Notes: generated from the sequence alone by a model not told the origin. Shown: positions 1 to 64,000, counted from the stretch's first letter. The stretch: 64,000 bases of DNA from Myxacorys californica WJT36-NPBG1 (GCA_019359315.1 JAHHHO010000005.1:1-64000), one strand, 5' to 3'. Made by a program: numbers and translations.

Positions 1-108
1 TTCAACAAGCTCAAGCACTTTCGCCGGGTCTTTTCTCGCTTCGAGAAGACCGCCAAGAATTTTCTGAGCTTTGTTTATTTCACAGCCTTGCTGATTGAAC
101 TTCGCTGA
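1..108 (+). pseudogene. IS5-type transposase C-terminal fragment
   Basis: The first frame reads 35 residues and then TGA at 106-108. It contains KLKHFRRVFSRFEK followed by a hydrophobic FLSFVYFTALL segment, which is the usual C-terminus of small IS5-family (IS427-like) transposases. The N-terminal part lies outside the window, so I cannot tell whether the gene is intact upstream. It abuts other transposase remnants, which suggests a decayed insertion hot spot. Confidence 0.6.
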
Positions 109-395
109 AAGGTCAACAGAACCTAGATGGGTTGCTAAATCGCAAAGTTACTAAACGCAAAGCCAGTGAGATCGAAATGGATATCGCGCCCGAGAATTTC
201 GATTCGACGCTTAACCAATATTGATTAGCCACTATACAACCGGAGCCTGCTGGTTTGTCGATCGTCACTCTCTTCCAGCAATTTATCGACCACAAAGCCA
301 GCGAGGGGATTTCCCTAACCTCAAACCTTGAAATCAATAGACTTATTGGGGAATAAAGTGGGCTTAAGGACAAAGTTTTCCGATTCTTCTTCCAG
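109..395. other. unassigned stretch between transposase remnants
   Basis: This stretch lies between two transposase fragments. No frame shows a recognisable domain or a clear start with ribosome binding site. It is probably further degraded mobile-element or flanking sequence. Confidence 0.3.
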
Positions 396-593
396 TTATG
401 CTGCATCAAGATAGAAATTCCACAAACCTGCTGCATTCAACATCAAACAGTCATCGAAATCACGTATACGATTTCGATAGGCATCCGTTACTGCCCGATA
501 TCGCTTGATGCTTGCCTAAGCCTGTTCACACACTACTCGTTGACGGCTGAACTCTCGGTTCTCCTGCTTCTGTTGTTGGGTTAATTCGTGTCC
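396..593 (-). pseudogene. DDE transposase (IS5 superfamily) C-terminal remnant
   Basis: Read on the minus strand, this gives GHELTQQQKQENREF, a stop, then IKRYRAVTDAYRNRIRDF and a C-terminal tail ending at TAA (396-398). The pattern 'E..EN...SR.RVV.E.A...K..R' is typical of DDE_Tnp_4 / IS5-superfamily transposases. An in-frame TAG sits inside the usually continuous '..VVCEQA*ASIKRY..' helix, and the N-terminal two thirds are missing. It is a dead fragment whose upstream end meets the next remnant at about 594-599. Confidence 0.6.
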
Positions 594-598
594 CTAGC

Positions 599-799
599 TT
601 AGCCACGACCGCTCAACAGTTTGCCGCAGGCATTCGGGGACATTGGACCATTGAAAACCGTCTGCATTGGGTCAAAGATGTGGTCTTTCGGGAAGATGAT
701 TGTCCGCTCAAACTCGCTCATGCACCAGAAAACTGGGGGCTCATTCAGACTTGGGTGGTCAACCTATTTCGCTTACAGGGTGAATCCTCGATTACCTAA
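599..799 (+). pseudogene. ISAs1-family transposase C-terminal remnant
   Basis: The frame starting near 599 reads FAAGIRGHWTIENRLHW, then VVFREDDCPLKL and HAPENWGLIQTWVVNLFRLQ, ending at TAA 797-799. The HW.IEN.LHW...V.F.ED motif followed by APEN is the conserved C-terminus of ISAs1 (DDE_Tnp_ISAS1) transposases. The catalytic N-terminal part and a start codon are absent because the sequence is interrupted by an oppositely oriented transposase fragment. It ends 7 bp before the gyrB stop codon. Confidence 0.7.
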
Positions 800-805
800 G
801 CATAC

Positions 806-2743
806 TTAGATATCCAAGTCATCAAACTTCAGCTTAGAGCCGAACGTTTCAATAAATTCCCGACGAGGGGCAACGCGATCGCCCATCAACACAGTAAAGA
901 CTCGATCGGCTTCTGCCGCATCCTCAATTTCAACCCGCTTCAGCGTTCGCGTTTCAGGATTCATCGTGGTATCCCAAAGTTGTTGCGGCATCATTTCACC
1001 CAATCCCTTAAAGCGCTGGATGTTATAACTGGCGTTGGCTGGGAATTCTGCAATCCGAGTTTGCAAGTCGCGATCGCTGTAGCAGTAGTAGTGATTTCGA
1101 CCCCGTTCAATCTTGTAAAGCGGCGGACACGCAATGTAGACATAGCCTTGATCAACCATCATGCGCTGGTAACGGTAGAAGAAGGTGAGCAACAGGGTGC
1201 GAATATGAGCACCGTCTACGTCCGCGTCCGTCATGATGATAATGCGGTGATAGCGCAGTTGCGACGAGTCGAATTCCTCACCCTTGATGCCTAACCCGAG
1301 GGCGGTGATCAATGCCTGAATTTCAGTGTTCTTGTAGATCTTGGCATCGTCCGTTTTCTCGATGTTGAGGATCTTACCCCGGAGCGGAAGAATCGCTTGG
1401 AATCTGCGATCGCGTCCTTGCTTTGCAGATCCTCCTGCCGAATCCCCCTCTACAATGTAAATTTCTGATTCGCCTGGGTCGCGCGAAGCGCAATCGGCAA
1501 GCTTTCCAGGCAGCGTTGAAGATTCTAGAACCGACTTACGGCGCACCATTTCACGGGCATGCCGTGCGGCTTCTGCCGCTTTGTAAGCTTGAACTGCTTT
1601 CTCAATAATCGCGTCGCAAACGCTTGGACGGAAATCGAGATACTCAGTCAAGACTTCGCCGACTAAAGAATCAACAATGCCTCGAACTTCAGTATTTCCG
1701 AGCTTTGTTTTAGTTTGACCTTCAAATTCGGGATCAGGAACTTTCACCGAGATAACGCCGGTTAAGCCCTCGCGGATGTTTTCACCTGCAAGATTGGGTT
1801 CGCCTTCTTTAAGCTTGTTGCGCTTCCGAGCGATCGCGTTCAAGGTGCGAGTCAGAACGGCTTTTAATCCTTCTAAGTGAGTTCCACCATCGACAGTACG
1901 AATGTTGTTGGCAAAGCCAATGATGTTGTCGGTATAAGCATCGGAACACCATTGCAGCGACACCTCAACCTGAACGTTGTTGCGCTCGCCTTGCACATAA
2001 ACAATTTCTTCGTGCAATGGCTGCTTTTCGCGGTTCATGTAAGCGATATACTCGCGAATGCCGCCTTCATAGAAGTAGACTTCAGTATGAACATCCTCGC
2101 CTTCTAGCAAGTGAGAGCGGTAGTCAGTGAAGGTGATTCTGACGCCGCCATTAAGGTAGGCTAACTCTCGCAGCCGACCAGAAAGCAGTTTGTAGTCGAA
2201 CTCAATACCCGTGGTGAAGATGGTGGCATCGGGCATAAAGGTCATTGATGTGCCAGTTTTGACGGGAGACAGAGGCTTAACCTCTAACTCGCCCACCGCT
2301 ACACCCCGCTCAAACCGTTGCTTATGAACTTTTTTGTCGCGCCAAATGGTAGCTTCAACCCAGTCCGACAGAGCATTTACAACTGAAATACCAACTCCGT
2401 GTAGACCGCCTGATACTTTATAGCCGCCACCGCCAAACTTACCACCTGCGTGCAGGATAGTCATCACAGTTTCGAGGGCAGACTTGCCGGTTCGCTCGTG
2501 AACATCAGTTGGAATGCCGCGTCCATCGTCAGTAACGGTGACAGATCCATCGGCATTGAGGGACACTTCAATATTTTTACAATAGCCAGCGAGAGCTTCA
2601 TCTACGGAGTTATCTACAACCTCGTACACTAGATGATGCAACCCACGCGGTCCGGTTGTGCCGATATACATACCGGGGCGTTTGCGGACTGGCTCAAGAC
2701 CTTCAAGGACTTGGATCTGTTGGGCACCATAGTTCGTCGTCAT
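806..2743 (-). CDS. gyrB: DNA gyrase subunit B
   Basis: This is the ATPase subunit of the A2B2 type II topoisomerase that introduces negative supercoils. The 645 residues show the GHKL ATPase signatures near the N-terminus ([10 protein letters not shown] around residue 45, DDGRGIPTD around 72, then a glycine-rich ATP lid [14 protein letters not shown] and LHGVG). They continue through the transducer domain to the TOPRIM domain ([12 protein letters not shown] around 430, [15 protein letters not shown] around 505) and the C-terminal GyrA-binding tail. The length is normal for cyanobacterial GyrB without the large proteobacterial insertion. It is transcribed divergently from miaA across about 120 bp. 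Nothing looks damaged. Confidence 0.98.
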
Positions 2744-2864
2744 ATGTGAAGCGCTCTTTTAGGGCAACTAAAGCTGGAATTAGTAATGGAAGACTAAAAT
2801 CTATCAAAATTCTAGCACAAAAGGCTTGTAAGCGATTTTCAGGCAGTCTCGCAGGAAGTTTGAA
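2744..2864. promoter_or_regulatory. divergent gyrB/miaA intergenic region
   Basis: This short AT-rich spacer lies between two divergently transcribed genes and must carry both promoters unless transcription starts inside a neighbour. An AGGA sequence lies about 9 nt before the miaA ATG and can act as its ribosome binding site. I could not assign unambiguous -35/-10 boxes. Confidence 0.4.
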
Positions 2865-3980
2865 ATGGGGATCGATCAGTCTGTTTTGTATCAGAAGGAA
2901 GAAAATGGCTCTTTAAATCTTGGCTTAGACCTTGGCAGGACTCCAGAAAAATCGACAAAAGATACATTTGTACCATCTCTTATTATACTCTGTGGCGCAA
3001 CGGCATCAGGAAAATCTAGTCTGGCGCTCTCCCTAGCGCAGCGTTTGAATTCAATCATCATTAGTGCAGATTCGCGCCAAGTGTATCGAGAGTTTAACAT
3101 CGGAACGGCAAAACCAACCGCACAAGAGCAAAATCTTGTGCCGCACCATCTAATTGATATCTGTGAACCAACGGAAACGCTGACAGTAGCAGAGTTTCAA
3201 GCGATGGCGAGGGCAATCATTGAAGGAAGGAATGAGAGTGGAGAGACGCCTTACAGCGACGTCAACATCAGGAAGGATGAAAAAGCGATGCCGAAACACT
3301 CCTTTCATCCCTCATCCCTTCCTGCGTCAGCGTTGCCGCAAGGCGTCTCTCGTCCCTTATTGGTTGGCGGCACTGGGCTGTACCTCAAATCGATTGTGCG
3401 GGGCATGAAGATTCCGAGGGTTGCTCCTCAAGCGGAGTTACGATCGCAGCTTCAGACACTAGGACAACCGCAACTTCACGCCTTTTTACAACACGTCGAT
3501 CCAGCGTCAGCTCAGCGAATTCATGCGAACGATCAGGTGAGGACGCTGAGAGCGTTGGAAGTTTTCTATGTTACGGGTCGCCCGATTTCTGAGCAGCAGG
3601 GCGAAGATCCACCCTCGTATCCGATTTTGCAAATTGGATTAGAATCAAGCATTCTAGATCAACGGATTGAGAAACGTACGGCGCAAATGATTGAAATGGG
3701 ATTTGAAACGGAAGTGAGAATGCTGTGTGAGAAGTATGGTGAGGATTTGCCACTTCTTAATACCTTGGGCTACAGCGAGATGAAGCAGTATTTGCGCGGC
3801 GACGTTTCGTTAGCAGAAGCAGCACGATTAATTGTGCTGCATACGCGACAGTTTGCGAAGCGTCAGCGCACATGGTTTCGATCGGATCAGACAATCGAAT
3901 GGTTTGATTCTGATTCACCGGACGTGCTGGAACAGGTTTGGCAGCGCTTCACCCAGTTTTTGCAGGCTCATACAAAATGA
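2865..3980 (+). CDS. miaA: tRNA dimethylallyltransferase with in-frame insertion
   Basis: MiaA transfers a dimethylallyl group from DMAPP to N6 of A37 in tRNAs that read UNN codons. The P-loop GATASGKSS, the following ISADSRQVYREFNIGTAKP stretch, and LLVGGTGLYLKSIVRG are all present, and the C-terminal zone keeps LNTLGYSEMKQYL and TRQFAKRQRTWFR. At 371 residues it is longer than the usual ~300. About 38 residues come from an N-terminal extension, and about 38 (residues ~126-163) come from a palindromic element inserted between the variable MARAIIEG region and the RPLLVGG strand. The insertion keeps the frame and sits where family members normally have only a short linker, so the enzyme may still be active. 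The tail overlaps the convergent VOC gene by 32 bp. Confidence 0.95.
   Translation: MGIDQSVLYQKEENGSLNLGLDLGRTPEKSTKDTFVPSLIILCGATASGKSSLALSLAQRLNSIIISADSRQVYREFNIGTAKPTAQEQNLVPHHLIDICEPTETLTVAEFQAMARAIIEGRNESGETPYSDVNIRKDEKAMPKHSFHPSSLPASALPQGVSRPLLVGGTGLYLKSIVRGMKIPRVAPQAELRSQLQTLGQPQLHAFLQHVDPASAQRIHANDQVRTLRALEVFYVTGRPISEQQGEDPPSYPILQIGLESSILDQRIEKRTAQMIEMGFETEVRMLCEKYGEDLPLLNTLGYSEMKQYLRGDVSLAEAARLIVLHTRQFAKRQRTWFRSDQTIEWFDSDSPDVLEQVWQRFTQFLQAHTK
3241..3351. repeat. palindromic MITE-like element inside miaA
   Basis: Perfect 12-bp terminal inverted repeats, GAGAGACGCCTT at 3241-3252 and AAGGCGTCTCTC at 3340-3351, bound an imperfect long palindrome. Inner parts also pair: AGGAAGGATGAAA at 3270-3282 against the complementary TTTCATCC...CTTCCT at 3303-3323. 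The 111 bp between the outer ends equal exactly 37 codons and contain no stop in the miaA frame. The base composition and CGC/GCG-rich arms resemble small dispersed repeats of cyanobacterial genomes. No second full copy was found in this window. Confidence 0.75.
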
Positions 3981-4314
3981 TGCGGTTGCCGTCCGGATCG
4001 TAGGCGTAGATTTCTCGACCGTGGGACGGGTGAAGAATGGCTCCGGGCGGTGGGTAGCCGAGAGAAGTCAGGTGCGCGATCGCATCGTCCAAATCCTCAA
4101 CTTCGAGACAAAGGCTGATAGCCGGATGGGGCGACAGTAATGATTCAGCGTCACGGGGTTTGTAAATTCCCAGGCGGATGTCCTTGATCTGAAATTCTGC
4201 ATAGACGTTTGGTAGGTGAGCCGTCGCGCCTTGACTTAGCAATTGCCCGTAGAACGTTACAGATTGCTCAACGTTGAAAGCGGCGATCGTGGTCAACGCC
4301 CTGCTAATTTTCAT
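3949..4314 (-). CDS. VOC (glyoxalase/bleomycin-resistance fold) protein
   Basis: The 121-residue protein has the βαβββ pattern of a vicinal-oxygen-chelate module: an N-terminal [21 protein letters not shown], a central strand with RLGIYKP, and a C-terminal [19 protein letters not shown], the classical last strand with a conserved Glu. Family members are small metal enzymes (glyoxalase I, dioxygenases) or binding proteins, and the substrate cannot be read from sequence. Its 3' end overlaps the miaA 3' end. Its start is 71 bp from the chosen start of the divergent aldolase. Confidence 0.85.
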
Positions 4315-4385
4315 CTTCCAAAATCCTCATGAACTACGAATCAGAAATCGCTAGATTGGGAGAGAACCTTCTTGAGGATATGGCA

Positions 4386-5468
4386 ATGACTGCTACACTC
4401 TCTGCTCCTCAGTCTATTGAAGCGTGGCTTGGTGATGAAGCTGAAGATTTGCTCACGTTTAAAGCAAAAGTGTCGAAAGACATGCTGCATTTGCCTGGGG
4501 CGGATTTCGTCGATCGAATATTTGTTGGAAGCGATCGCTCTCCCCAAGTCCTGCGAAACCTGCAACAGCTCTATTCAACAGGGCGATTAGCGAATACAGG
4601 TTATCTTTCAATCTTGCCAGTTGACCAAGGCATTGAGCATTCGGCAGGCGCGTCGTTTGCGCCAAACCCCATCTATTTTGACAGCGAGAATATTATTAAG
4701 CTGGCGATCGCAGCAGAATGTAATGCGGTTGCAACAACGCTTGGAGTTCTAGGCAGTGTGTCTCGCAAGTACGCTCACAAGATTCCGTTCATTACCAAAA
4801 TCAACCACAACGAACTGCTGACTTACCCTAATCAAGCCGATCAAATTTTGTTTGCCTCGGTTGAGCAAGCTTGGAATTTAGGCTCGGTGGCGATCGGGGC
4901 CACCATCTATTTCGGTTCGGAAAGCTCATCGCGCCAGATTCAAGAGATTAGCCGGGCGTTTGCTCGCGCACACGAGTTAGGCATGGCAACGATTCTTTGG
5001 TGCTACTTGCGAAATCCAGTGTTCAAGCAAGACAAAGATTATCACCTCGCCGGAGATTTGACTGGGCAAGCCAATCATTTGGGCGTCACGATCGAGGCAG
5101 ACATCATCAAACAGAAATTGCCTGAATACAACAACGGCTATGGGGCAGTGGAAAAAGCTACAGGCAAGAGTTATGGCAAAACTAACGAACGAATTTACAC
5201 TGACTTGACAACTGATCATCCGATTGATTTAACTCGCTACCAAGTGCTGAACTGCTACGCGGGACGGGCTGGACTGATCAATTCGGGTGGTGCGTCAGGA
5301 AAGTCTGACTTCGCGGAAGCCATTCGGACGGCTGTGATCAACAAACGCGCAGGCGGAAGTGGCTTGATTTCGGGTCGCAAAACCTTTCAGCGACCGTTTG
5401 AGGAGGGCGTCAAGCTCTTTCACTCGATTCAAGACGTTTACCTCTCTCCCGATGTCACGATCGCGTAG
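4386..5468 (+). CDS. fructose-bisphosphate aldolase, class I
   Basis: The enzyme cleaves fructose 1,6-bisphosphate (and sedoheptulose 1,7-bisphosphate in related enzymes) by a Schiff-base mechanism, in glycolysis and the Calvin cycle. The sequence follows the DhnA/FbaB-type class I pattern: [13 protein letters not shown], then [13 protein letters not shown] (the Lys here is the expected Schiff-base region), then LINSGGASG and [15 protein letters not shown] for phosphate binding. The open frame begins at 4329, but ATG 4386 is preferred. A GAGG sequence lies 8 nt before it, and the family normally starts with a short MTATL-like segment before [11 protein letters not shown]. The chosen product is 360 residues. 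Confidence 0.92.
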
Positions 5469-5588
5469 TTAATTTAGCGTTAAGGTTTCTCGGCTAAGGA
5501 TTAAGGTTTGAGTTAGAATCCTCTAGAATCCATGCCTGCTTCGGTTAGGTTTTGGATCTAAATTTTCTACTCAACCTTAATTTTTAAT

Positions 5589-6755
5589 ATGAAGTTGGCA
5601 GCACGGGTCAGTCAGGTTACGCCTTCATTAACGCTTGCGATCGATGCAAAAGCCAAAGCGATGAAACGCAATGGGGTTGATGTTTGTAGCTTTAGTGCCG
5701 GAGAGCCTGATTTTGATACGCCCGACCATATTAAACAAGCCGCAGTAGCAGCGCTGCAACAAGGTAAAACGCGCTATGGCCCGGCGGCGGGAGAACCCAA
5801 GTTAAGAGATGCGATCGCCCATAAGCTTCAGTCAGACAACAATCTTTGCTACAGTGCCGACAATATCATCGTCACCAATGGCGGTAAGCATTCGCTATAC
5901 GGGTTGATGATGGCGCTGATTGAGCCGGGAGATGAGGTGATTATTCCGGTTCCATTTTGGGTAAGCTATCCCGAAATGGTGAAGCTGGCAGGTGGAACGC
6001 CCGTCATGGTGAACACGACGGCAGAGGCGCACTACAAAATTACCCCAGACCAATTGCGGCAAGCGATCACTCCGAAAACGAAACTATTTGTCTTGAACTC
6101 GCCCTCGAATCCGACGGGAATGGTATATACGCCCAATGAGATTCGCGCGATCGCGCAGGTGATTGTCGAGAAAGATATTCTTGTGGTGTCGGATGAAATC
6201 TACGAAAAGCTGTTGTACGACGGAGCCGAGCATCTCAGCATTGGAGCCGCTAGTCCAGAGGTCTTCGATCGCACGATTATTAGTCATGGATTTGCTAAGG
6301 CGTATTCGATGACGGGATGGCGGGTTGGATATTTAGCGGCTCCGGTCGAAATTATTAAAGCGGCAACAAAGATTCAAGGACACAGTACGTCGAATGTGTG
6401 TACGTTTGCTCAATATGGCGCGATCGCGGCGTATGACGGCTCGCAAGAGTGTGTCGAACAGATGCGCCAAGCGTTTGCAGAACGGCGACAGGCTATTTTT
6501 GATCTGATTACGGCGATGCCAGGATTAACGTGCGTCAAACCAGATGGGGCGTTCTACCTGCTGATTAATATCAGCAAGTTTGGCATGGGTTCGTTGGAAT
6601 TTTGCGATCAGTTGTTAACCGAGCATCAAGTGGCGGCTATCCCAGGAATTGCGTTTGGGGTGGATGATCATATCCGGTTGTCCTATGCAACAGACATGAC
6701 CACCATTGAACGAGGAATGGAGCGGTTGGCTATGTTTGTGAAGTCTAAACTGTAG
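5589..6755 (+). CDS. aspC: aspartate aminotransferase (class I PLP enzyme)
   Basis: This is a PLP-dependent fold-type I aminotransferase of 388 residues, the expected length for the class Iβ aspartate/prephenate aminotransferases of cyanobacteria. Visible signatures are [13 protein letters not shown] near the N-terminus, [13 protein letters not shown], the NSPSNPTG motif, [12 protein letters not shown] (Asp that contacts the pyridine N), and [19 protein letters not shown], where the Lys forms the internal aldimine and the Arg binds phosphate. The C-terminal IRLSYA carries the Arg for the α-carboxylate. Substrate preference within the family (aspartate, prephenate, LL-DAP) is not decided here. 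A possible terminator follows. Confidence 0.88.
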
Positions 6756-6793
6756 AGGGTTGAGCGCTAATTTTTAAAATCGTTTCTGTTTAA

Positions 6794-6836
6794 AGGGCGA
6801 TCTCACGGCTTCAATCTGTGATCGTGCCCTAATTTT
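6794..6836 (+). terminator. possible terminator after the aminotransferase gene
   Basis: AGGGC...ATC..CAC pairs imperfectly with GTGATCGTGCCCT at 6818-6830 and is followed by AATTTT. The stem has bulges and the T-run is short, so this is a weak candidate. Confidence 0.35.
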
Positions 6837-6985
6837 CCGCATCCTGAATCTGTTGCAACAGCGATCGCTTGCAAACTCCAAAGGATTGCTTCGCTTTGCG
6901 GAGTGTTGGTTGCACTTGATAGAACGCTTGTGCTGTTTAGTTATCGGCTAGTTTGGGTGCTTCTGCTTTTGAATGAAAAAGGCAA

Positions 6986-7015
6986 TTCACAGAACTGAGA
7001 AAAGGAACCTATACT
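6986..7015 (+). promoter_or_regulatory. σ70-like promoter before the toxin-antitoxin pair
   Basis: TTCACA at 6986-6991 and TATACT at 7010-7015 are separated by 18 bp and lie about 30 bp before the antitoxin ATG. AAAGGA at 7031-7036 can serve as ribosome binding site. Type II systems are usually autoregulated at such a promoter, but no clear operator palindrome was recognised here. Confidence 0.4.
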
Positions 7016-7045
7016 GAATTTAACGTTGGGAAAGGATGTGAATCA

Positions 7046-7297
7046 ATGCAAACGCCAACCTACGAAGAGGTGTTAGATTTGGCTCAACGCTTGAATCTTG
7101 ATGAACAAGTTCAGTTGTTGCAAGCGTTAAGCCATCTGATTTACCGATCTGCTGCCGTTGAAGGAAGTGACGAAGTGATTTCGCCAGCAGAAATTGCGGA
7201 GAGTGAAGCTGCAATACAAGATTATTTGGCAGGACGCGATCGCGGCATCAGTTCAAAAGCGTTGAGACGGCAATTATTGGGAGAGCATCTTGGCTGA
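7046..7297 (+). CDS. putative antitoxin of a type II pair
   Basis: This small acidic 83-residue protein directly precedes a RelE/ParE-like toxin gene and overlaps its start by 8 bp, the usual arrangement for antitoxin-toxin translation coupling. The N-terminal part (TYEEVLDLAQRLNLDEQVQLLQALSHL) is predicted helical and could dimerise or bind DNA. The C-terminal part (EISPAEI-like, AIQDYLAGRD) would be the flexible toxin-neutralising tail. I do not recognise a specific antitoxin family, and the assignment rests mainly on context. Confidence 0.65.
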   Translation: MQTPTYEEVLDLAQRLNLDEQVQLLQALSHLIYRSAAVEGSDEVISPAEIAESEAAIQDYLAGRDRGISSKALRRQLLGEHLG

Positions 7298-7547
7298 TTG
7301 GGATTATGTTCTCCTCAGACCTGCTCAGCGCTATCTAAAACGGATGCTGATTGAGGATCAACTGAGGGTGATTGAAGCGCTCGATCGATTGGTGCAAGAT
7401 GCAACGGGACTCGATATTAAACCGCTCAAGGGTCGCCCTGAACTGAGATTACGGGTTGGGAAATATCGGGTTTTGTTTGTGGAAGATCAGGAGAATGAGG
7501 TTTATGTGGTGACGACGATCGCACCTCGTGGGGATGTGTACAAGTAG
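7290..7547 (+). CDS. RelE/ParE-family toxin
   Basis: The 85-residue protein starts at TTG 7290 inside the end of the antitoxin gene. It reads WDYVLLRPAQRYLKRM, a helical middle (IEALDRLVQDATGLDIKPL) and the sheet LRLRVGKYRVLFVEDQENEVYVV ending with IAPRGDVYK. The pattern 'PLKG.PELR.RVG.YRV.F' is the core of the RelE/ParE superfamily, whose members are ribosome-dependent mRNases (RelE) or gyrase poisons (ParE). Which activity applies here is not readable. Context and length fit a complete toxin. Confidence 0.8.
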   Translation: MADWDYVLLRPAQRYLKRMLIEDQLRVIEALDRLVQDATGLDIKPLKGRPELRLRVGKYRVLFVEDQENEVYVVTTIAPRGDVYK

Positions 7548-7573
7548 CGATCGCTAGGGTTGGCTGGGAAAAG

Positions 7574-7665
7574 GCGATCGCACCTCCAAAACCCGCGATC
7601 GCACCGCTCCAATCCGCGATCGCTTATCTTTGAGCTGAGATCGTCGTTCTCTTCTGTGCGATCGC
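7574..7665. repeat. 21-bp periodic HIP1 array
   Basis: GCGATCGC occurs at 7574, 7595, 7616 and 7658, and a degenerate copy (GAGATCGT) lies at 7637, all exactly 21 bp apart. The units therefore form a degenerate 21-bp tandem array. Another HIP1 at 7547 and one near 7722 lie outside the phase. The array sits between the toxin stop and the 3' end of the minus-strand STAND gene. Confidence 0.7.
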
Positions 7666-7668
7666 ACC

Positions 7669-9765
7669 TCATTGTTGCAGGTCGATTGTGTGATCGCTTT
7701 CGGCTTGAAGATCTTGGAGGAGCGATCGCGTCATCGAATGGTTAGACAGTTCTGCAGATCGATCGCTTTGAAGCACTTGCCACAAGAAAGCTCGGAATCG
7801 TTGCCAAACGGTTTGTGCCTTTAGATGCGTTTCTCCTAATTGCTGATAGAAGATTGCAATCGATTGGAGGAAAAACATTTCTGCTTCTGCATATCGCCCC
7901 AAGATTACATAAAGTCCTGCCAAATTGTTTAACCGGATTGCTACATCCTGATGGTCGTCTCCTAACGTTCGTTTACTGATTCGCATTGCCTGAAGGTAGT
8001 ACGATTCTGCACTAACATACCGTCCTTGCAGCTCGTACAGTACTGCTAAATTGTTCAAGCTTGCGGCAACAGAGGGATGGTCTTGTCCTAACCGTCGTTG
8101 CCGGATTTCGAGAGCTTGCAGATAGAGCGACTCCGCATCCCCATACCGTTCTTGAGATTTATATAATCCTGCCAAATTGTTCAAAATTGTAGCAACAGCG
8201 GAATGGTTCTGTCCTAACTGCTGCTGCTTGGCTTCGAGAGCTTGCAAATAGAGCGGCTCCGCATCCCCATACCGTCCTTGAGACTTATACAGTAATGCTA
8301 AATTGCTCCGACACGTTGCCACATAGAGATGGTTGTCTCCTAACTTCTGTTGCCAGATTTCGAGAGCTTGCAGCAAGAGCGGTTCTACCTCAGCATATTG
8401 CCCTTGAGATCGATACATTAATGCCAAATTATTCAGGCTAGTTGCCACATCGGGATGATTGTCTCCAAGCCGCTCGATCACAATTCTTCGACTGTGCAGA
8501 TACCATTCCTTCGCTTCCTCAAACGCTGATTGTTCTTCATAAAACCAAGCAATCCGATTAGAAGGCTCAATCAAGTCTTTATCCGTAAGCCAAGGATTGA
8601 ATGTTGTTGCAGCCTCTTTAAGATGGGGAATCGCAGGTGTGAATCTCTTCATTGCCTCTAGCGTCATCATCTGGGGAATCTGCTCTGCAACTTCTACCAT
8701 CATCTTACAAAACGATCGCTTCCACTCCCCCACCTCTGCCATCTGCTCTCGCTTCACCGCAAAAAACTCTCTCAACAATTGATGCAGTTCATACATCCCT
8801 TCCCCAACCCGATTCAGCAAACTCAGATCCACTAACTTCTCGTCGCGCAAATCCTCAAGGTCTTCTTCATCCCAATCCGGCAAACAGCCCTGCACTAACG
8901 TCCACGGAATCTCAGCCAAGGCAAACAGACTCAGTAATGCCGCCAACTGCTGCGCCTCTTCGTTTAGTTCTTGCCAACTCAACTCAAACGCTGCCGTCAC
9001 ACCCAACGTTGCGGTCATTCCCGGCTCTGCTTCTAGCAGCGCTTTCGCTTCTAGCTTTTTATCTTGCAATCGCTGCCACAGTTTCGCCAGCGAAACATCT
9101 TTTTTTCGCGCCAGATATCGCCCCACTAGTTCCAGTCCTAGCGGCAAACAGCCCAACCATTGGCACAGTTCCTTAGCTTGATCAAGGTCTTGATCAATTC
9201 GTCCATCCGTGACTAGCGATCGCAATAATTCCAGCGCCAATGCTTCCGAAAGCACCTCGATTTTCAACGATTCAACGTTTGCTAGAGGCTGCGATCTCGT
9301 CGTCATCAACACCTTAAAGCGCGACTTTGCGGGCGGCAAAAACGGTGCGATTTCAGCGTAGTCCTGCACATCATCAAACACAATCAGACAATCCGCCGAT
9401 GGAAACTGTCCCCAACACCACGCCACTTGTCGAATCAAATCTGGCAGTTCTGGCAGCGTTAGATCAAGCGTTGTTCGCGCAAAATCCACAATCTCGGTTC
9501 CCACATCCACCCGTGCATTCAGCCAACAGACCCCACCCGGATACGTCTGCGATTGTAGATGTTTCAACGCATATTGCACCGCTAATTCTGTCTTGCCAAT
9601 CCCTCCCATTCCAGAAACTGCACAAATCGATACCGACTGTCCCTGCTGTAACAGCGAGTGCAACGTGTCGAGCGTGTCTTCTCGTCCTACAAACGTCTGC
9701 GTTCCGCGTCGAGTTAGATTGGTTGGGGTACTTAACTTTGCCCGTGCCCCTCCAGGCGTCTCCTT
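7669..9765 (-). CDS. STAND NTPase (NB-ARC) with TPR repeats
   Basis: This is a signal-transducing ATPase: P-loop GMGGIGKTE, Walker B LIVFDDVQD, a sensor MTTRSQ and the GLPL-type LPLGLEL motif make an NB-ARC core. It is followed by a winged-helix-like zone and at least five 42-residue TPRs of the form NNLA.LY..QGRY.DAE.LYLQALE. Related proteins act as ligand-triggered switches, including in antiviral defence. The only recognised start codon in this frame is TTG 9663 (664 residues), but recognisable family sequence (NLTRRGTQTFVGREDTL) continues upstream of it up to an in-frame TGA at 9766-9768. No ATG, GTG or TTG exists in those 34 codons. The real product is therefore either a readthrough extension of the gene ending at 9766, or the locus is a pseudogene. 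Confidence 0.85.
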   Translation of the reverse strand, partial: KETPGGARAKLSTPTNLTRRGTQTFVGREDTLDTLHSLLQQGQSVSICAVSGMGGIGKTELAVQYALKHLQSQTYPGGVCWLNARVDVGTEIVDFARTTLDLTLPELPDLIRQVAWCWGQFPSADCLIVFDDVQDYAEIAPFLPPAKSRFKVLMTTRSQPLANVESLKIEVLSEALALELLRSLVTDGRIDQDLDQAKELCQWLGCLPLGLELVGRYLARKKDVSLAKLWQRLQDKKLEAKALLEAEPGMTATLGVTAAFELSWQELNEEAQQLAALLSLFALAEIPWTLVQGCLPDWDEEDLEDLRDEKLVDLSLLNRVGEGMYELHQLLREFFAVKREQMAEVGEWKRSFCKMMVEVAEQIPQMMTLEAMKRFTPAIPHLKEAATTFNPWLTDKDLIEPSNRIAWFYEEQSAFEEAKEWYLHSRRIVIERLGDNHPDVATSLNNLALMYRSQGQYAEVEPLLLQALEIWQQKLGDNHLYVATCRSNLALLYKSQGRYGDAEPLYLQALEAKQQQLGQNHSAVATILNNLAGLYKSQERYGDAESLYLQALEIRQRRLGQDHPSVAASLNNLAVLYELQGRYVSAESYYLQAMRISKRTLGDDHQDVAIRLNNLAGLYVILGRYAEAEMFFLQSIAIFYQQLGETHLKAQTVWQRFRAFLWQVLQSDRSAELSNHSMTRSLLQDLQAESDHTIDLQQ

Positions 9766-10197
9766 TCAATGATGGTGAGTATGTTCTCCTCCCTGAAAAA
9801 CTGTGTTTCCATCCCGCATTTGGTTTTGATAGTTCGTCCCGCCGTAGTTGTTCTGCTGTTGGTTCATGCTACTCTCGTCTTGAATCACTTCTAGATGAAT
9901 TTCTTGCGCCAACTGTTGAATCCTTGCGGCAAACTGCGGATCATCGTCCATCGCCACCTGCAAATAAGCAGTCAGTCGATCTTTTTCAGCCAAGTTTCCC
10001 TTTTCGATTTCGGTTAGTGCTGCTTCTGCTGTCGGCTTTCCCCACAATTTCTGACGAATCCCCTGATACAAGTCGTCAAGCTTCTTCAATCCTGTCTCAG
10101 TAAACTTCTTGGCAAGCTCCCCTGCCCCCGATTCAATAAACTTTCTAAACGCAAGATCAGCGATCGCGGCAGCAGTCAGGGTCGTTACAGGTTCCAT
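9766..10197 (-). CDS. N-terminal domain upstream of the STAND gene, same frame
   Basis: The 143 residues begin MEPVTTLTAAAIADLAF, continue as a charged helical region (FTETGLKKLDDLYQGIRQKLW, TEIEKGNLAEKDRLTAYLQVA) and end with an Asn/Gln/Gly-rich linker and HTHHH. In cyanobacteria such a helical module plus a polar low-complexity linker is commonly fused to an N-terminal end of NB-ARC or other effector proteins. Here it ends with TGA, and the STAND coding sequence resumes in exactly the same frame with the next codon. The likely original architecture was one 842-codon gene. As a free protein it could still act as the adaptor or effector domain, but this is inference. Confidence 0.7.
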   Translation of the reverse strand: MEPVTTLTAAAIADLAFRKFIESGAGELAKKFTETGLKKLDDLYQGIRQKLWGKPTAEAALTEIEKGNLAEKDRLTAYLQVAMDDDPQFAARIQQLAQEIHLEVIQDESSMNQQQNNYGGTNYQNQMRDGNTVFQGGEHTHHH

Positions 10198-10302
10198 AAG
10201 GGCAAGTCCGACATATTTCTATCCCTTTTCTACTCTAGAAACTAAGAATCTTCCGCAAACCCTCACGATTTCTGTAGAAAACAGCAACTTTTCTATTTGA
10301 AG

Positions 10303-10428
10303 TGCCATCATTCCTGTTTCAAGTGGAATTGTTCCTATCCGAAATGCCATCGTTCCTACTTGAAATGCGAGCGCTCTATTTTCAAGCAGGATCATCCGAG
10401 GTCAAAGCTCGATCAGTTGAGGTTAAAG
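10303..10428. repeat. degenerate 21-bp tandem repeat, six units
   Basis: Units start at 10303, 10324, 10345, 10366, 10387 and 10408. Units 1-3 share the pattern TGCCATCATTCCTRTTTCAAG with changes; units 4-6 drift but keep YYRAAG/TCAAAG at the unit end. One forward frame (GAA GTG CCA ...) stays open across the array and gives diverged heptads such as MPSFLLE and ARSVEVK, but it has no good start or ribosome binding site. I treat it as non-coding repeat. Confidence 0.6.
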
Positions 10429-10606
10429 CTTGACCGTCGGAATATGGAGAGCGATCGCAGATGAATAGAGACTCAAACCTGCTCCTTTCAAACCTATCGA
10501 CAACACAGCGAGAACCCCCCATTCTCCGCAATCTAGGATTTGTCACCGCAATTCTGCGAGATGTTGTCCTCAGATATAAGCTACTTTAGAGATTGGGATT
10601 TCTTAC

Positions 10607-10677
10607 GGTTGCTTCGCCACCTCCGAAGAGATTCGTCACGCGAAGTTCCAGCGTCCTTTGGAGCTTGGCAAAGCCAA
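10607..10677. repeat. imperfect inverted repeat before map
   Basis: GGTTGCTTCGCCACCTCCGA at the left pairs imperfectly with CTTTGGAGCTTGGCAAAGCC at the right. The sequence has the CG-rich, stem-loop character of small dispersed cyanobacterial elements. A related short motif, TTGGCGAAGCCAAT, occurs near 51075. Confidence 0.45.
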
Positions 10678-10717
10678 TCGCGCCGCTCCATCTATTTCTT
10701 TGAGCCATTAGCCTTCC

Positions 10718-11524
10718 ATGAACATCCTTAGCAACCTGCTTCCATCTCCCAAAAAACGTCGGGGAATCGAGATCAAATCCCCTCAAGAAATCGAGACCAT
10801 GCGCCAAGCTGCCAAAATTGTCGCGATCGTCCTCAAAGAAATCTCCGAAATCGTCAAACCCGGCATGACCACCGCTGATCTCGACGCCCACGCCGAAAAG
10901 CGGATTCGCGAGATGGGCGCAACCCCAAGCTTCAAAGGCTATTATGGCTTCCCAGCCTCTATCTGCTCCAGCATCAACAACGAAGTTGTTCACGGCATTC
11001 CCAACCCCAAAAAAGTAATCCGCGCCGGAGACGTGCTGAAAGTCGATACTGGCGCATTTTACGAAGGCTTTCATGGTGATTCATGCATTACGATCGCCGT
11101 AGGCAAGGTAACGCCCCACGCTGCCAAGCTTATTCATGTCGCAGAACAAGCCCTCTACAAAGGCATTGAACAAGTCCGAGCCGGAGCCTTCTTGCTCGAT
11201 CTCGCCGGGGCCATTCAAGATTACGTCGAAGAAAACGGCTTCAAAATTGTCGAAGACTTCACTGGACACGGCGTAGGACGCAACCTCCACGAAGAGCCAT
11301 CCGTATTCAATTTCCGCACCCACCAGATGCCGAATGTGAAACTGCGAGCAGGCATGACCCTTGCAATCGAGCCGATCGTCAATGCTGGCTCCAAAAATAC
11401 GCGCGTTCTCCCCGATCGCTGGACAGCCGTAACCGTAGACAAATCCCTTTCTGCACAATTTGAACACACGGTTTTGGTGACAGAAAACGGCTACGAAATT
11501 TTGACCGATCGGACGAAGATTTAG
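10718..11524 (+). CDS. map: methionine aminopeptidase, type I
   Basis: This enzyme removes N-terminal Met from nascent proteins in the cytoplasm with a dinuclear metal centre. The 268-residue pita-bread protein has [12 protein letters not shown], the metal ligands in [31 protein letters not shown] (His ligand) and AIEPIV (Glu ligand), with the final Glu in [16 protein letters not shown]. The N-terminal 15 residues ([15 protein letters not shown]) form a short basic extension before [12 protein letters not shown], common in cyanobacterial MetAP paralogues. No defect is seen. A strong hairpin follows the stop codon. Confidence 0.95.
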
Positions 11525-11548
11525 GGTGCACTGAAACCGTAGAACTTG

Positions 11549-11608
11549 TTGGCAGCAGATTTGATAACCGATAAAGGCATCCGCTATATCAGTTATCAAA
11601 TCTGCCAA
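11549..11608. terminator. hairpin between convergent map and lipoprotein genes
   Basis: TTGGCAGCAGATTTGATAAC (11549-11568) pairs with GTTATCAAATCTGCCAA (11592-11608), with one three-base bulge. It lies between two convergent genes and can work for both, although neither side has a long T-tract. Confidence 0.55.
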
Positions 11609-11646
11609 CCGAACTCTAGAGCTTTCTAGCACTCACAACCAACGCG

Positions 11647-12063
11647 CTACTCAATCAGCGAGGTTACCCAAGTCGTTTCATTCTCTTCAGTCTGCTGCGG
11701 CTGAGCCAATCGCCACGTTTTTCCTTCGCGTTGACGCTGCACATACACCTCGAAGGGATTATCGCGCTGGCTGGCTTCTTGAGTCTTCAGTTTGAGCGTG
11801 AAATCGTAGGTTCCTTGCACCCGGTAAGACGGCAGATCTTGAATCGTGACCGGAGTTTGCTCAGCAATTTCGACGCGATCGATCTTCAGCGCCGATTTAG
11901 GCAATGATAGTTTTAACTGCTGACTCAATTCTTGCTGAGTTTGACCGACCTGAAGCGCGATCGCTTTTCGCACCAAGTTTTTGCTCGGCAATCCATTCCC
12001 ACTACAAGCGGTTAACAACGCCACTAACAGCACCGACAACACAACTCGAATCCATCGATTCAC
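11647..12063 (-). CDS. putative lipoprotein
   Basis: The 138-residue protein begins with MNRWIRVVLSVLLVALLTACSG, a short basic n-region, a hydrophobic h-region and the lipobox LTAC, so Cys20 should be lipidated and the protein membrane-anchored. The mature part (KNLVRKAIALQVGQTQQELSQQL, then β-rich TIQDLPSYRVQGTYDFTLKL, ending in RLAQPQ) resembles a single small α/β domain. I do not recognise the family. It is monocistronic and diverges from the O-methyltransferase gene. Confidence 0.8.
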   Translation of the reverse strand: MNRWIRVVLSVLLVALLTACSGNGLPSKNLVRKAIALQVGQTQQELSQQLKLSLPKSALKIDRVEIAEQTPVTIQDLPSYRVQGTYDFTLKLKTQEASQRDNPFEVYVQRQREGKTWRLAQPQQTEENETTWVTSLIE

Positions 12064-12146
12064 GGCTCTATCCTCACCATATCGCTCCTTCTCCTAGCCT
12101 ATCAGCGATAGCATAAGCCAGACGGGTTTGAGATGGAAATTTCACG

Positions 12147-12812
12147 ATGGCTGAGAAATTTATTAGGTTAAGCGATTCGATTTACGAGTATCTCGTGTCT
12201 CATTCGGTGCGAGAGACAGATGCACTTGCTCAACTACGAGCAGAAACTGCCACTCATCCGCAAGCTCGAATGCAGATTGCGCCGGATCAAGGTCAGTTTA
12301 TGGCGCTGTTGGTTCGGCTGATGGGTGCGAAAAAAGCGCTAGAAGTTGGAGTGTTCACGGGCTACAGTTCCTTATCCGTGGCGTTGGCACTGCCGCCCGA
12401 TGGCAAACTCATTGCCTGTGACGTGAGCGAAGACTACACTGCGATCGCGCGTCGCTATTGGCAATTAGCAGGCGTTGCGGACAAGATCGATCTGCATATT
12501 GCACCCGCTTTAGAAACTCTGGATCACTTGCTGCAAGAAAGACAGGCAGAAACGTTTGATTTTGCTTTTATTGACGCAGATAAAGGCAGTTATCAACACT
12601 ACTACGATCGCGCTCTGCAACTTGTGCGTCCAGGCGGACTCATCGCGATCGATAACGTGCTTTGGTCAGGTCGAGTCGCTGATCCAACCGATCAAGACAA
12701 GATTACCAACACACTCCGGGCGTTTAATCAAAAACTGGCAGCCGACGATCGGGTGAGTCTTAGTCTTGTTTCGATCGGAGATGGCTTAACGCTGGCCCTT
12801 AAGAAAGGTTAG
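12147..12812 (+). CDS. SAM-dependent O-methyltransferase (class I, CCoAOMT-like)
   Basis: The 221 residues match the caffeoyl-CoA/catechol O-methyltransferase family (Methyltransf_3): motif I ALEVGVFTGYSSLSVALALP, acidic KLIACDVSEDY, DFAFIDADKGSYQHYYD with the metal-binding Asp pair, RPGGLIAIDNVLWSGRVADP with Asp-Asn metal ligands, and C-terminal SIGDGLTLALKK. Members methylate catechol-like hydroxyls in a Mg-dependent way; bacterial substrates are mostly unknown. The stop overlaps the convergent STAS gene by 4 bp. Confidence 0.92.
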   Translation: MAEKFIRLSDSIYEYLVSHSVRETDALAQLRAETATHPQARMQIAPDQGQFMALLVRLMGAKKALEVGVFTGYSSLSVALALPPDGKLIACDVSEDYTAIARRYWQLAGVADKIDLHIAPALETLDHLLQERQAETFDFAFIDADKGSYQHYYDRALQLVRPGGLIAIDNVLWSGRVADPTDQDKITNTLRAFNQKLAADDRVSLSLVSIGDGLTLALKKG

Positions 12813-13210
12813 GATGCGGCAACCCCGTGAGTTTGATAGTGGTCTAGAAACTGCTCAAACTCTGGAGTAAATACGTCTACTTGAACCGAGGCATTAACTT
12901 CTCGCAGCTTTTCCCAACTGGAATCTAGAGTTGAACGAGTCTGTTGATTCATCGACAGAAACGATAGCGATTTTCCCAGTTTGACCGCTTGCGTCATGCC
13001 AGACAGTAAGATGGAAAGTCCAGCTTGGTCAATGGTGTCAATCCAAAGCAAATCGACAACGATAGCATCGGCTTGCGCGATCGCGTCACCTAAATGTGTT
13101 CCAAACGAGGTTTCAGTTAAATCTGAAAGATTGCCGTTCGGCTGCAGAACTACTGTAGTTGGAAAGGCTTTATCATCCGTTGAGTCTAAAATCAATTCAC
13201 CGTTTATCAT
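12809..13210 (-). CDS. STAS-domain protein (anti-sigma antagonist-like)
   Basis: The 133-residue protein folds as a STAS domain: TTVVLQPNGNLSDL, helix TSFGTHLGDAIAQA, strand AIVVDLLWIDTIDQAGLSILLSG, then KLGKSLSFLSMN and EKLREVNASVQ. In antagonists such as SpoIIAA the loop after the second strand reads D-S-S-G and its Ser is phosphorylated. Here it reads IDQAGLS, so the phosphorylatable Ser at that position is replaced. It may be a partner-binding or scaffold domain rather than a phospho-switch. No kinase or sigma gene is adjacent. Confidence 0.8.
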   Translation of the reverse strand: MINGELILDSTDDKAFPTTVVLQPNGNLSDLTETSFGTHLGDAIAQADAIVVDLLWIDTIDQAGLSILLSGMTQAVKLGKSLSFLSMNQQTRSTLDSSWEKLREVNASVQVDVFTPEFEQFLDHYQTHGVAAS

Positions 13211-13323
13211 GCCGGTTCTTTTGGTTTGACAAGTCTCTGAGTTCTTTAAGGATGAAGTAAATCAGACAGAATGGCGGCGTCATCCGTCACCAAGTACTGG
13301 TGTTTTAAATCACACGAAATTTT

Positions 13324-14415
13324 ATGGACGTTCGAGCAGGCTATACGCTTCCGGTATTTGCATGTGCGGCTGCGATCGCGGCGCTAAAACAGCTCCAGAC
13401 ATCTCAAGCGGTTGCTTCGGTTGAGGTAGATTTGATTCAACCCGCTCGAACAGTGAAAATTGAGATCGAGCAGGTGGCAAGCCTCCAACCCGGAGCCGCG
13501 CTGGGAATCACGCGGAGCGATCCAGGCGACAATCTAGATTTGACGCGGAATACTCCAGTCTGGGCGATGGTGAGTTACCAACAGGAAATGGGGGAAGCCC
13601 GCGTTGTGCTAGACGGAGGAGAAGGGGTTGGACGGACGGGCGAGGGAGCCGCCATCTATGCTTATGCTAAACGGTTGTTGATTGAAAATTTAGAGCGATC
13701 TCTCCAACCCAATGAAACGATTCGAGTCACCATTATTTTGCCAGAGGGACGATCGCTCGCCAAACGCACGTCCAATGAAGCCTTTGGGGTGGTCGAAGGA
13801 TTGTCGCTTTTGGGAACCTCTGGCATCGCTCAACCGCTTAGCGCTCCCGGTCAGCTAGAGCTGTTTCGACAAGAGTTGCAGGAGAAAGCTCAGCGATTTG
13901 ACTGCCTGGTGTTTTGTGTCGGTGAGAACGGGTTAGATTTGGCGACTCGACTAGGAGTTGAACCAGAAAGACTAATTAAAACCGCAAATTGGCTCGGTTC
14001 GCTGCTGGTCGAAGCGGGTTTGCAACAGGTGAAGTCAATTCTGCTCTTTGGCTATCACGGAAAACTCATCAAACTGGCAGGCGGAATTTTTCATACCCAT
14101 CATCATGTTGCTGATGGTCGATTGGAAATTCTGACGGCTCACGCCGCTAAAGCAGGACTCCCAACGGTAGAGCTACAGAGGATTTTTGATTGCGCCACAA
14201 CCGAAGACGGCTTGAACTATTTGAGAACTCTAGATGGAGATTGGGTCGAGCGAGCGTACAGCGCGATCGCAGAAACGATCGATCATCGCTGTCAGGCTTA
14301 TATTTATACCCATGCCCAAGCCTCTGTTCAAGTCGGCTCTGTGCTGTTTGATCGGTCTCGTCAGATTCTCATCCAAAGCCAAATTGCAACCACACTGTTG
14401 AAGCAAGTTTGCTAA
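13324..14415 (+). CDS. cbiD: cobalt-precorrin-5B C1-methyltransferase
   Basis: CbiD methylates C1 during ring contraction of the anaerobic (early-cobalt) cobalamin pathway. The 363-residue protein starts with RAGYTLPVFACAAAIAAL and has the characteristic GEGVGRTGEGAAI loop, the NEAFGVVEGLSLLGTSG segment (a highly conserved GTSGI block) and FGYHGKLIKLAGGIFHTHHH. Full length and intact. The 113 bp upstream carry a small CACCAAGTACTGGTG palindrome but no recognisable cobalamin riboswitch. It diverges from the STAS gene. Confidence 0.95.
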   Translation: MDVRAGYTLPVFACAAAIAALKQLQTSQAVASVEVDLIQPARTVKIEIEQVASLQPGAALGITRSDPGDNLDLTRNTPVWAMVSYQQEMGEARVVLDGGEGVGRTGEGAAIYAYAKRLLIENLERSLQPNETIRVTIILPEGRSLAKRTSNEAFGVVEGLSLLGTSGIAQPLSAPGQLELFRQELQEKAQRFDCLVFCVGENGLDLATRLGVEPERLIKTANWLGSLLVEAGLQQVKSILLFGYHGKLIKLAGGIFHTHHHVADGRLEILTAHAAKAGLPTVELQRIFDCATTEDGLNYLRTLDGDWVERAYSAIAETIDHRCQAYIYTHAQASVQVGSVLFDRSRQILIQSQIATTLLKQVC

Positions 14416-14537
14416 TGTAATTAAAATAGCCAAACAACTCTATACATCTAGTTAAAGACGCATTTTGTATTGTTCTTTAAAACGACGCTTAGCCAGTTTG
14501 CCTACCCACACTCAGACTTTGATCAGGTGAAATTTCC

Positions 14538-16166
14538 GTGACAGCACAGACAGAACAATCCCTTCTTGATACAACCGCATCTACGAACACATCGACTCTC
14601 GACAAGCTCAACCGCCAAATGATCGTCATTCTAGACTTTGGCTCTCAATATTCTGAGTTGATTGCGCGGCGCATTCGTGAAACTCAAGTTTATTCTGAGG
14701 TGTTGTCGTACCGCATGACGGCTGAGCAACTGCGTCAACTCAATCCGGTTGGAATCATTCTCTCTGGAGGTCCGAGTTCGGTCTACGACAAGGGCGCTCC
14801 GCATTGCGATCCAGAAATATGGAATCTGGGAATTCCAGTTTTGGGCGTTTGTTACGGAATGCAGTTGATGGTGCAACAACTGGGAGGCAAGGTTGAGCGA
14901 GCAGATCTTGGCGAATACGGCAAGGCGAGCTTGATGATTGACGATCCGACCGATCTACTGACGAATGTGGGCGAAGGCTCCATTATGTGGATGAGTCACG
15001 GTGATTCGGTGACGACCATGCCTGACGGATTTGAGATTTTGGCACACACAGCCAATACGCCTTGTGCCGCGATCGCTCACCACGATCGTAAACTTTATGG
15101 CGTTCAGTTTCATCCAGAGGTGGTTCACTCGCAGGATGGACAGTCTCTGATTCGCAACTTTGTTTATCACATCTGCAAATGCCATCCAACCTGGACAACC
15201 GATGCGTTTGTGGAAGAAGCGGTGCGCGAAATTCGGGGCAGAGTCGGAGATAAGCGAGTGCTATTAGCGCTGTCTGGAGGTGTTGATTCATCCACGCTGG
15301 CGTTTTTATTGCATCGCGCGATCGGGGATCAGCTAACGTGCATGTTTATCGATCAGGGCTTTATGCGCAAGCTAGAGCCAGAGCGCTTAGTCAAGCTTTT
15401 TCATGAACAGTTTCACATTAATGTGGAATATGTGAATGCTCGCGATCGCTTTTTAGCGGCTGTCGCCGGTGTGGATGATCCGGAAGAGAAACGCAAGCGA
15501 ATTGGGCATGAGTTTATTCGAGTCTTTGAGTCAGAATCAAGGCGGTTAGGCCCGTTCGATTACTTGGCTCAGGGTACGCTCTATCCTGACGTGATCGAGT
15601 CGGCAGATACGAATGTTGATCCGCAAACCGGGGAACGGGTGGCAGTCAAAATTAAGAGCCATCACAACGTCGGGGGCTTGCCTAAAGATCTCCGATTTAA
15701 GCTGGTAGAACCTCTGCGGAAGCTGTTCAAAGATGAAGTTCGGAAGGTAGGACGCTCGATTGGTCTGCCTGAAGAAATTGTGAATCGTCAGCCGTTCCCA
15801 GGCCCAGGTTTAGCGATTCGCATTCTCGGTGCAGTCGATGAAGAGAAGCTCGATATTTTACGCGATGCTGACTTTATCGTTCGTCAAGAGATCAATCGTG
15901 CAGGCATGTATAACGATTTTTGGCAGGCGTTTGCCGTATTGCTTCCCGTTCGCAGTGTGGGTGTAATGGGCGACCAGCGTACCTATGCTTATCCGATCGT
16001 GCTGCGATTAGTGTCGAGTGAAGATGGCATGACAGCGGATTGGTCTCGTGCTCCCTACGATTTATTAGAAACGATTTCTAACCGAATTGTGAATGAAGTG
16101 AAAGGAGTAAATCGAGTGGTGTATGACATTACCTCGAAGCCGCCTGGCACGATTGAATGGGAATAG
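14538..16166 (+). CDS. guaA: GMP synthase (glutamine-hydrolysing)
   Basis: GuaA aminates XMP to GMP. The 542-residue protein has a class I glutaminase domain ([30 protein letters not shown], catalytic Cys in [11 protein letters not shown], His/Glu in [11 protein letters not shown]), an ATP-pyrophosphatase domain ([14 protein letters not shown], about residue 240, and [11 protein letters not shown]) and the dimerisation domain ([15 protein letters not shown], ending KPPGTIEWE). All catalytic positions are present. About 25 extra residues precede the glutaminase domain, typical for cyanobacteria. An IS200-type remnant begins within about 40 bp of the stop. Confidence 0.98.
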
Positions 16167-16199
16167 GATACGGCGATCGCAGGAATCGCGGCTAGTTCA

Positions 16200-16860
16200 T
16201 CAAAGGGGCTAGCCACCAACTTCCGGCAAAGCCGGAGGCTTGGAAAGGGGAACCGCTCAAAGCGGATTAACCTCTACCATTCATCCGATAATCGCAACTG
16301 TTCAATCCGTTGGTCTTCACTCTCCTGTTCTTGAATGTACTTACGAACTGTCCCTTCATCTCGTCCTACCGTCGAGACATAGTACCCTCGCGCCCAGAAA
16401 TGCTGTCCCACAAAGTTCTTCCGCTTCCCCCCATAGTTCCGCGCGATCGCTATCGCACTTTTGCCTTTGATCAATCCCATTACCTGCGACACCGAGTACT
16501 TGGGTGGAATCGAAATCAGCATATGCACATGTCTGCACACAAGTGTCCTTCTTCGATCCGACACTCCTTCTGTCGAGCCAGTTCGTGGAAGATTTTCCCT
16601 AAATACTACCGCAGTTCCTGCTCCATCGCTTTGCGTCGATATTTGGGAATAAACACCACATGGTATTTGCACTCCCATTTTGTATGGCTTAAGCTACCGA
16701 TATCTTTCAGTTGAGTCTCCTTGACGCGAAGACCACAATTGCTTCGTGTTAACGAGACTTTTCCTGAGACTCCCGGTACTGTCAAACTGTGGGAGTTCCC
16801 CAGCAGAGCTGGAGGTTTACCCGATTGAATTATCAAATGCACAAAGGCTTGAATGTTCAT
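16200..16860 (-). mobile_element. decayed IS200/IS605-type element
   Basis: A tnpA remnant on the minus strand is bounded on the low side by stem-loops typical of single-strand transposons: CTTCCGGCAAAGCCGGAG at about 16219, then AACCGCTCAAAGCGGATT. The other side has a zone rich in inverted repeats (GAGTCTC..., CAGCTCTGCTGGGG). No tnpB is attached. The exact outer ends were not determined. Confidence 0.65.
16274..16710 (-). pseudogene. tnpA: IS200-family transposase TnpA, inactivated
   Basis: Y1 HUH transposase of IS200 type. From a CTG at 16710 the frame reads KDIGSLSHTKWECKY, HVVFIPKYRRKAM, and then a TAG. After a further stretch (FHELARQKECRIEEGHL) a frameshift leads into RHVHMLISIPPKYSV. 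The HUH pair (HVH) and the region of the catalytic Tyr (ARGYYVSTVGRDE) are still readable, ending IEQLRLSDEW. At least one nonsense and one frameshift mutation plus the lost ATG make it non-functional on its own; mobilisation in trans cannot be excluded. Confidence 0.8.
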
Positions 16861-17049
16861 TCCGGTTAATGCCCTCAGCAATCAGTCTTGACCCATTACT
16901 CGCTCAATGCCCAGCATTTGTTTCATCCCAAGTAGCCTTGCGATGATTATGACCTATTTCACAACGGGTCTAACTTTCGTGGCACTACTGGTATGCTCAT
17001 GCTGTCGCTACGTGCTGTCATCCTTTGAACAAACGTTGAGCAAAACGGT
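16861..17049. other. unassigned spacer between IS200 remnant and RiPP locus
   Basis: No gene or strong structure is visible. It marks the downstream boundary of the minus-strand RiPP operon. Confidence 0.3.
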
Positions 17050-18864
17050 CTACTGATAACTTTTGGCTTGAGTCTCAAATAGCTGAGCATAAGCCCCTCT
17101 TAGTTGAACTAGCTCGGCATGGGTTCCGCTTTCGATAATGTTGCCGCGATCGACCACATAGATCCGATCTGCCATTTTCACCGTTGAGAGCCGATGACTA
17201 ATCAATATGGCCGCTTGATCTTTGATCAGCCTCCGGAAGTTTTGAAACACTTCATACTCGGCTTTCGGGTCCATTGCGCTCGTGGGTTCGTCTAGAACGA
17301 TAAGCTGCGACTTCCGCAAGAAGGCTCGCGCTAAGGCAACTTTCTGCCACTGCCCGATGCTGAGTTCTTCACCTTGATCAAATAGCTTTCCTAAAATCGT
17401 GTCGTAGCCGTGTGGCAAGCTGCGAATCACTTCATCTGCACCCGAATGGCGAGCAGCCGCAACAATATTATCGTGGGTTGGAGGAACTTCAATATTGCCT
17501 AGCCAGATGTTTTCGGAAGCAGAAAAGTAGTACTTAACATAATCCTGAAAGATTACACTAATCTGACGGCGTAAGTCAATAATATCGTATTCGCTTAGGT
17601 CAACGCCATCGAGCGTAATTCTTCCGGTCGTTGGAGCATACAATCGACACAGTAGCTTGATTAGTGTAGTTTTACCAGAGCCATTCTCACCGACTAATGC
17701 AATCACCTCACCAGGACGAACAGATAAGCTAACGTCTTTGATGGCCCAGCGAGTTGTTGTGCCATATTGGAAACTAACCCGATCAAACACAATCCCCGAT
17801 CGCATGGGACAAGGAATAAGTTTCGGGTAGGCAGGTGCTTTGATTCCCGGTTCGAGTTCCAAGAATTCATAGAGATTTGTCAGAAAGAGATTATCTTCGT
17901 ACAGCGCAGATACGCTGCCCAAAAGTCCTCGGAGAGAGCTTTGGCCGCGCTGTAGGGCTTCGTGATAAATGACTAAATCACCCAGCTTAAGTGACCCTTG
18001 TAACGTTTGATAAACGATGAAACTGTACGCCGCAAAAATTAATGTGGCTGCCAAAAGTTGAGCGGCTAGACTGGAGAGCCCTTGTCGGGTTTCGATCGTT
18101 AGTCCTTCTCGATAAAGCTGCTGCCGAATCGCATCAAACCGTTGACTAAACAGTTTTCCTAAGTCAAAGAGTCGAATTTCTTTCGCAAAGCTTGGATCGG
18201 TCAACATCCAACCCAAATATTCTGTCTGGCGTTCCATTTCGGTGCGCCGCCGATGCCAGCCAAAAATCACCCTTGCGTACTTTAACTTGACTAGTATGGC
18301 TGGAAGCGCAGCAACAAACAGAATTCCCGCAATGCCCCAATGCAAGGAGACCAGTACACCAATCATCGTCACCAGAGAGATGCCTTCTTGAGAAACTTGT
18401 ACCAAATTGTTCAAGATTTGATTGGGGCGGTAACACGCTTCTTGTTGAGCACGCTGAAGCGAATTGTGATACTCCGCGTTTTCGTAATACTCTAGGTCAA
18501 CCTCGATCGATTTAGCATGAACAATGCTCTGCATGTAGTTTGTGACTTTCTCAGACTGGGCATGATTCACTAGATCTGATAGAGACGCACAAACCGTTGT
18601 CGCTACAATGCTGGCTCCTAGCAACGCAAGTAGCACCATCGTCTGCTGAAACACCCCACTTTTATCTGCGATCGCCAAGCTTTGGGTGACGGCATCAATC
18701 AGAAGTTTCGTGAGATATAACCCGATTAGCGGCAGAATGCCCTGGATGATCAGCAACAGAATGCGAGCAACAGTCCACGAGGGAGCCGCCTTCCATACCA
18801 AGCGAAGGGCAGGCAGAAAGCGGAGGGACTGTTGAAATTTGCGAACGAGGCGAGAGGCAGACAT
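17050..18864 (-). CDS. ABC transporter, fused permease-ATPase (RiPP exporter)
   Basis: The 604-residue half-transporter has an N-terminal six-helix membrane domain (ILLLIIQGILPLIGLYLTKLL, VLVSLHWGIAGILFVAALPAI) and a C-terminal nucleotide-binding domain with Walker A GENGSGKTTLIK, Q-loop VIFQDYVKYYF, signature LSIGQWQKVALARAF, Walker B LIVLDEPTSAMD and the switch His in LISHRLSTV. As the last gene of the lasso-type operon, 10 bp after the methyltransferase gene, it most likely exports the mature peptide and gives self-immunity, like McjD. It lacks a C39 peptidase domain, as expected when a separate B2 protease removes the leader. Confidence 0.9.
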   Translation of the reverse strand: MSASRLVRKFQQSLRFLPALRLVWKAAPSWTVARILLLIIQGILPLIGLYLTKLLIDAVTQSLAIADKSGVFQQTMVLLALLGASIVATTVCASLSDLVNHAQSEKVTNYMQSIVHAKSIEVDLEYYENAEYHNSLQRAQQEACYRPNQILNNLVQVSQEGISLVTMIGVLVSLHWGIAGILFVAALPAILVKLKYARVIFGWHRRRTEMERQTEYLGWMLTDPSFAKEIRLFDLGKLFSQRFDAIRQQLYREGLTIETRQGLSSLAAQLLAATLIFAAYSFIVYQTLQGSLKLGDLVIYHEALQRGQSSLRGLLGSVSALYEDNLFLTNLYEFLELEPGIKAPAYPKLIPCPMRSGIVFDRVSFQYGTTTRWAIKDVSLSVRPGEVIALVGENGSGKTTLIKLLCRLYAPTTGRITLDGVDLSEYDIIDLRRQISVIFQDYVKYYFSASENIWLGNIEVPPTHDNIVAAARHSGADEVIRSLPHGYDTILGKLFDQGEELSIGQWQKVALARAFLRKSQLIVLDEPTSAMDPKAEYEVFQNFRRLIKDQAAILISHRLSTVKMADRIYVVDRGNIIESGTHAELVQLRGAYAQLFETQAKSYQ

Positions 18865-18874
18865 GTAGCAGCAT

Positions 18875-19996
18875 CTAGGCGAAACAGTGGGTCAAGTTCT
18901 GCACAAAGTTGAGCGCTTGTTGCGAATTGGAAAACAGGGCTGGATGCTCGTTCCTAATCTGTTGGCTAAGACTCTCGACCGACTGGGTTCCGTCACTATG
19001 AGATAACACATAGAGGATGGCTTTTCCGCGATCGCTTAAGTGCGGTTGATAATCATGGGCAGCTTTTCGGATGGTCTTCAGCGTCATCGGGACGCCAAAA
19101 AGGGTCGATTTCTGCTGCTGAGTTTGATTAAATTTGACGTGCCAAGTCCAATCGCCATGAGGCGGACGCTGAAGTTTTAAGCTAACGTCCTCCCCAATCT
19201 CGACATCAACCGGAGGATCGATCGGTAAGAAAGCCGCTGACCAGTGCAGCAAAGGTTCGTGGGGAGCTGTAGAAAGCCAAGTGTCTCCTAACAGCATGTT
19301 GAACCATCCTGCCCAGCCGTGGCAGGTTCCGGCTTCTGAGATCGTTGCTTTGACATCAACGTTGCAGTGGGTGCTAGTAGCAGTGTAAAAGTCTAGCGCC
19401 ATCAATTTTGTTGGTTCTGCTAAGTACTGCGCGTTGGCTAACTCTCCACGGCAGTAGTGAATCGATTGACTCACATAGGAACGAGCGGGGCTAGGATCAA
19501 GGTTGAGATGTGGGGTTGACCACACGCCAATCTCATCTTCGTACAAGTTTGGAACAGAAACCGGGACGGCTTGCATGATGCCTGCTTCAGGAATGAGAAC
19601 ACCACCGGGCTTAAGATAGCGATCGCGGGCGTAAAATAGCGAAGGCAAGAGATCTTCCTCGATCAGAAAGTTACCCGTAAACACCGAGACGATGACATCT
19701 ACAGGTTCTGGGATTTCTACCTCTTCGATCTTGCCGTGTAGACATTTCACGCGATCGCCAAATCCATTTTTTTTCGCGATCGCGTCGGCAACAGTGATGA
19801 TATCTTCGGGTTCTACTAAGTAAACACGCTTAGCCCCTAATTGAGCCGCGAGCAAACCGTGAATTCCCAATCCTGCTCCCAAGTCGAGAACCACGCTGTC
19901 TGGGGTAATGACTTTCTTGAGCGCCTCTAGATACGCAAGATTTCGGCGCTCATCGAGCGCCATCGTTTGTTGACCTCGCACAAATGAATAGCTCAT
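18875..19996 (-). CDS. PRMT-like SAM-dependent methyltransferase of the RiPP operon
   Basis: The 373-residue protein has an N-terminal Rossmann methyltransferase domain with motif I VLDLGAGLGIHGLLAAQLGA, acidic VYLVEPEDI, and a PRMT-like loop VSVFTGNFLIEEDLLPS followed by ARDRYLKPGGVLIPEAG. A β-barrel-like region follows, with LLHWSAAFLPIDPP, which recalls the THW loop of protein arginine methyltransferases. The first Glu of the PRMT double-E loop appears replaced. The C-terminal ~70 residues (RGKAILYVLSHSDGTQSVESL...) look like a helical PqqD-like/winged segment. It overlaps the kinase gene by 4 bp. The probable substrate is the peptide from this locus; the target residue is unknown, with Arg6 of the core as a candidate. 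Confidence 0.8.
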   Translation of the reverse strand: MSYSFVRGQQTMALDERRNLAYLEALKKVITPDSVVLDLGAGLGIHGLLAAQLGAKRVYLVEPEDIITVADAIAKKNGFGDRVKCLHGKIEEVEIPEPVDVIVSVFTGNFLIEEDLLPSLFYARDRYLKPGGVLIPEAGIMQAVPVSVPNLYEDEIGVWSTPHLNLDPSPARSYVSQSIHYCRGELANAQYLAEPTKLMALDFYTATSTHCNVDVKATISEAGTCHGWAGWFNMLLGDTWLSTAPHEPLLHWSAAFLPIDPPVDVEIGEDVSLKLQRPPHGDWTWHVKFNQTQQQKSTLFGVPMTLKTIRKAAHDYQPHLSDRGKAILYVLSHSDGTQSVESLSQQIRNEHPALFSNSQQALNFVQNLTHCFA

Positions 19997-20847
19997 GGGG
20001 ATTGCAATTCCTTCAACATAAACGTGTACACATCGGGCAAGCGATCAAAGGAGCGCGGATAGTACAAAGTTTTCACGGGAACCTGTTGTACTAACCGCAC
20101 ATAAGCATCCAGCAAATCCGGATGTTTGGGAAGAAATTCGTTGACATCATAGCCGTGGATCAGCAGATCAAAAATGGCTTGCGTGGCAGGTAGCGCTTCG
20201 GTATAGATTTCATCATCGCTTTCCGCTAGAAGATAGAGGGCACCAAGCGGAACGGGGTGGTGATGTTGCACTGCACCCAACTGCTCTGGAGCGTAGAAAA
20301 TTTTGTAGGCTGTTTCTGCTGAAGCATCCAATCCTAACTGTTCTCCCGTTTCGGGATACAGCTTAATGCGCGGATTGCCCAAAGTTACGTGGTTACGATC
20401 GTCGACAACTAAAACGTCATCTGTGACAAAACCCGCTCCTCGACTTGCACAGTAGGCACTCAACGTGGATTTGCCCATACCTGAATAGCCTACAAAGGCA
20501 ACCGCAACGCCGCGCAGCGAAACGGCATTGGCATGAATGGCAACTCGGCCCTGTAGGTTAAGACAAATTCCCGTCAGTACGCTGCTAAACCCAAGAACGA
20601 GTTCTCTAGCATCCAGTTCTTCTGCGCTCTCCCGAACTAGGACATGGATAGCAGAACCATTGGCAGTAACCCACGCTCCGATGTCTTCTGTCCAAGGCAC
20701 CCAGTAGCGATCGCCAGTAGCACTCAACGATCGTGTTTCTGTTTCCACTTGATTTGGAACGCCTTCTAGGGTGATACCAATCTTTGGAGAAATGGAATCT
20801 AGTTCAGTTTCAAGAGTTTTAAGAAGAAGCTGCATAAACTTAGGCAC
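19993..20847 (-). CDS. HPr-kinase-like protein of the RiPP operon
   Basis: The 284-residue protein carries a Walker A loop GYSGMGKST (residues ~120-128) after RVAIHANAV and VAVAFV, then GFVTDDVLVVDD, the pattern of HprK-type P-loop kinases. Homologues sit in many lasso-peptide clusters; in the paeninodin class such a kinase phosphorylates a Ser at the precursor C-terminus. The N-terminal 100 residues (WTEDIGAWVTANGSAI...) form a β-rich domain seen in these cluster-specific versions. Translationally coupled to the methyltransferase (4-bp overlap). Because the neighbouring core has no Ser, its substrate is open. Confidence 0.82.
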   Translation of the reverse strand: MPKFMQLLLKTLETELDSISPKIGITLEGVPNQVETETRSLSATGDRYWVPWTEDIGAWVTANGSAIHVLVRESAEELDARELVLGFSSVLTGICLNLQGRVAIHANAVSLRGVAVAFVGYSGMGKSTLSAYCASRGAGFVTDDVLVVDDRNHVTLGNPRIKLYPETGEQLGLDASAETAYKIFYAPEQLGAVQHHHPVPLGALYLLAESDDEIYTEALPATQAIFDLLIHGYDVNEFLPKHPDLLDAYVRLVQQVPVKTLYYPRSFDRLPDVYTFMLKELQSP

Positions 20848-21394
20848 TGGTGATAATGTCGTTTGAAATTACTGGGCTTAAAGTCTTGAAACGAAGGCAT
20901 TGCATGAACGTAGAATTTGAGAAAACAGGTTAATTGAAGATGTAATTCATCGAGAAGCTAAAATAACTGAATTTTATGAATGTTGTATCTAAGCTATATT
21001 GCTGAATTGAATGCAACAAACTGTAGTATGTTCTTTAGACTCATATAACATTCATCTTGCTTCATGCTCAGACGCAAACCAAGAGGTTTACATTATAGGA
21101 TTTATACTGATTTACACTATGGATTTAGACTATAGGGGATGTTCATAATTAGCTTATATTTAGTTCAGATTTTCTATAACCGTTGATTAAAAATTTAGAA
21201 GCTCAGGAAACGGTAACAGCAGTAAAAAAACCGCGAATTTTTAATACTACTGTTACCGTATATGGTACAACTTAGCCGAGTCTAAATTAGAGGATTAAGG
21301 TAATCCTACCTAAACTATAAGTTCCTAAATTAGCTCAGGATAACTGCACCTCATTTGAGAGCTAGGTCTAGAACCGAACTAGGACTTATGTTCC
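20848..21394. other. AT-rich spacer between precursor and kinase genes
   Basis: This 547-bp non-coding region lies inside the otherwise compact operon. It holds a strong stem-loop (21210-21259) and a set of short similar words (GGATTTATACTGATTTACAC, ATGGATTTAGACTATAGG) at 21098-21138. I found no second precursor-like reading frame on either strand. Confidence 0.5.
21210..21259 (-). terminator. stem-loop after the precursor gene (attenuator candidate)
   Basis: ACGGTAACAGCAGTA (21210-21224) pairs with TACTACTGTTACCGT (21245-21259), with 14 of 15 positions complementary and a 20-nt AT-rich loop that itself can pair. It lies about 135 bp downstream of the precursor stop in the transcription direction. 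A T-tract directly after the stem is missing, so it may slow decay or attenuate readthrough into the kinase-methyltransferase-exporter genes rather than terminate fully. Confidence 0.5.
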
Positions 21395-21559
21395 TCAGTT
21401 CGCCATGCCGCCACCGGGCGCCATAATCATCAACATGTTGGCACCAGCAAACCCAGCATCGGTATAACGACCAACGTTCATATTCTGAGTCAAGTCAACT
21501 AGCATTCCTAGTTGAGAAACTTTCATCGCTGAGTAGACTTTCTTGTTTACATCATTCAT
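21395..21559 (-). CDS. lasso-type RiPP precursor peptide
   Basis: A 54-residue gene lies between the cyclase and the kinase genes, with a strong ribosome binding site AGAAGGAG 8 nt before ATG 21559. The first 25 residues look like a lasso leader: Tyr9, then Met where Pro is usual, SQLGMLVDLTQ with Leu17-Gly18 and Leu23-Thr24. Thr24 would be the penultimate leader residue, giving a core from Asn26 to Asn54 (29 residues) with Asp34 at core position 9. The C-terminal half is Met/Gly/Ala-rich (FAGANMLMIMAPGGGMAN). Acidic residues exist only at 3, 22 and 34, so Asp34 is the only possible ring-closing acid. No Gly lies 7 to 9 positions before it (Gly30 would give a 5-membered ring). Confidence 0.85.
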   Translation of the reverse strand: MNDVNKKVYSAMKVSQLGMLVDLTQNMNVGRYTDAGFAGANMLMIMAPGGGMAN

Positions 21560-21688
21560 CGGAAAAACTCCTTCTATGTGTTAGAAATCGAAACGAATTA
21601 TCGATAGAAACACCATCAATAAAATAACAGAAAAATTGCTTTGTTAAACCCTATTTCTACAATTACAAGAAACTTTTACATAAAACTA

Positions 21689-23566
21689 TTATAAGTTAAA
21701 ACTAATATGAGTTTTTTTATAACCATCAAGAAGCCTTAAATACCAATTTGTAAACGCAAAAAAGCTGAAGAAATGGTTTGCAGAATTATTCTCGAATGGC
21801 GTTCCAGGTGAATAATTTTTGACATATCCATTTCGATAGTGAAACAGGCATTCTTCTAGTTCTTTGAAATCAATTCTTCTTTGTAAAATGGGCGAAGATT
21901 TGATCTTTTCTAATAGCATTAATACAATTTCCCCTCGACCAATGCCCGCATATTTTAGGGGATCAAAATAGTTATTTTTAGGGCGCAATCTCACATCATC
22001 TGGCAAGGTCGTTCGATTTGCTTCTCTAAAGAAGAGTTTGTCGTGTTGAGAATTACTTTGCAGCGATGGATGGATGCGGAAGGCAAACTCAGTCAGTCGT
22101 TGATCTTGAAACGGTGACGTACTTTCTATTCCATGAGCCGCTAGAAGAAATTTATAGTTCTGTGTATCTCCAGGAAATAAGGCACCCTCAATGTTCGAGT
22201 TAAGGCTCGCTACCTGACCGTCAATTAACTGCAATTTGAAATATTGCTTCAACGCAGTTTGTACTTCAGATTGGTTAGCGTAAGCCGATGTTATCCAAGG
22301 TGGAATTGGGTTATATCGACGCTGACATCGCTTAAACCAGAGCAACTGCCACGCTTCGGGTAGAGATGGCAGAACAAATTGATTCCAGAGAGTCGACTTC
22401 CAATTTCCGTAGGTCATGAAGTAATGAAAAACCTGTCGCCAATTGTTAACTCCAGCTTGCTCTTTCAAGCTGGAGTAGCACAGTTCATCTCCCCAATCGC
22501 CAGTAAACATGAGTCCAAATCCATTCTGCTGCATCTGCTTCATTAACCGCAGTTGCATCGCGCTATTACACATCATGAGCGGATCGTCTAAAAATGGAAC
22601 GGTGTCCCAAGGATCGCTAAATGTCCAAGCATCATCGCAGTTAACAGCGTGCCAATGGATTTGGGGATATCGTTGCAAAAAAGACTGGATAGATTGCCGC
22701 TCATCAAACTCTGGAAATACGGTGGTGATGGCTGAAAACGCATCGATCGCTGGTAGCTGATTTAAGAGCGAAACGGCGATCGTTGTCGAATCTAATCCAC
22801 CGCTCAAAGTGGTGCAAACGGAACGGCAATTGCGGAGGCGATCGCGGACGGCACAATTTAGTAAGTGCCAAAACTGCTCGTAGTGCTGTTCAGCAAATTT
22901 AGGCGATAAATCCCGGTCGAGTGGTTCCAACCGAGCAATGCGCCGATGCTGCAAGTGTCCTCGTTTGACCACAAGCGCTGCTCCTGGCAACAATCGTTTA
23001 ATGTCAGCAAACGGCGTAATCTCCGGAGGATGTGCTTGCAAATCGCACAGGGTATGGGCAAGGTAGAGGTCATCGAGTTGTGAACTGACGCAGGGATGGT
23101 GAAGCAAGCTCAGCGATCGCGATGATAGTAACAACGTTTGGCCATCCCAGTAGTAACAGATAGTGCGTCCTCCTACCTTGTCACATCCGGCAATCAGCAC
23201 GTCTTGAACGGTATCCCATAGAATGAATACAAACTCACCAATCAGATAGCGCTGAAACTCTTCACCCCAGCGGCGGTAGCTCTCAAGGATCAGTTGGGCA
23301 TCGGTCACGAGAGAACGTCCTGCTAATATCGCCGCGCGATCGTCCAGTCGCCCATCCCACACCAGCACACAGCCTTCTGCTTCAACCACGGGAGTTTCTA
23401 AGCAAGATTCGGGCGTGTTGAAAAACTGAGTGCGCCCTAAACTGATCTGGGCTTGGCGATCGTGCCAATCCCCTTTACCATCAGTGCCCAATATGGTGAG
23501 ATCATCCAGCATGGTCTGCCAAGGAGTTTGCTGCTGGCTATTCCACGCCGCTAAAATTCCACTCAT
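21689..23566 (-). CDS. asparagine synthetase-like lasso cyclase (C protein)
   Basis: The 625-residue protein has an N-terminal glutaminase-like domain that starts MSGIL, so the catalytic Cys2 of true AsnB is replaced by Ser. The C-terminal synthetase domain has the PP-loop SGGLDS at residues 255-260, LMFTGDWGDELCYS and a C-terminal region with STSPFQDQRL. In lasso biosynthesis (McjC family) this domain adenylates the Asp/Glu side chain of the core and closes the macrolactam. The match to the B1/B2/precursor context is complete. It ends 129 bp before the precursor start, so both are probably on one transcript. Confidence 0.9.
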   Translation of the reverse strand: MSGILAAWNSQQQTPWQTMLDDLTILGTDGKGDWHDRQAQISLGRTQFFNTPESCLETPVVEAEGCVLVWDGRLDDRAAILAGRSLVTDAQLILESYRRWGEEFQRYLIGEFVFILWDTVQDVLIAGCDKVGGRTICYYWDGQTLLLSSRSLSLLHHPCVSSQLDDLYLAHTLCDLQAHPPEITPFADIKRLLPGAALVVKRGHLQHRRIARLEPLDRDLSPKFAEQHYEQFWHLLNCAVRDRLRNCRSVCTTLSGGLDSTTIAVSLLNQLPAIDAFSAITTVFPEFDERQSIQSFLQRYPQIHWHAVNCDDAWTFSDPWDTVPFLDDPLMMCNSAMQLRLMKQMQQNGFGLMFTGDWGDELCYSSLKEQAGVNNWRQVFHYFMTYGNWKSTLWNQFVLPSLPEAWQLLWFKRCQRRYNPIPPWITSAYANQSEVQTALKQYFKLQLIDGQVASLNSNIEGALFPGDTQNYKFLLAAHGIESTSPFQDQRLTEFAFRIHPSLQSNSQHDKLFFREANRTTLPDDVRLRPKNNYFDPLKYAGIGRGEIVLMLLEKIKSSPILQRRIDFKELEECLFHYRNGYVKNYSPGTPFENNSANHFFSFFAFTNWYLRLLDGYKKTHISFNL

Positions 23567-23604
23567 CTTTCACAGGGGATTTGTAAGGGGATCAAAACCG
23601 TCGT

Positions 23605-23928
23605 TCATGACCGCACCTGATCTGCTTCAGCAATCAGACCGAATGCCATTAGGTCTTGCAAAAATATCTGCAAATCTTGCAATACCTGCGATCGCTCAAT
23701 GTCGTATTCTGCCAAAATCTGATCAACTGCAACTGCAAGGGGTTGCTGAGCTTGCAGGGCTTCCCAGAACGTAATACTGGTTTCATTCAGACTGTAATAC
23801 GCTCCGTTGGGAATGTGCAGTAGGATCGCTTCGTGTTCAACTTGGCGATACAGCACATCATCATGAATCTGAAAACGCTGGTGATTCAGAAACACTTCAT
23901 CGATTTTAAGTTGAGTTGGTTGCTGCAT
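23605..23928 (-). CDS. RRE / PqqD-like leader recognition protein (B1)
   Basis: B1 proteins bind the precursor leader and present it to the peptidase. The sequence shows the PqqD fold: HDDVLYRQVEHEAILLHIPNG in the β-strands, AYYSLNETSITFWEAL, and a helical C-terminus with ILAEYDIERSQVLQDLQIFL. From ATG 23928 the product is 107 residues; the frame could also begin at TTG 23961, giving 118 residues and abutting the B2 stop. The ATG with GGA about 8 nt upstream is preferred. Its gene lies between B2 and the cyclase, the order common in split-B lasso loci. Confidence 0.88.
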   Translation of the reverse strand: MQQPTQLKIDEVFLNHQRFQIHDDVLYRQVEHEAILLHIPNGAYYSLNETSITFWEALQAQQPLAVAVDQILAEYDIERSQVLQDLQIFLQDLMAFGLIAEADQVRS

Positions 23929-23961
23929 TGTTTTTCCTATTAATAAAAGTTTTCTGAGCAA

Positions 23962-24480
23962 CTAAAGAATCATCTGCTTCGGATATTCATTCCTATCCGG
24001 AATCAAACGTTTAAAGCTGATCGGTTCTTCAAACGCAGCATAGAGCTCATGAACATCCGGAACATCATTCAAAACACTGCCCTGATATTCCACCCAAGCA
24101 TGAGCTTGAAACTCACCGTTACATCTACGAACACCAATACGAAGGTCAGTCTCAATGCCTTGACGATGCAATAAGTACCACAGAATCAACGAGCGCTTGA
24201 GGCAGTTTGCCCAACGCGGAGTGTAGTAGCCTGCACGACTGACCAGATAAATGGTTTGGGCAATGCAGTGGAACAATTCAGAATGCACCGGAGCAGCATC
24301 ATGAAACTGCTTAGCTAGGTGAGTTTGAACTCGTTGCAATCCCCATAGCTTAAGGGCAAGTGCGATCATTGGAAACAGAACTAGCGCCTGTAGAAAGAGC
24401 GAGCGTTCTTGCCAAGGCAGCCGTCTCCAAGCCTGCCATTTATGATCCAATCTCTCTAACCAACTTGTTGTTATGATCAA
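23962..24480 (-). CDS. transglutaminase-like lasso leader peptidase (B2)
   Basis: The 172-residue protein is of the B2/McjB C-terminal type: an N-terminal helix pair (WQERSLFLQALVLFPMIALAL), then the Cys of RWANCLKRSLILWYLL, the His of EFQAHAWVEYQG and the Asp of SVLNDVPDV, forming a Cys-His-Asp triad. It removes the leader using ATP together with B1. It starts at TTG 24480, with no upstream ATG or GTG in frame. A 246-bp gap with 17-bp repeats separates it from the nucleotidyltransferase gene, so it may have its own promoter. Confidence 0.9.
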   Translation of the reverse strand: MIITTSWLERLDHKWQAWRRLPWQERSLFLQALVLFPMIALALKLWGLQRVQTHLAKQFHDAAPVHSELFHCIAQTIYLVSRAGYYTPRWANCLKRSLILWYLLHRQGIETDLRIGVRRCNGEFQAHAWVEYQGSVLNDVPDVHELYAAFEEPISFKRLIPDRNEYPKQMIL

Positions 24481-24535
24481 AATGCTACATCCATAACTAA
24501 AGTTGCCATTACAACCTGACTCAATGCACTAGCTG

Positions 24536-24598
24536 ACTTAACCCATTACTTAGCTCGATCCATTACTTAACTCGACTCATTACTTAGGTTGACCCATT
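24536..24598. repeat. 17-bp tandem repeat in the gap before B2
   Basis: ACTTAGCTCGATCCATT (24548-24564), ACTTAACTCGACTCATT (24565-24581) and ACTTAGGTTGACCCATT (24582-24598) follow each other exactly, preceded by a shortened unit at 24536-24547. The units lie just upstream of the B2 gene in its transcription direction and could be regulator-binding sites. Confidence 0.65.
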
Positions 24599-24726
24599 AG
24601 TACGTTCTCTCCAAACCCTTCTAATCCGGATATTCAACGCTACTTTACAGATTCTTCACACAAGTTTAGGTAATCTCTCGGTGCATTTCTACCAGCCATT
24701 CTGTCTGCTCTCAGCGTCAGATTGCT

Positions 24727-26487
24727 CTACTTCAACAGAAGGCGAATCGGACGAATCAGAGGATAGAGGAAATACAGAAAATGCGGGAGTGGCAAAAATG
24801 TCTGGTCGTTTGTATTAGGTTCAGCAATGCGACCAAGATGCCAGCGCCAGTGCTGCACTTTGTCTTGAGATTTTTCTAGAGTTTTGAGCTGAAAGAGAAA
24901 GTCTTGTAGAATCGGAAGCCTGTCTACTTTGCCAGAGAAGTCTAAGATCTGTTCACCTGCTTGTTGAGCGATCGCTCGAACTTTTCGATTCGACCGTATG
25001 GTGTGTGCAATCAATTCGGGCAGCTCTACGTCCAACAAGCTATTCGCTAAACACAACCCAGTTAGAAGAATTTGCGTTGCTCCAAGGTGCGCGGCTTGTG
25101 CCATTACAACGTCCCAATCCATTTGAGGATAAGATCGCACACACTCTGCCACATCACACACCCATTTCAGACGCTTCCAGCATTCTTTGGCACCATGCAT
25201 ACAGAGATATAGCAACAAGTCTTCTTGACCCAAACTAGGCACAGTTTGACCCTGCACCGCAATCAGTTGCCGACGCTCCCACAGTTCTTCAAAGGTGGCT
25301 TGGGTAGACAAAAAATGTTGAGGCAACAGTTTATGGTGCAAATCAATCATTGCAATACCATTGTTGAGTGGAAGCTCTCCCGATGAATTAACATAAGCTG
25401 CCTCTCTTGCATCGCTGAGATAGCGCCAGCCCCGCTCGTCTACTGCATATCCTTCCTGTTCGATTAGGAGCGCGATCGCGCGATCGAAGTCTTTTTCATG
25501 CACCAAAATGTCGAGATCCCCAAACTGTCGTAACCCCAAACCTTTGTATAAATTTGCTGCTAAAACTGCTCCCTTGTAAGGCAGCGCCAGAATTTGATGG
25601 GACTCTAAAAGGGATAGGGCTTTAAACAGTTGTTGGGTCAATGCGATGTTCCGTAGCGCGTAAGCTGTTGCCGTACGGCGCAATGAACTAAGAATGTCAG
25701 CAGGAACGGCTTCTGAACAAACTGCATTGAGGGACTGGTAGACCAACGAGGAGACCTCATGACGCTCGACAAGGTCAAGCAATAAATCCCAGTTCAGTGG
25801 TTCCTTGACGATCGTTCTGATTTCCTCGATCGTTTCTAGGTTAAGCGTCGTGCGAGCACTACACAACAGCAAAATCACTTCGGGACGCCGATCAAACACC
25901 CAAGACGGGCGCGAAATCTTCTTGTCCCTAGAATCTAGATTCCCTTCCTCAATGACGCAAAGCTGAAAATAGGTATCGACTTTCGATTGATTTGAGGCTT
26001 CATACGCCTGAAGACTTTTAAAGTGACGGATGATTAGAGTGAGTGGGTTAATACCCTGAGGAATCAACCAAGTGCACCATCGTATCAGCTTCCAAGTGTT
26101 GTAAAGCGACGTACGCGTTAGCCACTCATGAACGGCAACACGAGCTTCATCAAGCGCACCATCGTACTCTAGTTCAATTGGTTTCTCATGAAAGGTATAG
26201 GAATTAAAACCATGAATACCGCTAACTTTCTCGTTAGCAATTTCAATTCTGTCTAGGCGCGAAACTTCAAAATGATAGAGATCGTGGTAGGTCAACCAAT
26301 GATGGCGTAGTTTGACCATCCGTCCAGCAATGCGAACCGGATCATTACTCACACATCCGAGCAGCCTTCTGACTCGATTGCTGATTTTCGGCTGCCAGTA
26401 GGGGCTGAATCGTTGGAATGGAGTTTCCGTGTTACCGCTTGCTGAGTTCATGACTAGAATCTGAGGTTTGTTGACTGGTTCTGACAA
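24727..26487 (-). CDS. nucleotidyltransferase-family protein (PF14907-like) with N-terminal extension
   Basis: The 586-residue protein has a central nucleotidyltransferase motif (ALPYKGAVLAANLYKG then RQFGDLDILV at residues ~321-329, containing D-x-D) and a helical C-terminal half (GQEDLLLYLCMHGAKECWKRLKWVCDVAE). This 'NTP_transf_5' type is a frequent companion of lasso-peptide genes, with mostly unknown reaction. The first ~195 residues (SPYWQPKISNRVRRLL..., IRHFKSLQAYEAS) are an extension I do not recognise. It is the first gene of the RiPP locus. Confidence 0.8.
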   Translation of the reverse strand: MSEPVNKPQILVMNSASGNTETPFQRFSPYWQPKISNRVRRLLGCVSNDPVRIAGRMVKLRHHWLTYHDLYHFEVSRLDRIEIANEKVSGIHGFNSYTFHEKPIELEYDGALDEARVAVHEWLTRTSLYNTWKLIRWCTWLIPQGINPLTLIIRHFKSLQAYEASNQSKVDTYFQLCVIEEGNLDSRDKKISRPSWVFDRRPEVILLLCSARTTLNLETIEEIRTIVKEPLNWDLLLDLVERHEVSSLVYQSLNAVCSEAVPADILSSLRRTATAYALRNIALTQQLFKALSLLESHQILALPYKGAVLAANLYKGLGLRQFGDLDILVHEKDFDRAIALLIEQEGYAVDERGWRYLSDAREAAYVNSSGELPLNNGIAMIDLHHKLLPQHFLSTQATFEELWERRQLIAVQGQTVPSLGQEDLLLYLCMHGAKECWKRLKWVCDVAECVRSYPQMDWDVVMAQAAHLGATQILLTGLCLANSLLDVELPELIAHTIRSNRKVRAIAQQAGEQILDFSGKVDRLPILQDFLFQLKTLEKSQDKVQHWRWHLGRIAEPNTNDQTFLPLPHFLYFLYPLIRPIRLLLK

Positions 26488-27259
26488 GTGCAGGACAAGG
26501 TTGCTTCAAGTTAGCCATCAAACTGTATAACAGATATAACTCGTGTCACTCGCGTCTCTGAGTGCTAACTTTGCGACAACAGCCCCTCTGACAAGTAGAA
26601 GTCTGATCGATAATCTAGACATCTAAAGGCACTAGGATCTGAATTGTACACAGTAGAGAAAGCACCCACCTACTAGTATACATAGAACTATTTATACTGC
26701 ACTACTTTCCGCTGTCAGATCTATTGCTTTAGAGTTGAAAAACTAATTACAGATTCAGCGTAATGAACGCAGCAACAGCATACTATGGAGTTGCATTAAG
26801 CGTAGTGCTTTTCATTTATCTAGATTTTATTTGTAGGGATCTCCTAGCGTTTTTACTTTTGAAACTGAGTTGTCGCAACAGCTATCTACTGTGTAGATAG
26901 CTTAGTTGTAAATGGGATCGGTACACCGCTGAAAGTAAGGGTTGTTGAGTTATGCTGCATCTGATGGGGCATTCTGCCCCAGAGCCAAGTAATTTCTGCT
27001 GAGCCACCCGAGCCGCTCAGTCCAGATCCTTCTTATCATGTTAGATCTAAAATCAGATTAGATCTAGAAACAGATTAGATCTACAGCGGTTGCCGCTTGG
27101 ATAAGCTACATGAGTGGAACTAAGAAGTTATTGTTCAGTGCTTCCCTGTGGCTTACTAACCTGAAAATCGCTGTAGAAACAGTTTTAGATCTAAAAACAG
27201 TTTTAGATCTAAAAACAGCTTTAGATCTAAAAACAGAATCTTCATGGAGATTTATAGCG
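26488..27259. other. intergenic region between RiPP and polysaccharide loci
   Basis: This 772-bp stretch holds the promoter of the RiPP operon (towards lower coordinates), a perfect hairpin AGCTATCTAC/GTAGATAGCT (26880-26902), a small GGGGCA/TGCCCC hairpin near 26966-26980 and two groups of TAGATCT palindromes. A frame from 27110 with repeated VLDLKT hexads is probably a by-product of the repeats. Confidence 0.5.
27041..27235. repeat. cluster of six TAGATCT palindromes
   Basis: TTAGATCTAA or close variants occur centred near 27046, 27063 and 27080 (17-bp spacing). Then TTTTAGATCTAAAA occurs centred near 27190, 27208 and 27226 (18-bp spacing, 18-bp direct repeat). The palindromes are operator-like and the spacing is close to integral helical turns. 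Confidence 0.75.
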
Positions 27260-28411
27260 TTAGCTCAAGATCACTTGTCGAACTTGAGGTGCGATCGCGC
27301 GCCAATCGAATTTTTGGCGAACATACTCGTGACAAGCCACACGGGAAGGTAATTGAATTGTCCCGGTTAGTAGGTCAACCAATCGAGCCGCGATCGCGTC
27401 AGTGCTTGTTGTCTCAGTGACCAACTCTGGAGCAAACGGAGTCATCACTTCGGGCATTCCCCCTACAGGAGTGCAAAGTACGGGCGTTCCACTCGCGAGC
27501 GATTCTAGGAGAATTAGCCCAAACCCTTCGAGACTCTGGCTTGGAACAACTGTTAGATCGGCGGCTTGATAGGCGATGGGTAGTTGTTCATCTGGAACAT
27601 AGCCGAGGAGTTTGACATGATCCCTCAGCCCAAGCTGGTCAATTTGCTGCTCTAGCTGAGGTTTGATCTTGCCCTTGCCTGCGATCGCTAGCCAAACATC
27701 GGGAACGTGCTGTTTGACCTCGACTAGTGCCGTCAGCAAATTGTCGATGCCCATTCGATGAGCTAACCGACGCGGAGTAAATAGAATCGTGCGATCGCAC
27801 GGAAACCCAAGCTGTTCGCGAGCAGCTTGGCGCGATAGGTTTGCTTGAAAGCACTGTAAATCGACGCCACCTGGAATCACATGAATCCGCTCCCAGGGAA
27901 CGCGATGCATCTCGTGCAAGATTTGACCAAAGGCTTTGCTGAGAACAATGAAGCGATCGCAGCGTTGAAACACCTGATGTTCCATCCATTGTTTCAAGGC
28001 AATGTTGCAGCGCCCAAAGCCTTCCTGCTTACTCTCCATTGCCCAAGGCCCATGAAAGGTGAATGTGACCGGAACATCTTTAGGAAGCTGGTTGAGCAGC
28101 GGCAAGCTATAGAGCACAAAGTGCAAATTGATAGCATGTGGCGTTTGCATCTGCCGTTGGCTGAAGCGTGCCTGGCTCGACCAAAGACGCTGAGGTAAGG
28201 ATGAGTGTGGTGTAGCCAAATTGGTGAACGCGATCGACGAATCCGTTGCATCGGGTAGGCCAACACCACACAGTTCGATGCGATCGTTTTGCTTAGAAAG
28301 GTGGTGAGACAGTTCGTAGAGATAACGATTGAGTCCACCGGGAGTCTTAGGAAACCAGCCCATGCCCACACATAGGATGTCAGCAGGTGATGTATTAACG
28401 GGGTAGTTCAT
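27260..28411 (-). CDS. glycosyltransferase, GT4 family
   Basis: The 383 residues form a GT-B fold transferase: an N-terminal GMGWFPKTPGGLNRYLYELS with the acceptor-domain glycine loop and a C-terminal donor domain with LLGYVPDEQLPIAYQAAD and PSQSLEGFGLILLESLASGTPV, the EX7E motif of retaining GT4 enzymes. It is the most 3' gene of the exopolysaccharide cluster and probably adds one sugar of the repeat unit. Donor and acceptor cannot be inferred. 158 bp without a gene separate it from the methyltransferase gene. Confidence 0.88.
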   Translation of the reverse strand: MNYPVNTSPADILCVGMGWFPKTPGGLNRYLYELSHHLSKQNDRIELCGVGLPDATDSSIAFTNLATPHSSLPQRLWSSQARFSQRQMQTPHAINLHFVLYSLPLLNQLPKDVPVTFTFHGPWAMESKQEGFGRCNIALKQWMEHQVFQRCDRFIVLSKAFGQILHEMHRVPWERIHVIPGGVDLQCFQANLSRQAAREQLGFPCDRTILFTPRRLAHRMGIDNLLTALVEVKQHVPDVWLAIAGKGKIKPQLEQQIDQLGLRDHVKLLGYVPDEQLPIAYQAADLTVVPSQSLEGFGLILLESLASGTPVLCTPVGGMPEVMTPFAPELVTETTSTDAIAARLVDLLTGTIQLPSRVACHEYVRQKFDWRAIAPQVRQVILS

Positions 28412-28569
28412 GAAATGGTAGCCGTTTTAACTGACAAAAGTTGAGTTGGTAGAGCACTCTGTCAGTTGCTATCGAATCGTAGCCACATCTATTTCAAAAA
28501 CTGTTGATTTTTGGTACTTGGCTTCTCCATTTTGAGCAGCAACATCAAGCCTTTTGGTCAAAAGCAATA

Positions 28570-29307
28570 TCAAATTTTCTTAAACAGAAAATCGACGCTA
28601 CAGGGAAGTGAAGAGCGGAGGGGAGGGAGTTTTTGCAGCAAAAAATAGTAAATTGTTTCTACCGCTCCTCGATTGAGAGTGCTGGGATCAAAACGTATCT
28701 GAGTCTCAAGCCCTGCTTGTTCTGCTAGCTGTTGAATTTTGTCATAGATTAGTACATCTTCAGGAACCTCTGGTCTTTTTCTGTTAACTCGTGCATAAGC
28801 AAGCTTGTAAAGATATTGCTTACAGGCAGGTTCGTGTAGATATAAACACACTCCTCCCTTTTTCAGGACTCGATGCACTTCTTCTAACGTTTTTCGATAT
28901 TTAACAAAATGATGCGCTGACTCAAAACAAAAGATGAGATCAATGCTTTCGTCAGCTAGAGGAATGTCATAGGCACGACACTGTAGCTTTTCATCTAAAG
29001 TGGTTTTGAGAACGTATTCCCATTTGCTCGCAGATGCGATCGCATATTGACTAATATCAGAAGCAATCACATACTTTTCTGGAAATTTCCGTTTCAGAAA
29101 ACAGGAAGCCCAGCCTTGCCCGGCACCAATCTCAAGAATGCGTTGCGCTGTTCTGAAGTGATGTTGATGGTAGTCAAGCTTCTCTAAAAAAATCTTAGCC
29201 TCGCAGAATTTGCTGACTAAATTTTCTACTGCCTCAGATTTTGGGCTCTCGACCGGAGAGTTTTTCCAAAATTCGATCTCAATTTGTTCCTTTTGCAGAA
29301 TGTTCAT
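28570..29307 (-). CDS. class I SAM-dependent methyltransferase
   Basis: The 245-residue protein has motif I RILEIGAGQGWASCFL, the acidic VIASDISQYAI, and LADESIDLIFCFESAHHF followed by EEVHRVLKKGGVCLYLHEP, the Methyltransf_11 pattern. Within a glycan cluster it most likely methylates a sugar or lipid-linked intermediate. The C-terminal third (KQYLYKLAYARVNRKRPEVP...) has no motif I recognise. Codon and base usage are slightly more AT-rich than the neighbours. Confidence 0.8.
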   Translation of the reverse strand: MNILQKEQIEIEFWKNSPVESPKSEAVENLVSKFCEAKIFLEKLDYHQHHFRTAQRILEIGAGQGWASCFLKRKFPEKYVIASDISQYAIASASKWEYVLKTTLDEKLQCRAYDIPLADESIDLIFCFESAHHFVKYRKTLEEVHRVLKKGGVCLYLHEPACKQYLYKLAYARVNRKRPEVPEDVLIYDKIQQLAEQAGLETQIRFDPSTLNRGAVETIYYFLLQKLPPLRSSLPCSVDFLFKKI

Positions 29308-29452
29308 AAGGCGAGTGAATAATAGAATGACTCCGTTACTTCAATCTTCAATTTGGACTGTCATTGTTCTGAAAATTGAATACTGCATCGTGGTGAATGC
29401 ATTGTGCAACGCTTAAGATAATGCTGCTAAAAAACATTCAGCGATCACTCGA

Positions 29453-30760
29453 TCAGATAGGCGAAACTTGTTCTGGTTGAGCAGCTAGAGAATTTGGTTT
29501 AGGGTCTAGGGAAGCAGGTGCAATCTTTCCTTGATTTGGAACAATCTGCTCTAACAATTTAATAAAGTCAGCAGAAATTTTTTCGGGAGCAAAGTGTCGA
29601 GCGGCTTGTTCTCTCGCTTGCTGACGTAGTTCTTGACGGTGAAGTTTGAGATCTGCAATCAGTTCCCGAACCTGCTGCTCAAATTGATCCATGTCGCCCG
29701 CCGGAAACTCGCGGCGACACTCTCCCTCGACCACTTCAGCAGAGCCGATCGCATCACTTACCACAACACACAGTCCTTGGCTTAAAGCCTCACCAACAAC
29801 AATTCCACCCGGCTCATAGAGACTCGGCAGCAGCAAGATGTCAGCCGAGTTATATGCTTTAGAAACATCATGGTAATTCATCCCACCTCGATAGGTCGCC
29901 ACCTTGGGATTGAGGTCTTTTAGGTGTTCACGATAGTCTGACCACTGTGTCTTGTCTCCAATCACCTCAATTTCAACCTGTCCTGCTAAATCATCTAACC
30001 GCTTGCTGAGTTCAATGATGTACTGGAGCCCTTTGCGAACACTGATTCGAGCCACAAATAGCAGCTTGGTGACGCTTCGACTTGCTGCCGCCGCGTCAGA
30101 TGCCTGAACCTCTGCTAAGGGCTGAGGACGGGCAGATTGATAAAGCACAGCTTGGCGTTCAGGTTCAACGCCATAATCATGTGCAACTAAATCATTGAAT
30201 CGCTGGCTCATGCCGATGATCAAACTGGGTTTCCGCAATTCGCGCTTTTGAACCCAAGCTCGATAGGTCAACATAACGCGAGTGATGTAGTGCATCCAGA
30301 AGTTCTCTGATTGCAGAGCATAAGCGCTCTCTAATCGATGCCAGCGCAGTTCGCCAGCCGCATGAACGCAGGGATAAATCACAATCGGCGGGAGACGATG
30401 GCGATTTTGACCTAGCTTAAAGAGCTCTGTTTGAGAGATTTGAACAATGCAATCATAAGGATGCTCAGCGTGGCGATCGATCAACAAATCGCATAAGCGC
30501 TGGTAGGCACGAGTACGAGAGATTGTGCCTGAGAGAAAAGCTTTGAATGAACTATTGCTGTACCACTTCCCCCACTGCCAGCGAGTCGGCGTTGAAACAA
30601 ATTTCAGATTTGGATACTGTTTTGCCCACTCAGGTTCCCCCTCGTCAATGCCATAGCAGTCTATCTGAACCCCTGAATGGAGTACTGCCTGCATCAACAT
30701 GACTGCGATACTGCCTACGCCACTTGTTCCGTGTACTCCGCCAAACCAAGCAATTCTCAT
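29453..30760 (-). CDS. glycosyltransferase, GT4 family
   Basis: The 435-residue GT-B protein begins MRIAWFGGVHGTSGVGSIAVML, has the donor-site region KLLFVARISVRKGLQYIIEL, and the EX7E motif in PSLYEPGGIVVGEALSQGL. It lies 13 bp after the preceding GT4 gene in transcription order, so both are co-transcribed. The C-terminal 40 residues are a Pro/Gln-rich tail (QIVPNQGKIAPAS...). Confidence 0.88.
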   Translation of the reverse strand: MRIAWFGGVHGTSGVGSIAVMLMQAVLHSGVQIDCYGIDEGEPEWAKQYPNLKFVSTPTRWQWGKWYSNSSFKAFLSGTISRTRAYQRLCDLLIDRHAEHPYDCIVQISQTELFKLGQNRHRLPPIVIYPCVHAAGELRWHRLESAYALQSENFWMHYITRVMLTYRAWVQKRELRKPSLIIGMSQRFNDLVAHDYGVEPERQAVLYQSARPQPLAEVQASDAAAASRSVTKLLFVARISVRKGLQYIIELSKRLDDLAGQVEIEVIGDKTQWSDYREHLKDLNPKVATYRGGMNYHDVSKAYNSADILLLPSLYEPGGIVVGEALSQGLCVVVSDAIGSAEVVEGECRREFPAGDMDQFEQQVRELIADLKLHRQELRQQAREQAARHFAPEKISADFIKLLEQIVPNQGKIAPASLDPKPNSLAAQPEQVSPI

Positions 30761-30773
30761 TCTAATTTCCTTT

Positions 30774-31991
30774 CTAATGCCGTTCTACAACGATGAGATC
30801 TTCTGAAATGCCAAGCTGCACTTCTTTGTAAAGCTTGACTGTGTCTTGAACCATCTTTGTGACTGAAAACTTCTGTTGAGCTGTATTGCGAGCAGCTTCT
30901 GACATCTGCGATCGAAGTTGGTCTTGATCCAGCAGAAGTTGTAATCGATCTGATAGTGCTTCAGAATCATCAAATGGCACCACAAAGCCATTTAATCCCT
31001 CGTCAATTTGATCTTTAGCGCCTCCGGCTGGTGTTCGGATAGGAACTGCACCGCAGCACATTGCTTCCGCAACAGCCAATGCGAACCCTTCTGATCGACT
31101 GGGTAATGTGAAAACATCGGCAGCCCAGTAGGCTTCTCGAAGATGATCGACGTAGCCCAAGAATTTGAAACGCTCTGCGTCTTCTACACTCGTGAAAGCA
31201 TACTCTTTAATCTGTTTCTCTTCAGATCCTGACCCCACGAACAAGCATTTCAAATTGATGTGTGGGGATTTTTCTCTTAGATGCCTCGCCGCTTCAATCA
31301 GCACATCGTGCCCTTTATTCCAGCTAAGTCTACCGACAAGAACGCAAACTTTATCAGATGGAGCAAATCCAAACTTTTGCCGAGCAGCCTGACGTTCATC
31401 AGAGTTGGGAACCCGGAAATAGTCTGTGTCAATTCCATGAAAAATTCTACGAATTCTAGTTTCAGGGAAGCCTAAATCTTGGCGTAAAAAGCTGGTAATT
31501 TCAGACGAATAGCTGATGAACTCCTCCGGGGAAAAAAGTCTTAGAAACAGCTTGTAGCGTTGTGTTTTGGAGTTTAGAGTTTCTGCCTTCAATGCCTTTG
31601 GATCGTCCCCATGAATAGAGGGATGATAAGTTGCTACACAACCTATGCCAGTTATTATTTTAAGAATTCGCGCAAGAACTAGCATAGAGTAGCCATGCGC
31701 GTGAAATAGAGAAATGCCATGCCGACTCACTACAGACTTGAGACGCCGTAAACAATCGATACTTGGAAAAAGAGGATTCAGATGCTCGAAGATTATCCAT
31801 TCTTCAGCAATGTCTTGGAGCGCTTTGAAGCGACGAATGGAATTATGGTCGTAAGACACAGGACCTGTGATGAGCACCACATTCCATCCAGCTTTTTTAA
31901 GACCGTTTATGAGCGTCTCACAATGCGAAGAGACGCCATCATTGCAGTCGACTCGCTTTAAGAGAAATCCGATCGTTTTCTGATTGCTCAT
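30774..31991 (-). CDS. glycosyltransferase, GT4 family
   Basis: The 405 residues show a Rossmann-like N-terminus (VDCNDGVSSHCETLINGLKKAGWNVVLITGP), ISLFHAHGYSMLVLAR, and the donor domain VCVLVGRLSWNKGHDVLIEA with FKFLGYVDHLREAYWAADVFTLPSRSEGFALAVAEAM (EX7E). This is a standard retaining GT4 enzyme, forming an operon pair with the next gene downstream. Substrate unknown. Confidence 0.88.
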   Translation of the reverse strand: MSNQKTIGFLLKRVDCNDGVSSHCETLINGLKKAGWNVVLITGPVSYDHNSIRRFKALQDIAEEWIIFEHLNPLFPSIDCLRRLKSVVSRHGISLFHAHGYSMLVLARILKIITGIGCVATYHPSIHGDDPKALKAETLNSKTQRYKLFLRLFSPEEFISYSSEITSFLRQDLGFPETRIRRIFHGIDTDYFRVPNSDERQAARQKFGFAPSDKVCVLVGRLSWNKGHDVLIEAARHLREKSPHINLKCLFVGSGSEEKQIKEYAFTSVEDAERFKFLGYVDHLREAYWAADVFTLPSRSEGFALAVAEAMCCGAVPIRTPAGGAKDQIDEGLNGFVVPFDDSEALSDRLQLLLDQDQLRSQMSEAARNTAQQKFSVTKMVQDTVKLYKEVQLGISEDLIVVERH

Positions 31992-32333
31992 TAACTATAT
32001 CTTTCCGTAATACATCCTCAGGGACTAGTTACCAACTTCTGGTAAAGAGAGAATCAAGACTTTAATTTCGATCAATGAATGCTCACATGTTCTTATACAA
32101 AGAGGCATCATTTTAGCTGTGGTTTCCATTCCTAGTTCTTGGATTGGCGATGCGATCAGGAAGTTTTTGTATATATCTTGATACCACAATGATATTGGGT
32201 CTGCTGGTAGGCTTAAGTAGGCCTATAGGCAAAATAGAAATTAAGTGGAAAAGCAGCAAAAATGCTTATGACTGAAAAGACATAGAACTTGGAGCTGTCC
32301 TGCTTTTCCGGACTAGAACTTACAGAATTTATC
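31992..32333. other. gene-free gap in the polysaccharide cluster
   Basis: This 342-bp stretch has no reading frame of interest. GGAAAAGCAG (near 32253) and CTGCTTTTCC (near 32299) are perfectly complementary and could pair around a ~40-nt loop that contains a smaller AGCA/TGCT stem. It may carry a terminator or promoter for the segment 27.3-32.0 kb. Confidence 0.4.
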
Positions 32334-33734
32334 TCAAGATTGATCAGAATCTTTCAGCCGTTGGTGCTGATAGTATTTATCGGCCGCTAGGCCCATTGCC
32401 AAAAAGCCCCAAAGCATTACTCCGCTGACTCCTGTATTTGGACCATTGACCGGTATCCGCACTAGACTGCTTACAACAATCGCACGAGCTGCACCTGTAA
32501 AGGGATCAAAGCTATTAGCATTAGAGCCAAGAAACAGTTTGAAAACGAGTAGAAGTAGTCCACCAAAGTAGGGTAGCGTTCCTAACCAACCCAAGTAAAA
32601 GAACATAGCTAAGATCGTGTTATCTAAACTTCCGCCACCAATGCCTTCTCCAACCACGGTAGTAAGCGCCTTGCCAATGGAATTTTTGAAGTTATCTTGT
32701 CTGCCCGCAGCGCTATCATCTTCTTTCACATCTGAAAGAGTAGTTAACCGAGCATTGATGCGATCTGCAAAAGGTTCCATTGTTGCCAAGGGAACGACGC
32801 AAAGACCCATAATCAGGACGATGGCAACTAAACGCATCTGAAGCTTCGCTTTCGCAGAACCAACTAGCGCTAGCAATCCAGCTAACCAGCCTAGCCAACC
32901 AGCGCGAACCAGCGCTAGCAAAAAAGACATATAGCCTGCTACGGAAGCAGGAAGCACTAAAGGTCCTTTCATGGTGAGGAGCAACAGTAAGGCACCTGCC
33001 ATAATTGCCGCAAACGGTTCCCCAGCTTGCATGGTGCTCCAGATGCGGGGAGCCTCTTGATCAGGGTCTCCAGAGGCAGAAACGAAGTTCGACTCAATCA
33101 GCCATTTGCGATCCCAATCAGGCAATGACATAAATTGGTATACACCGTAAATTCCCATTATCAGTACGCCCCACGCAAAAATACGTTGGACATTGTTGCG
33201 GTAGCTGGGGTACTCTCGCCAATTGGCAAAAAGATAGAAGCCAAACGATAAAGGAGAAAGCCAGTCTAAGAGGCTTCTGGCAACGATAAATGGAGACTTT
33301 TCAATCAGTCCAATGCCGAGACCGTAGATAACGCCTACTACAGCCAAGACGAAAGGTAAGCCTCCTTGACGACCGCTGCTAGGAAGTTTTTTCCAGAGCG
33401 TGATTATGCTCACCAAACTGACTAAGTAGGGAGCTAGCAGCATGGGACTTGGATCTGTGAAACTGCTGCGATAATCTGATACCCGTCTGATAAACGCAAC
33501 CAGAAACCATAGCCACCAATTGAAACCGACGTATAGAAGGGGGGCGCGGTAATAGAGAAAGACACCAACTGCCAATGAAGCGGCGGGAAACGCAATGTTG
33601 AGGATCTTTCCTGCCCCTGCTGCAATACATGCGATAGTAAAGAGAGTTAGCGCAAAAATTGCAATCCATGCTGAGGCCGGTTGCAGTCCGGCAAAGGGGC
33701 TTTTTTGAGCAGATATAGAGGGGTTGGTCGTCAT
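32334..33734 (-). CDS. O-antigen ligase / polymerase-like membrane protein
   Basis: The ~466-residue protein has ten or more hydrophobic segments (WIAIFALTLFTIACIAAG, PFVLAVVGVIYGLGIGL, IFAWGVLIMGIYGVYQF, LLLLLTMKGPLVLPASVAG) and one large extracytoplasmic loop around SDVKEDDSAAGRQDN, the topology of Wzy polymerases and WaaL-type ligases. ATG 33734 starts MTTNPSISAQ; an upstream start at 33761 is possible. It is the only such protein in the cluster, so it is the candidate polymerase of the repeat units. Confidence 0.82.
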   Translation of the reverse strand: MTTNPSISAQKSPFAGLQPASAWIAIFALTLFTIACIAAGAGKILNIAFPAASLAVGVFLYYRAPLLYVGFNWWLWFLVAFIRRVSDYRSSFTDPSPMLLAPYLVSLVSIITLWKKLPSSGRQGGLPFVLAVVGVIYGLGIGLIEKSPFIVARSLLDWLSPLSFGFYLFANWREYPSYRNNVQRIFAWGVLIMGIYGVYQFMSLPDWDRKWLIESNFVSASGDPDQEAPRIWSTMQAGEPFAAIMAGALLLLLTMKGPLVLPASVAGYMSFLLALVRAGWLGWLAGLLALVGSAKAKLQMRLVAIVLIMGLCVVPLATMEPFADRINARLTTLSDVKEDDSAAGRQDNFKNSIGKALTTVVGEGIGGGSLDNTILAMFFYLGWLGTLPYFGGLLLLVFKLFLGSNANSFDPFTGAARAIVVSSLVRIPVNGPNTGVSGVMLWGFLAMGLAADKYYQHQRLKDSDQS

Positions 33735-33779
33735 GGTAGTGGTTAGTTTGGGGTAGCGCAACCGAGCGATCGCACAACC

Positions 33780-34988
33780 CTAGATGGTTCTGCTGCGCGA
33801 TGTGCCGACTGAATCAGCAAAAACCTCGCCACGCTGATTGATCAATTCTTTGTAGACCGCTTCATAACAAGATGCCATTGCCTCCCAGCTTAAGCGAGTT
33901 GCTGTGACCCGTCCAGCACTGCCGATCGATTTAGCAACGGCGCGATCGCGCTCTAACCGATTCAAGATTGCGATCATTCCATCAAGGTCATTACTGCTCT
34001 TCAACACAAATCCGTTCTCTCCGGAACAAATGAGCGTAGAGGCTCCAACAGAGGGGGCAGTGATCACGGGAATGCCACTGGCAAGCGCTTCGACAACAGC
34101 AAGCGAGAAGGGATCATAATGCGAAGGAAACGCGAATGCATCGGCTCCGCGCAAGAGAACCGGAATATCAGTTCGGTAGCCTAGAAAGTGGACGCGATCG
34201 CAGAGTTGCAACGCTTGCGCCATAGCTGGATATGGGCTTCCTTCTGTGACTCCAGCCACAACGAGATGAAGATTAGGATCGAGGTGAGGCAGCGATCGCA
34301 GTACCAAGTCCAGATTCTTGCGATTAAGCTTGATATCTCCTGCAAAAAAGATTAAAAATGCAGCATCAGACAGATTCAGTTCACGTCGCAACCGATTCTC
34401 TTCTCCGGTTTGCAGAGGACGAAATTCGTTCGGATCAACGCCATTGGGAATCACCGAGATTTTAGCGGCAGAAATTTTAGCATCCTCGACTAACGACTGT
34501 TTCACAAAGTCAGACACCGCGATCACCACCTGCGATCGGGCATAGGATCGTTGTTCCCAAACTGCATTGATTGCGGTATACAGCCATTGATAGGCGCTAG
34601 ACAGCCCGTTTGAAAGCTGTGCAGGATGATAAGCGCACTTCAACCAATTGGAATGAACGAAATGGCTCGAATTGACATCAGCTGAATAGTACGTAATACA
34701 ACCGTTGAGGTGAACAATATCGAACTCGTTGGCATGTTGATTCAGAATATAACGAGCCTTCAGCGCAAAGACCTGATTTTGCAGCAATGCACTGGGAACC
34801 CAAGCTGGAATCGGAACACGATTCCAAACGAGATTTGGTTTAGCCGCTAATTCTAAATCAACGTCGGTCGCAATCAACGTAACGCAGTGACCTTGCTGAA
34901 GCAGATAACGAACCAGTTCGTAATTTACGCGCCCTTGTCCATCCGTGTGGATTACCTTGTGCGTAACAATACAAATTTTCATCATCAC
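33780..34988 (-). CDS. glycosyltransferase, GT4 family
   Basis: The 402-residue GT-B enzyme has an N-terminal HTDGQGRVNYELVRYLLQQGHCVTLIA, PNGVDPNEFRPLQ at the donor-domain entry, FLIFFAGDIKLNRKNLDL and the catalytic PSHYDPFSLAVVEALASGIPV, where Asp replaces the first Glu of EX7E (a tolerated variant). Its start codon lies 51 bp below the GT2 gene that precedes it on the minus strand. Confidence 0.88.
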   Translation of the reverse strand: MMMKICIVTHKVIHTDGQGRVNYELVRYLLQQGHCVTLIATDVDLELAAKPNLVWNRVPIPAWVPSALLQNQVFALKARYILNQHANEFDIVHLNGCITYYSADVNSSHFVHSNWLKCAYHPAQLSNGLSSAYQWLYTAINAVWEQRSYARSQVVIAVSDFVKQSLVEDAKISAAKISVIPNGVDPNEFRPLQTGEENRLRRELNLSDAAFLIFFAGDIKLNRKNLDLVLRSLPHLDPNLHLVVAGVTEGSPYPAMAQALQLCDRVHFLGYRTDIPVLLRGADAFAFPSHYDPFSLAVVEALASGIPVITAPSVGASTLICSGENGFVLKSSNDLDGMIAILNRLERDRAVAKSIGSAGRVTATRLSWEAMASCYEAVYKELINQRGEVFADSVGTSRSRTI

Positions 34989-35039
34989 CTCTCACTGCTG
35001 TTTTAAGGAGTCCAAACGTTGAGCCAAAGTTAGAAACGC

Positions 35040-36050
35040 TCAATCAGTACTGCACGATTGCTCATCTTCTCCAAATTTGGTAGTCACGTGTGGTCGCGGC
35101 GTTTTGTGTCTCCACGTTTGCCAACCTTGCGAGCGCCCCCGATGCGATGCCAGCCATTTCTGAACCGCCAACTGCTTTTCTTGAGGCAGAAATCGCACTA
35201 ACTGCACGATCCCTCGATTGTCGCGTGTTCCGACCAAGGTCATCCACAGCCAGTAAACGAGTCGTTGCAGAACCGACAGATGATCAAGCACTACGACCAC
35301 TTCGTTATGCGCTTGATTAGACCATGCCAAGGCATTAAAGTGAGCGCGTTGATCTTCGTCAAAACGATGCGCTGGATAGTGATCGACGGCAACGGCTGGA
35401 TCATAAATCAGTTTCCAGCCGCGTCGCTTGACTGCCAAACTAAAGGCAATTTCAAAATGCACTTGTGCGCCTGTTCCTTTGAGGCGATCGTCAAAGTGTA
35501 GACTTGTGCTTCCTGCGGAAGTGGCCAGAGCGTTAATGGCGCTCTTGCGAAAACTCATGTTCACGCCTTTGAGAACGTCCACTTCGCGATCGCCGCCCAC
35601 GCCAATATGATGATTGCCAATCACCCGACCAAACCACTGCACTTGTCCCACCGTCTGAGCGGAACCGCCTTCAAGCCGCGTGCCGTGATAGACCCAATCT
35701 CGACCGCCGACACCACCAACAGAGGGATCAGCGAGATAGTGCGCCTCAATCCGCGCTAGCCAATCGGTGTGGGGCGCAGCGTCATCATCGGTGAATGCAA
35801 TAATGTCACCCGTAGCGTTGTCTAAGCCAGCATTCATAGCGGCAATTACGCCGGGAACACTGACCGTGACAGAGCGCAGGTTCAACAAACCTGTGTCAAA
35901 CGACTCTAACCATCTCCAGGTTGGGGCATCTGTATCACGCACCACCACAATCACTTCATCAACAGGACGAATTTGCTGCTTCAAGGCATTGAGGCAGCGA
36001 TTTAAATCATTCGGGCGGCGATAGCTGGGGATGATGACGCTAATAATCAT
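35040..36050 (-). CDS. glycosyltransferase, GT2 family
   Basis: The GT-A fold protein of 336 residues begins MIISVIIPSYRRPNDLNRCLNAL, has a nucleotide-binding AAMNAGLDNATGDIIAFTDDDAAPHTDWLARI (DDD metal site) and a GGRDWVYHGTRLEGGSA segment typical of inverting GT2 enzymes. A C-terminal hydrophobic stretch (LQRLVYWLWMTLVGT) could associate with the membrane. It abuts the methyltransferase gene (10 bp). Confidence 0.88.
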   Translation of the reverse strand: MIISVIIPSYRRPNDLNRCLNALKQQIRPVDEVIVVVRDTDAPTWRWLESFDTGLLNLRSVTVSVPGVIAAMNAGLDNATGDIIAFTDDDAAPHTDWLARIEAHYLADPSVGGVGGRDWVYHGTRLEGGSAQTVGQVQWFGRVIGNHHIGVGGDREVDVLKGVNMSFRKSAINALATSAGSTSLHFDDRLKGTGAQVHFEIAFSLAVKRRGWKLIYDPAVAVDHYPAHRFDEDQRAHFNALAWSNQAHNEVVVVLDHLSVLQRLVYWLWMTLVGTRDNRGIVQLVRFLPQEKQLAVQKWLASHRGRSQGWQTWRHKTPRPHVTTKFGEDEQSCSTD

Positions 36051-36060
36051 TGCTCAAATC

Positions 36061-36864
36061 TCAAGTTGGGCGAACCAATAACGTTGCCATGCCTGTTGTA
36101 ATCTTTCGACGAAATAGCCAGGGAAGAGAATTTGTCAGTTGCTCAAGTTGCTCAACCCACTTTTGCGGTAGTCGTTTCAGCAAATACTCTAATTTCAGAT
36201 GACCGTGGGTGAGTGGGTTATTGAATACTTCAATTTCAGCAACTTGTAAGCCAGCCAGGTTTGCCAGTTGATCTACTTCATCTAAATGCAGCAGAAAAAT
36301 GTGTCCATCTGCATCGGGCGCAAACTGCACAGCTTCAAATACAGAGGGATCAGCGCACTCTGAGAATTTAGGGAGCTTATTGCGGAAGTACTCGCCGTTG
36401 GGCGTTGTCATCACAATGTGACCACCAGGTTTGACTAATTGAGCGATCCTTCGCAAAAAGTCATCTGGGTGAGCAACATGTTCAATAATTTCGGCAATTA
36501 GAACCACATCAAAGCAGTGATCGAAGCCCAGTGTGAAGACATCACCTGCCGCGAAGTGCAAGGTTCCATACTCATGTTTGAGTTGAACGTATCCCGCCAG
36601 ATCATCTCGCAAATCATTCCAGGTGACATTGTATCCTGCTTCAGCAAGCAACAGACTGAAGTTTCCCTGTGCAGCTGCAACGTCTAACACTTTTGCACCT
36701 GGTTTTGCCACCTTTTGGACTAATGCTAGGGTTTGTTTGAGTCGATTTTGGTAGGCATAGGTGTGACCTCGATGGGCATCGCTACCGTACACCTCCACCA
36801 AATCAAATTTGTAGCTATACTTCCAGGTGTCAGACCAAGTTGGGTCGAATTCAACGTTTTTCAT
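36061..36864 (-). CDS. class I SAM-dependent methyltransferase
   Basis: The 267 residues contain motif I KVLDVAAAQGNFSLLLAEAG, TWNDLRDDLAGY, CFDVVLIAEIIEHVAHPDDFLRRIAQLVKPGGHIVMTTPNG and a GEYFRNKLPKF C-terminal cap, the UbiG/Methyltransf_23 type. In this setting it probably methylates a sugar residue or the non-reducing end of the glycan, which can act as a chain-termination signal; that role is inference. Confidence 0.83.
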   Translation of the reverse strand: MKNVEFDPTWSDTWKYSYKFDLVEVYGSDAHRGHTYAYQNRLKQTLALVQKVAKPGAKVLDVAAAQGNFSLLLAEAGYNVTWNDLRDDLAGYVQLKHEYGTLHFAAGDVFTLGFDHCFDVVLIAEIIEHVAHPDDFLRRIAQLVKPGGHIVMTTPNGEYFRNKLPKFSECADPSVFEAVQFAPDADGHIFLLHLDEVDQLANLAGLQVAEIEVFNNPLTHGHLKLEYLLKRLPQKWVEQLEQLTNSLPWLFRRKITTGMATLLVRPT

Positions 36865-36913
36865 AGCTCTACTCAGACTGTTACCGATATCAGGTTATCG
36901 ATGGAAACCAACT

Positions 36914-37795
36914 TTAGGTCGCTCTCAACCATTGTGATCGTTGCCATAATCGTTCAATTCGCGATCGCTTGATGATTTCGGGTAACCCATTTAGAGATCG
37001 ACGTTTCAATAAGTACAAGGTCAAGTGAACAAAGTAGACGCTGATAAATAGCAGCAGTTTTGATACATTCGGGAATAGATGTTTGTAGCGCTTGATGCCA
37101 ACGTACAGCCGAGCGGCTTCAATATAAATTTCGTAATCGGTTAGATTTCCGATACTTGGCGAAGCAAGAGTGCCTTTGAGAAAGCAAATGTTTCTCACTT
37201 GTAGTTCGGGAACACTAAGGATGCGATATCCCCGCTTTAATGCTCGTAGACACAGTTCGGCATCTTCATACCCAAAGAAAATATTCTCATCCCATTGTTC
37301 TTGATCAAAAAAAGTACGGGGAAACACTGCTGCATGAATCACCACGCTTTCGGGTGCATCTGTTGGATAGAAATATCCTCGAAAAGATAGCTTTCCAGGT
37401 AAAAGAGCTTGACCATCTAAGTCTCGGCTGATGCCCGTTAAGATCGTACAATCGCGCTCTTGACTGGGCAATTGGGCATACTGCTCTAACGCTCGTGCAA
37501 TAAAATCGGGTTCCACGCAAATATCATCATCAACAAACGCAACCAAATCTCCCTCGGTTACCGCATTCACGGCATTGTTGCGATTTCCACAAACGCCTGT
37601 GCGGGGACCTGTAATGTACCTTGTGCTTGGATAGCGTTTTACAACTTGCTCTGTTTGCTGTTGGCGTTCGGGGTCAGAAGAATCATCAGAGACAATGACC
37701 GAGCAGGGTTGAACGGTGGAATTCCATAGGGCTTCTAGACAGGCATTCAGTTCCTGGGGTCGGTTTCGGGTTGTAATACAGATTGACAGTTGCAT
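36914..37795 (-). CDS. glycosyltransferase, GT2 family
   Basis: The 293-residue protein starts MQLSICITTRNRPQELNACLEALW and shows VIVSDDSSDPERQQQT, GPRTGVCGNRNNAVNAV, and GDLVAFVDDDICVEPDFIARAL (DDD metal motif), then FFGYEDAELCLRALKRGYRI with the ED...L catalytic-base region of GT2 rhamnosyl/galactosyl-like enzymes. Its C-terminal half is hydrophobic (LLLFISVYFVHLTLYLL). It is separated from its neighbours by only short gaps. Confidence 0.88.
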   Translation of the reverse strand: MQLSICITTRNRPQELNACLEALWNSTVQPCSVIVSDDSSDPERQQQTEQVVKRYPSTRYITGPRTGVCGNRNNAVNAVTEGDLVAFVDDDICVEPDFIARALEQYAQLPSQERDCTILTGISRDLDGQALLPGKLSFRGYFYPTDAPESVVIHAAVFPRTFFDQEQWDENIFFGYEDAELCLRALKRGYRILSVPELQVRNICFLKGTLASPSIGNLTDYEIYIEAARLYVGIKRYKHLFPNVSKLLLFISVYFVHLTLYLLKRRSLNGLPEIIKRSRIERLWQRSQWLRAT

Positions 37796-37813
37796 GGGTT
37801 CGTTTTCTCCATC

Positions 37814-38752
37814 TCATGAGCCGATCAGGAATCCTGCACTCTTCGCCCAAAATCGAGCGAGGTAATTCACTCGTTCGCGCCAGTTGTAGAAGCGCCAGCT
37901 TAGAATCAGATTTGAAATCGCCACGGCTTCACTCAAATTCCACTGCTTTTTCAAGTAGTAGCGCGATCGCCGATATTGAAGATTACGCGCTAAATCGACC
38001 CGAACCGGATAACTGATGTTGTCTAAGAAGTCGTTGAGGTAGCGATTGGTCATTTCGATGCCGCTGAGCGATCGCAGTTGCTTCTCGAGCGAAACCGAAT
38101 CATCGGCATGATTGTTAGACCCATGAATCCGGTAGCTCGCCAGCACTTCATGTATCCCTTCAATTGATCCGAGAAAGGCTGTGCAGTAGACCAAACAGCC
38201 ATCGGCACAGAGCCGCCATTTCACCGCATCCATCGGCAGTACTTTTGCTAATGCACTGCGCCGATACGCGAGTCCAGATGTGGGCGGGTAGTTCCACGCA
38301 TGTCCGGTGTCGAGAACAATGTTGGCTAAATCTCCATTGGGGAGCCACTCATTACTGAGGTCATCAATTACGTTGTCATCCGCGTCAATTAGATTTAACG
38401 GATGCATGACGCCAGCAATGTTAGCGGCGCTATTAAACTTATCCACAATTCGTTGTAGTTTGTGGGGCTTCCACACATCATCAGCATCGAGAAATGCGAT
38501 AACGTCTCCGGTCGAGGCTGCAAACGCGGTATTGAATGCGGCTCCCTGTCCTTGGTTTTCTTGAAAAATCGCTTTGATGATGTCGGGTGCTTTCTGTTGG
38601 TAGTCAGTGATCACTGTGCGGCTGTCATCGGTCGAGCCATCATCGACAATTACCAGCTCGATGTTGGCATAGGTTTGGGCCAGCACCGATGAGATCGCAT
38701 CGGGCAGGTATCGAGCATAGTTGTAGTTCGAGATAATGACGGAGACTTTCAT
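37814..38752 (-). CDS. glycosyltransferase, GT2 family
   Basis: The product of 312 residues starts MKVSVIISNYNYARYLPDAISSVLAQTYANIELVIVDDGSTDDS, the canonical GT2 N-terminus, and has the FLDADDVWKPHKLQ metal motif and a C-terminal YYLKKQWNLSEAVAIS region. The ATG at 38752 is preferred over TTG 38764, which would overlap the upstream gene. It is part of the continuous minus-strand series. Substrate unknown. Confidence 0.88.
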   Translation of the reverse strand: MKVSVIISNYNYARYLPDAISSVLAQTYANIELVIVDDGSTDDSRTVITDYQQKAPDIIKAIFQENQGQGAAFNTAFAASTGDVIAFLDADDVWKPHKLQRIVDKFNSAANIAGVMHPLNLIDADDNVIDDLSNEWLPNGDLANIVLDTGHAWNYPPTSGLAYRRSALAKVLPMDAVKWRLCADGCLVYCTAFLGSIEGIHEVLASYRIHGSNNHADDSVSLEKQLRSLSGIEMTNRYLNDFLDNISYPVRVDLARNLQYRRSRYYLKKQWNLSEAVAISNLILSWRFYNWRERVNYLARFWAKSAGFLIGS

Positions 38753-38757
38753 AAAGA

Positions 38758-39930
38758 TTAGCAAGTTTCAACAGGACATTTAGCGCCCGATGGATTAGTT
38801 TCAGAGAATGCAGTCAAAAGGCTTTGCCCAAACGCGGGTCTTGAGAATAAACGATTCGCACGACTCCAAGCTGCCTGCCGTTGAGCCAATGAATTACTTC
38901 GGCTCAGTTCATGCACTTTCTGTCTAAACTCTTGGCTGGAACTCAAGGAGTAAAGCATCCCTGCATCACCGACAATCTCATCAAAGGGAGAGAGGTTGGG
39001 TGCAACAATGCTCAATCCCTGACCCATTGCTTCAACTAGAACATAGCCCCAATCATCCAGACGCGATCCAAACAAAAAGACATCCTGTTCAGCCATCACG
39101 TCTTGAAGTTGGTCACGAGGAACGCGCCCGATAAACTCTGCTGGGAAATCATTGCTACAGACCCAATGTTGAAAAGCATCACTGGCAGCACCTGCCAGAG
39201 TAAGCTTAAAGTTAGGTTGACTCTCGGCTTTGAGCGCATCAATCATCCACTTCACTCGTTTGCGGGGATCTTCTAGATTCTCAGCCGCAATCAAAAGCTT
39301 GCAGGGCGACGTACTAGAAGTCGGGATCTGATTTGGACGCACAAGCGTTCCAGGATGAACTACATGAACGCGAATATCTTGAGCCATAAGTTCGCGTTCT
39401 AGCTTATGAGAAACAGCCAACACAGCTGTGACGCTCCGGTAAGCAGACCAATCTTTTCGCCACCATCCCAAGAAGCTAAGTCCGGTACGAACCGCTTCTT
39501 TTGAAAAACTCCATCCTGTAGACGTGCCCACTTTAGCTAAGTATCCCATCAGTGAGGTTGGATATGCCCAGCCGACTACATATTGTGGAGTCGAGATCGT
39601 AGGATGTTGTAAACTTGCCATGTTCAAGAAATAGGCGGAGGGTTGAATACCTCGTTGTTGAAGATGATGGTGTAGAAGATTTAGAAAATTGCTGGGTTGA
39701 CCAGATAGGTTACTTACTTCCTGCCTAATCCTTGAGAAAAGCTGGCTGCTCGGTTGAGAATAATCTTGAGGATTAAAGCGCAAAATATCAACAGCAGGTG
39801 TTCCGGGCAGTTCGATATCTTCTGCACAGATAAGCAAGACAGGCTGGCCGAGTTCGTGTAGAGCATGGGCAGCTTCCCAACACCACGAAGCCATTCCGTT
39901 ATAATTGGCTAAGTAAGCAATCACAAACAT
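38758..39930 (-). CDS. glycosyltransferase, GT4 family
   Basis: The 390-residue GT-B protein (NYNGMASWCWEAAHALHELG near the start) has the donor-site stretch KLLIAAENLEDPRKRVKWMIDAL and the catalytic LDDWGYVLVEAMGQGLSIV with a DX7E variant. A 570-bp gap lies upstream, so transcription of the block 32.3-39.9 kb probably starts here. Confidence 0.85.
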   Translation of the reverse strand: MFVIAYLANYNGMASWCWEAAHALHELGQPVLLICAEDIELPGTPAVDILRFNPQDYSQPSSQLFSRIRQEVSNLSGQPSNFLNLLHHHLQQRGIQPSAYFLNMASLQHPTISTPQYVVGWAYPTSLMGYLAKVGTSTGWSFSKEAVRTGLSFLGWWRKDWSAYRSVTAVLAVSHKLERELMAQDIRVHVVHPGTLVRPNQIPTSSTSPCKLLIAAENLEDPRKRVKWMIDALKAESQPNFKLTLAGAASDAFQHWVCSNDFPAEFIGRVPRDQLQDVMAEQDVFLFGSRLDDWGYVLVEAMGQGLSIVAPNLSPFDEIVGDAGMLYSLSSSQEFRQKVHELSRSNSLAQRQAAWSRANRLFSRPAFGQSLLTAFSETNPSGAKCPVETC

Positions 39931-40500
39931 ATAAATTCACCATTAAACCTACTAAACTGCTTGCTTTTAAGTTTCAGATTCTCTACATAATATGGAATAT
40001 CTCTCATTCCGAACCAACCTTAAACTTCGATGATTTTAGATCTTTGGAATTTTGTCCAAATAGCGATTAGAATTGTTCTCCAAGGTTTAACCAACTTAGC
40101 TTTAGAGTATTCTTCAACCCTTACTTTGTCACATTCAAGGATGTAGTATCTGATCCTATGAGATGTTCCTGTTTTCGCCTGCTCGTTGTATCTTATCGTT
40201 CCTAAAACTTGCTGAATTGAAATTGAAGGCGAATAATTAGAAAAGTGCAGCCATAGTTCTATAGTCTAGAGCTAGATAAAAAGGCTTTACACATACTCTT
40301 ATTCAATCCCGCAGTTCGCGAGTTCAAAAGGTAAAAACCTGATGAACAATCAACTCTAGCGTGGAGTAAATCTCTTCGCGAGGCTGATATCACAATGCCA
40401 GAACATCAAATTGTGATATCAGTAGATTACTTGATCATCGAAATACTTCAACAAGCATTGCTATTGGAAATGATAGGAATTCTCCAAGCAGAATCAGGAT
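39931..40500. other. gene-free gap in the polysaccharide cluster
   Basis: This 570-bp AT-rich region has no convincing reading frame. It contains a perfect 13-bp inverted repeat (40384-40422) and probably the promoter for the gene block transcribed from 39930 downward. Confidence 0.45.
40384..40422 (-). terminator. perfect 13-bp stem-loop after the GT2 gene
   Basis: CTGATATCACAAT (40384-40396) and ATTGTGATATCAG (40410-40422) are perfect complements around a 13-nt loop. It lies 79 bp beyond the stop of the GT2 gene in transcription direction. No T-tract follows, so factor-dependent termination, RNA protection or a protein-binding palindrome are alternatives. Confidence 0.5.
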
Positions 40501-41457
40501 CTAGTGAGACAATGGTGGCGTGCTGGATAGATTATCGAGGAATTCTGTAATCTCTTGAACTGCGAGTAGTTTTCCTCGCTGACTTGCCTCATAGAAGCGG
40601 TGTTCTCTAGAATACCTTTTGAAAAGGTGATAGAACTGGCGTAGCTTTCCGCGCAATGAAGAATTAGAAGACATAGCAGACCAATTTGGGTCACCTCGCA
40701 GAAAATCTAGTACGGCGTTGGAGTAGTGTACTCCCTCAATGAGCTTGAGAAAGTAGCTTTCTTGGAGCCGTTGCGCTGGAATCAAATGCGTAAGTTTCAA
40801 TGCTGGAAACAGCCCAGTTCCCAAGTTTAGGTCGTGCGCGGTAAAAGCGAGATCGCTATCTCCGCCAGAAGTAAGCCGTTGCCCTTTTCGGTCAAGTTCG
40901 AGCCGTTTAGGATGATGAAAGACTAGCTCAGCGTATTTTTCAGCTACAAGCTTACGCACACACAATCCCGCTCCACAAGGAGTTGTTTCGTAACTATAGA
41001 GATTTGACCATTTGTTATGATCAAATTCTCGAATTGCTAAAAGAATTAAATAAGGCTGTGCCCAGTCGGGGGGCGGAACTTCAAATTCACCTTGAGTTTG
41101 TCCGCCCCAAGCTCCTACGAAAGGAAAGTTTTTACTGATTTGCAAAGCAATCTCAAGGTAGTCCGAATTTAAGACATTATCATCATCGACAAAGATCAAA
41201 ATTTCCGCTTCTGCTTCTCTAATGCCTCTCAGACGGGCAGGAGTTAGACCTAATTGCTCTTCTCGAAGACAGCGAGCTTTAGGATGCCAACTCAAATCAA
41301 TTTCGGCATTTAGAGATCGATCGCTGGCATTATCAATAATTAAAAGTTCCCAATGCTCGGTCGATAAGGTCTGATCTTTAAGCGCATTCAAAACCCTGTC
41401 AAGATAATGACGACGAGGATTATGGGTACAAGTGATAACGCTGATGGCTGGTTTCAT
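40501..41457 (-). CDS. glycosyltransferase, GT2 family
   Basis: The 318-residue GT-A protein starts MKPAISVITCTHNPRRHYLDRVLNALK, has ELLIIDNASDRSLNAEID, the metal motif ILIFVDDDNVLNSDYLEIAL, and GAGLCVRKLVAEKYAEL with GGDSDLAFTAHDL, giving a probable catalytic Asp region. C-terminal helical tail. It follows the ABC transporter gene by 133 bp in the direction of transcription. Confidence 0.87.
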   Translation of the reverse strand: MKPAISVITCTHNPRRHYLDRVLNALKDQTLSTEHWELLIIDNASDRSLNAEIDLSWHPKARCLREEQLGLTPARLRGIREAEAEILIFVDDDNVLNSDYLEIALQISKNFPFVGAWGGQTQGEFEVPPPDWAQPYLILLAIREFDHNKWSNLYSYETTPCGAGLCVRKLVAEKYAELVFHHPKRLELDRKGQRLTSGGDSDLAFTAHDLNLGTGLFPALKLTHLIPAQRLQESYFLKLIEGVHYSNAVLDFLRGDPNWSAMSSNSSLRGKLRQFYHLFKRYSREHRFYEASQRGKLLAVQEITEFLDNLSSTPPLSH

Positions 41458-41590
41458 GGAGAGTACAATGGTAATTTAGTGTAACTAGTGTCCTTTTTGA
41501 AATAGCTAGAGTGCAATTACTTCGCCCTCTATTAAGTTTGTCTTTTTCTATTTCCCATAGCAGTTCATTTAGTATCTAATTTGCTCACGC

Positions 41591-43423
41591 TCAGTGCTGA
41601 AGTTGGTGATAATTCCAAAGCTTGCCGCGTTGAACCAACAAATCCTGGTAGGTTCCCTGTTCGACGATATGCCCCTGCTCAAGGACAACAACCTTGTCGG
41701 CACGAACAATGGTAGACAGTCGATGCGCGATCGCAATCACCGTCCTTCCCACTGACAAGTCTTCCAGCGACTTCTGAATCAATTGCTCCGACACAGAATC
41801 GAGCGCACTGGTCGCTTCATCCAGAATCAAAATTTCGGGCTTGCGGAGTAGCGCACGTGCGATCGCGAGGCGCTGTCGTTGTCCGCCCGATAATCTGACC
41901 CCGCGATCGCCAAGCAGTGTATCAAATCCTTCTGGCATATCCTGAATAAATTCCAGTGCATTTGCCAATCGTGCTGCTTCTATGATCTCTGCTTCCGTTG
42001 CATTATCCGTACCGTAGGCAATATTGTTGAAAACAGTGGTATTGAAAATGAATGTATCCTGACTCACAACCGCTAACTTACGGCGCAGTGAGGTAATTTC
42101 AAACCGCCGTATATCAACGCCATCGATCAAAATTTGACCTTGGGTGGGATCATAAAATCGTGGAATCAGATCCGCTAACGTTGTTTTACCTGCGCCCGAT
42201 GCTCCAACCAGCGCCGTCATCTTGCCCTGCTCAATACTTAGGGTGATGTCACGCAGCACGAGATTAGTCGGTTCGTAGCCAAAATCAACTGCCACCAGAT
42301 CAATCGATCGCTTCAACCCCGGAAACAGAACAGACCCATTCTGAAAGTAGTCCTTGTCCTCCGATCTCAGCAGCGCCTTCACGTTGTCGGCTGCCCCCTT
42401 CATGAAACTAAGATTGGCTCTTGTACTGTTAAACTCTTGCAAAACAGGGACTAGCCGAAACAAGACAAAGAAGAACGTAAGCAGGGAGCCAACCTGTAGC
42501 GCTCCGCTTGGCACTAGAACAGTGTATCCCCACGCAATGAGTCCAATTAAGATCGTGGTTGAAAATCCCTCTCCTAGGGGTTTAACCGAGGTCATCGCCG
42601 CGACCGCTCGGCTCGATGTACTAACAATTTCACCACTGGCACGGTAATAGCGCTGTCGTTCAAAATCATTCGTCGCAAATGCCTGAACCGTGCGAATGCC
42701 ATTAATTAATTCGATCGCGATTGACGTAAACCGACCACTAGCTGCTGATACGGCAAATCCGGTTTGCCGCACCCGTTTGTTTAGGGTTGATAACGCAGTG
42801 GATAACAAACTCAGCAACAGCAACGAGATTAGCGAGAGTTGCCACGAGATCAAAAACATAGAGATCAAGTAAGTAACCGTCGCTAGTATCCGAGTTAGAA
42901 GGTACGCAATACCACCAAAAATTGATTTCAGTTGCTCAGTTTGAGTAGTAATGGTGTTGATCAATTCGCCCGAACGAGTTTTTGCAAAATAGCTCAGTTG
43001 AACCGCTTGAAGTTGCTCAAAAATCCGTTTACGCAAACGATCAAGTAGCTTTAGCTGAGTCCGTTCAACAAACACGGCCGACAAGTAGCTAAAGGCAGCC
43101 CGCATCCACGTGGTCAAAACAATCACTATCGAGATTCGATAAAGCTGACTCGTAGCCGATGAATCAGTTCCAAAAATCAAAGCGTCCAGTCCGCCCATTC
43201 CAGTCTTGGCAACTTTAGTGCCAGGAGTCGTCAGACTTTGCAAAAACGAAAGCAGTAGACCGATGCCAACCCCTTCAAGAAGCGCAGCTAGCAACGAAAA
43301 CACGATCGCCAAGATTGCAAGTTGAGGAAAGTATTTAAATTCGCGTAAGATGATGTAGTTATTCTGCCAAAATGCCGTAGGTTTTAATAGCTTGCGAAGT
43401 AAGTTAGAAAATATCAAGGACAT
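41591..43423 (-). CDS. ABC transporter, fused permease-ATPase (HepA/MsbA-like)
   Basis: The 610-residue half-transporter has six predicted TM helices in the first ~320 residues (LAILAIVFSLLAALLEGVGIGL, LSLISLLLLSLLSTALS) and a nucleotide-binding domain with Walker A GASGAGKTTLADL, signature LSGGQRQRLAIARAL, Walker B ILILDEATSALD and AIAHRLSTIV. Its similarity to lipid flippases and HepA-type exporters, and the absence of any Wzx in the cluster, suggest it translocates the lipid-linked glycan across the cytoplasmic membrane. That functional assignment is inference. Confidence 0.88.
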   Translation of the reverse strand: MSLIFSNLLRKLLKPTAFWQNNYIILREFKYFPQLAILAIVFSLLAALLEGVGIGLLLSFLQSLTTPGTKVAKTGMGGLDALIFGTDSSATSQLYRISIVIVLTTWMRAAFSYLSAVFVERTQLKLLDRLRKRIFEQLQAVQLSYFAKTRSGELINTITTQTEQLKSIFGGIAYLLTRILATVTYLISMFLISWQLSLISLLLLSLLSTALSTLNKRVRQTGFAVSAASGRFTSIAIELINGIRTVQAFATNDFERQRYYRASGEIVSTSSRAVAAMTSVKPLGEGFSTTILIGLIAWGYTVLVPSGALQVGSLLTFFFVLFRLVPVLQEFNSTRANLSFMKGAADNVKALLRSEDKDYFQNGSVLFPGLKRSIDLVAVDFGYEPTNLVLRDITLSIEQGKMTALVGASGAGKTTLADLIPRFYDPTQGQILIDGVDIRRFEITSLRRKLAVVSQDTFIFNTTVFNNIAYGTDNATEAEIIEAARLANALEFIQDMPEGFDTLLGDRGVRLSGGQRQRLAIARALLRKPEILILDEATSALDSVSEQLIQKSLEDLSVGRTVIAIAHRLSTIVRADKVVVLEQGHIVEQGTYQDLLVQRGKLWNYHQLQH

Positions 43424-43478
43424 GGGTCATACTCTAAAAGTGATCACACTGCTACGATCAGTTCTGTAGCTCTAAAGT

Positions 43479-44441
43479 TCAGTTGGTGTGTTGAGTCATT
43501 ATTTGGATTAGTTTTCGCCAAATCGCTCTCCAAAGCGGAAATCGCCAACCTGCCCACTCAGTTTTATCTAAGTATTTATAGAACCAGTCTTGCTCAGAGT
43601 GATGACGGCAATTCCAAGGTTTATACCCAGCTGTGAAATGAACAATGTAGGGCTGGTTTGTAAGGTTGTTAAACACTGTCTCTGAGAATGGGCTATCTTC
43701 CCAGGAGCTGAACTGGTGAAGATATCCTTGACTGTTCCATCGAGGATCTAGCTCTCCCCACTGCCCCGCTAAAGTAACGTTTAATCCATCTTGATCATGG
43801 TAGCGAACAAACTCTTTATGCTTCGTGAGATACTCCAGCGTTCTCGCTCCAATGCTTTCGGTTCGCCATTTCTCAAGGTCGATCAACAGCACTCCTGAAT
43901 TAAAGTACTTACTGGTGCTGGAAATTCCTAAGCTCTTGTAATTTAATAGCCCTACTGCTGCATCAGGGAGAGCAAAATCCTGAACTGCTAACACACAATG
44001 CCCGTGGAAATCAGTGTTCCACAAGAGGTCAATATCAGCATCAACCACTAAATCTGAGTCAAGATAAATTACCTTGTCGAGATGATCCGGCAAGAGATCG
44101 GCAATCAAGAGCCTATAGTAAGCAGCAATTGTAATATGACGTGAAATGACCATATCTTTCAAGAGGTCTTCTGAGGGCGTTAACCAATGCACCTGACAAC
44201 GACTCTGATCGATAGATTTAAGGATCTTACGTTTACTAGAGTCTCGAATTCCGCCATCCAGTACAAATAGTTCCAATCGCTTAGCTAAATTGAGATTTGC
44301 AAGTACTGAGTAGGCAAGCGCTGCAAGTGGCATCGCGTAGTTATCATCGGCAGCACAGACAATTGAAATCGTTTGAGCACTGCAAATTGGTACGTCTAGA
44401 GTAGTTGGCGTAAATTGGCTCGAATGGGTTCGATTTAGCAT
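43479..44441 (-). CDS. glycosyltransferase, GT8 family
   Basis: The 320-residue protein resembles LgtC-type retaining galactosyl/glucosyltransferases: ISIVCAADDNYAMPLAALAYSV, KVIYLDSDLVVDADIDLLWNT with the metal-binding DSD, and the C-terminal YIVHFTAGYKPWNCRHHS (His metal ligand and donor contact) before FYKYLDKTEWAGWRF. It is the only GT8 enzyme in the cluster. Confidence 0.9.
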   Translation of the reverse strand: MLNRTHSSQFTPTTLDVPICSAQTISIVCAADDNYAMPLAALAYSVLANLNLAKRLELFVLDGGIRDSSKRKILKSIDQSRCQVHWLTPSEDLLKDMVISRHITIAAYYRLLIADLLPDHLDKVIYLDSDLVVDADIDLLWNTDFHGHCVLAVQDFALPDAAVGLLNYKSLGISSTSKYFNSGVLLIDLEKWRTESIGARTLEYLTKHKEFVRYHDQDGLNVTLAGQWGELDPRWNSQGYLHQFSSWEDSPFSETVFNNLTNQPYIVHFTAGYKPWNCRHHSEQDWFYKYLDKTEWAGWRFPLWRAIWRKLIQIMTQHTN

Positions 44442-44527
44442 GGTGATTTAGAGAAGCTTCAGAATAAGAAATCACGGGGCAATCCTACGGAGCTCAGCAA
44501 AGCTATTCGCGAGAGTTTATCAATGCA

Positions 44528-45445
44528 TCAATACGCCCCAAATCCTGAAATCACTTTAGGGATCGTCATCAGCAAAAATTTGAAATCTTGCACCAGCGAC
44601 CAATGGCTCAGATAGTTTAAATCGTTGCGATTGACGATATTGATATCCAACTGTGTCGATCGCGCCTCCACCTGCCATGCACCCGTAATGCCCGGCAACG
44701 CATTCAAGCGATGCTGCAACTCTGGCGCAATTCGCACTGCATCATACAGCGCCCAAGGACGCGGACCCACCAAACTCATCTCTCCCCGCAACACATTTAG
44801 CAGTTGCGGTAGCTCATCCAAGCTATAGCGTCGCAACAGCCGCCCGATCGGCGTAATGCGAGGATCATCCTTGAGTTTGTGCAACCCCGCCTGATTGCCC
44901 ATCACCTGATGATGTTGACGTTCTGCATCTACCACCATCGTGCGAAATTTGAGGATCTGAAACAGCTTACCGCGCTCTCCCACTCGCCATTGCCTAAAAA
45001 GGATTGGTCCTGGAGACGAGACTGATAACAGCAGCGCGATCGCCATCATTATCGGACTGCTCAACAGCAAAATCAAGGCAGCAGCAAGCCAGTCAAACGA
45101 GCGCTTAATCTTCCATTGCAGGGGGTTCGTCACACTCGGCAGATTGCGGGTTGGCAGCACTCGCACATAAGCAGGCTTCTTTGCTCCATGACAAGCATTT
45201 GCCCACGATCGCAGCTGGGATTCACCCAAGGGTAAATCTAACCGAACTAAGCGAACCGGCGATCGTTGCAAACAATCCACCAACCCTTCTGGGGTTTCAA
45301 GCGGCGGCAACGAAATTTGCTTCTCCAACGGAACCGAGCGAACAGCTAACTTACGCTGCCGCCAAACCAAGGAACATCCGGTCGGGTTTGCCAACCGGGA
45401 CGGGCGAGCAGGTAAAGAACCTAACACTGAAACACGATTACTCAT
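44528..45445 (-). CDS. polyprenyl-phosphate sugar-1-phosphate transferase (WbaP/WcaJ/HepC type)
   Basis: This enzyme starts the repeat unit by moving a sugar-1-phosphate from a UDP-sugar to undecaprenyl phosphate. It shows the bacterial sugar transferase pattern: RSFDWLAAALILLLSSPIMMAIALLL (membrane helix), PILFRQWRVGERGKLFQILKFRTM, DDPRITPIGRLLRRYSLDELPQLLNVLRGEMSLVGPRP and GITGAWQVEAR. The N-terminal ~95 residues are a soluble domain without a multi-helix region, unlike WbaP, matching shorter cyanobacterial HepC-like proteins. ATG 45445 is preferred over 45523. Confidence 0.9.
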   Translation of the reverse strand: MSNRVSVLGSLPARPSRLANPTGCSLVWRQRKLAVRSVPLEKQISLPPLETPEGLVDCLQRSPVRLVRLDLPLGESQLRSWANACHGAKKPAYVRVLPTRNLPSVTNPLQWKIKRSFDWLAAALILLLSSPIMMAIALLLSVSSPGPILFRQWRVGERGKLFQILKFRTMVVDAERQHHQVMGNQAGLHKLKDDPRITPIGRLLRRYSLDELPQLLNVLRGEMSLVGPRPWALYDAVRIAPELQHRLNALPGITGAWQVEARSTQLDINIVNRNDLNYLSHWSLVQDFKFLLMTIPKVISGFGAY

Positions 45446-45576
45446 AAAACATCCGACTGAGAAAGGGCAATCAAAACTGTCTAGGTCAACAGCATCAGTC
45501 AGATACACCACCAACAAATACACAGGAAACAGCGCAAAGTCAGAATTCGTTTGAAAATGAAAAATGTTTAATTCGA

Positions 45577-47790
45577 CTAAGCCGCTACATTGCTAGTCGC
45601 AACATGATGAGCACCATTTGCAACTACGCCAATTACATTCAGACGACTCAACGCATTCGTCGCTTGAGTTAACTCTGTGCGGGTCACTTGACCTATCCGT
45701 CCTACCATCACCACACCATCACAACAGCCCGCCGCCAATACTGCATCTACCATCCCAATCACAGGTGGCGCATCGATCAAAATTAAGTCATAGGTCTGCT
45801 TAAAGGTTGCCATAATTTCTTTCATCCGAGGAGAACTGAGAAGCTTTGCTGGATCGGGCGGAGTGGCTCCAGCCGTCAATACAGCAATGTTGTTGCGCAG
45901 ACTAGAAGAGCGAGCATCGACTTGCTGAGGAAGCGGAGCATTGCTGGTGAGCAAACTAGACAGCCCCCGACTGTTGGGCAGATTTAGAAGCTTGTGTAAA
46001 CTGGGGCGACGCAGATCCGCGTCAATGAGCAACACTCGTTGATGCAACCGAGCCGCACTCATCGCCAGTCCTAATGCCAACATGGATTTGCCCTCACCTG
46101 CCAATGCTGACGTGATCACTAATGACTCCAGCGGATTTTCAGCACTGAGTAGCTGAATGTTTTGATACAGCAAATCTAACGATTCGCGCATCGGTTGCCA
46201 GTGCAACACGTGATTGATTGACGCTGTTGTTGCCACTTCAGGCGATCGCGGAAACGGTAAGCTCAATGGCTCTCCCTTCTCGCTAGCGAGCGCTTCTGGA
46301 ATGACGCCCAATAGAGGTAGAGAGGATTGTCGCTTCAGATCATCAGAGTTATGAACGGCATCATCCATCGTTTCGCGAGCAAAGGCGGCCGCCCCTCCTA
46401 AAAGCAGTCCTACTACACCCGCCAACATCAGATTTTTAGGCAGATTAGGACCTGTTCTGACCCCAAGCTGAGGCTCTTCTACAACTTGCCAAGCAAATCC
46501 GCCCCGGGCAATCTCTAGCCCCAGATCTTGTTTTGCTTTTAGCAGTTGCTTTAGCGTGTCTCGATTTAATTCGACTTCTGGCTGTAGGCGTCCATACTGC
46601 GCCAATAGTTTCGGGAATTGTTTGAGTTGCGATCGCAGTTGTTCTTGGGTGTTTGCCAAGCTAAAATAGCGCGTTTGTGCCGCTTGCAAATTAATTTGAG
46701 CATCCACCAACTGCCCAATCAGCGTTAAATCTAGGTCTCCCAACTGTCCAGCCTGCATTAAGGCATCTTGATTTGCCGAAGCCGCCGAACTACCAATCAC
46801 TCGACTAACTTCTTCGCGCAGCAAATCAACTTGCTTCTGTCGCTGCTCCAGTGCCTGCTGCACAAACGGCGTCTTATCGGTGAAGCGCAGCCGTTGCTGC
46901 GCGATCGCGAGTTCAGATCTCTGAATCTCGTTCAATAGCGCCTGATACCGGGTTGATTGGCTCAACCGTGCTGCAATGACTGCCTGCTGAGGAGAAAGCG
47001 CAACCTGTTGTTGAACACTGTTATAGCGGGTTTGCAGTTCTCGAATTTGAGCCGCATTGACCTCCTGCTGCTGTTGCAATTGAGCAAAAGCGTCTGCACG
47101 GGCTTTAGCCTCGCTCTCTGGATCAATTAATTCTTGGCTCCTGCGAAACTCCTCTAGCGCGGCCTCAGACTGCTTCACCTTGCCATCAATCTTAGGCAGC
47201 TGATCGTTAATAAACGACAATCCACGATCGAGTCGCTGTTTTTGCTGAGCGAGGTTGTACTGCAAATAAACTTGCTTTAACGCCCCTAGAACGGCTTGTG
47301 TCTTCGCGGGATCATCACTGGTGTAGGCCACCTCATAAATTTTCGTTTCACCCGAATTGCTCTTTTTATCACCAGCTTCGGATGAGACCGGAGCAATCGA
47401 AATCGATCCCTTAAACGCTTGAACGCTGCCCGGATCTTTAGGATCTAGATCCTCATAATCAGCTTGCAGCAGCTTCATCGCTTTTTGTAGCAGGCTTGAA
47501 CTCTGCATCAAGCTGAGCTGCGTGGCGGTATCAACCTCCACATTCGAGTCTGCAAACTGATCTTCCTTCTGCTGCGTTTCTTTGCCTCTATAGTTTGGCT
47601 CGACTAAAAGCTGCATCGAGCTAACGTAAGTTGGCGTCTCTTGGGAGGTCCGAAATGCGCCTACTCCCAGCGCGGCGACCAGAATTCCTACGATCCAAAA
47701 CTTTCGTCTCCACGCGATCGCAAAGATCTGACCGTAGCCAGAATCGTTGTCTATCGAAGAACTAGGCAGCACTGGGGATGTAATGGTCAT
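45577..47790 (-). CDS. Wzc-like chain-length determinant / BY-kinase-type ATPase
   Basis: The 737-residue inner-membrane protein has an N-terminal Wzz domain (GQIFAIAWRRKFWIVGILVAALGVG first TM), a long periplasmic coiled coil (~residues 180-420, many Gln/Glu), a second TM (NLMLAGVVGLLLGGAAAF) and a cytoplasmic P-loop domain with Walker A ALAGEGKSMLAL, Walker A' LLIDADLRRPSLHKLL and Walker B LILIDAPPVIGMVD. It should control chain length and export together with an outer-membrane channel not in this window. The C-terminus (ANGAHHVATSNVAA) lacks the Tyr cluster that is autophosphorylated in Wzc. Confidence 0.9.
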   Translation of the reverse strand: MTITSPVLPSSSIDNDSGYGQIFAIAWRRKFWIVGILVAALGVGAFRTSQETPTYVSSMQLLVEPNYRGKETQQKEDQFADSNVEVDTATQLSLMQSSSLLQKAMKLLQADYEDLDPKDPGSVQAFKGSISIAPVSSEAGDKKSNSGETKIYEVAYTSDDPAKTQAVLGALKQVYLQYNLAQQKQRLDRGLSFINDQLPKIDGKVKQSEAALEEFRRSQELIDPESEAKARADAFAQLQQQQEVNAAQIRELQTRYNSVQQQVALSPQQAVIAARLSQSTRYQALLNEIQRSELAIAQQRLRFTDKTPFVQQALEQRQKQVDLLREEVSRVIGSSAASANQDALMQAGQLGDLDLTLIGQLVDAQINLQAAQTRYFSLANTQEQLRSQLKQFPKLLAQYGRLQPEVELNRDTLKQLLKAKQDLGLEIARGGFAWQVVEEPQLGVRTGPNLPKNLMLAGVVGLLLGGAAAFARETMDDAVHNSDDLKRQSSLPLLGVIPEALASEKGEPLSLPFPRSPEVATTASINHVLHWQPMRESLDLLYQNIQLLSAENPLESLVITSALAGEGKSMLALGLAMSAARLHQRVLLIDADLRRPSLHKLLNLPNSRGLSSLLTSNAPLPQQVDARSSSLRNNIAVLTAGATPPDPAKLLSSPRMKEIMATFKQTYDLILIDAPPVIGMVDAVLAAGCCDGVVMVGRIGQVTRTELTQATNALSRLNVIGVVANGAHHVATSNVAA

Positions 47791-47826
47791 AATACCCTTG
47801 ATGATTTTAGAGTGATTTTTGAATTC

Positions 47827-48936
47827 TCACAGCGTTACAAGATTTGATTCAAGCTGTTGATACACTTGCTGCATTACCTGATTGACTTTTACAAAAAATG
47901 TTTCTTCTGAAAACTGAGTGATGGCATGTTCGCGAATTTTTGAGTAATTCCATTGGATATTCTGTGATCGCAGTAATGCCATTTGCAATGATTCGGGTGT
48001 TTGTCGGTTAAAAAATACACCCGTTTCTTCTGGAATCTGGGTATCGAGAACCCCACCTGCTCCGTACGCGATCACTGGTGTTCCGCTTGCGTTGGCTTCA
48101 ACAGGAACTAAACCATAGTCTTCCAGAGCAGCAACCACGACTGCTTTCGCCTTAGACATCAACTGTTTGCGTTCGTCGTCGCTCACGTATCCCAAAAACT
48201 GAACGTTCTTTGAGGCTTGCGCTTTAAGTCGTCCGCTTTCAGGACCATCTCCTGTAACCAATAAGGGCAAACCGAGCCAGTTAAAGGCTTCCACAATCAC
48301 ATCTAAACGTTTGTAGCTAATCATTCGGGTTGACGCAAGATAGTAATCTTCTTTGCGATCCGAAAAAAGAAATTTGCTCGTATCGATTGGATAATTGATC
48401 ACGATTGCGCGTTTGCGATAAATATTCTCAATCCGACGCGCTACTATACTCGAATTTGCGATGTATAGATCTGGCTCTTGCGCATACTTTAAGTCATACG
48501 ATCGCATCACCCGAAAAATCCTTTCTAAAACTGGGTAAATCGTATGGAAATCCCGATACTCTCGTAAATAGGTTTGGGTATCCCACAAAAACCGAGTGAC
48601 ATTGTGGCAAAAGCAAACGTGATAGCCACCCGGACGCTTTCGCACCGCTTTCGCAAAGCTGGTACTACTGCTGATAATCAAATCATAATCACGCAAGTCT
48701 AACGCGCGAAAGGCTGGATAGTAAAAAGGCGCTAATAGCCTAAAATGCTTTGCCGCTCCAGGCACTTGTTGTAGCAAGGTCGTCTGAACCGCGCGATCGC
48801 CTAAGTTAATAGTGTGTTCTGGGTCAAATAGCGACGTAAAAATGTCTGCTTGAGGAAAGTGCTTGCACAGCAACTCAAACACGCGCTCTGCACCACCTCG
48901 CTGAGTTAGATAATCATGAACTAGGGCAATTTTCAT
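47827..48936 (-). CDS. glycosyltransferase, GT4 family
   Basis: The 369-residue protein begins MKIALVHDYLTQRGGAERVFELL, the N-terminus of many mannosyl-type GT4 enzymes in exopolysaccharide clusters, and has YYLASTRMISYKRLDVIVEAF and VAALEDYGLVPVEANASGTPV with EX7E. It is the first gene of the cluster on the minus strand. 36 bp separate it from the Wzc gene. Confidence 0.9.
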   Translation of the reverse strand: MKIALVHDYLTQRGGAERVFELLCKHFPQADIFTSLFDPEHTINLGDRAVQTTLLQQVPGAAKHFRLLAPFYYPAFRALDLRDYDLIISSSTSFAKAVRKRPGGYHVCFCHNVTRFLWDTQTYLREYRDFHTIYPVLERIFRVMRSYDLKYAQEPDLYIANSSIVARRIENIYRKRAIVINYPIDTSKFLFSDRKEDYYLASTRMISYKRLDVIVEAFNWLGLPLLVTGDGPESGRLKAQASKNVQFLGYVSDDERKQLMSKAKAVVVAALEDYGLVPVEANASGTPVIAYGAGGVLDTQIPEETGVFFNRQTPESLQMALLRSQNIQWNYSKIREHAITQFSEETFFVKVNQVMQQVYQQLESNLVTL

Positions 48937-50120
48937 TACAGTGAATAGCGCAATTTTCAGTAAAGCCTGGTTGTTTCGCAGCGTAAAAAATGAAATCTTC
49001 CTAAAACCGCACCCGTACTAAGAAATAAAACGAAAAAAACACCAAAATTAGATTAATTAGCTAAACGAACTAGGAAACATGAGATAACTATACTAAAGGC
49101 TTTGGATAATGATTTTAAGGTTTAGTTAAATGCTAGTAGACATGTATATAGAAACAAGAAAGTAACATCAAAACAATCTTTTCAGACATTGATTAGGATT
49201 CGCATTGTTCTATGACAAGTAAAAATTTTTGCCATGCTATGGGAAGCGAAAATTACCTATCTCACTGTTAGTTGGCTCAACAGTATTCAGATTTCATTTG
49301 AATGAGCCGTCTTAAGATAAAATCCCTGTTTTCTAGTGATGATACAACATCTATTTCGTGCGATAGAGTTTTCAGCATGAAATAGCATGTAAGTTGCTGT
49401 CATCAGCTGAAGCATAGCGACATCAATGTAAGACATGAATCAACCTGGCAAACGGTTTCAGTAAATAGAGATGAAAGCTTGATCATGATTTTTACTACTT
49501 ACACTACTGCTTACTAAAGAAAAGACCACTCACTTAAAGAGGTCTAGAGGCGTTGTCCCTACAAGCATCGTCCTCACCAACACAGCTAGGAAGATATTAC
49601 TGCTCCTGCTTAATGCAATACGGAGACACCAGTTAATATCCGGACATTTTCGATACTTCTACTGAAAGAAGCTCGGCTAAGTTATGAGTTGTTGACAAAT
49701 ACACTCAGTAGAAATAATAGGCTAGTTATTTTATGAGTCGGTATAAATTCTAGTGCTTACTGAATATCTTACTGAAGCTAACCCGCAAAAGATTGGCTTC
49801 GAAAACCTGGATTATCTGCTAAATGCAACAGAACTACTCATCTAGTTTTAACTAGCTTTAATTGAGCGCGATGGCATAGCTCTACTTAAGTAGAATTGCG
49901 GATTTAACTGGCAAAATTGCAAAATGCTGTATAGACTCATAGTGGAGTTGGATAAACTCGCTGTGGAGTTAAATGAGTGAGCCTAAATTGCCTAGCTGCC
50001 TATCCGGGTAATCCTGTTTTACAGTGTCTTTTAAATTAGTGTCTTTATAAACTCAAGAGGAAGCATCTCCGTTTCGGTCGCGCTAAATCGTGTCATATTC
50101 AGCCAGTAGGAACTGCATCA
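48937..50120. other. 1.2-kb intergenic region, divergent promoters of the polysaccharide cluster
   Basis: No reading frame with a recognisable domain or good ribosome binding site was seen in this AT-rich region. It lies between divergently transcribed genes and must contain control sequences for the polysaccharide cluster. A pair of 21-bp direct repeats (49935-49976) stands near the right end. GTGTCTTT occurs twice near 50023-50045. Confidence 0.5.
49935..49976. repeat. two 21-bp direct repeats upstream of the low-complexity protein gene
   Basis: ACTCATAGTGGAGTTGGATAA (49935-49955) is followed directly by ACTCGCTGTGGAGTTAAATGA (49956-49976), sharing 15 of 21 positions, including GTGGAGTT. 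This could be a tandem regulator site about 150 bp before the ATG at 50121. Confidence 0.5.
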
Positions 50121-51497
50121 ATGACTAAATCAGTTGAACAGACGGAACAATTTATTTCCATCGTGGAAGATCTCTTGCCTACAGATGTCTCTTCTCACAA
50201 TTTATCAACCGATGAGATGATGCTTGATCCAGTTTCAGATGAAAATGCTGATTTTTATGAGATTCACAGCGCAGGACCATTAACCTACTTCAACTATTAC
50301 TTTGAGACCGCTGGAGCTTCTGCTCGCTCTCCAGAGGCAATACCGCGATCGCACTTTAGCGCTCCTCTCAAAACAGGTTTAGTCGGTGTAGGACTTCTGG
50401 GTGCAAGTGCGGCAGTTGGTTTTCTCTCGGTGAAGGCAATCCAAGGTCAGCCGATTTCTCTTCCAGAAAAAACAGGAAAGATATCGGAGTCACTCCGTCG
50501 CCAGAATACAGCCAAACCTGCATCGACTAACCCGAATCCGCCAGAGCAGATTAACCCGATCCAATCAAAATCGACTTCATCGTCTAGCTCTCCTCAAAAA
50601 GCAAAGCGTACCCTACAACAGTCACCCGTCCCGGTTTCTCAAACAACAGCCCGGCAGAAACTACAGCAGATCCTTCCCATTCGTTCTGCTAATGAGAGCT
50701 TATCTGTCGAACTGAGTCCATCGCTCGCTCAGCCTTTACGCAAAACCACTGCCTCTAGCCGCACTCGGCAAACGCAAGCCTCTCTAAGCCCTGCTAAAGC
50801 CGCGACCAGCGTCAAGCAGAATATTGCTCCTCCGGAGGCTTTAATCGTTGAGAAACCTCAGACGCCGAGCTTCACTCAGTCCACAGGCACTAAACAGGTT
50901 CAACCGCAGGTTGCTCCCTCTGCTCTCCTTCCTGCACTCCAGCCCATTGCACCCAGTGCCAGTCTTCAAGGGGAGGTGGTGAGAGAGGCGCCGAAAGATT
51001 TGGCAGATCCACGGAAGGATAATCCTGCTACCTCTGAAAGCTCGTCCTCGCTGGAGCAAGGCGCGACCCTTCAGAGGTTGGCGAAGCCAATTGGCACTGT
51101 AGGAGAAGCTAGTCCAAAGAATCGTTTGATTGATATTGATCAGATTCTCAGGTCTGCTCAGAGTTTGCAAGAGCTGATGGCGTTACCTCAAGCTCTTCCT
51201 GAGAGCATTAGTGCGATCGTGATGCCCTTAACAAAGCAAGCCGCTACAGAGGTTGAACACAACAACACCCCTAACTCGTTCGCGCTTCGCAAATTAGATT
51301 CAGCAGAGTACCGCAGCGAGTGGTTACAGACAGCTAAAGCGTTTGGTGCTGAAGCCTCTGATCCCTCGTTGCCTAGCTATGGATTCATTAACTATCAGCG
51401 TCGGGTCATTATTATTCCGCAAAGTCCTGATCTAGCAACCATTGTCAGTTCAAAAACTAAGGTTGTGGAGCAAAAATCGAGCAAGAACAAACAGTGA
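50121..51497 (+). CDS. low-complexity membrane-anchored protein, family unknown
   Basis: The 458-residue protein has an N-terminal acidic region (~80 residues), one predicted membrane helix (LVGVGLLGASAAVGFLSV, about residues 88-105), then a long Ser/Pro/Gln/Thr-rich disordered segment (~110-330). It ends with a more ordered stretch (YRSEWLQTAKAFGAEASDP, PSYGFINYQRRVIIIPQSPDL). The layout resembles single-pass envelope or scaffold proteins with a periplasmic linker. I do not recognise the family. It faces away from the polysaccharide cluster across 1.2 kb; a link is possible but unproven. Confidence 0.75.
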   Translation: MTKSVEQTEQFISIVEDLLPTDVSSHNLSTDEMMLDPVSDENADFYEIHSAGPLTYFNYYFETAGASARSPEAIPRSHFSAPLKTGLVGVGLLGASAAVGFLSVKAIQGQPISLPEKTGKISESLRRQNTAKPASTNPNPPEQINPIQSKSTSSSSSPQKAKRTLQQSPVPVSQTTARQKLQQILPIRSANESLSVELSPSLAQPLRKTTASSRTRQTQASLSPAKAATSVKQNIAPPEALIVEKPQTPSFTQSTGTKQVQPQVAPSALLPALQPIAPSASLQGEVVREAPKDLADPRKDNPATSESSSSLEQGATLQRLAKPIGTVGEASPKNRLIDIDQILRSAQSLQELMALPQALPESISAIVMPLTKQAATEVEHNNTPNSFALRKLDSAEYRSEWLQTAKAFGAEASDPSLPSYGFINYQRRVIIIPQSPDLATIVSSKTKVVEQKSSKNKQ

Positions 51498-52070
51498 TGT
51501 TCTAGACGTGATGTTCTAAACATACGAATGAAGTAATCTAGACAGCCCGACTAAATTTAGATCGGTTGATTCAAAGAATTGGTTGATAAACAGCCCAGTG
51601 ATACCATCGTGCAACCCAATAGACGTGAAAACGCAAATTGTCCGACGAGCCAATCGCTGATTCGGGTTTGCAAGATTTGGATGTTTGCACTCAGATGACC
51701 TTAATAAGTTCTAGATAATTGCAGCGCGATGCACCAGAGTTATAGAAGCATTAAGTAACGAGAACTCATAGCTCAATACCAAAAACAAGTAGCGTCGAAA
51801 GCGAATTTTCTCGAAAGGCTCAGATGGAAAGCCAAGGAGTACTAATTGCTTTCGCGCTTGCCATGCGATCGCTACTAATACCAGATCTGACCCCAAGAGG
51901 ACAACAACTTGTAGCCATCTAATAGATGAGCCTTTTTGAAAAAATAAAAGTCTGGGGAGCGAACATTACATCTTGCTTCCCAGACTTTATGCAAAAGTTT
52001 CAGTTCTACCAAACAGGATCCAGAGAACGCACTGATTTTTAATACGCGTAGCGATCGCTCACACTCTAGC
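51498..52070. other. gene-free region between low-complexity gene and hemF
   Basis: This 573-bp stretch shows no convincing gene. A minus-strand frame at 51711-51896 (61 residues, partly hydrophobic) lacks a family match and a clear ribosome binding site. The hemF terminator lies near the right end. Confidence 0.4.
51934..51988 (-). terminator. intrinsic terminator of hemF
   Basis: AAAGTCTGGGGAGC (51947-51960) pairs with GCTTCCCAGACTTT (51975-51988), 13 of 14 positions. In minus-strand direction it is followed by TTTTATTTTTTC, a good T-tract. It lies about 80 bp after the hemF stop. Confidence 0.75.
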
Positions 52071-53114
52071 TCAATGAGCTGACCAGTTCACCCAATCTTG
52101 AGGCTTGAGAAAAATATCATAGAGGCGGGCTTCTGGGCTTTCAGGTTGTGGCTCAAAGCCATACTCCCATCGCACTAAAGGCGGTAAGGACATCAGAATC
52201 GATTCAGTCCGTCCGTTGGTTTGCAACCCGAAGATTGTGCCGCGATCGTAAACCAAGTTGAACTCGACGTAGCGTCCGCGTCGATAAAGTTGGAAATTGC
52301 GCTCGCGATCGCTGTATTCACTATTTCGACGGCGTTCTGCGATCGGCACATAAGCGGGCAAAAAGGCATTGCCGCACGATTGCACAAACTCAAACAAATC
52401 TTCCCATGTCCGATCTTTCACCGCACCGGCTGCCTGACTTCGATTAGCAGCAGGGCTGTCTAACTGAGAACCTGGATAGGAGACTGGATAGAGAATTCCT
52501 TGAGTGTCCTGGTAGTCAAAGAAAATTCCACCGACGCCACGGGTCTCATTGCGGTGCTTCAAGTAAAAATACTCATCACACCATAGCTTAAAGGTCGGAT
52601 AGTACTCCGGATGGTGAGCATCACACGCCGACTTCAAGGTTTGGTGAAAGTGGATGACATCTTCTTCAAACGGATAGTAAGGCGTCAGGTCAATGCCGCC
52701 ACCAAACCACCATACGGGGCCTGCTTCAAAATAACGATAGTTGAGGTGAACCGTTGGAATATAGGGGTTACGTGGATGCAACACCATCGACGTTCCGGTG
52801 GCATAGAAGCTGTGACCTTTTGCTTCTGGACGCTGCACTAAAATCGAGGGCGGTAAATCCTTTCCCCAAACCTCCGAAAAGTTAACGCCGCCTTGTTCAA
52901 ACACATTTCCCTCGCGCATGACTCGCGATCGCCCACCGCCACCTTCCGGACGCTCCCAGCTATCTTCTTGAAACTTGCCTGCGCCATCAACGGCTTCTAA
53001 CCCCTGGCAAATTTTGTCTTGAAAAGATTTAAGCCAATGACTAACACGATCGCGAGAATCCGACGGAGGTAGTGCTTGGGACGTGGTTTTTTCTGAGGTG
53101 GAAAAAGCAGTCAT
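52071..53114 (-). CDS. hemF: coproporphyrinogen III oxidase, aerobic
   Basis: HemF converts coproporphyrinogen III to protoporphyrinogen IX with O2, in haem and chlorophyll synthesis. The ~347-residue protein has [79 protein letters not shown] and [31 protein letters not shown], which form the conserved blocks of the family. ATG 53114 (MTAFSTSEK) is chosen over 53171, as family members start here. An intrinsic terminator follows. Confidence 0.96.
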
Positions 53115-53572
53115 ATATCGCGGTTCCTGAACAGAAAATAGCGTTTTATGAAGTGGCAAAGAGCGCAACAAAGGCTCTGGGTCGGCGGCAACATAACCTT
53201 ACTCAACCTATTGCAACCATTTAGCAATCCAGTTGAGAGTCAGCACTCCGCAAATGCAGATTTATCCAGACTATCGTGAATTGGCGATCAAAATCACCTC
53301 TATCGGGTATCCGGAAAACAGGATGAGCCTCTAGAAAGCAGAATGATTGAGTGTAGAACTATTTGAGCATCGTTAAGTTCTATGAACGCGCCATTTTCGC
53401 TATAACAGATGAACGTCATTTTTAAAGGCTTGATGAGGTGCGCCTGCGAATCTTGCGAAGTTATCGCTCTCACGTAAGCTTTTAGAAGATATCCAGCCTC
53501 GGATCGCTGAGCTTAGTATCGCTTCTTGTCCGGTTGATCGTCACCTGTTATCCCATTTTAAGGAGGATAGCC
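53115..53572. other. intergenic region between hemF and SRPBCC gene
   Basis: This 458-bp divergent spacer has no recognisable gene. It must contain both promoters; AAGGAGGA at 53560-53567 is the ribosome binding site of the downstream gene. Confidence 0.4.
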
Positions 53573-54088
53573 ATGTTTTATAGTCCGTGGAAATTCTTCC
53601 GGCGCAGGCAGCGTCGCGTGCAGCGATCGCTCGCCAAAACCTATCAAGCGGTTAGTACTGCCTCGGTGGATGTTCTGTGGAAGAAGATTATTGATCTCGA
53701 TGACGTATCCTGGCATCCCTTACTGTCCAGCACCAATGTGCCCCGTGGACTCGTTGCTAAGCCTGGATTAATCTATGAAGCTGTGACTCGACTCTCCCCC
53801 TTTCCGATTCGGATTTTTGTTGAACGGGTTGATCCAGGCGAACTTTTGAAAGTCCGAATTCTCGCCATTCCCGGCCTTGAAGAACGCGTGACTTACGAAA
53901 TTAAGTCAACCCTTTGCGGAACTCGTGTGACCTACTCAATGACGCTACATGGATGGTTGTCCCCCTTGATTTGGTCAATTATTAAGCCCTATGCCGCTAG
54001 AGTTGCCTCTGATCTCGCTGAAGCGGCAGAGCATCCAGAGCGAGAAATTCCTCACAAGCCGTCGCAACAAGGCTGTTTTGACTTCTAA
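53573..54088 (+). CDS. SRPBCC (START/polyketide cyclase-like) protein
   Basis: The 171-residue protein begins MFYSPWKFFRRRQRRVQRSL, a basic N-terminus, followed by the helix-grip fold: TASVDVLWKKIIDLDDVSWHP, LIYEAVTRLSPFPIRIFVERVDPGELLKVRIL, VTYEIKSTLCGTRVTYSMTLHG and the long C-terminal helix IIKPYAARVASDLAEAA. Such proteins bind lipids or hydrophobic ligands; the ligand is unknown. ATG 53573 is chosen because AAGGAGGA precedes it at the right distance; an upstream in-frame start at 53534 lacks one. Confidence 0.82.
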   Translation: MFYSPWKFFRRRQRRVQRSLAKTYQAVSTASVDVLWKKIIDLDDVSWHPLLSSTNVPRGLVAKPGLIYEAVTRLSPFPIRIFVERVDPGELLKVRILAIPGLEERVTYEIKSTLCGTRVTYSMTLHGWLSPLIWSIIKPYAARVASDLAEAAEHPEREIPHKPSQQGCFDF

Positions 54089-54211
54089 TCCGTTTTTTAT
54101 TCCTGGAGGAGACCTCCCCATAGCGGTAAGATCGAAAAGACGCTTTTTACGTCACATTTCCTTGCTGAGCAATTCACCTAAACCGCCCAGCGATCGCATT
54201 CTGCTTAAAAC

Positions 54212-55282
54212 ATGCCGACAACCCTCAGTTCTGAATCTGTTTTAGAAGTCCTTAAACCCGTTCAAGACCCCGAACTGCGAAAGAGTTTGGTGGAACTGAA
54301 TATGATTCGCAATGTCAAAGTTGAGGATGGAACCGTAAGCTTTACCCTGGTTCTGACAACGCCTGCTTGTCCATTGCGGCAGTTTATTGTAGAAGACTGT
54401 GAGCGGGCCGTGAAAACGCTACCCAATGTGAAGCACGTTGAAGTAGACGTGACGGCTGAAACGCCCCAGCAAAAAGGATTGCCCGATCGCGTTGGCATCG
54501 AAGGTGTGAAGAACATCATTGCCGTTTCTAGCGGCAAGGGCGGCGTTGGCAAAAGCTCTGTCGCGGTAAACGTTGCCGTTGCATTGGCTCAAAGCGGGGC
54601 AAAAGTCGGACTGATTGACGCAGATATTTACGGACCCAACGCGCCGACCATGCTGGGGTTGGAAGGCTCTAGCATCACGGTGCGGCAGTCCCCTCAAGGC
54701 GAAATTCTTGAACCTGCGTTTAATCACGGCGTGAAGCTGGTGTCGATGGGCTTTTTGATTGACAAAGATCAGCCTGTAATCTGGCGCGGTCCCATGTTGA
54801 ATGGAGTGATTCGCCAATTCTTATACCAAGTGCAGTGGGGCGATTTGGACTATTTGATCGTCGATATGCCCCCTGGAACCGGAGATGCGCAACTGACGAT
54901 GGCGCAAGCCGTGCCCATGGCAGGAGCGGTGATTGTGACCACCCCTCAAACCGTTGCTCTGCTCGATTCTCGGCGCGGCTTAAAAATGTTCCAGCAACTC
55001 AACGTTCCCGTACTGGGAATCGTTGAGAACATGAGCTACTTTATCCCACCGGATCTGCCCGATAAACAGTACGACATTTTTGGCTCTCAGGGTGGCGAAA
55101 AGACGGCTCAAGAACTGGATATTCCATTACTTGGCTGTGTTCCGCTAGAAATTTCCTTGCGGGAAGGCGGAGATCGCGGCATTCCGATTGTCGTTGCCGC
55201 TCCAGATTCTGCTTCTGCCAAAGCGTTAATTGCGATCGCTGGGCAAATCGCTGCTAGAGTATCGGTTGCCGCACTGACTTGA
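54212..55282 (+). CDS. mrp: Mrp/NBP35-type iron-sulfur carrier ATPase
   Basis: The 356-residue protein combines an N-terminal MIP18/DUF59 domain (VLEVLKPVQDPELRKSLVELNM) with a ParA-like P-loop ATPase (ISSGKGGVGKSSVAVN-like VSSGKGGVGKSS, VGLIDADIYGPNAPTML, LIVDMPPGTGDAQL). Mrp/ApbC proteins bind and transfer [4Fe-4S] clusters to client proteins in the cytoplasm. The usual CxxC near the C-terminus is not visible; many cyanobacterial Mrp proteins lack it. Followed by rodA at 82 bp. Confidence 0.93.
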   Translation: MPTTLSSESVLEVLKPVQDPELRKSLVELNMIRNVKVEDGTVSFTLVLTTPACPLRQFIVEDCERAVKTLPNVKHVEVDVTAETPQQKGLPDRVGIEGVKNIIAVSSGKGGVGKSSVAVNVAVALAQSGAKVGLIDADIYGPNAPTMLGLEGSSITVRQSPQGEILEPAFNHGVKLVSMGFLIDKDQPVIWRGPMLNGVIRQFLYQVQWGDLDYLIVDMPPGTGDAQLTMAQAVPMAGAVIVTTPQTVALLDSRRGLKMFQQLNVPVLGIVENMSYFIPPDLPDKQYDIFGSQGGEKTAQELDIPLLGCVPLEISLREGGDRGIPIVVAAPDSASAKALIAIAGQIAARVSVAALT

Positions 55283-55364
55283 TTTTAGAAAGATCGGCAT
55301 TTCAACATCGAGGACAACCACGAGGGTCCATCTCCACCCCTATCTCCCCCTATCTCAACCCGCT

Positions 55365-56648
55365 ATGTTCCGCAAATCCAAATCGTTCTTACCGCCTTAT
55401 CTAAGGGGGCTGTTGCAGCCGTGGCAAGAAATGGACTGGCTGCTGTTTGCAGTTCCAATTGGCTTGACCCTTTTAGGCGGACTCATGATCAGCAGTGTGG
55501 AGGCAAACGTTGGGTTGACCGATTGGTGGCGGCATTGGATCACAGGCGGCATTGGCATTATTTTGGCGTTGCTGATCGCGCGGTGGCGCTACGATCAGTT
55601 ATTGCAATGGAAATGGTGGGTCTACGGCTTGACCAACGGCATGTTGCTGCTGGTGATGTTCTTTGGAACCGAAGGACTGGGGGCGCAGCGCTGGATCAAT
55701 ATCTTCGGGTTCTACCTCCAACCCTCTGAGTTTGCCAAGCTGGGCATTATTATTACGATCGCAGCCATGCTGCATCAGCGATCGGCGTCCACCATTCCGA
55801 TGGTGCTCAAGGTTCTAGCCGTTGCTGGTGTACCATGGATACTCATCTTTTTAGAACCTAATTTAGGCACATCCCTGGTGTTTGGAGCTATCGCAATCGG
55901 GATGCTCTACTGGGGGAATGCTAACCCAGGATGGCTACTCCTGCTCATCTCTCCCATCGTTTCAGCGATTCTGTTTAATGTGCTGCTGCCCGTTTGGGGA
56001 GTAGGAATTGCCGCGATCGCAGTTTGGATTCTGTTAATTGGATTTGTGGCTTGGAGAACGTTGCCTTGGAAACCCTACGGTACGCTAGCTCCTGTCATAC
56101 TGAATCTTCTAGCAGGAGGATTGGGGCGCGTCCTCTGGCAGTTTGTTCTCAAGGATTATCAGAAAGCTCGCATCGTCATGTTTAGAAACCCAGAGCAAGA
56201 CCCGCTTGGGGGCGGATATCACTTAATTCAGTCCAGAATTGCGATCGGGGCTGGAGAACTTTGGGGACGAGGACTCTACAAAGGCACACAAACCCAGCTA
56301 AACTTCATTCCCGAGCAGCACACTGACTTTATTTTCACGGCGATCGGCGAAGAACTCGGTTTTATTGGAGCCGCTGCCGTCCTTCTATCATTTCTGCTGA
56401 TTTGCTACCGATTGCTAGTCATCGCTCAAAATGCCAAAGACGACTTTGGTTCTCTGATCGCAGTCGGAGTTTTTTCGATGATCGTCTTTCAGGTCACCAT
56501 CAACATCGGCATGACAATCAATCTTTCTCCGGTTACTGGAATTCCCCTGCCGTGGCTGAGTTACGGAAATGCCGCGCTGTTAATGAATTTCCTCGCCCTC
56601 GGACTGGTTGAATCGGTTGCCAATTTTAGGCAACGGTTGAAGTTTTAA
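55365..56648 (+). CDS. rodA: rod shape-determining protein RodA (SEDS glycosyltransferase)
   Basis: RodA is the peptidoglycan polymerase of the elongation machinery, working with PBP2. The 427 residues give about ten TM helices ([53 protein letters not shown]). The SEDS loops include [44 protein letters not shown] with the conserved Asp, and [19 protein letters not shown] and [16 protein letters not shown]. It lies between mrp and ndhS on one strand. Confidence 0.95.
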
Positions 56649-56742
56649 GGGCGCTAGAGACACCGAAAAATCGAGATTCATGCCCATAAGGGAGCCTCGG
56701 CTTGTAGACTTGAGAGTAAATCCTTACTTTTTCCGATTCATT

Positions 56743-56934
56743 ATGCTTTTACCTGGTGCTGCCGTTCGGGTCACAAACAGTGATGATACTTATTACGGCT
56801 TTCAAGGACTGGTTCAACGAGTCAGCGACGGCAAGGTTGCCGTTCTTTTTGAGGGCGGCAATTGGGACAAACTGGTGACCTTCCGCATGACTGAGGTAGA
56901 GCTTGTTGAAAGCGGAAGCAAAAAGAAAAAATAA
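56743..56934 (+). CDS. ndhS: NAD(P)H dehydrogenase-like complex subunit S
   Basis: NdhS is the ferredoxin-binding SH3-like subunit of the cyanobacterial NDH-1 (photosynthetic complex I). From ATG 56743 the product is 63 residues: [53 protein letters not shown], a single small β-barrel, then a Lys-rich tail. The frame extends upstream to 56680, but the added 21 residues are not part of the family. It is 6 bp before the next gene. Confidence 0.88.
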
Positions 56935-56940
56935 CGAACG

Positions 56941-57603
56941 ATGCGTCTTCCTCTCCCTCAATTTGCGGCTCAACAGCGATCGCCCGATCACATTGCCGAG
57001 GTGATTGAAACCGCGACGACTGAGTTCTTGTGTCAGTGCCTAGAGCCTGACGACCTCAGCTTTCCGGTGATGCCACCGTTTGGCAGTTGGGTCAAATCGG
57101 TGGATGAGGAATCGGGAAACATGATTTACGCCGTGGTTTACCACGCTACGACTAGCCCGATCGATACCGTCCATCGCGCTAGAGCATTAGGCATGTCGCT
57201 TCAGGAATTGCGAGAACAACAGCCGCAAATCTTCGCCATGCTCAAGACTGAATTTCGCGCCGCGATCATCGGCTACCGGGCGAACACCCATAAAAAGAAC
57301 GGAGCCTCATTAGGGGGCGTTTTTCAACACCTACCGCCGCGTCCACCGCAAATTCATCAAGCCGTCCATCAGTGCGCTGCCCAAGAAGTCGTTGAGTTTA
57401 GCGAACAACTCGATTTTCTCAGAACCCTGCTTCAAGTTGGGGGCGCTCCAGTAGATGCCTTAACAGCCGCCACTATTCGAGAAATTTATCAACTTAGAAA
57501 AGCAGATCGGGCTTGGCTCGTGCAAGCAGGACGAATGCTGAGTTTGTTGCTCAAAGACGACTACGATCGCTTGCGGGTGATCCTTAGCCAAATTCATCTC
57601 TAG
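56941..57603 (+). CDS. HAS-barrel domain protein, conserved in cyanobacteria
   Basis: The 220-residue protein has an N-terminal barrel region (EFLCQCLEPDDLSFPVMPPFGSWVKSVDEESGNMIYAVVYHATTSPID) like the HAS barrel of HerA/ATP-synthase-type proteins. A helical linker (RALGMSLQELREQQPQIFAML) and a C-terminal helical part (EFSEQLDFLRTLLQVGG, IYQLRKADRAWLVQAGRMLSLLL) follow. The biochemical role is unknown. It is translationally close to ndhS (6 bp). Confidence 0.75.
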   Translation: MRLPLPQFAAQQRSPDHIAEVIETATTEFLCQCLEPDDLSFPVMPPFGSWVKSVDEESGNMIYAVVYHATTSPIDTVHRARALGMSLQELREQQPQIFAMLKTEFRAAIIGYRANTHKKNGASLGGVFQHLPPRPPQIHQAVHQCAAQEVVEFSEQLDFLRTLLQVGGAPVDALTAATIREIYQLRKADRAWLVQAGRMLSLLLKDDYDRLRVILSQIHL

Positions 57604-57683
57604 GTAGATTGTAGAAAGAAAAGTCACCTGATATCTGTAAGATTGCGACAGAACGCTTTCACTTCCCTAACCCAAAATCTTGC

Positions 57684-59816
57684 ATGCTACTAGTTGCTGG
57701 TCCGACTCAACAGGAACCTATTGTTCCTTTCCTCATCCTGCTTGCCGTGATTTTGGTCATTCCCCTCCTGTTTGAGCGGATGCGTTTACCAGGATTAGTT
57801 GGACTGTTGGCAGCAGGGGTTGTGCTAGGTGCCGACGGGCTACAGGTTCTCAAGCAAGACTCAGAATCAATGCGGCTATTATCAGATATCGGGTTGGTCT
57901 ACTTGATGTTTGTGGCGGGGCTAGAAGTTGATATTGAACAATTTAATCGCACCCGTAATCGATCGATCGGCTTTGGCATATTCACATTTCTCGTGCCTTT
58001 GCTCACGGGAACCTTTGTGGGGCGGCTATTTGGCTTTGATTGGAACGCTTCGGTTCTGATTGGCTCTTTGTTTGCGTCCCACACCCTGCTGGCCTATCCC
58101 ATCGTGAGCCGGTTAGGCGTCGTCGGCAACGAAGCGGTGACAATAACGATTGGGGCAACCATTTTTACAGACATTGGTTCGCTGTTGGTTTTGGCGGTTT
58201 GCGTTGGCATTCATGCAGGGGACTTCTCCCCGCTTAAGCTAGGTGTCCTACTTGGGTCGCTGGCGATCTACACGGTTGTGATTTTGGTCGGGTTTAATCG
58301 CGCTGGGCGAGAATTCTTTAAGCGCTCTGGCGACAATGAAGGCAACCAGTTTCTATTTGTTCTGCTGGCCCTATTTCTAGCCTCGGTTGGGGCACAACTC
58401 ATCGGCGTTGAGAAGATTGTCGGTGCGTTTTTGTGTGGGCTTGCCGTAAATGGAGCCGTCGGCAACGGTGCGGTCAAGGAAAAAATTGTCTTTGTGGGCA
58501 GCGTTTTATTTATTCCGATCTTCTTTGTGAACATGGGGCTGCTAATTCGGGTTCCAGCCTTCATCAAAAACTTGACCAGTCCGCAGCTTCTAGCGCTGAC
58601 AGGAGCGATCGTACTGGGTTTAATTGCGAGTAAATTCGCAGCAGCCTTATTTGCAAAGCTACTTTACCGCTATAACTGGCAAGAAATGATGACAATGGGG
58701 TCGTTGTCGTTACCCCAAGTTGCCGCCACGTTAGCTGCTACTCTGGTCGGCTACCGCGTCGGACTGCTGACAGAAGGGGTTTTGAATGCCGTCATCATTC
58801 TGATGCTGGTGACTTCCACATTAGGACCTGTTCTCACAACCCGCTTTGCCAGTGGTTTGAGGGTAGAAGGCAGCGATCTCCAGGCAGCAGGAGTTGCTTC
58901 AGGCTCTGCTTCAGCGACGCTCGATTCGTCCAGAATCGTCGTTCCAATTTCCAACCCCAATACGGAGCGGTATCTGCTTGAAATGGCGGCAGTGATTGCG
59001 CATCATCAGCCTGGGCAAATCGTGCCCCTAGCGATCGCGCTTCAACAGGGTCAGTTAGATACCCCTTCTGTCCAAGCGGCGATTAAGCGCAGTGAGATGC
59101 TTCTAGACAATGCAACCGCTATCTGCAATGAGTTGAATGCCGAGAAGAATTTGAATGCAGAGGTTGAACCTGTACTAAGAATTGATGACAAGGTTGCTCA
59201 AGGCATTGTCCGTTCTAGTCGAGAACACCATGCCAGTCTGATCGTGATGGGCTGGCAAAAGCGCACTCGCTTTCAAGAACGCTTGTTTGGCAGCGTAATT
59301 GATACTGTACTGTGGTCGTCTCATTGTCCGGTCGCGGTGAGCCGATTGTTGAAGTCCCCTTCCGACATGCAGCAAATCCTGGTTCCGATTGAGAACTTGA
59401 CTCAGCGATCGATCGCTGCGCTGCAACTCGCCGAAATTATTGCGACTGAAAATCAGGGACGGCTCACTATTCTGCATGTCTGCGATCGCAGAACGCCTCC
59501 TAACAAACAAGCCTGGATTCGTTCTCAACTAGCACTCCTAATTAAGAAAGACAATCCAACGTTTGAGTATGAGGTGCAACTTGCCCCTGGCGAGGACGTT
59601 GCCAGAGCTATTTTAAGTGCCTCTCAATCTAGTGATTTGCTGGTGCTTCGCTCGTCACGTCGCCCGACTAGCGCTGGAGGGTTGCTAGTCGGTGACATTA
59701 CTTTTAAGGTTGCGCAGCAAGCGGCATGTTCGGTTGTCATGCTAGGTGAACCAGAACGAATGGCGAGAGCAGTTTTATCTACTCCACAACCTGTTCAACG
59801 CCCTTCTCTAACCTGA
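57684..59816 (+). CDS. CPA2 cation:proton antiporter with universal-stress C-terminus
   Basis: The 710-residue protein has 12-13 hydrophobic segments in the first ~400 residues (IVPFLILLAVILVIPLLFERM, GLVGLLAAGVVLGADGL, VGAFLCGLAVNGAVGN, IPIFFVNMGLLI), matching Na+/H+ or K+/H+ antiporters of the CPA2 type. The C-terminal half has two USP-like domains: SSRIVVPISNPNTERYLLEMA...SLIVMGWQKRTRFQERLFGSVIDTVL and QQILVPIENL...LLVLRSSRRP. The domains may sense nucleotide or stress. Ion specificity is unknown. Confidence 0.9.
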   Translation: MLLVAGPTQQEPIVPFLILLAVILVIPLLFERMRLPGLVGLLAAGVVLGADGLQVLKQDSESMRLLSDIGLVYLMFVAGLEVDIEQFNRTRNRSIGFGIFTFLVPLLTGTFVGRLFGFDWNASVLIGSLFASHTLLAYPIVSRLGVVGNEAVTITIGATIFTDIGSLLVLAVCVGIHAGDFSPLKLGVLLGSLAIYTVVILVGFNRAGREFFKRSGDNEGNQFLFVLLALFLASVGAQLIGVEKIVGAFLCGLAVNGAVGNGAVKEKIVFVGSVLFIPIFFVNMGLLIRVPAFIKNLTSPQLLALTGAIVLGLIASKFAAALFAKLLYRYNWQEMMTMGSLSLPQVAATLAATLVGYRVGLLTEGVLNAVIILMLVTSTLGPVLTTRFASGLRVEGSDLQAAGVASGSASATLDSSRIVVPISNPNTERYLLEMAAVIAHHQPGQIVPLAIALQQGQLDTPSVQAAIKRSEMLLDNATAICNELNAEKNLNAEVEPVLRIDDKVAQGIVRSSREHHASLIVMGWQKRTRFQERLFGSVIDTVLWSSHCPVAVSRLLKSPSDMQQILVPIENLTQRSIAALQLAEIIATENQGRLTILHVCDRRTPPNKQAWIRSQLALLIKKDNPTFEYEVQLAPGEDVARAILSASQSSDLLVLRSSRRPTSAGGLLVGDITFKVAQQAACSVVMLGEPERMARAVLSTPQPVQRPSLT

Positions 59817-60126
59817 TTTATTTATACCCATCCCTTAAGAGTCAAACAGCCTCGTTCCCAGTTCAACCCTCACTCTTAACACATCACCCTCGATACAAAC
59901 ATATCTGTACCTCTTTTCAAGCATAGGTTTGGAGGCGCGGATTTGAATTGCTACTTCACCTTGGTCAACGAAGTTGAAATTTTGTGTAAATTTTCTCGGA
60001 TTGACTTGGGTTTGTTTGAATAAGAATGTGAAATTCTATACAAGTCAGTCTATGGCTAGCGACGAATTTACATGGGTAGCAACCTTCCAATAAAATCGCT
60101 CCCCTAATCTCTATCGTTGACCGACA
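59817..60126. other. gene-free gap before the response regulator
   Basis: This 310-bp region has no convincing reading frame and no distinct hairpin; it should contain the response regulator promoter. Confidence 0.35.
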
Positions 60127-60573
60127 ATGATAGTCAACACGGGTGCATACGCGATGACAACTCAAGAACTAGGTTCCGATTCTCCAGTCCGCGTTTTACT
60201 AATTGAGGACAATGAAGCGAACCGACGATTGATGAATGACTACCTCAGTTATTGCGGGTACAGCGTGCTGGCTTTAGCAGAAGGGTGCTTATTCGAGTCG
60301 GCGATCGCGGAATTTAACCCCCACGTGATTGTGCTGGACTTGAAACTGCCAGATATCGACGGTTATTACCTACTAGAGAGGCTCCAGCAACATCGAGAGT
60401 GGCAACAGATCCCAGTCATTATTGTGTCTGCCTATGCATTTCAAAAAGATCAGCAACGCGCTTTAGATCTAGGCGCAAGGCAGTATCTCGTTAAACCGAT
60501 TCGGCTCACAGATTTGATTGCGGTTATTCGCGAAGAATTAGCAGAACCAGAATTAGGCAACCCTGACGAGTAG
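60127..60573 (+). CDS. single-domain response regulator (CheY-like)
   Basis: The 148-residue protein is a receiver domain alone: VRVLLIEDNEANRRLMNDYL (acidic pair), HVIVLDLKLPDIDGYYLL with the phosphoacceptor Asp, IPVIIVSAYAF (Ser/Thr switch) and GARQYLVKPIRLTDLIAVI with the conserved Lys. No output domain follows, so it probably signals by protein contact. ATG 60154 is an alternative start. No histidine kinase is next to it. Confidence 0.92.
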   Translation: MIVNTGAYAMTTQELGSDSPVRVLLIEDNEANRRLMNDYLSYCGYSVLALAEGCLFESAIAEFNPHVIVLDLKLPDIDGYYLLERLQQHREWQQIPVIIVSAYAFQKDQQRALDLGARQYLVKPIRLTDLIAVIREELAEPELGNPDE

Positions 60574-60678
60574 CTGATTACAAAGACTTCCGAAACGAGG
60601 AAGATCAGCAACTTTTGAAACAGCCTTTCTCATCCCTTGCCTCACGAATTATTTAGGGCTTGCCCCAGCCTAATTTTG

Positions 60679-60885
60679 CTACAGCTGAGAGCGTGCGGAA
60701 ACTTCTACACCATTTTGCTGACTTGTGATGTAAGTTTCGATTGTTCTACCAAGCTCTTTAATCGTATTTCCTGACTCCAAGATTTGTGATTCCAAGGATG
60801 AGAGCAATAGCATTGCAGCTTGTAGCTGATTAAGAGCGGTTTCCAGGCTCTCGCGAGTCTGGCTCTCAAATTCGTCTGAATTCAT
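60679..60885 (-). CDS. small coiled-coil protein, family unknown
   Basis: A 68-residue acidic protein with heptad-like hydrophobics (SLETALNQLQAAMLLLSSLESQILESGNTIKELGRTIETYI), predicted helical and probably oligomeric. I do not recognise the family. It is a lone gene on the minus strand between the response regulator and uvrC. Coding is supported by length, composition and a sensible start, not by a domain. Confidence 0.55.
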   Translation of the reverse strand: MNSDEFESQTRESLETALNQLQAAMLLLSSLESQILESGNTIKELGRTIETYITSQQNGVEVSARSQL

Positions 60886-61026
60886 GTTTCCGTACTGTCA
60901 AGTCTAGATTGATACCTATGACTATAATGACTACGGTTCGGTGATCGGCAGTGTGAAGTGAGCAGATTGATTTAAAATTTAAACACGGCTTCCTCTATAT
61001 AAAGCTTTGAAGTTTACCTTACCTCT

Positions 61027-62979
61027 GTGACTTCATCCACGAAAACACTCGCTCTCATTCAAGATCCGGATCGTTTAGAAGCACGCCTTAAGGAAATTCC
61101 ACAAGAACCTGGCGTCTACTACATGCGGGATAGCAGCGATCAGATTCTGTATATTGGCAAATCGAAACGGTTGCGATCGCGCCTCCGCTCCTATTTCAAT
61201 GGTCACGATACTCGACCTCGGATCGCGTTGATGATGCGGCAGGTGATGGAGATTGAGGTCATTGTCACTGACACTGAAGCAGAAGCTCTTGCCCTGGAAG
61301 CGAACTTGATCCGGCAGCATCAGCCTCACTTTAATGTGCTGCTCAAGGATGACAAAAAGTATCCCTACCTCTGCATCACCTGGTCTGAAGCGTATCCTCG
61401 AATTTTCATTACCCGAAAGCGCCGCATGGCAAAGGAGCGCGATCGCTATTACGGTCCTTACACCGATAGCCGCACTCTGCGGACGACGCTTCACCTAGTC
61501 AAGCGAATTTTTCCACTGCGGCAACGTCCGCAACCGTTGTTTAAAGATCGCCCTTGTCTGAATTACGACATTGGCAGATGTCCTGGTGTCTGTCAGTCGA
61601 TGATCTCTTCAGAGGATTATCGCAAGACGGTTCAGAAAGTAGCCATGATCTTTCAGGGACGAACAAGCGAGTTGGAGGAGACTCTCACCGCTCAAATGGA
61701 GAAAGCCGCAGAAGATCTTAATTTTGAACACGCGGCGCGATTGCGCGATCAGATTGTGGGACTGAAGAGCTTGGGAGCAGAGCAGAAAGTCTCGTTGCCG
61801 GATGATACGGTGTCGCAAGATGCGATCGCGCTGGCCGCAGATGAACATCATGCCTGCGTTCAACTCTTTCAAATTCGCGCCGGTCGTCTCGTCGGACGGT
61901 TGGGATTTGTAGCCGATGCTCAATCGGGAGAACCCGGAGCCATTCTGCAACGGGTATTAGAAGAACATTATCAAAGCGTCGATCCGGTGGAGATCCCGGC
62001 GGAAATTCTGGTGCAGCATGAATTGCCAGAAGGGGAGATGCTGGCAGAATTTCTCAGTCAGGCCAAAGGGCGAAAGATTACGATCGTGCATCCTCAACGC
62101 CAGAAGAAGGCAGAACTGCTCGAAATGGTGGAGCGCAACGCTGAATTTGAATTGGCTCGGACTCAGCGATTTGCCGATCGCAATGCTCAAGCCATGCTTG
62201 ATTTAGCAGAAATTCTAGATCTGCCCGAACTGCCCCGTCGGATTGAAGGCTACGACATCTCTCACATTCAAGGCTCAGATGCCGTGGCATCTCAAGTTGT
62301 TTTTGTCGATGGAATTGCGGCAAAGCAACATTACCGACACTACAAAATTAAGAATCCGAAAATCACGTCTGGGCATTCAGATGATTTTGCAAGTATGGCA
62401 GAAGTGATTTCGCGTCGGTTTAAGAAGTATGCAACAGCAAAGGCACGAGGCGAGACTATCATTCCTGCCTCTCAACCTTCAACGCTGAAGGCGCAGTCAT
62501 CCTTAGCCGACTTCCCAGATGTGGTCATGATTGATGGCGGAAAAGGTCAGCTTTCTGCGGTGGTTGCTGTTTTGCGGGAGATGAATTTGCTCGATGATGT
62601 CAAAGTCGTGAGTTTGGCAAAGCAGCGCGAAGAGATCTTCCTGCCAGGTGAATCGCTGCCGTTGCCAACCGAGGCGGAACAGCCCGGAGTTCAACTACTC
62701 CGGCGGCTGCGAGACGAGGCACACCGATTTGCTGTGAGCTTTCACCGTCAGCAGCGCACGACCCGAATGCGGCGATCGAGCCTGGATGAGATTCCGGGGT
62801 TGGGGCATTATCGCCAGAAGCAACTTCTCGCCGAGTTTCGCTCGGTTGATTACATTCGAGAAGCTACCCCTGCTCGACTGGCAACAGTTCCAGGAATTGG
62901 TCCGCAAGTGGCTCAACAGATTTATGACTACTTTCATCCGAGCCAAGCCTTTGCATCGGATGAAGGAGCAGATGAATGA
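61027..62979 (+). CDS. uvrC: excinuclease ABC subunit C
   Basis: UvrC makes both incisions in nucleotide excision repair. The 650-residue protein starts at GTG 61027 and has the N-terminal GIY-YIG nuclease domain ([49 protein letters not shown]), Cys-rich [14 protein letters not shown], a UVR motif ([22 protein letters not shown]), the C-terminal RNase-H-like nuclease ([36 protein letters not shown]) and tandem HhH ([32 protein letters not shown]). All parts are present. Confidence 0.96.
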
Positions 62980-63128
62980 TTGTAAAACCGGAACCTATTT
63001 CTTGAGGAGTAGATGATAACTTTGTAAAGTTAAATGTCGCAACTTTAAGTTAAATTGCGTTTCTCACAAAACCTTGGCGAGATTGATATTGTTGAATAAC
63101 TCGCTAAATGTTAGGAAAAGTTAACGTT

Positions 63129-63230
63129 ATGCAACCTACTCAAAAGCACCTTGGTCAATCATTCGGAATGGTCTTACTGTTTGCTGTGACTTGTGTTGGA
63201 CTCATTGCCATGATGTCTCGTTTTGCTTAA
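63129..63230 (+). CDS. 33-residue single-TM peptide
   Basis: ATG 63129 to TAA 63230 encodes a 33-residue peptide: a polar start (QPTQKHLGQS) followed by one hydrophobic helix (MVLLFAVTCVGLIAMM) and RFA. AGGA stands 13 nt before the ATG and an excellent terminator lies 136 bp downstream. Cyanobacteria have many such small membrane subunits of photosynthetic or NDH-1 complexes, but I cannot match this one to a known subunit. Confidence 0.6.
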   Translation: MQPTQKHLGQSFGMVLLFAVTCVGLIAMMSRFA

Positions 63231-63365
63231 TTTATTTCTTAAGCTCGCATCACCATCACGTTTTCATATTGCCTAAGCAGCAGATTCTCATTCAGATTCT
63301 TCATTTTGCTTAACATTTTTTCTGGTGTGATCGCCAATCCTTCTCATAATACAAACTATAAAAAC

Positions 63366-63405
63366 GGGCAGAAGCATCTTCAAGATGCTTCTGCCCTTCC
63401 TTTTT
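63366..63405. terminator. bidirectional intrinsic terminator
   Basis: GGGCAGAAGCATCTT (63366-63380) and AAGATGCTTCTGCCC (63382-63396) are perfect 15-bp complements, followed on the plus strand by TTCCTTTTT. On the minus strand GTTTTTAT follows, so it can serve both the small peptide transcript and the convergent PHP gene. Confidence 0.85.
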
Positions 63406-63417
63406 GAGCAGAAATCA

Positions 63418-63999
63418 TTAAAGCCGTTGCACCAAACTTAGACCGTGGGTATCTGTGCCGCAGGTGTTGAATAAGTTGTACTTCGCGCCTAGTTGCTGGA
63501 CATGCTGTGTCTCTCTAGGGCTGGGTCGCCAGGGTTTAGGATTGTTATACGAATAGAAGGCTTCTACTCCGTCGATACCAGAGTTAGTGGCGGCAGGAAT
63601 CAGATCATCTGGTGTCCGGCGGTACCGAGCCGGGTGCGCGAGGACGGCAAGCCCTCCCGCTTGATGAATTGCAGCAATGACATTGGATGCGATCGCGGCC
63701 TCTGCCAACGGAGCCTTTCCCTGCAAATAGGGCGCGATCGCCTCGTGCTCAGGATTAAAGGCAAACCCTAAAATGTGAACCTCAGTATCGAGCAATCTGG
63801 ACGTAATTTCAGTTCCTGTCCATAGATGCGGCACAGCCTTCTGAGTTGACTGTTGCCACGCTTCGAGCCAACGTTGCGCTGCATAAAATCCAGCAATTTG
63901 GTGATGATCGGTAATGGCAAACCCTTTCAAGGAAAGGTCGATCGTTTGTTGTGCTAACAACTCAGGCTGTAATTGACCATCCGAACAGTGAGTATGCAT
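63418..63999 (-). CDS. PHP-domain phosphoesterase, N-terminus cut by the window end
   Basis: The visible 193 residues start HTHCSDGQLQPELL, the first metal-binding His motif of PHP proteins, and continue FAITDHHQIAGFYAA, a central GTEITSRLLDTEVHILGF (Glu and His), VLAHPARYRRTP and the C-terminal FYSYNNPKPW...NTCGTDTHG (Asp-His). This set is typical of PHP nucleoside-bisphosphate or related phosphatases. The ATG at 63999 may be internal, since the family usually has a few residues before the first His; the true start is probably beyond the window. Confidence 0.85.
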   Translation of the reverse strand: MHTHCSDGQLQPELLAQQTIDLSLKGFAITDHHQIAGFYAAQRWLEAWQQSTQKAVPHLWTGTEITSRLLDTEVHILGFAFNPEHEAIAPYLQGKAPLAEAAIASNVIAAIHQAGGLAVLAHPARYRRTPDDLIPAATNSGIDGVEAFYSYNNPKPWRPSPRETQHVQQLGAKYNLFNTCGTDTHGLSLVQRL

Positions 64000-64000
64000 G

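Follow-up and report, generated by a model that had tools for sequence, protein, structure and literature searches.

Phosphorylated lasso peptides are encoded by the paeninodin (pade) and pseudomycoidin (psm) clusters, both of which include a kinase, and the psm cluster also includes a nucleotidyltransferase. The locus described here resembles them in having a kinase, K, and, like psm, a nucleotidyltransferase, N. However, its predicted core peptide lacks the C-terminal Ser that the paeninodin and pseudomycoidin kinases target, and it encodes a PRMT-like methyltransferase, M, which has not been described for either system. The bsf cluster of Bradymonas sediminis has A, B1, B2, C, D, K and N in common with the locus and a precursor that likewise lacks a C-terminal Ser, and its kinase phosphorylates a ring residue, Ser3 (PMC10368454). 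It differs in having Ile rather than Thr at leader position -2 and in having no methyltransferase. The interpretation that we favor, and consider reasonably likely, is that the product of the present locus is a lasso peptide that is phosphorylated, methylated and exported, with the PRMT-derived M probably acting on an acceptor other than Arg.

The lasso locus and its precursor

The locus lies within the window, by which is meant the whole stretch of 64,000 nucleotides from the cyanobacterium Myxacorys californica WJT36-NPBG1 that was analysed. Eight genes are found on the minus strand between 26487 and 17050 in the order N-B2-B1-C-A-K-M-D, with N at the 26487 side and the ABC exporter D at the 17050 side (Table 1), just as the original prediction had placed them. 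The family signatures that it had read in N, B2, B1, the cyclase and the exporter were recovered in profile searches. B2 scored 89 bits against NF033537 (cut-off 33) and carries putative catalytic residues Cys93, His127 and Asp139 in the expected order, in agreement with the Cys-His-Asp set assigned to it earlier. The cyclase C was compared with true asparagine synthetases, a grouping that would have spoken against the lasso assignment, and fits the lasso cyclase model better (NF033535, 208 bits, below the curated cut-off of 525) than the AsnB model (TIGR01536, 147 bits). Its ATP motif is SGGLDS, and its position 2 is Ser rather than the glutaminase catalytic Cys. Lasso-type signatures are thus present in all of B1, B2 and C. 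The TTG starts of N, B2 and B1 were assigned mechanically and are uncertain, as are the N-terminal 200 aa of N, a protein with homologues in most kinase-bearing lasso loci.

Table 1. Positions of the genes and other features of the locus in the window
Feature	Position	Strand	Basis
N, nucleotidyltransferase-like (NTP_transf_5)	24727..26487	-	PF14907, E 9.5e-63
B2, leader peptidase, transglutaminase-like	23962..24480	-	PF13471 (Transglut_core3) and NF033537, both above cut-off
B1, leader-binding protein (PqqD/RRE)	23605..23961	-	PF05402, E 1e-15; lasso PqqD models, 42-46 bits
C, lasso macrolactam cyclase, asparagine-synthetase-like	21689..23566	-	PF00733, E 4e-31
A, 54-aa precursor, MNDVNKKVYSAMKVSQLGMLVDLTQ / NMNVGRYTDAGFAGANMLMIMAPGGGMAN	21395..21559	-	Leader motif aligned with relatives
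A leader, 25 residues	21485..21559	-	Tyr-17, Met-14, Val-12, Gly-8, Thr-2
Predicted A core, 29 residues, NMNVGRYTDAGFAGANMLMIMAPGGGMAN	21398..21484	-	Thr(-2) rule
Imperfect inverted repeat, 21-nt arms	21210..21259		Between A and K
K, HprK-like precursor kinase	19993..20847	-	Motif H-G-G-G-K-S-D-D, profile and predicted structure
M, PRMT-fold methyltransferase	18875..19996	-	Loop, profile and predicted structure
D, ABC exporter	17050..18864	-	PF00005 and PF00664

The precursor gene A is preceded by a ribosome site, GAAGGAG. In published lasso leaders the motif positions are Y(-17)xxP(-14)xL(-12)...T(-2) (PMC10368454), and the leader of A agrees exactly at Tyr-17, Gly-8 and Thr-2, with deviations to Met for Pro at -14 (also in loci L028 and L044) and to Val for Leu at -12 (also in L028). 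The predicted core has a ring from Asn1 to Asp9 and a Met-rich tail, and Asp9 supplies the Asp or Glu required at core position 7-9. The only Ser, Thr or Tyr residues of the core are Tyr7 and Thr8, its single Arg is Arg6 and its C-terminal residue is Asn. The usual first residue of a lasso core is Gly; Asn is unusual as the first ring residue and counts against the favored reading. In homologous loci the precursor has this leader motif too, as the lasso assignment of the original prediction would have it, and from the sequence as a whole the window cluster almost certainly encodes a lasso peptide.

Several observations touch on the precursors and on the surroundings of the locus. Among the cyanobacterial lasso cores L154-L215, 24 of 51 would start with Gln or Asn by the Thr(-2) rule, and the cleavage site may differ in those loci. 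In L033, L034, L059, L068 and L081, placing Thr at -2 makes the ring Asp the tenth core residue; the rings are then 10 residues long, or cleavage occurs one residue downstream. The inverted repeat between A and K might possibly limit transcription read-through past the precursor; a consensus scan found no terminator-like match 3' of A. Just past the exporter end of the locus, a short open reading frame (16606-16881, minus strand) that ends with about 30 N-terminal residues of an IS200/IS605 transposase is an insertion-element remnant. Immediately upstream of the lasso locus there is probably an exopolysaccharide cluster: on the minus strand, 27260-31991 and 45577-47790 encode glycosyltransferases, a further methyltransferase and a tyrosine-autokinase-like Wzz/P-loop protein.

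The kinase and its association with M

The kinase scored 28 bits against Hpr_kinase_C, just below the 33-bit cut-off, but a profile search matched HprK structures (E 2e-8) and the predicted structure matched the PEPCK/HprK fold, so that its earlier description as HPr-kinase-like holds. Its invariant or near-invariant residues (H103, G118, G121, G123, K124, S125, D141 and D142 in alignment numbering) are the same as those of characterised lasso kinases (PMC10368454). Phosphorylation of a C-terminal Ser, as in paeninodin, was considered and rejected as impossible for a core that ends in Asn. Because Tyr7 and Thr8 are the only hydroxyl-bearing candidates among Ser, Thr and Tyr, phosphorylation within the ring is predicted, and K probably carries it out.

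The original prediction also took the combination of these genes with an unusual precursor to suggest a modified lasso peptide not obvious from known examples, and in this the kinase and the methyltransferase must be separated. A search for B2 across 390 cyanobacterial genomes gave 58 genomes above the cut-off, and K was found in 45 of the 47 complete cyanobacterial lasso loci, 39 times without M and six times with it. Since kinase-bearing lasso clusters have been published and K is so frequent in cyanobacteria, the kinase is ordinary, and it is M that is the new element.

Scanning GTDB genomes with an alignment of lasso-linked M yielded 80 loci, and the resulting set of M-bearing lasso loci numbers 50. 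These 50 come from Cyanobacteria, Acidobacteria, Proteobacteria, Chloroflexi, Gemmatimonadota, Myxococcales, Planctomycetota, KSB1 and Actinobacteria, although single assignments may be wrong because most are metagenome bins. K is present in 48 of the 50, and the two loci without it lie on truncated contigs of 6.8 and 3.4 kb. The two genes overlap or are adjacent in 31 of the 48, in either order; in the window their reading frames share 4 bp (ATGA), as first described. K is not universal among complete acidobacterial loci; there M occurs in seven of 18 loci with K (the other 11 having K only) and in none of the 10 without K. Thus the view of K and M as a tailoring pair is supported by their predicted and observed co-occurrence in related loci, but it stands in one direction only, as many loci with K lack M and K is not obligately paired with it.

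Close relatives of nearly the whole gene set were found in L028, L029, L030 and L044 (Calothrix PCC 7716), in which M is 61-66% identical to that of the window and a homologous precursor lies in the equivalent place; in L028 and L029 a homologue of D, 64-69% identical, is immediately 3' of M. In the Cyanaurora locus L031/L055, two precursors accompany K, M, N, B1 and B2, and the 18-21 kb read of its 29-kb contig revealed no cyclase. More distant relatives, L032-L035 (31-34% identity in M), are likewise lasso loci, and no lasso-type M was found in viral contigs.

Some of these genomes have features of their own. A second, unrelated class I methyltransferase is encoded inside the M-bearing lasso loci L028 (8782-9555) and L035 (9763-10575). 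In L032 (8684-9868) and L064 (4920), the precursor and kinase genes are separated by a gene for a protein of some 395-400 aa that has a PqqD-like domain at its C-terminus, and the N-terminal half of the L032 protein appears by eye to be phosphoribosyltransferase-like. The acidobacterial bin that contains L056 (G391) has about ten lasso-cyclase-like genes, mostly without adjacent B1 or B2. Finally, a K-M-D-N cassette in a Verrucomicrobia bin (L079, 9042-14075) lies next to genes for polysaccharide chain length, in a neighborhood where none of lasso B1, B2 and C was found, and may represent this tailoring pair in a setting other than a lasso pathway.

The active site of M and its candidate acceptors

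The relationship of M to PRMTs is evident at several levels. M scored 44 bits against PRMT_C (cut-off 27) and matched PRMT6 (E 6e-58). The predicted structure (pLDDT 93.7) aligned with PRMT8 with a Z of 34.0 and an rmsd of 1.7 over 296 residues, and residues 1-302 have the fold of PRMT1/6/8/CARM1 (Z 32-34), with the SAM motif and oligomerisation subdomain both present. An extra C-terminal helical domain follows at about residues 306-373; the idea that it is a B1-like RRE was dropped after a weak profile comparison (5% probability).

The active site is another matter. In PRMTs the first Glu of the double-E loop contacts the substrate guanidinium. The window enzyme has SVFTGN..EEDLL in place of SEWMG..ES, so that the first Glu is replaced by Val105 while the second (Glu114) and the His-Trp are retained. 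Homologues of M outside lasso settings mostly keep the first Glu (SEWMG, SEWLG, SEIFD). The lasso-linked enzymes fall into class alpha, comprising the window and its relatives (SVFTGN..EDLL, His-Trp retained); class beta (SD(L/I)RGxLP, second Glu and His-Trp lost); class gamma, from Gemmatimonadota (EDVRGVLP); and class delta, from the acidobacterial loci L254, L258 and L260 (SETIGNYGAEE, both Glu retained), with L078, L098 and L117 outside these classes. Beta-type enzymes with an SDMRGSLP-like loop and the C-terminal domain were also seen in Anaerolineales bins (L063, L067, L069, L074 and L103) with no lasso genes nearby.

The composition of the cores bears directly on the acceptor. Met occurs in a core of 32 of 39 non-delta loci with M and of 3 of 47 loci without it (p 2e-13), the two sets having been gathered with different seeds. 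The association is also seen within cyanobacteria (7 of 12 vs 3 of 35, p 0.001) and within acidobacteria (8 of 8 vs 0 of 12, p 8e-6). Arg shows no such link (23 of 48 cores with M vs 18 of 51 without). Every non-delta core with M has at least one of Met, Lys and Arg; all three are missing from 17 of 59 cores without M. A few of the precursors may be wrong (e.g. L051, where the core does not follow Thr(-2)), because they were found with a leader-pattern search. The cyclase tree offers five independent, well-supported pairs in which one member has M and the other does not; Met changes in the same direction as M in 4.3 of them on average and never in the opposite direction, although five pairs alone are too few for significance (p 0.06-0.25). 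Because seven non-delta loci with M lack Met, Met cannot be the sole acceptor. Whether a Val or Asp loop goes with Met or with Lys/Arg was inspected by eye, and no claim is made.

Possible acceptors are a Met thioether, Arg6, a phosphate-linked group or the C-terminus. One might suppose that M truly methylates arginine, its target being Arg6 in the ring, with Val tolerated in the loop and Met richness a by-product of tail packing. The PRMT fold, the presence of Arg6 and the second Glu and His-Trp of the window clade are all in keeping with this, and the three acidobacterial loci with an intact double-E loop have Met-free cores with 4-5 Arg each (for example ATSGGIRADRIGPAPNRVSR). Those three (L254, at 5196-10996, L258 and L260) are good candidates for genuine arginine methylation of a lasso peptide. 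Nevertheless, for the window we consider Arg6 a rather unlikely target: the residue replaced by Val is the guanidinium contact, L030, L031 (both precursors) and L053 have the same M loop with cores free of Arg and Lys, and in the paired tree test Arg does not follow M (0.8 in the same direction, 0.9 in the opposite). Arg methylation as a general rule was rejected, as 21 of 45 non-delta cores with M have no Arg. The label "PRMT-like" is thus right for the fold and misleading for the function.

A second proposal dispenses with a conserved core residue, in that the target of M would be the C-terminal carboxylate or else a modification installed by K or N, such as the phosphate or a sugar attached to it. 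It accords with the restriction of M to K-containing loci wherever the locus is sufficiently complete to tell, and with the finding that no residue types besides Gly and Ser/Thr are common to every core with M. There is also a precedent in StspM, which methylates the C-terminus of lasso precursors but was modelled on mitomycin 7-O-methyltransferase, not on a PRMT (PMC9266682). The enrichment of Met is left unexplained by this proposal, which we regard as improbable. It is very unlikely indeed that M is an inactive structural partner of K, as might be imagined from the overlap of their genes in several loci and the altered acceptor loop, given that the SAM-binding GxGxG, an invariant Arg18 and a near-invariant Tyr22 element are retained throughout the lasso-linked enzymes.

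The incomplete arginine clamp and the association with Met favor a non-Arg acceptor in the window clade; M is PRMT-derived, and its acceptor in the window is probably not, or not only, Arg6. A more specific version, something of a long shot, is that a PRMT-derived family was re-tooled to S-methylate Met, giving a fixed positive sulfonium, in kinase-modified Met-rich lassos, while its double-E sisters methylate Arg.

In the favored reading, with a non-Arg acceptor, the sequence itself provides the genes present, the leader motif, the ring Asp, the kinase motif, the PRMT fold, the linkage of K with M and the association with Met; the action of K and B2 and the order of steps are taken from relatives, and the acceptor of M and the role of N are hypotheses. 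B1 would bind and present the leader, the likeliest site of phosphorylation by K would be Thr8 of the core (or Tyr7), and M would methylate another side chain of the same peptide, for which the Met-rich tail is the statistically favored site. K and M are placed at this stage because known lasso kinases act on the precursor. B2 would cut off the leader after Gln(-1), C would close the ring around the threaded tail by linking the Asn1 amino group to Asp9, N may extend the phosphate with another group, by analogy with PsmN, and D would export the product. The monoisotopic mass calculated for the unmodified lasso is 2913.29, rising to 2993.25 with a single phosphate and to 3007.27 when a methyl is added as well.

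Comparison with known methyltransferases

The open literature searched, which mostly excludes subscription papers, contained no PRMT-type enzyme linked to lasso peptides or other RiPPs. Nothing was found there for a cyanobacterial lasso with HPr kinase and methyltransferase or for a cyanobacterial lasso with nucleotidyltransferase; lasso with arginine methyltransferase returned only an unrelated ribosome-drug paper, PRMT with RiPP clusters returned only unrelated work, and a 2024 review of RiPP methyltransferases does not mention PRMTs. If M methylates Met or a phosphorylated residue, the modification would be one absent from the RiPP and lasso reviews searched.

SAM-dependent tailoring of lasso peptides, as proposed for M, is known from StspM/LasF, which form a C-terminal ester, and from LihM, a PIMT associated with an aspartimide. 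Unlike M, these belong to other methyltransferase families, lack the PRMT fold and have no reported link to a kinase. PRMT1/6/8/CARM1 share with M the fold, the SAM motif and the His-Trp loop, whereas M has Val for the first double-E Glu, an extra C-terminal helical domain and presumed substrates with no conserved Arg. The lasso-linked enzymes and their cores provide a directly testable rule relating the enzyme loop (Val, Asp or Glu) to the content of the peptide (Met or Arg). Set beside these systems, the cluster is of the kinase-bearing lasso kind plus an undescribed tailoring enzyme, and M points to an undescribed class of lasso-pathway methyltransferase that is widespread across bacterial groups and tied to the lasso kinase.
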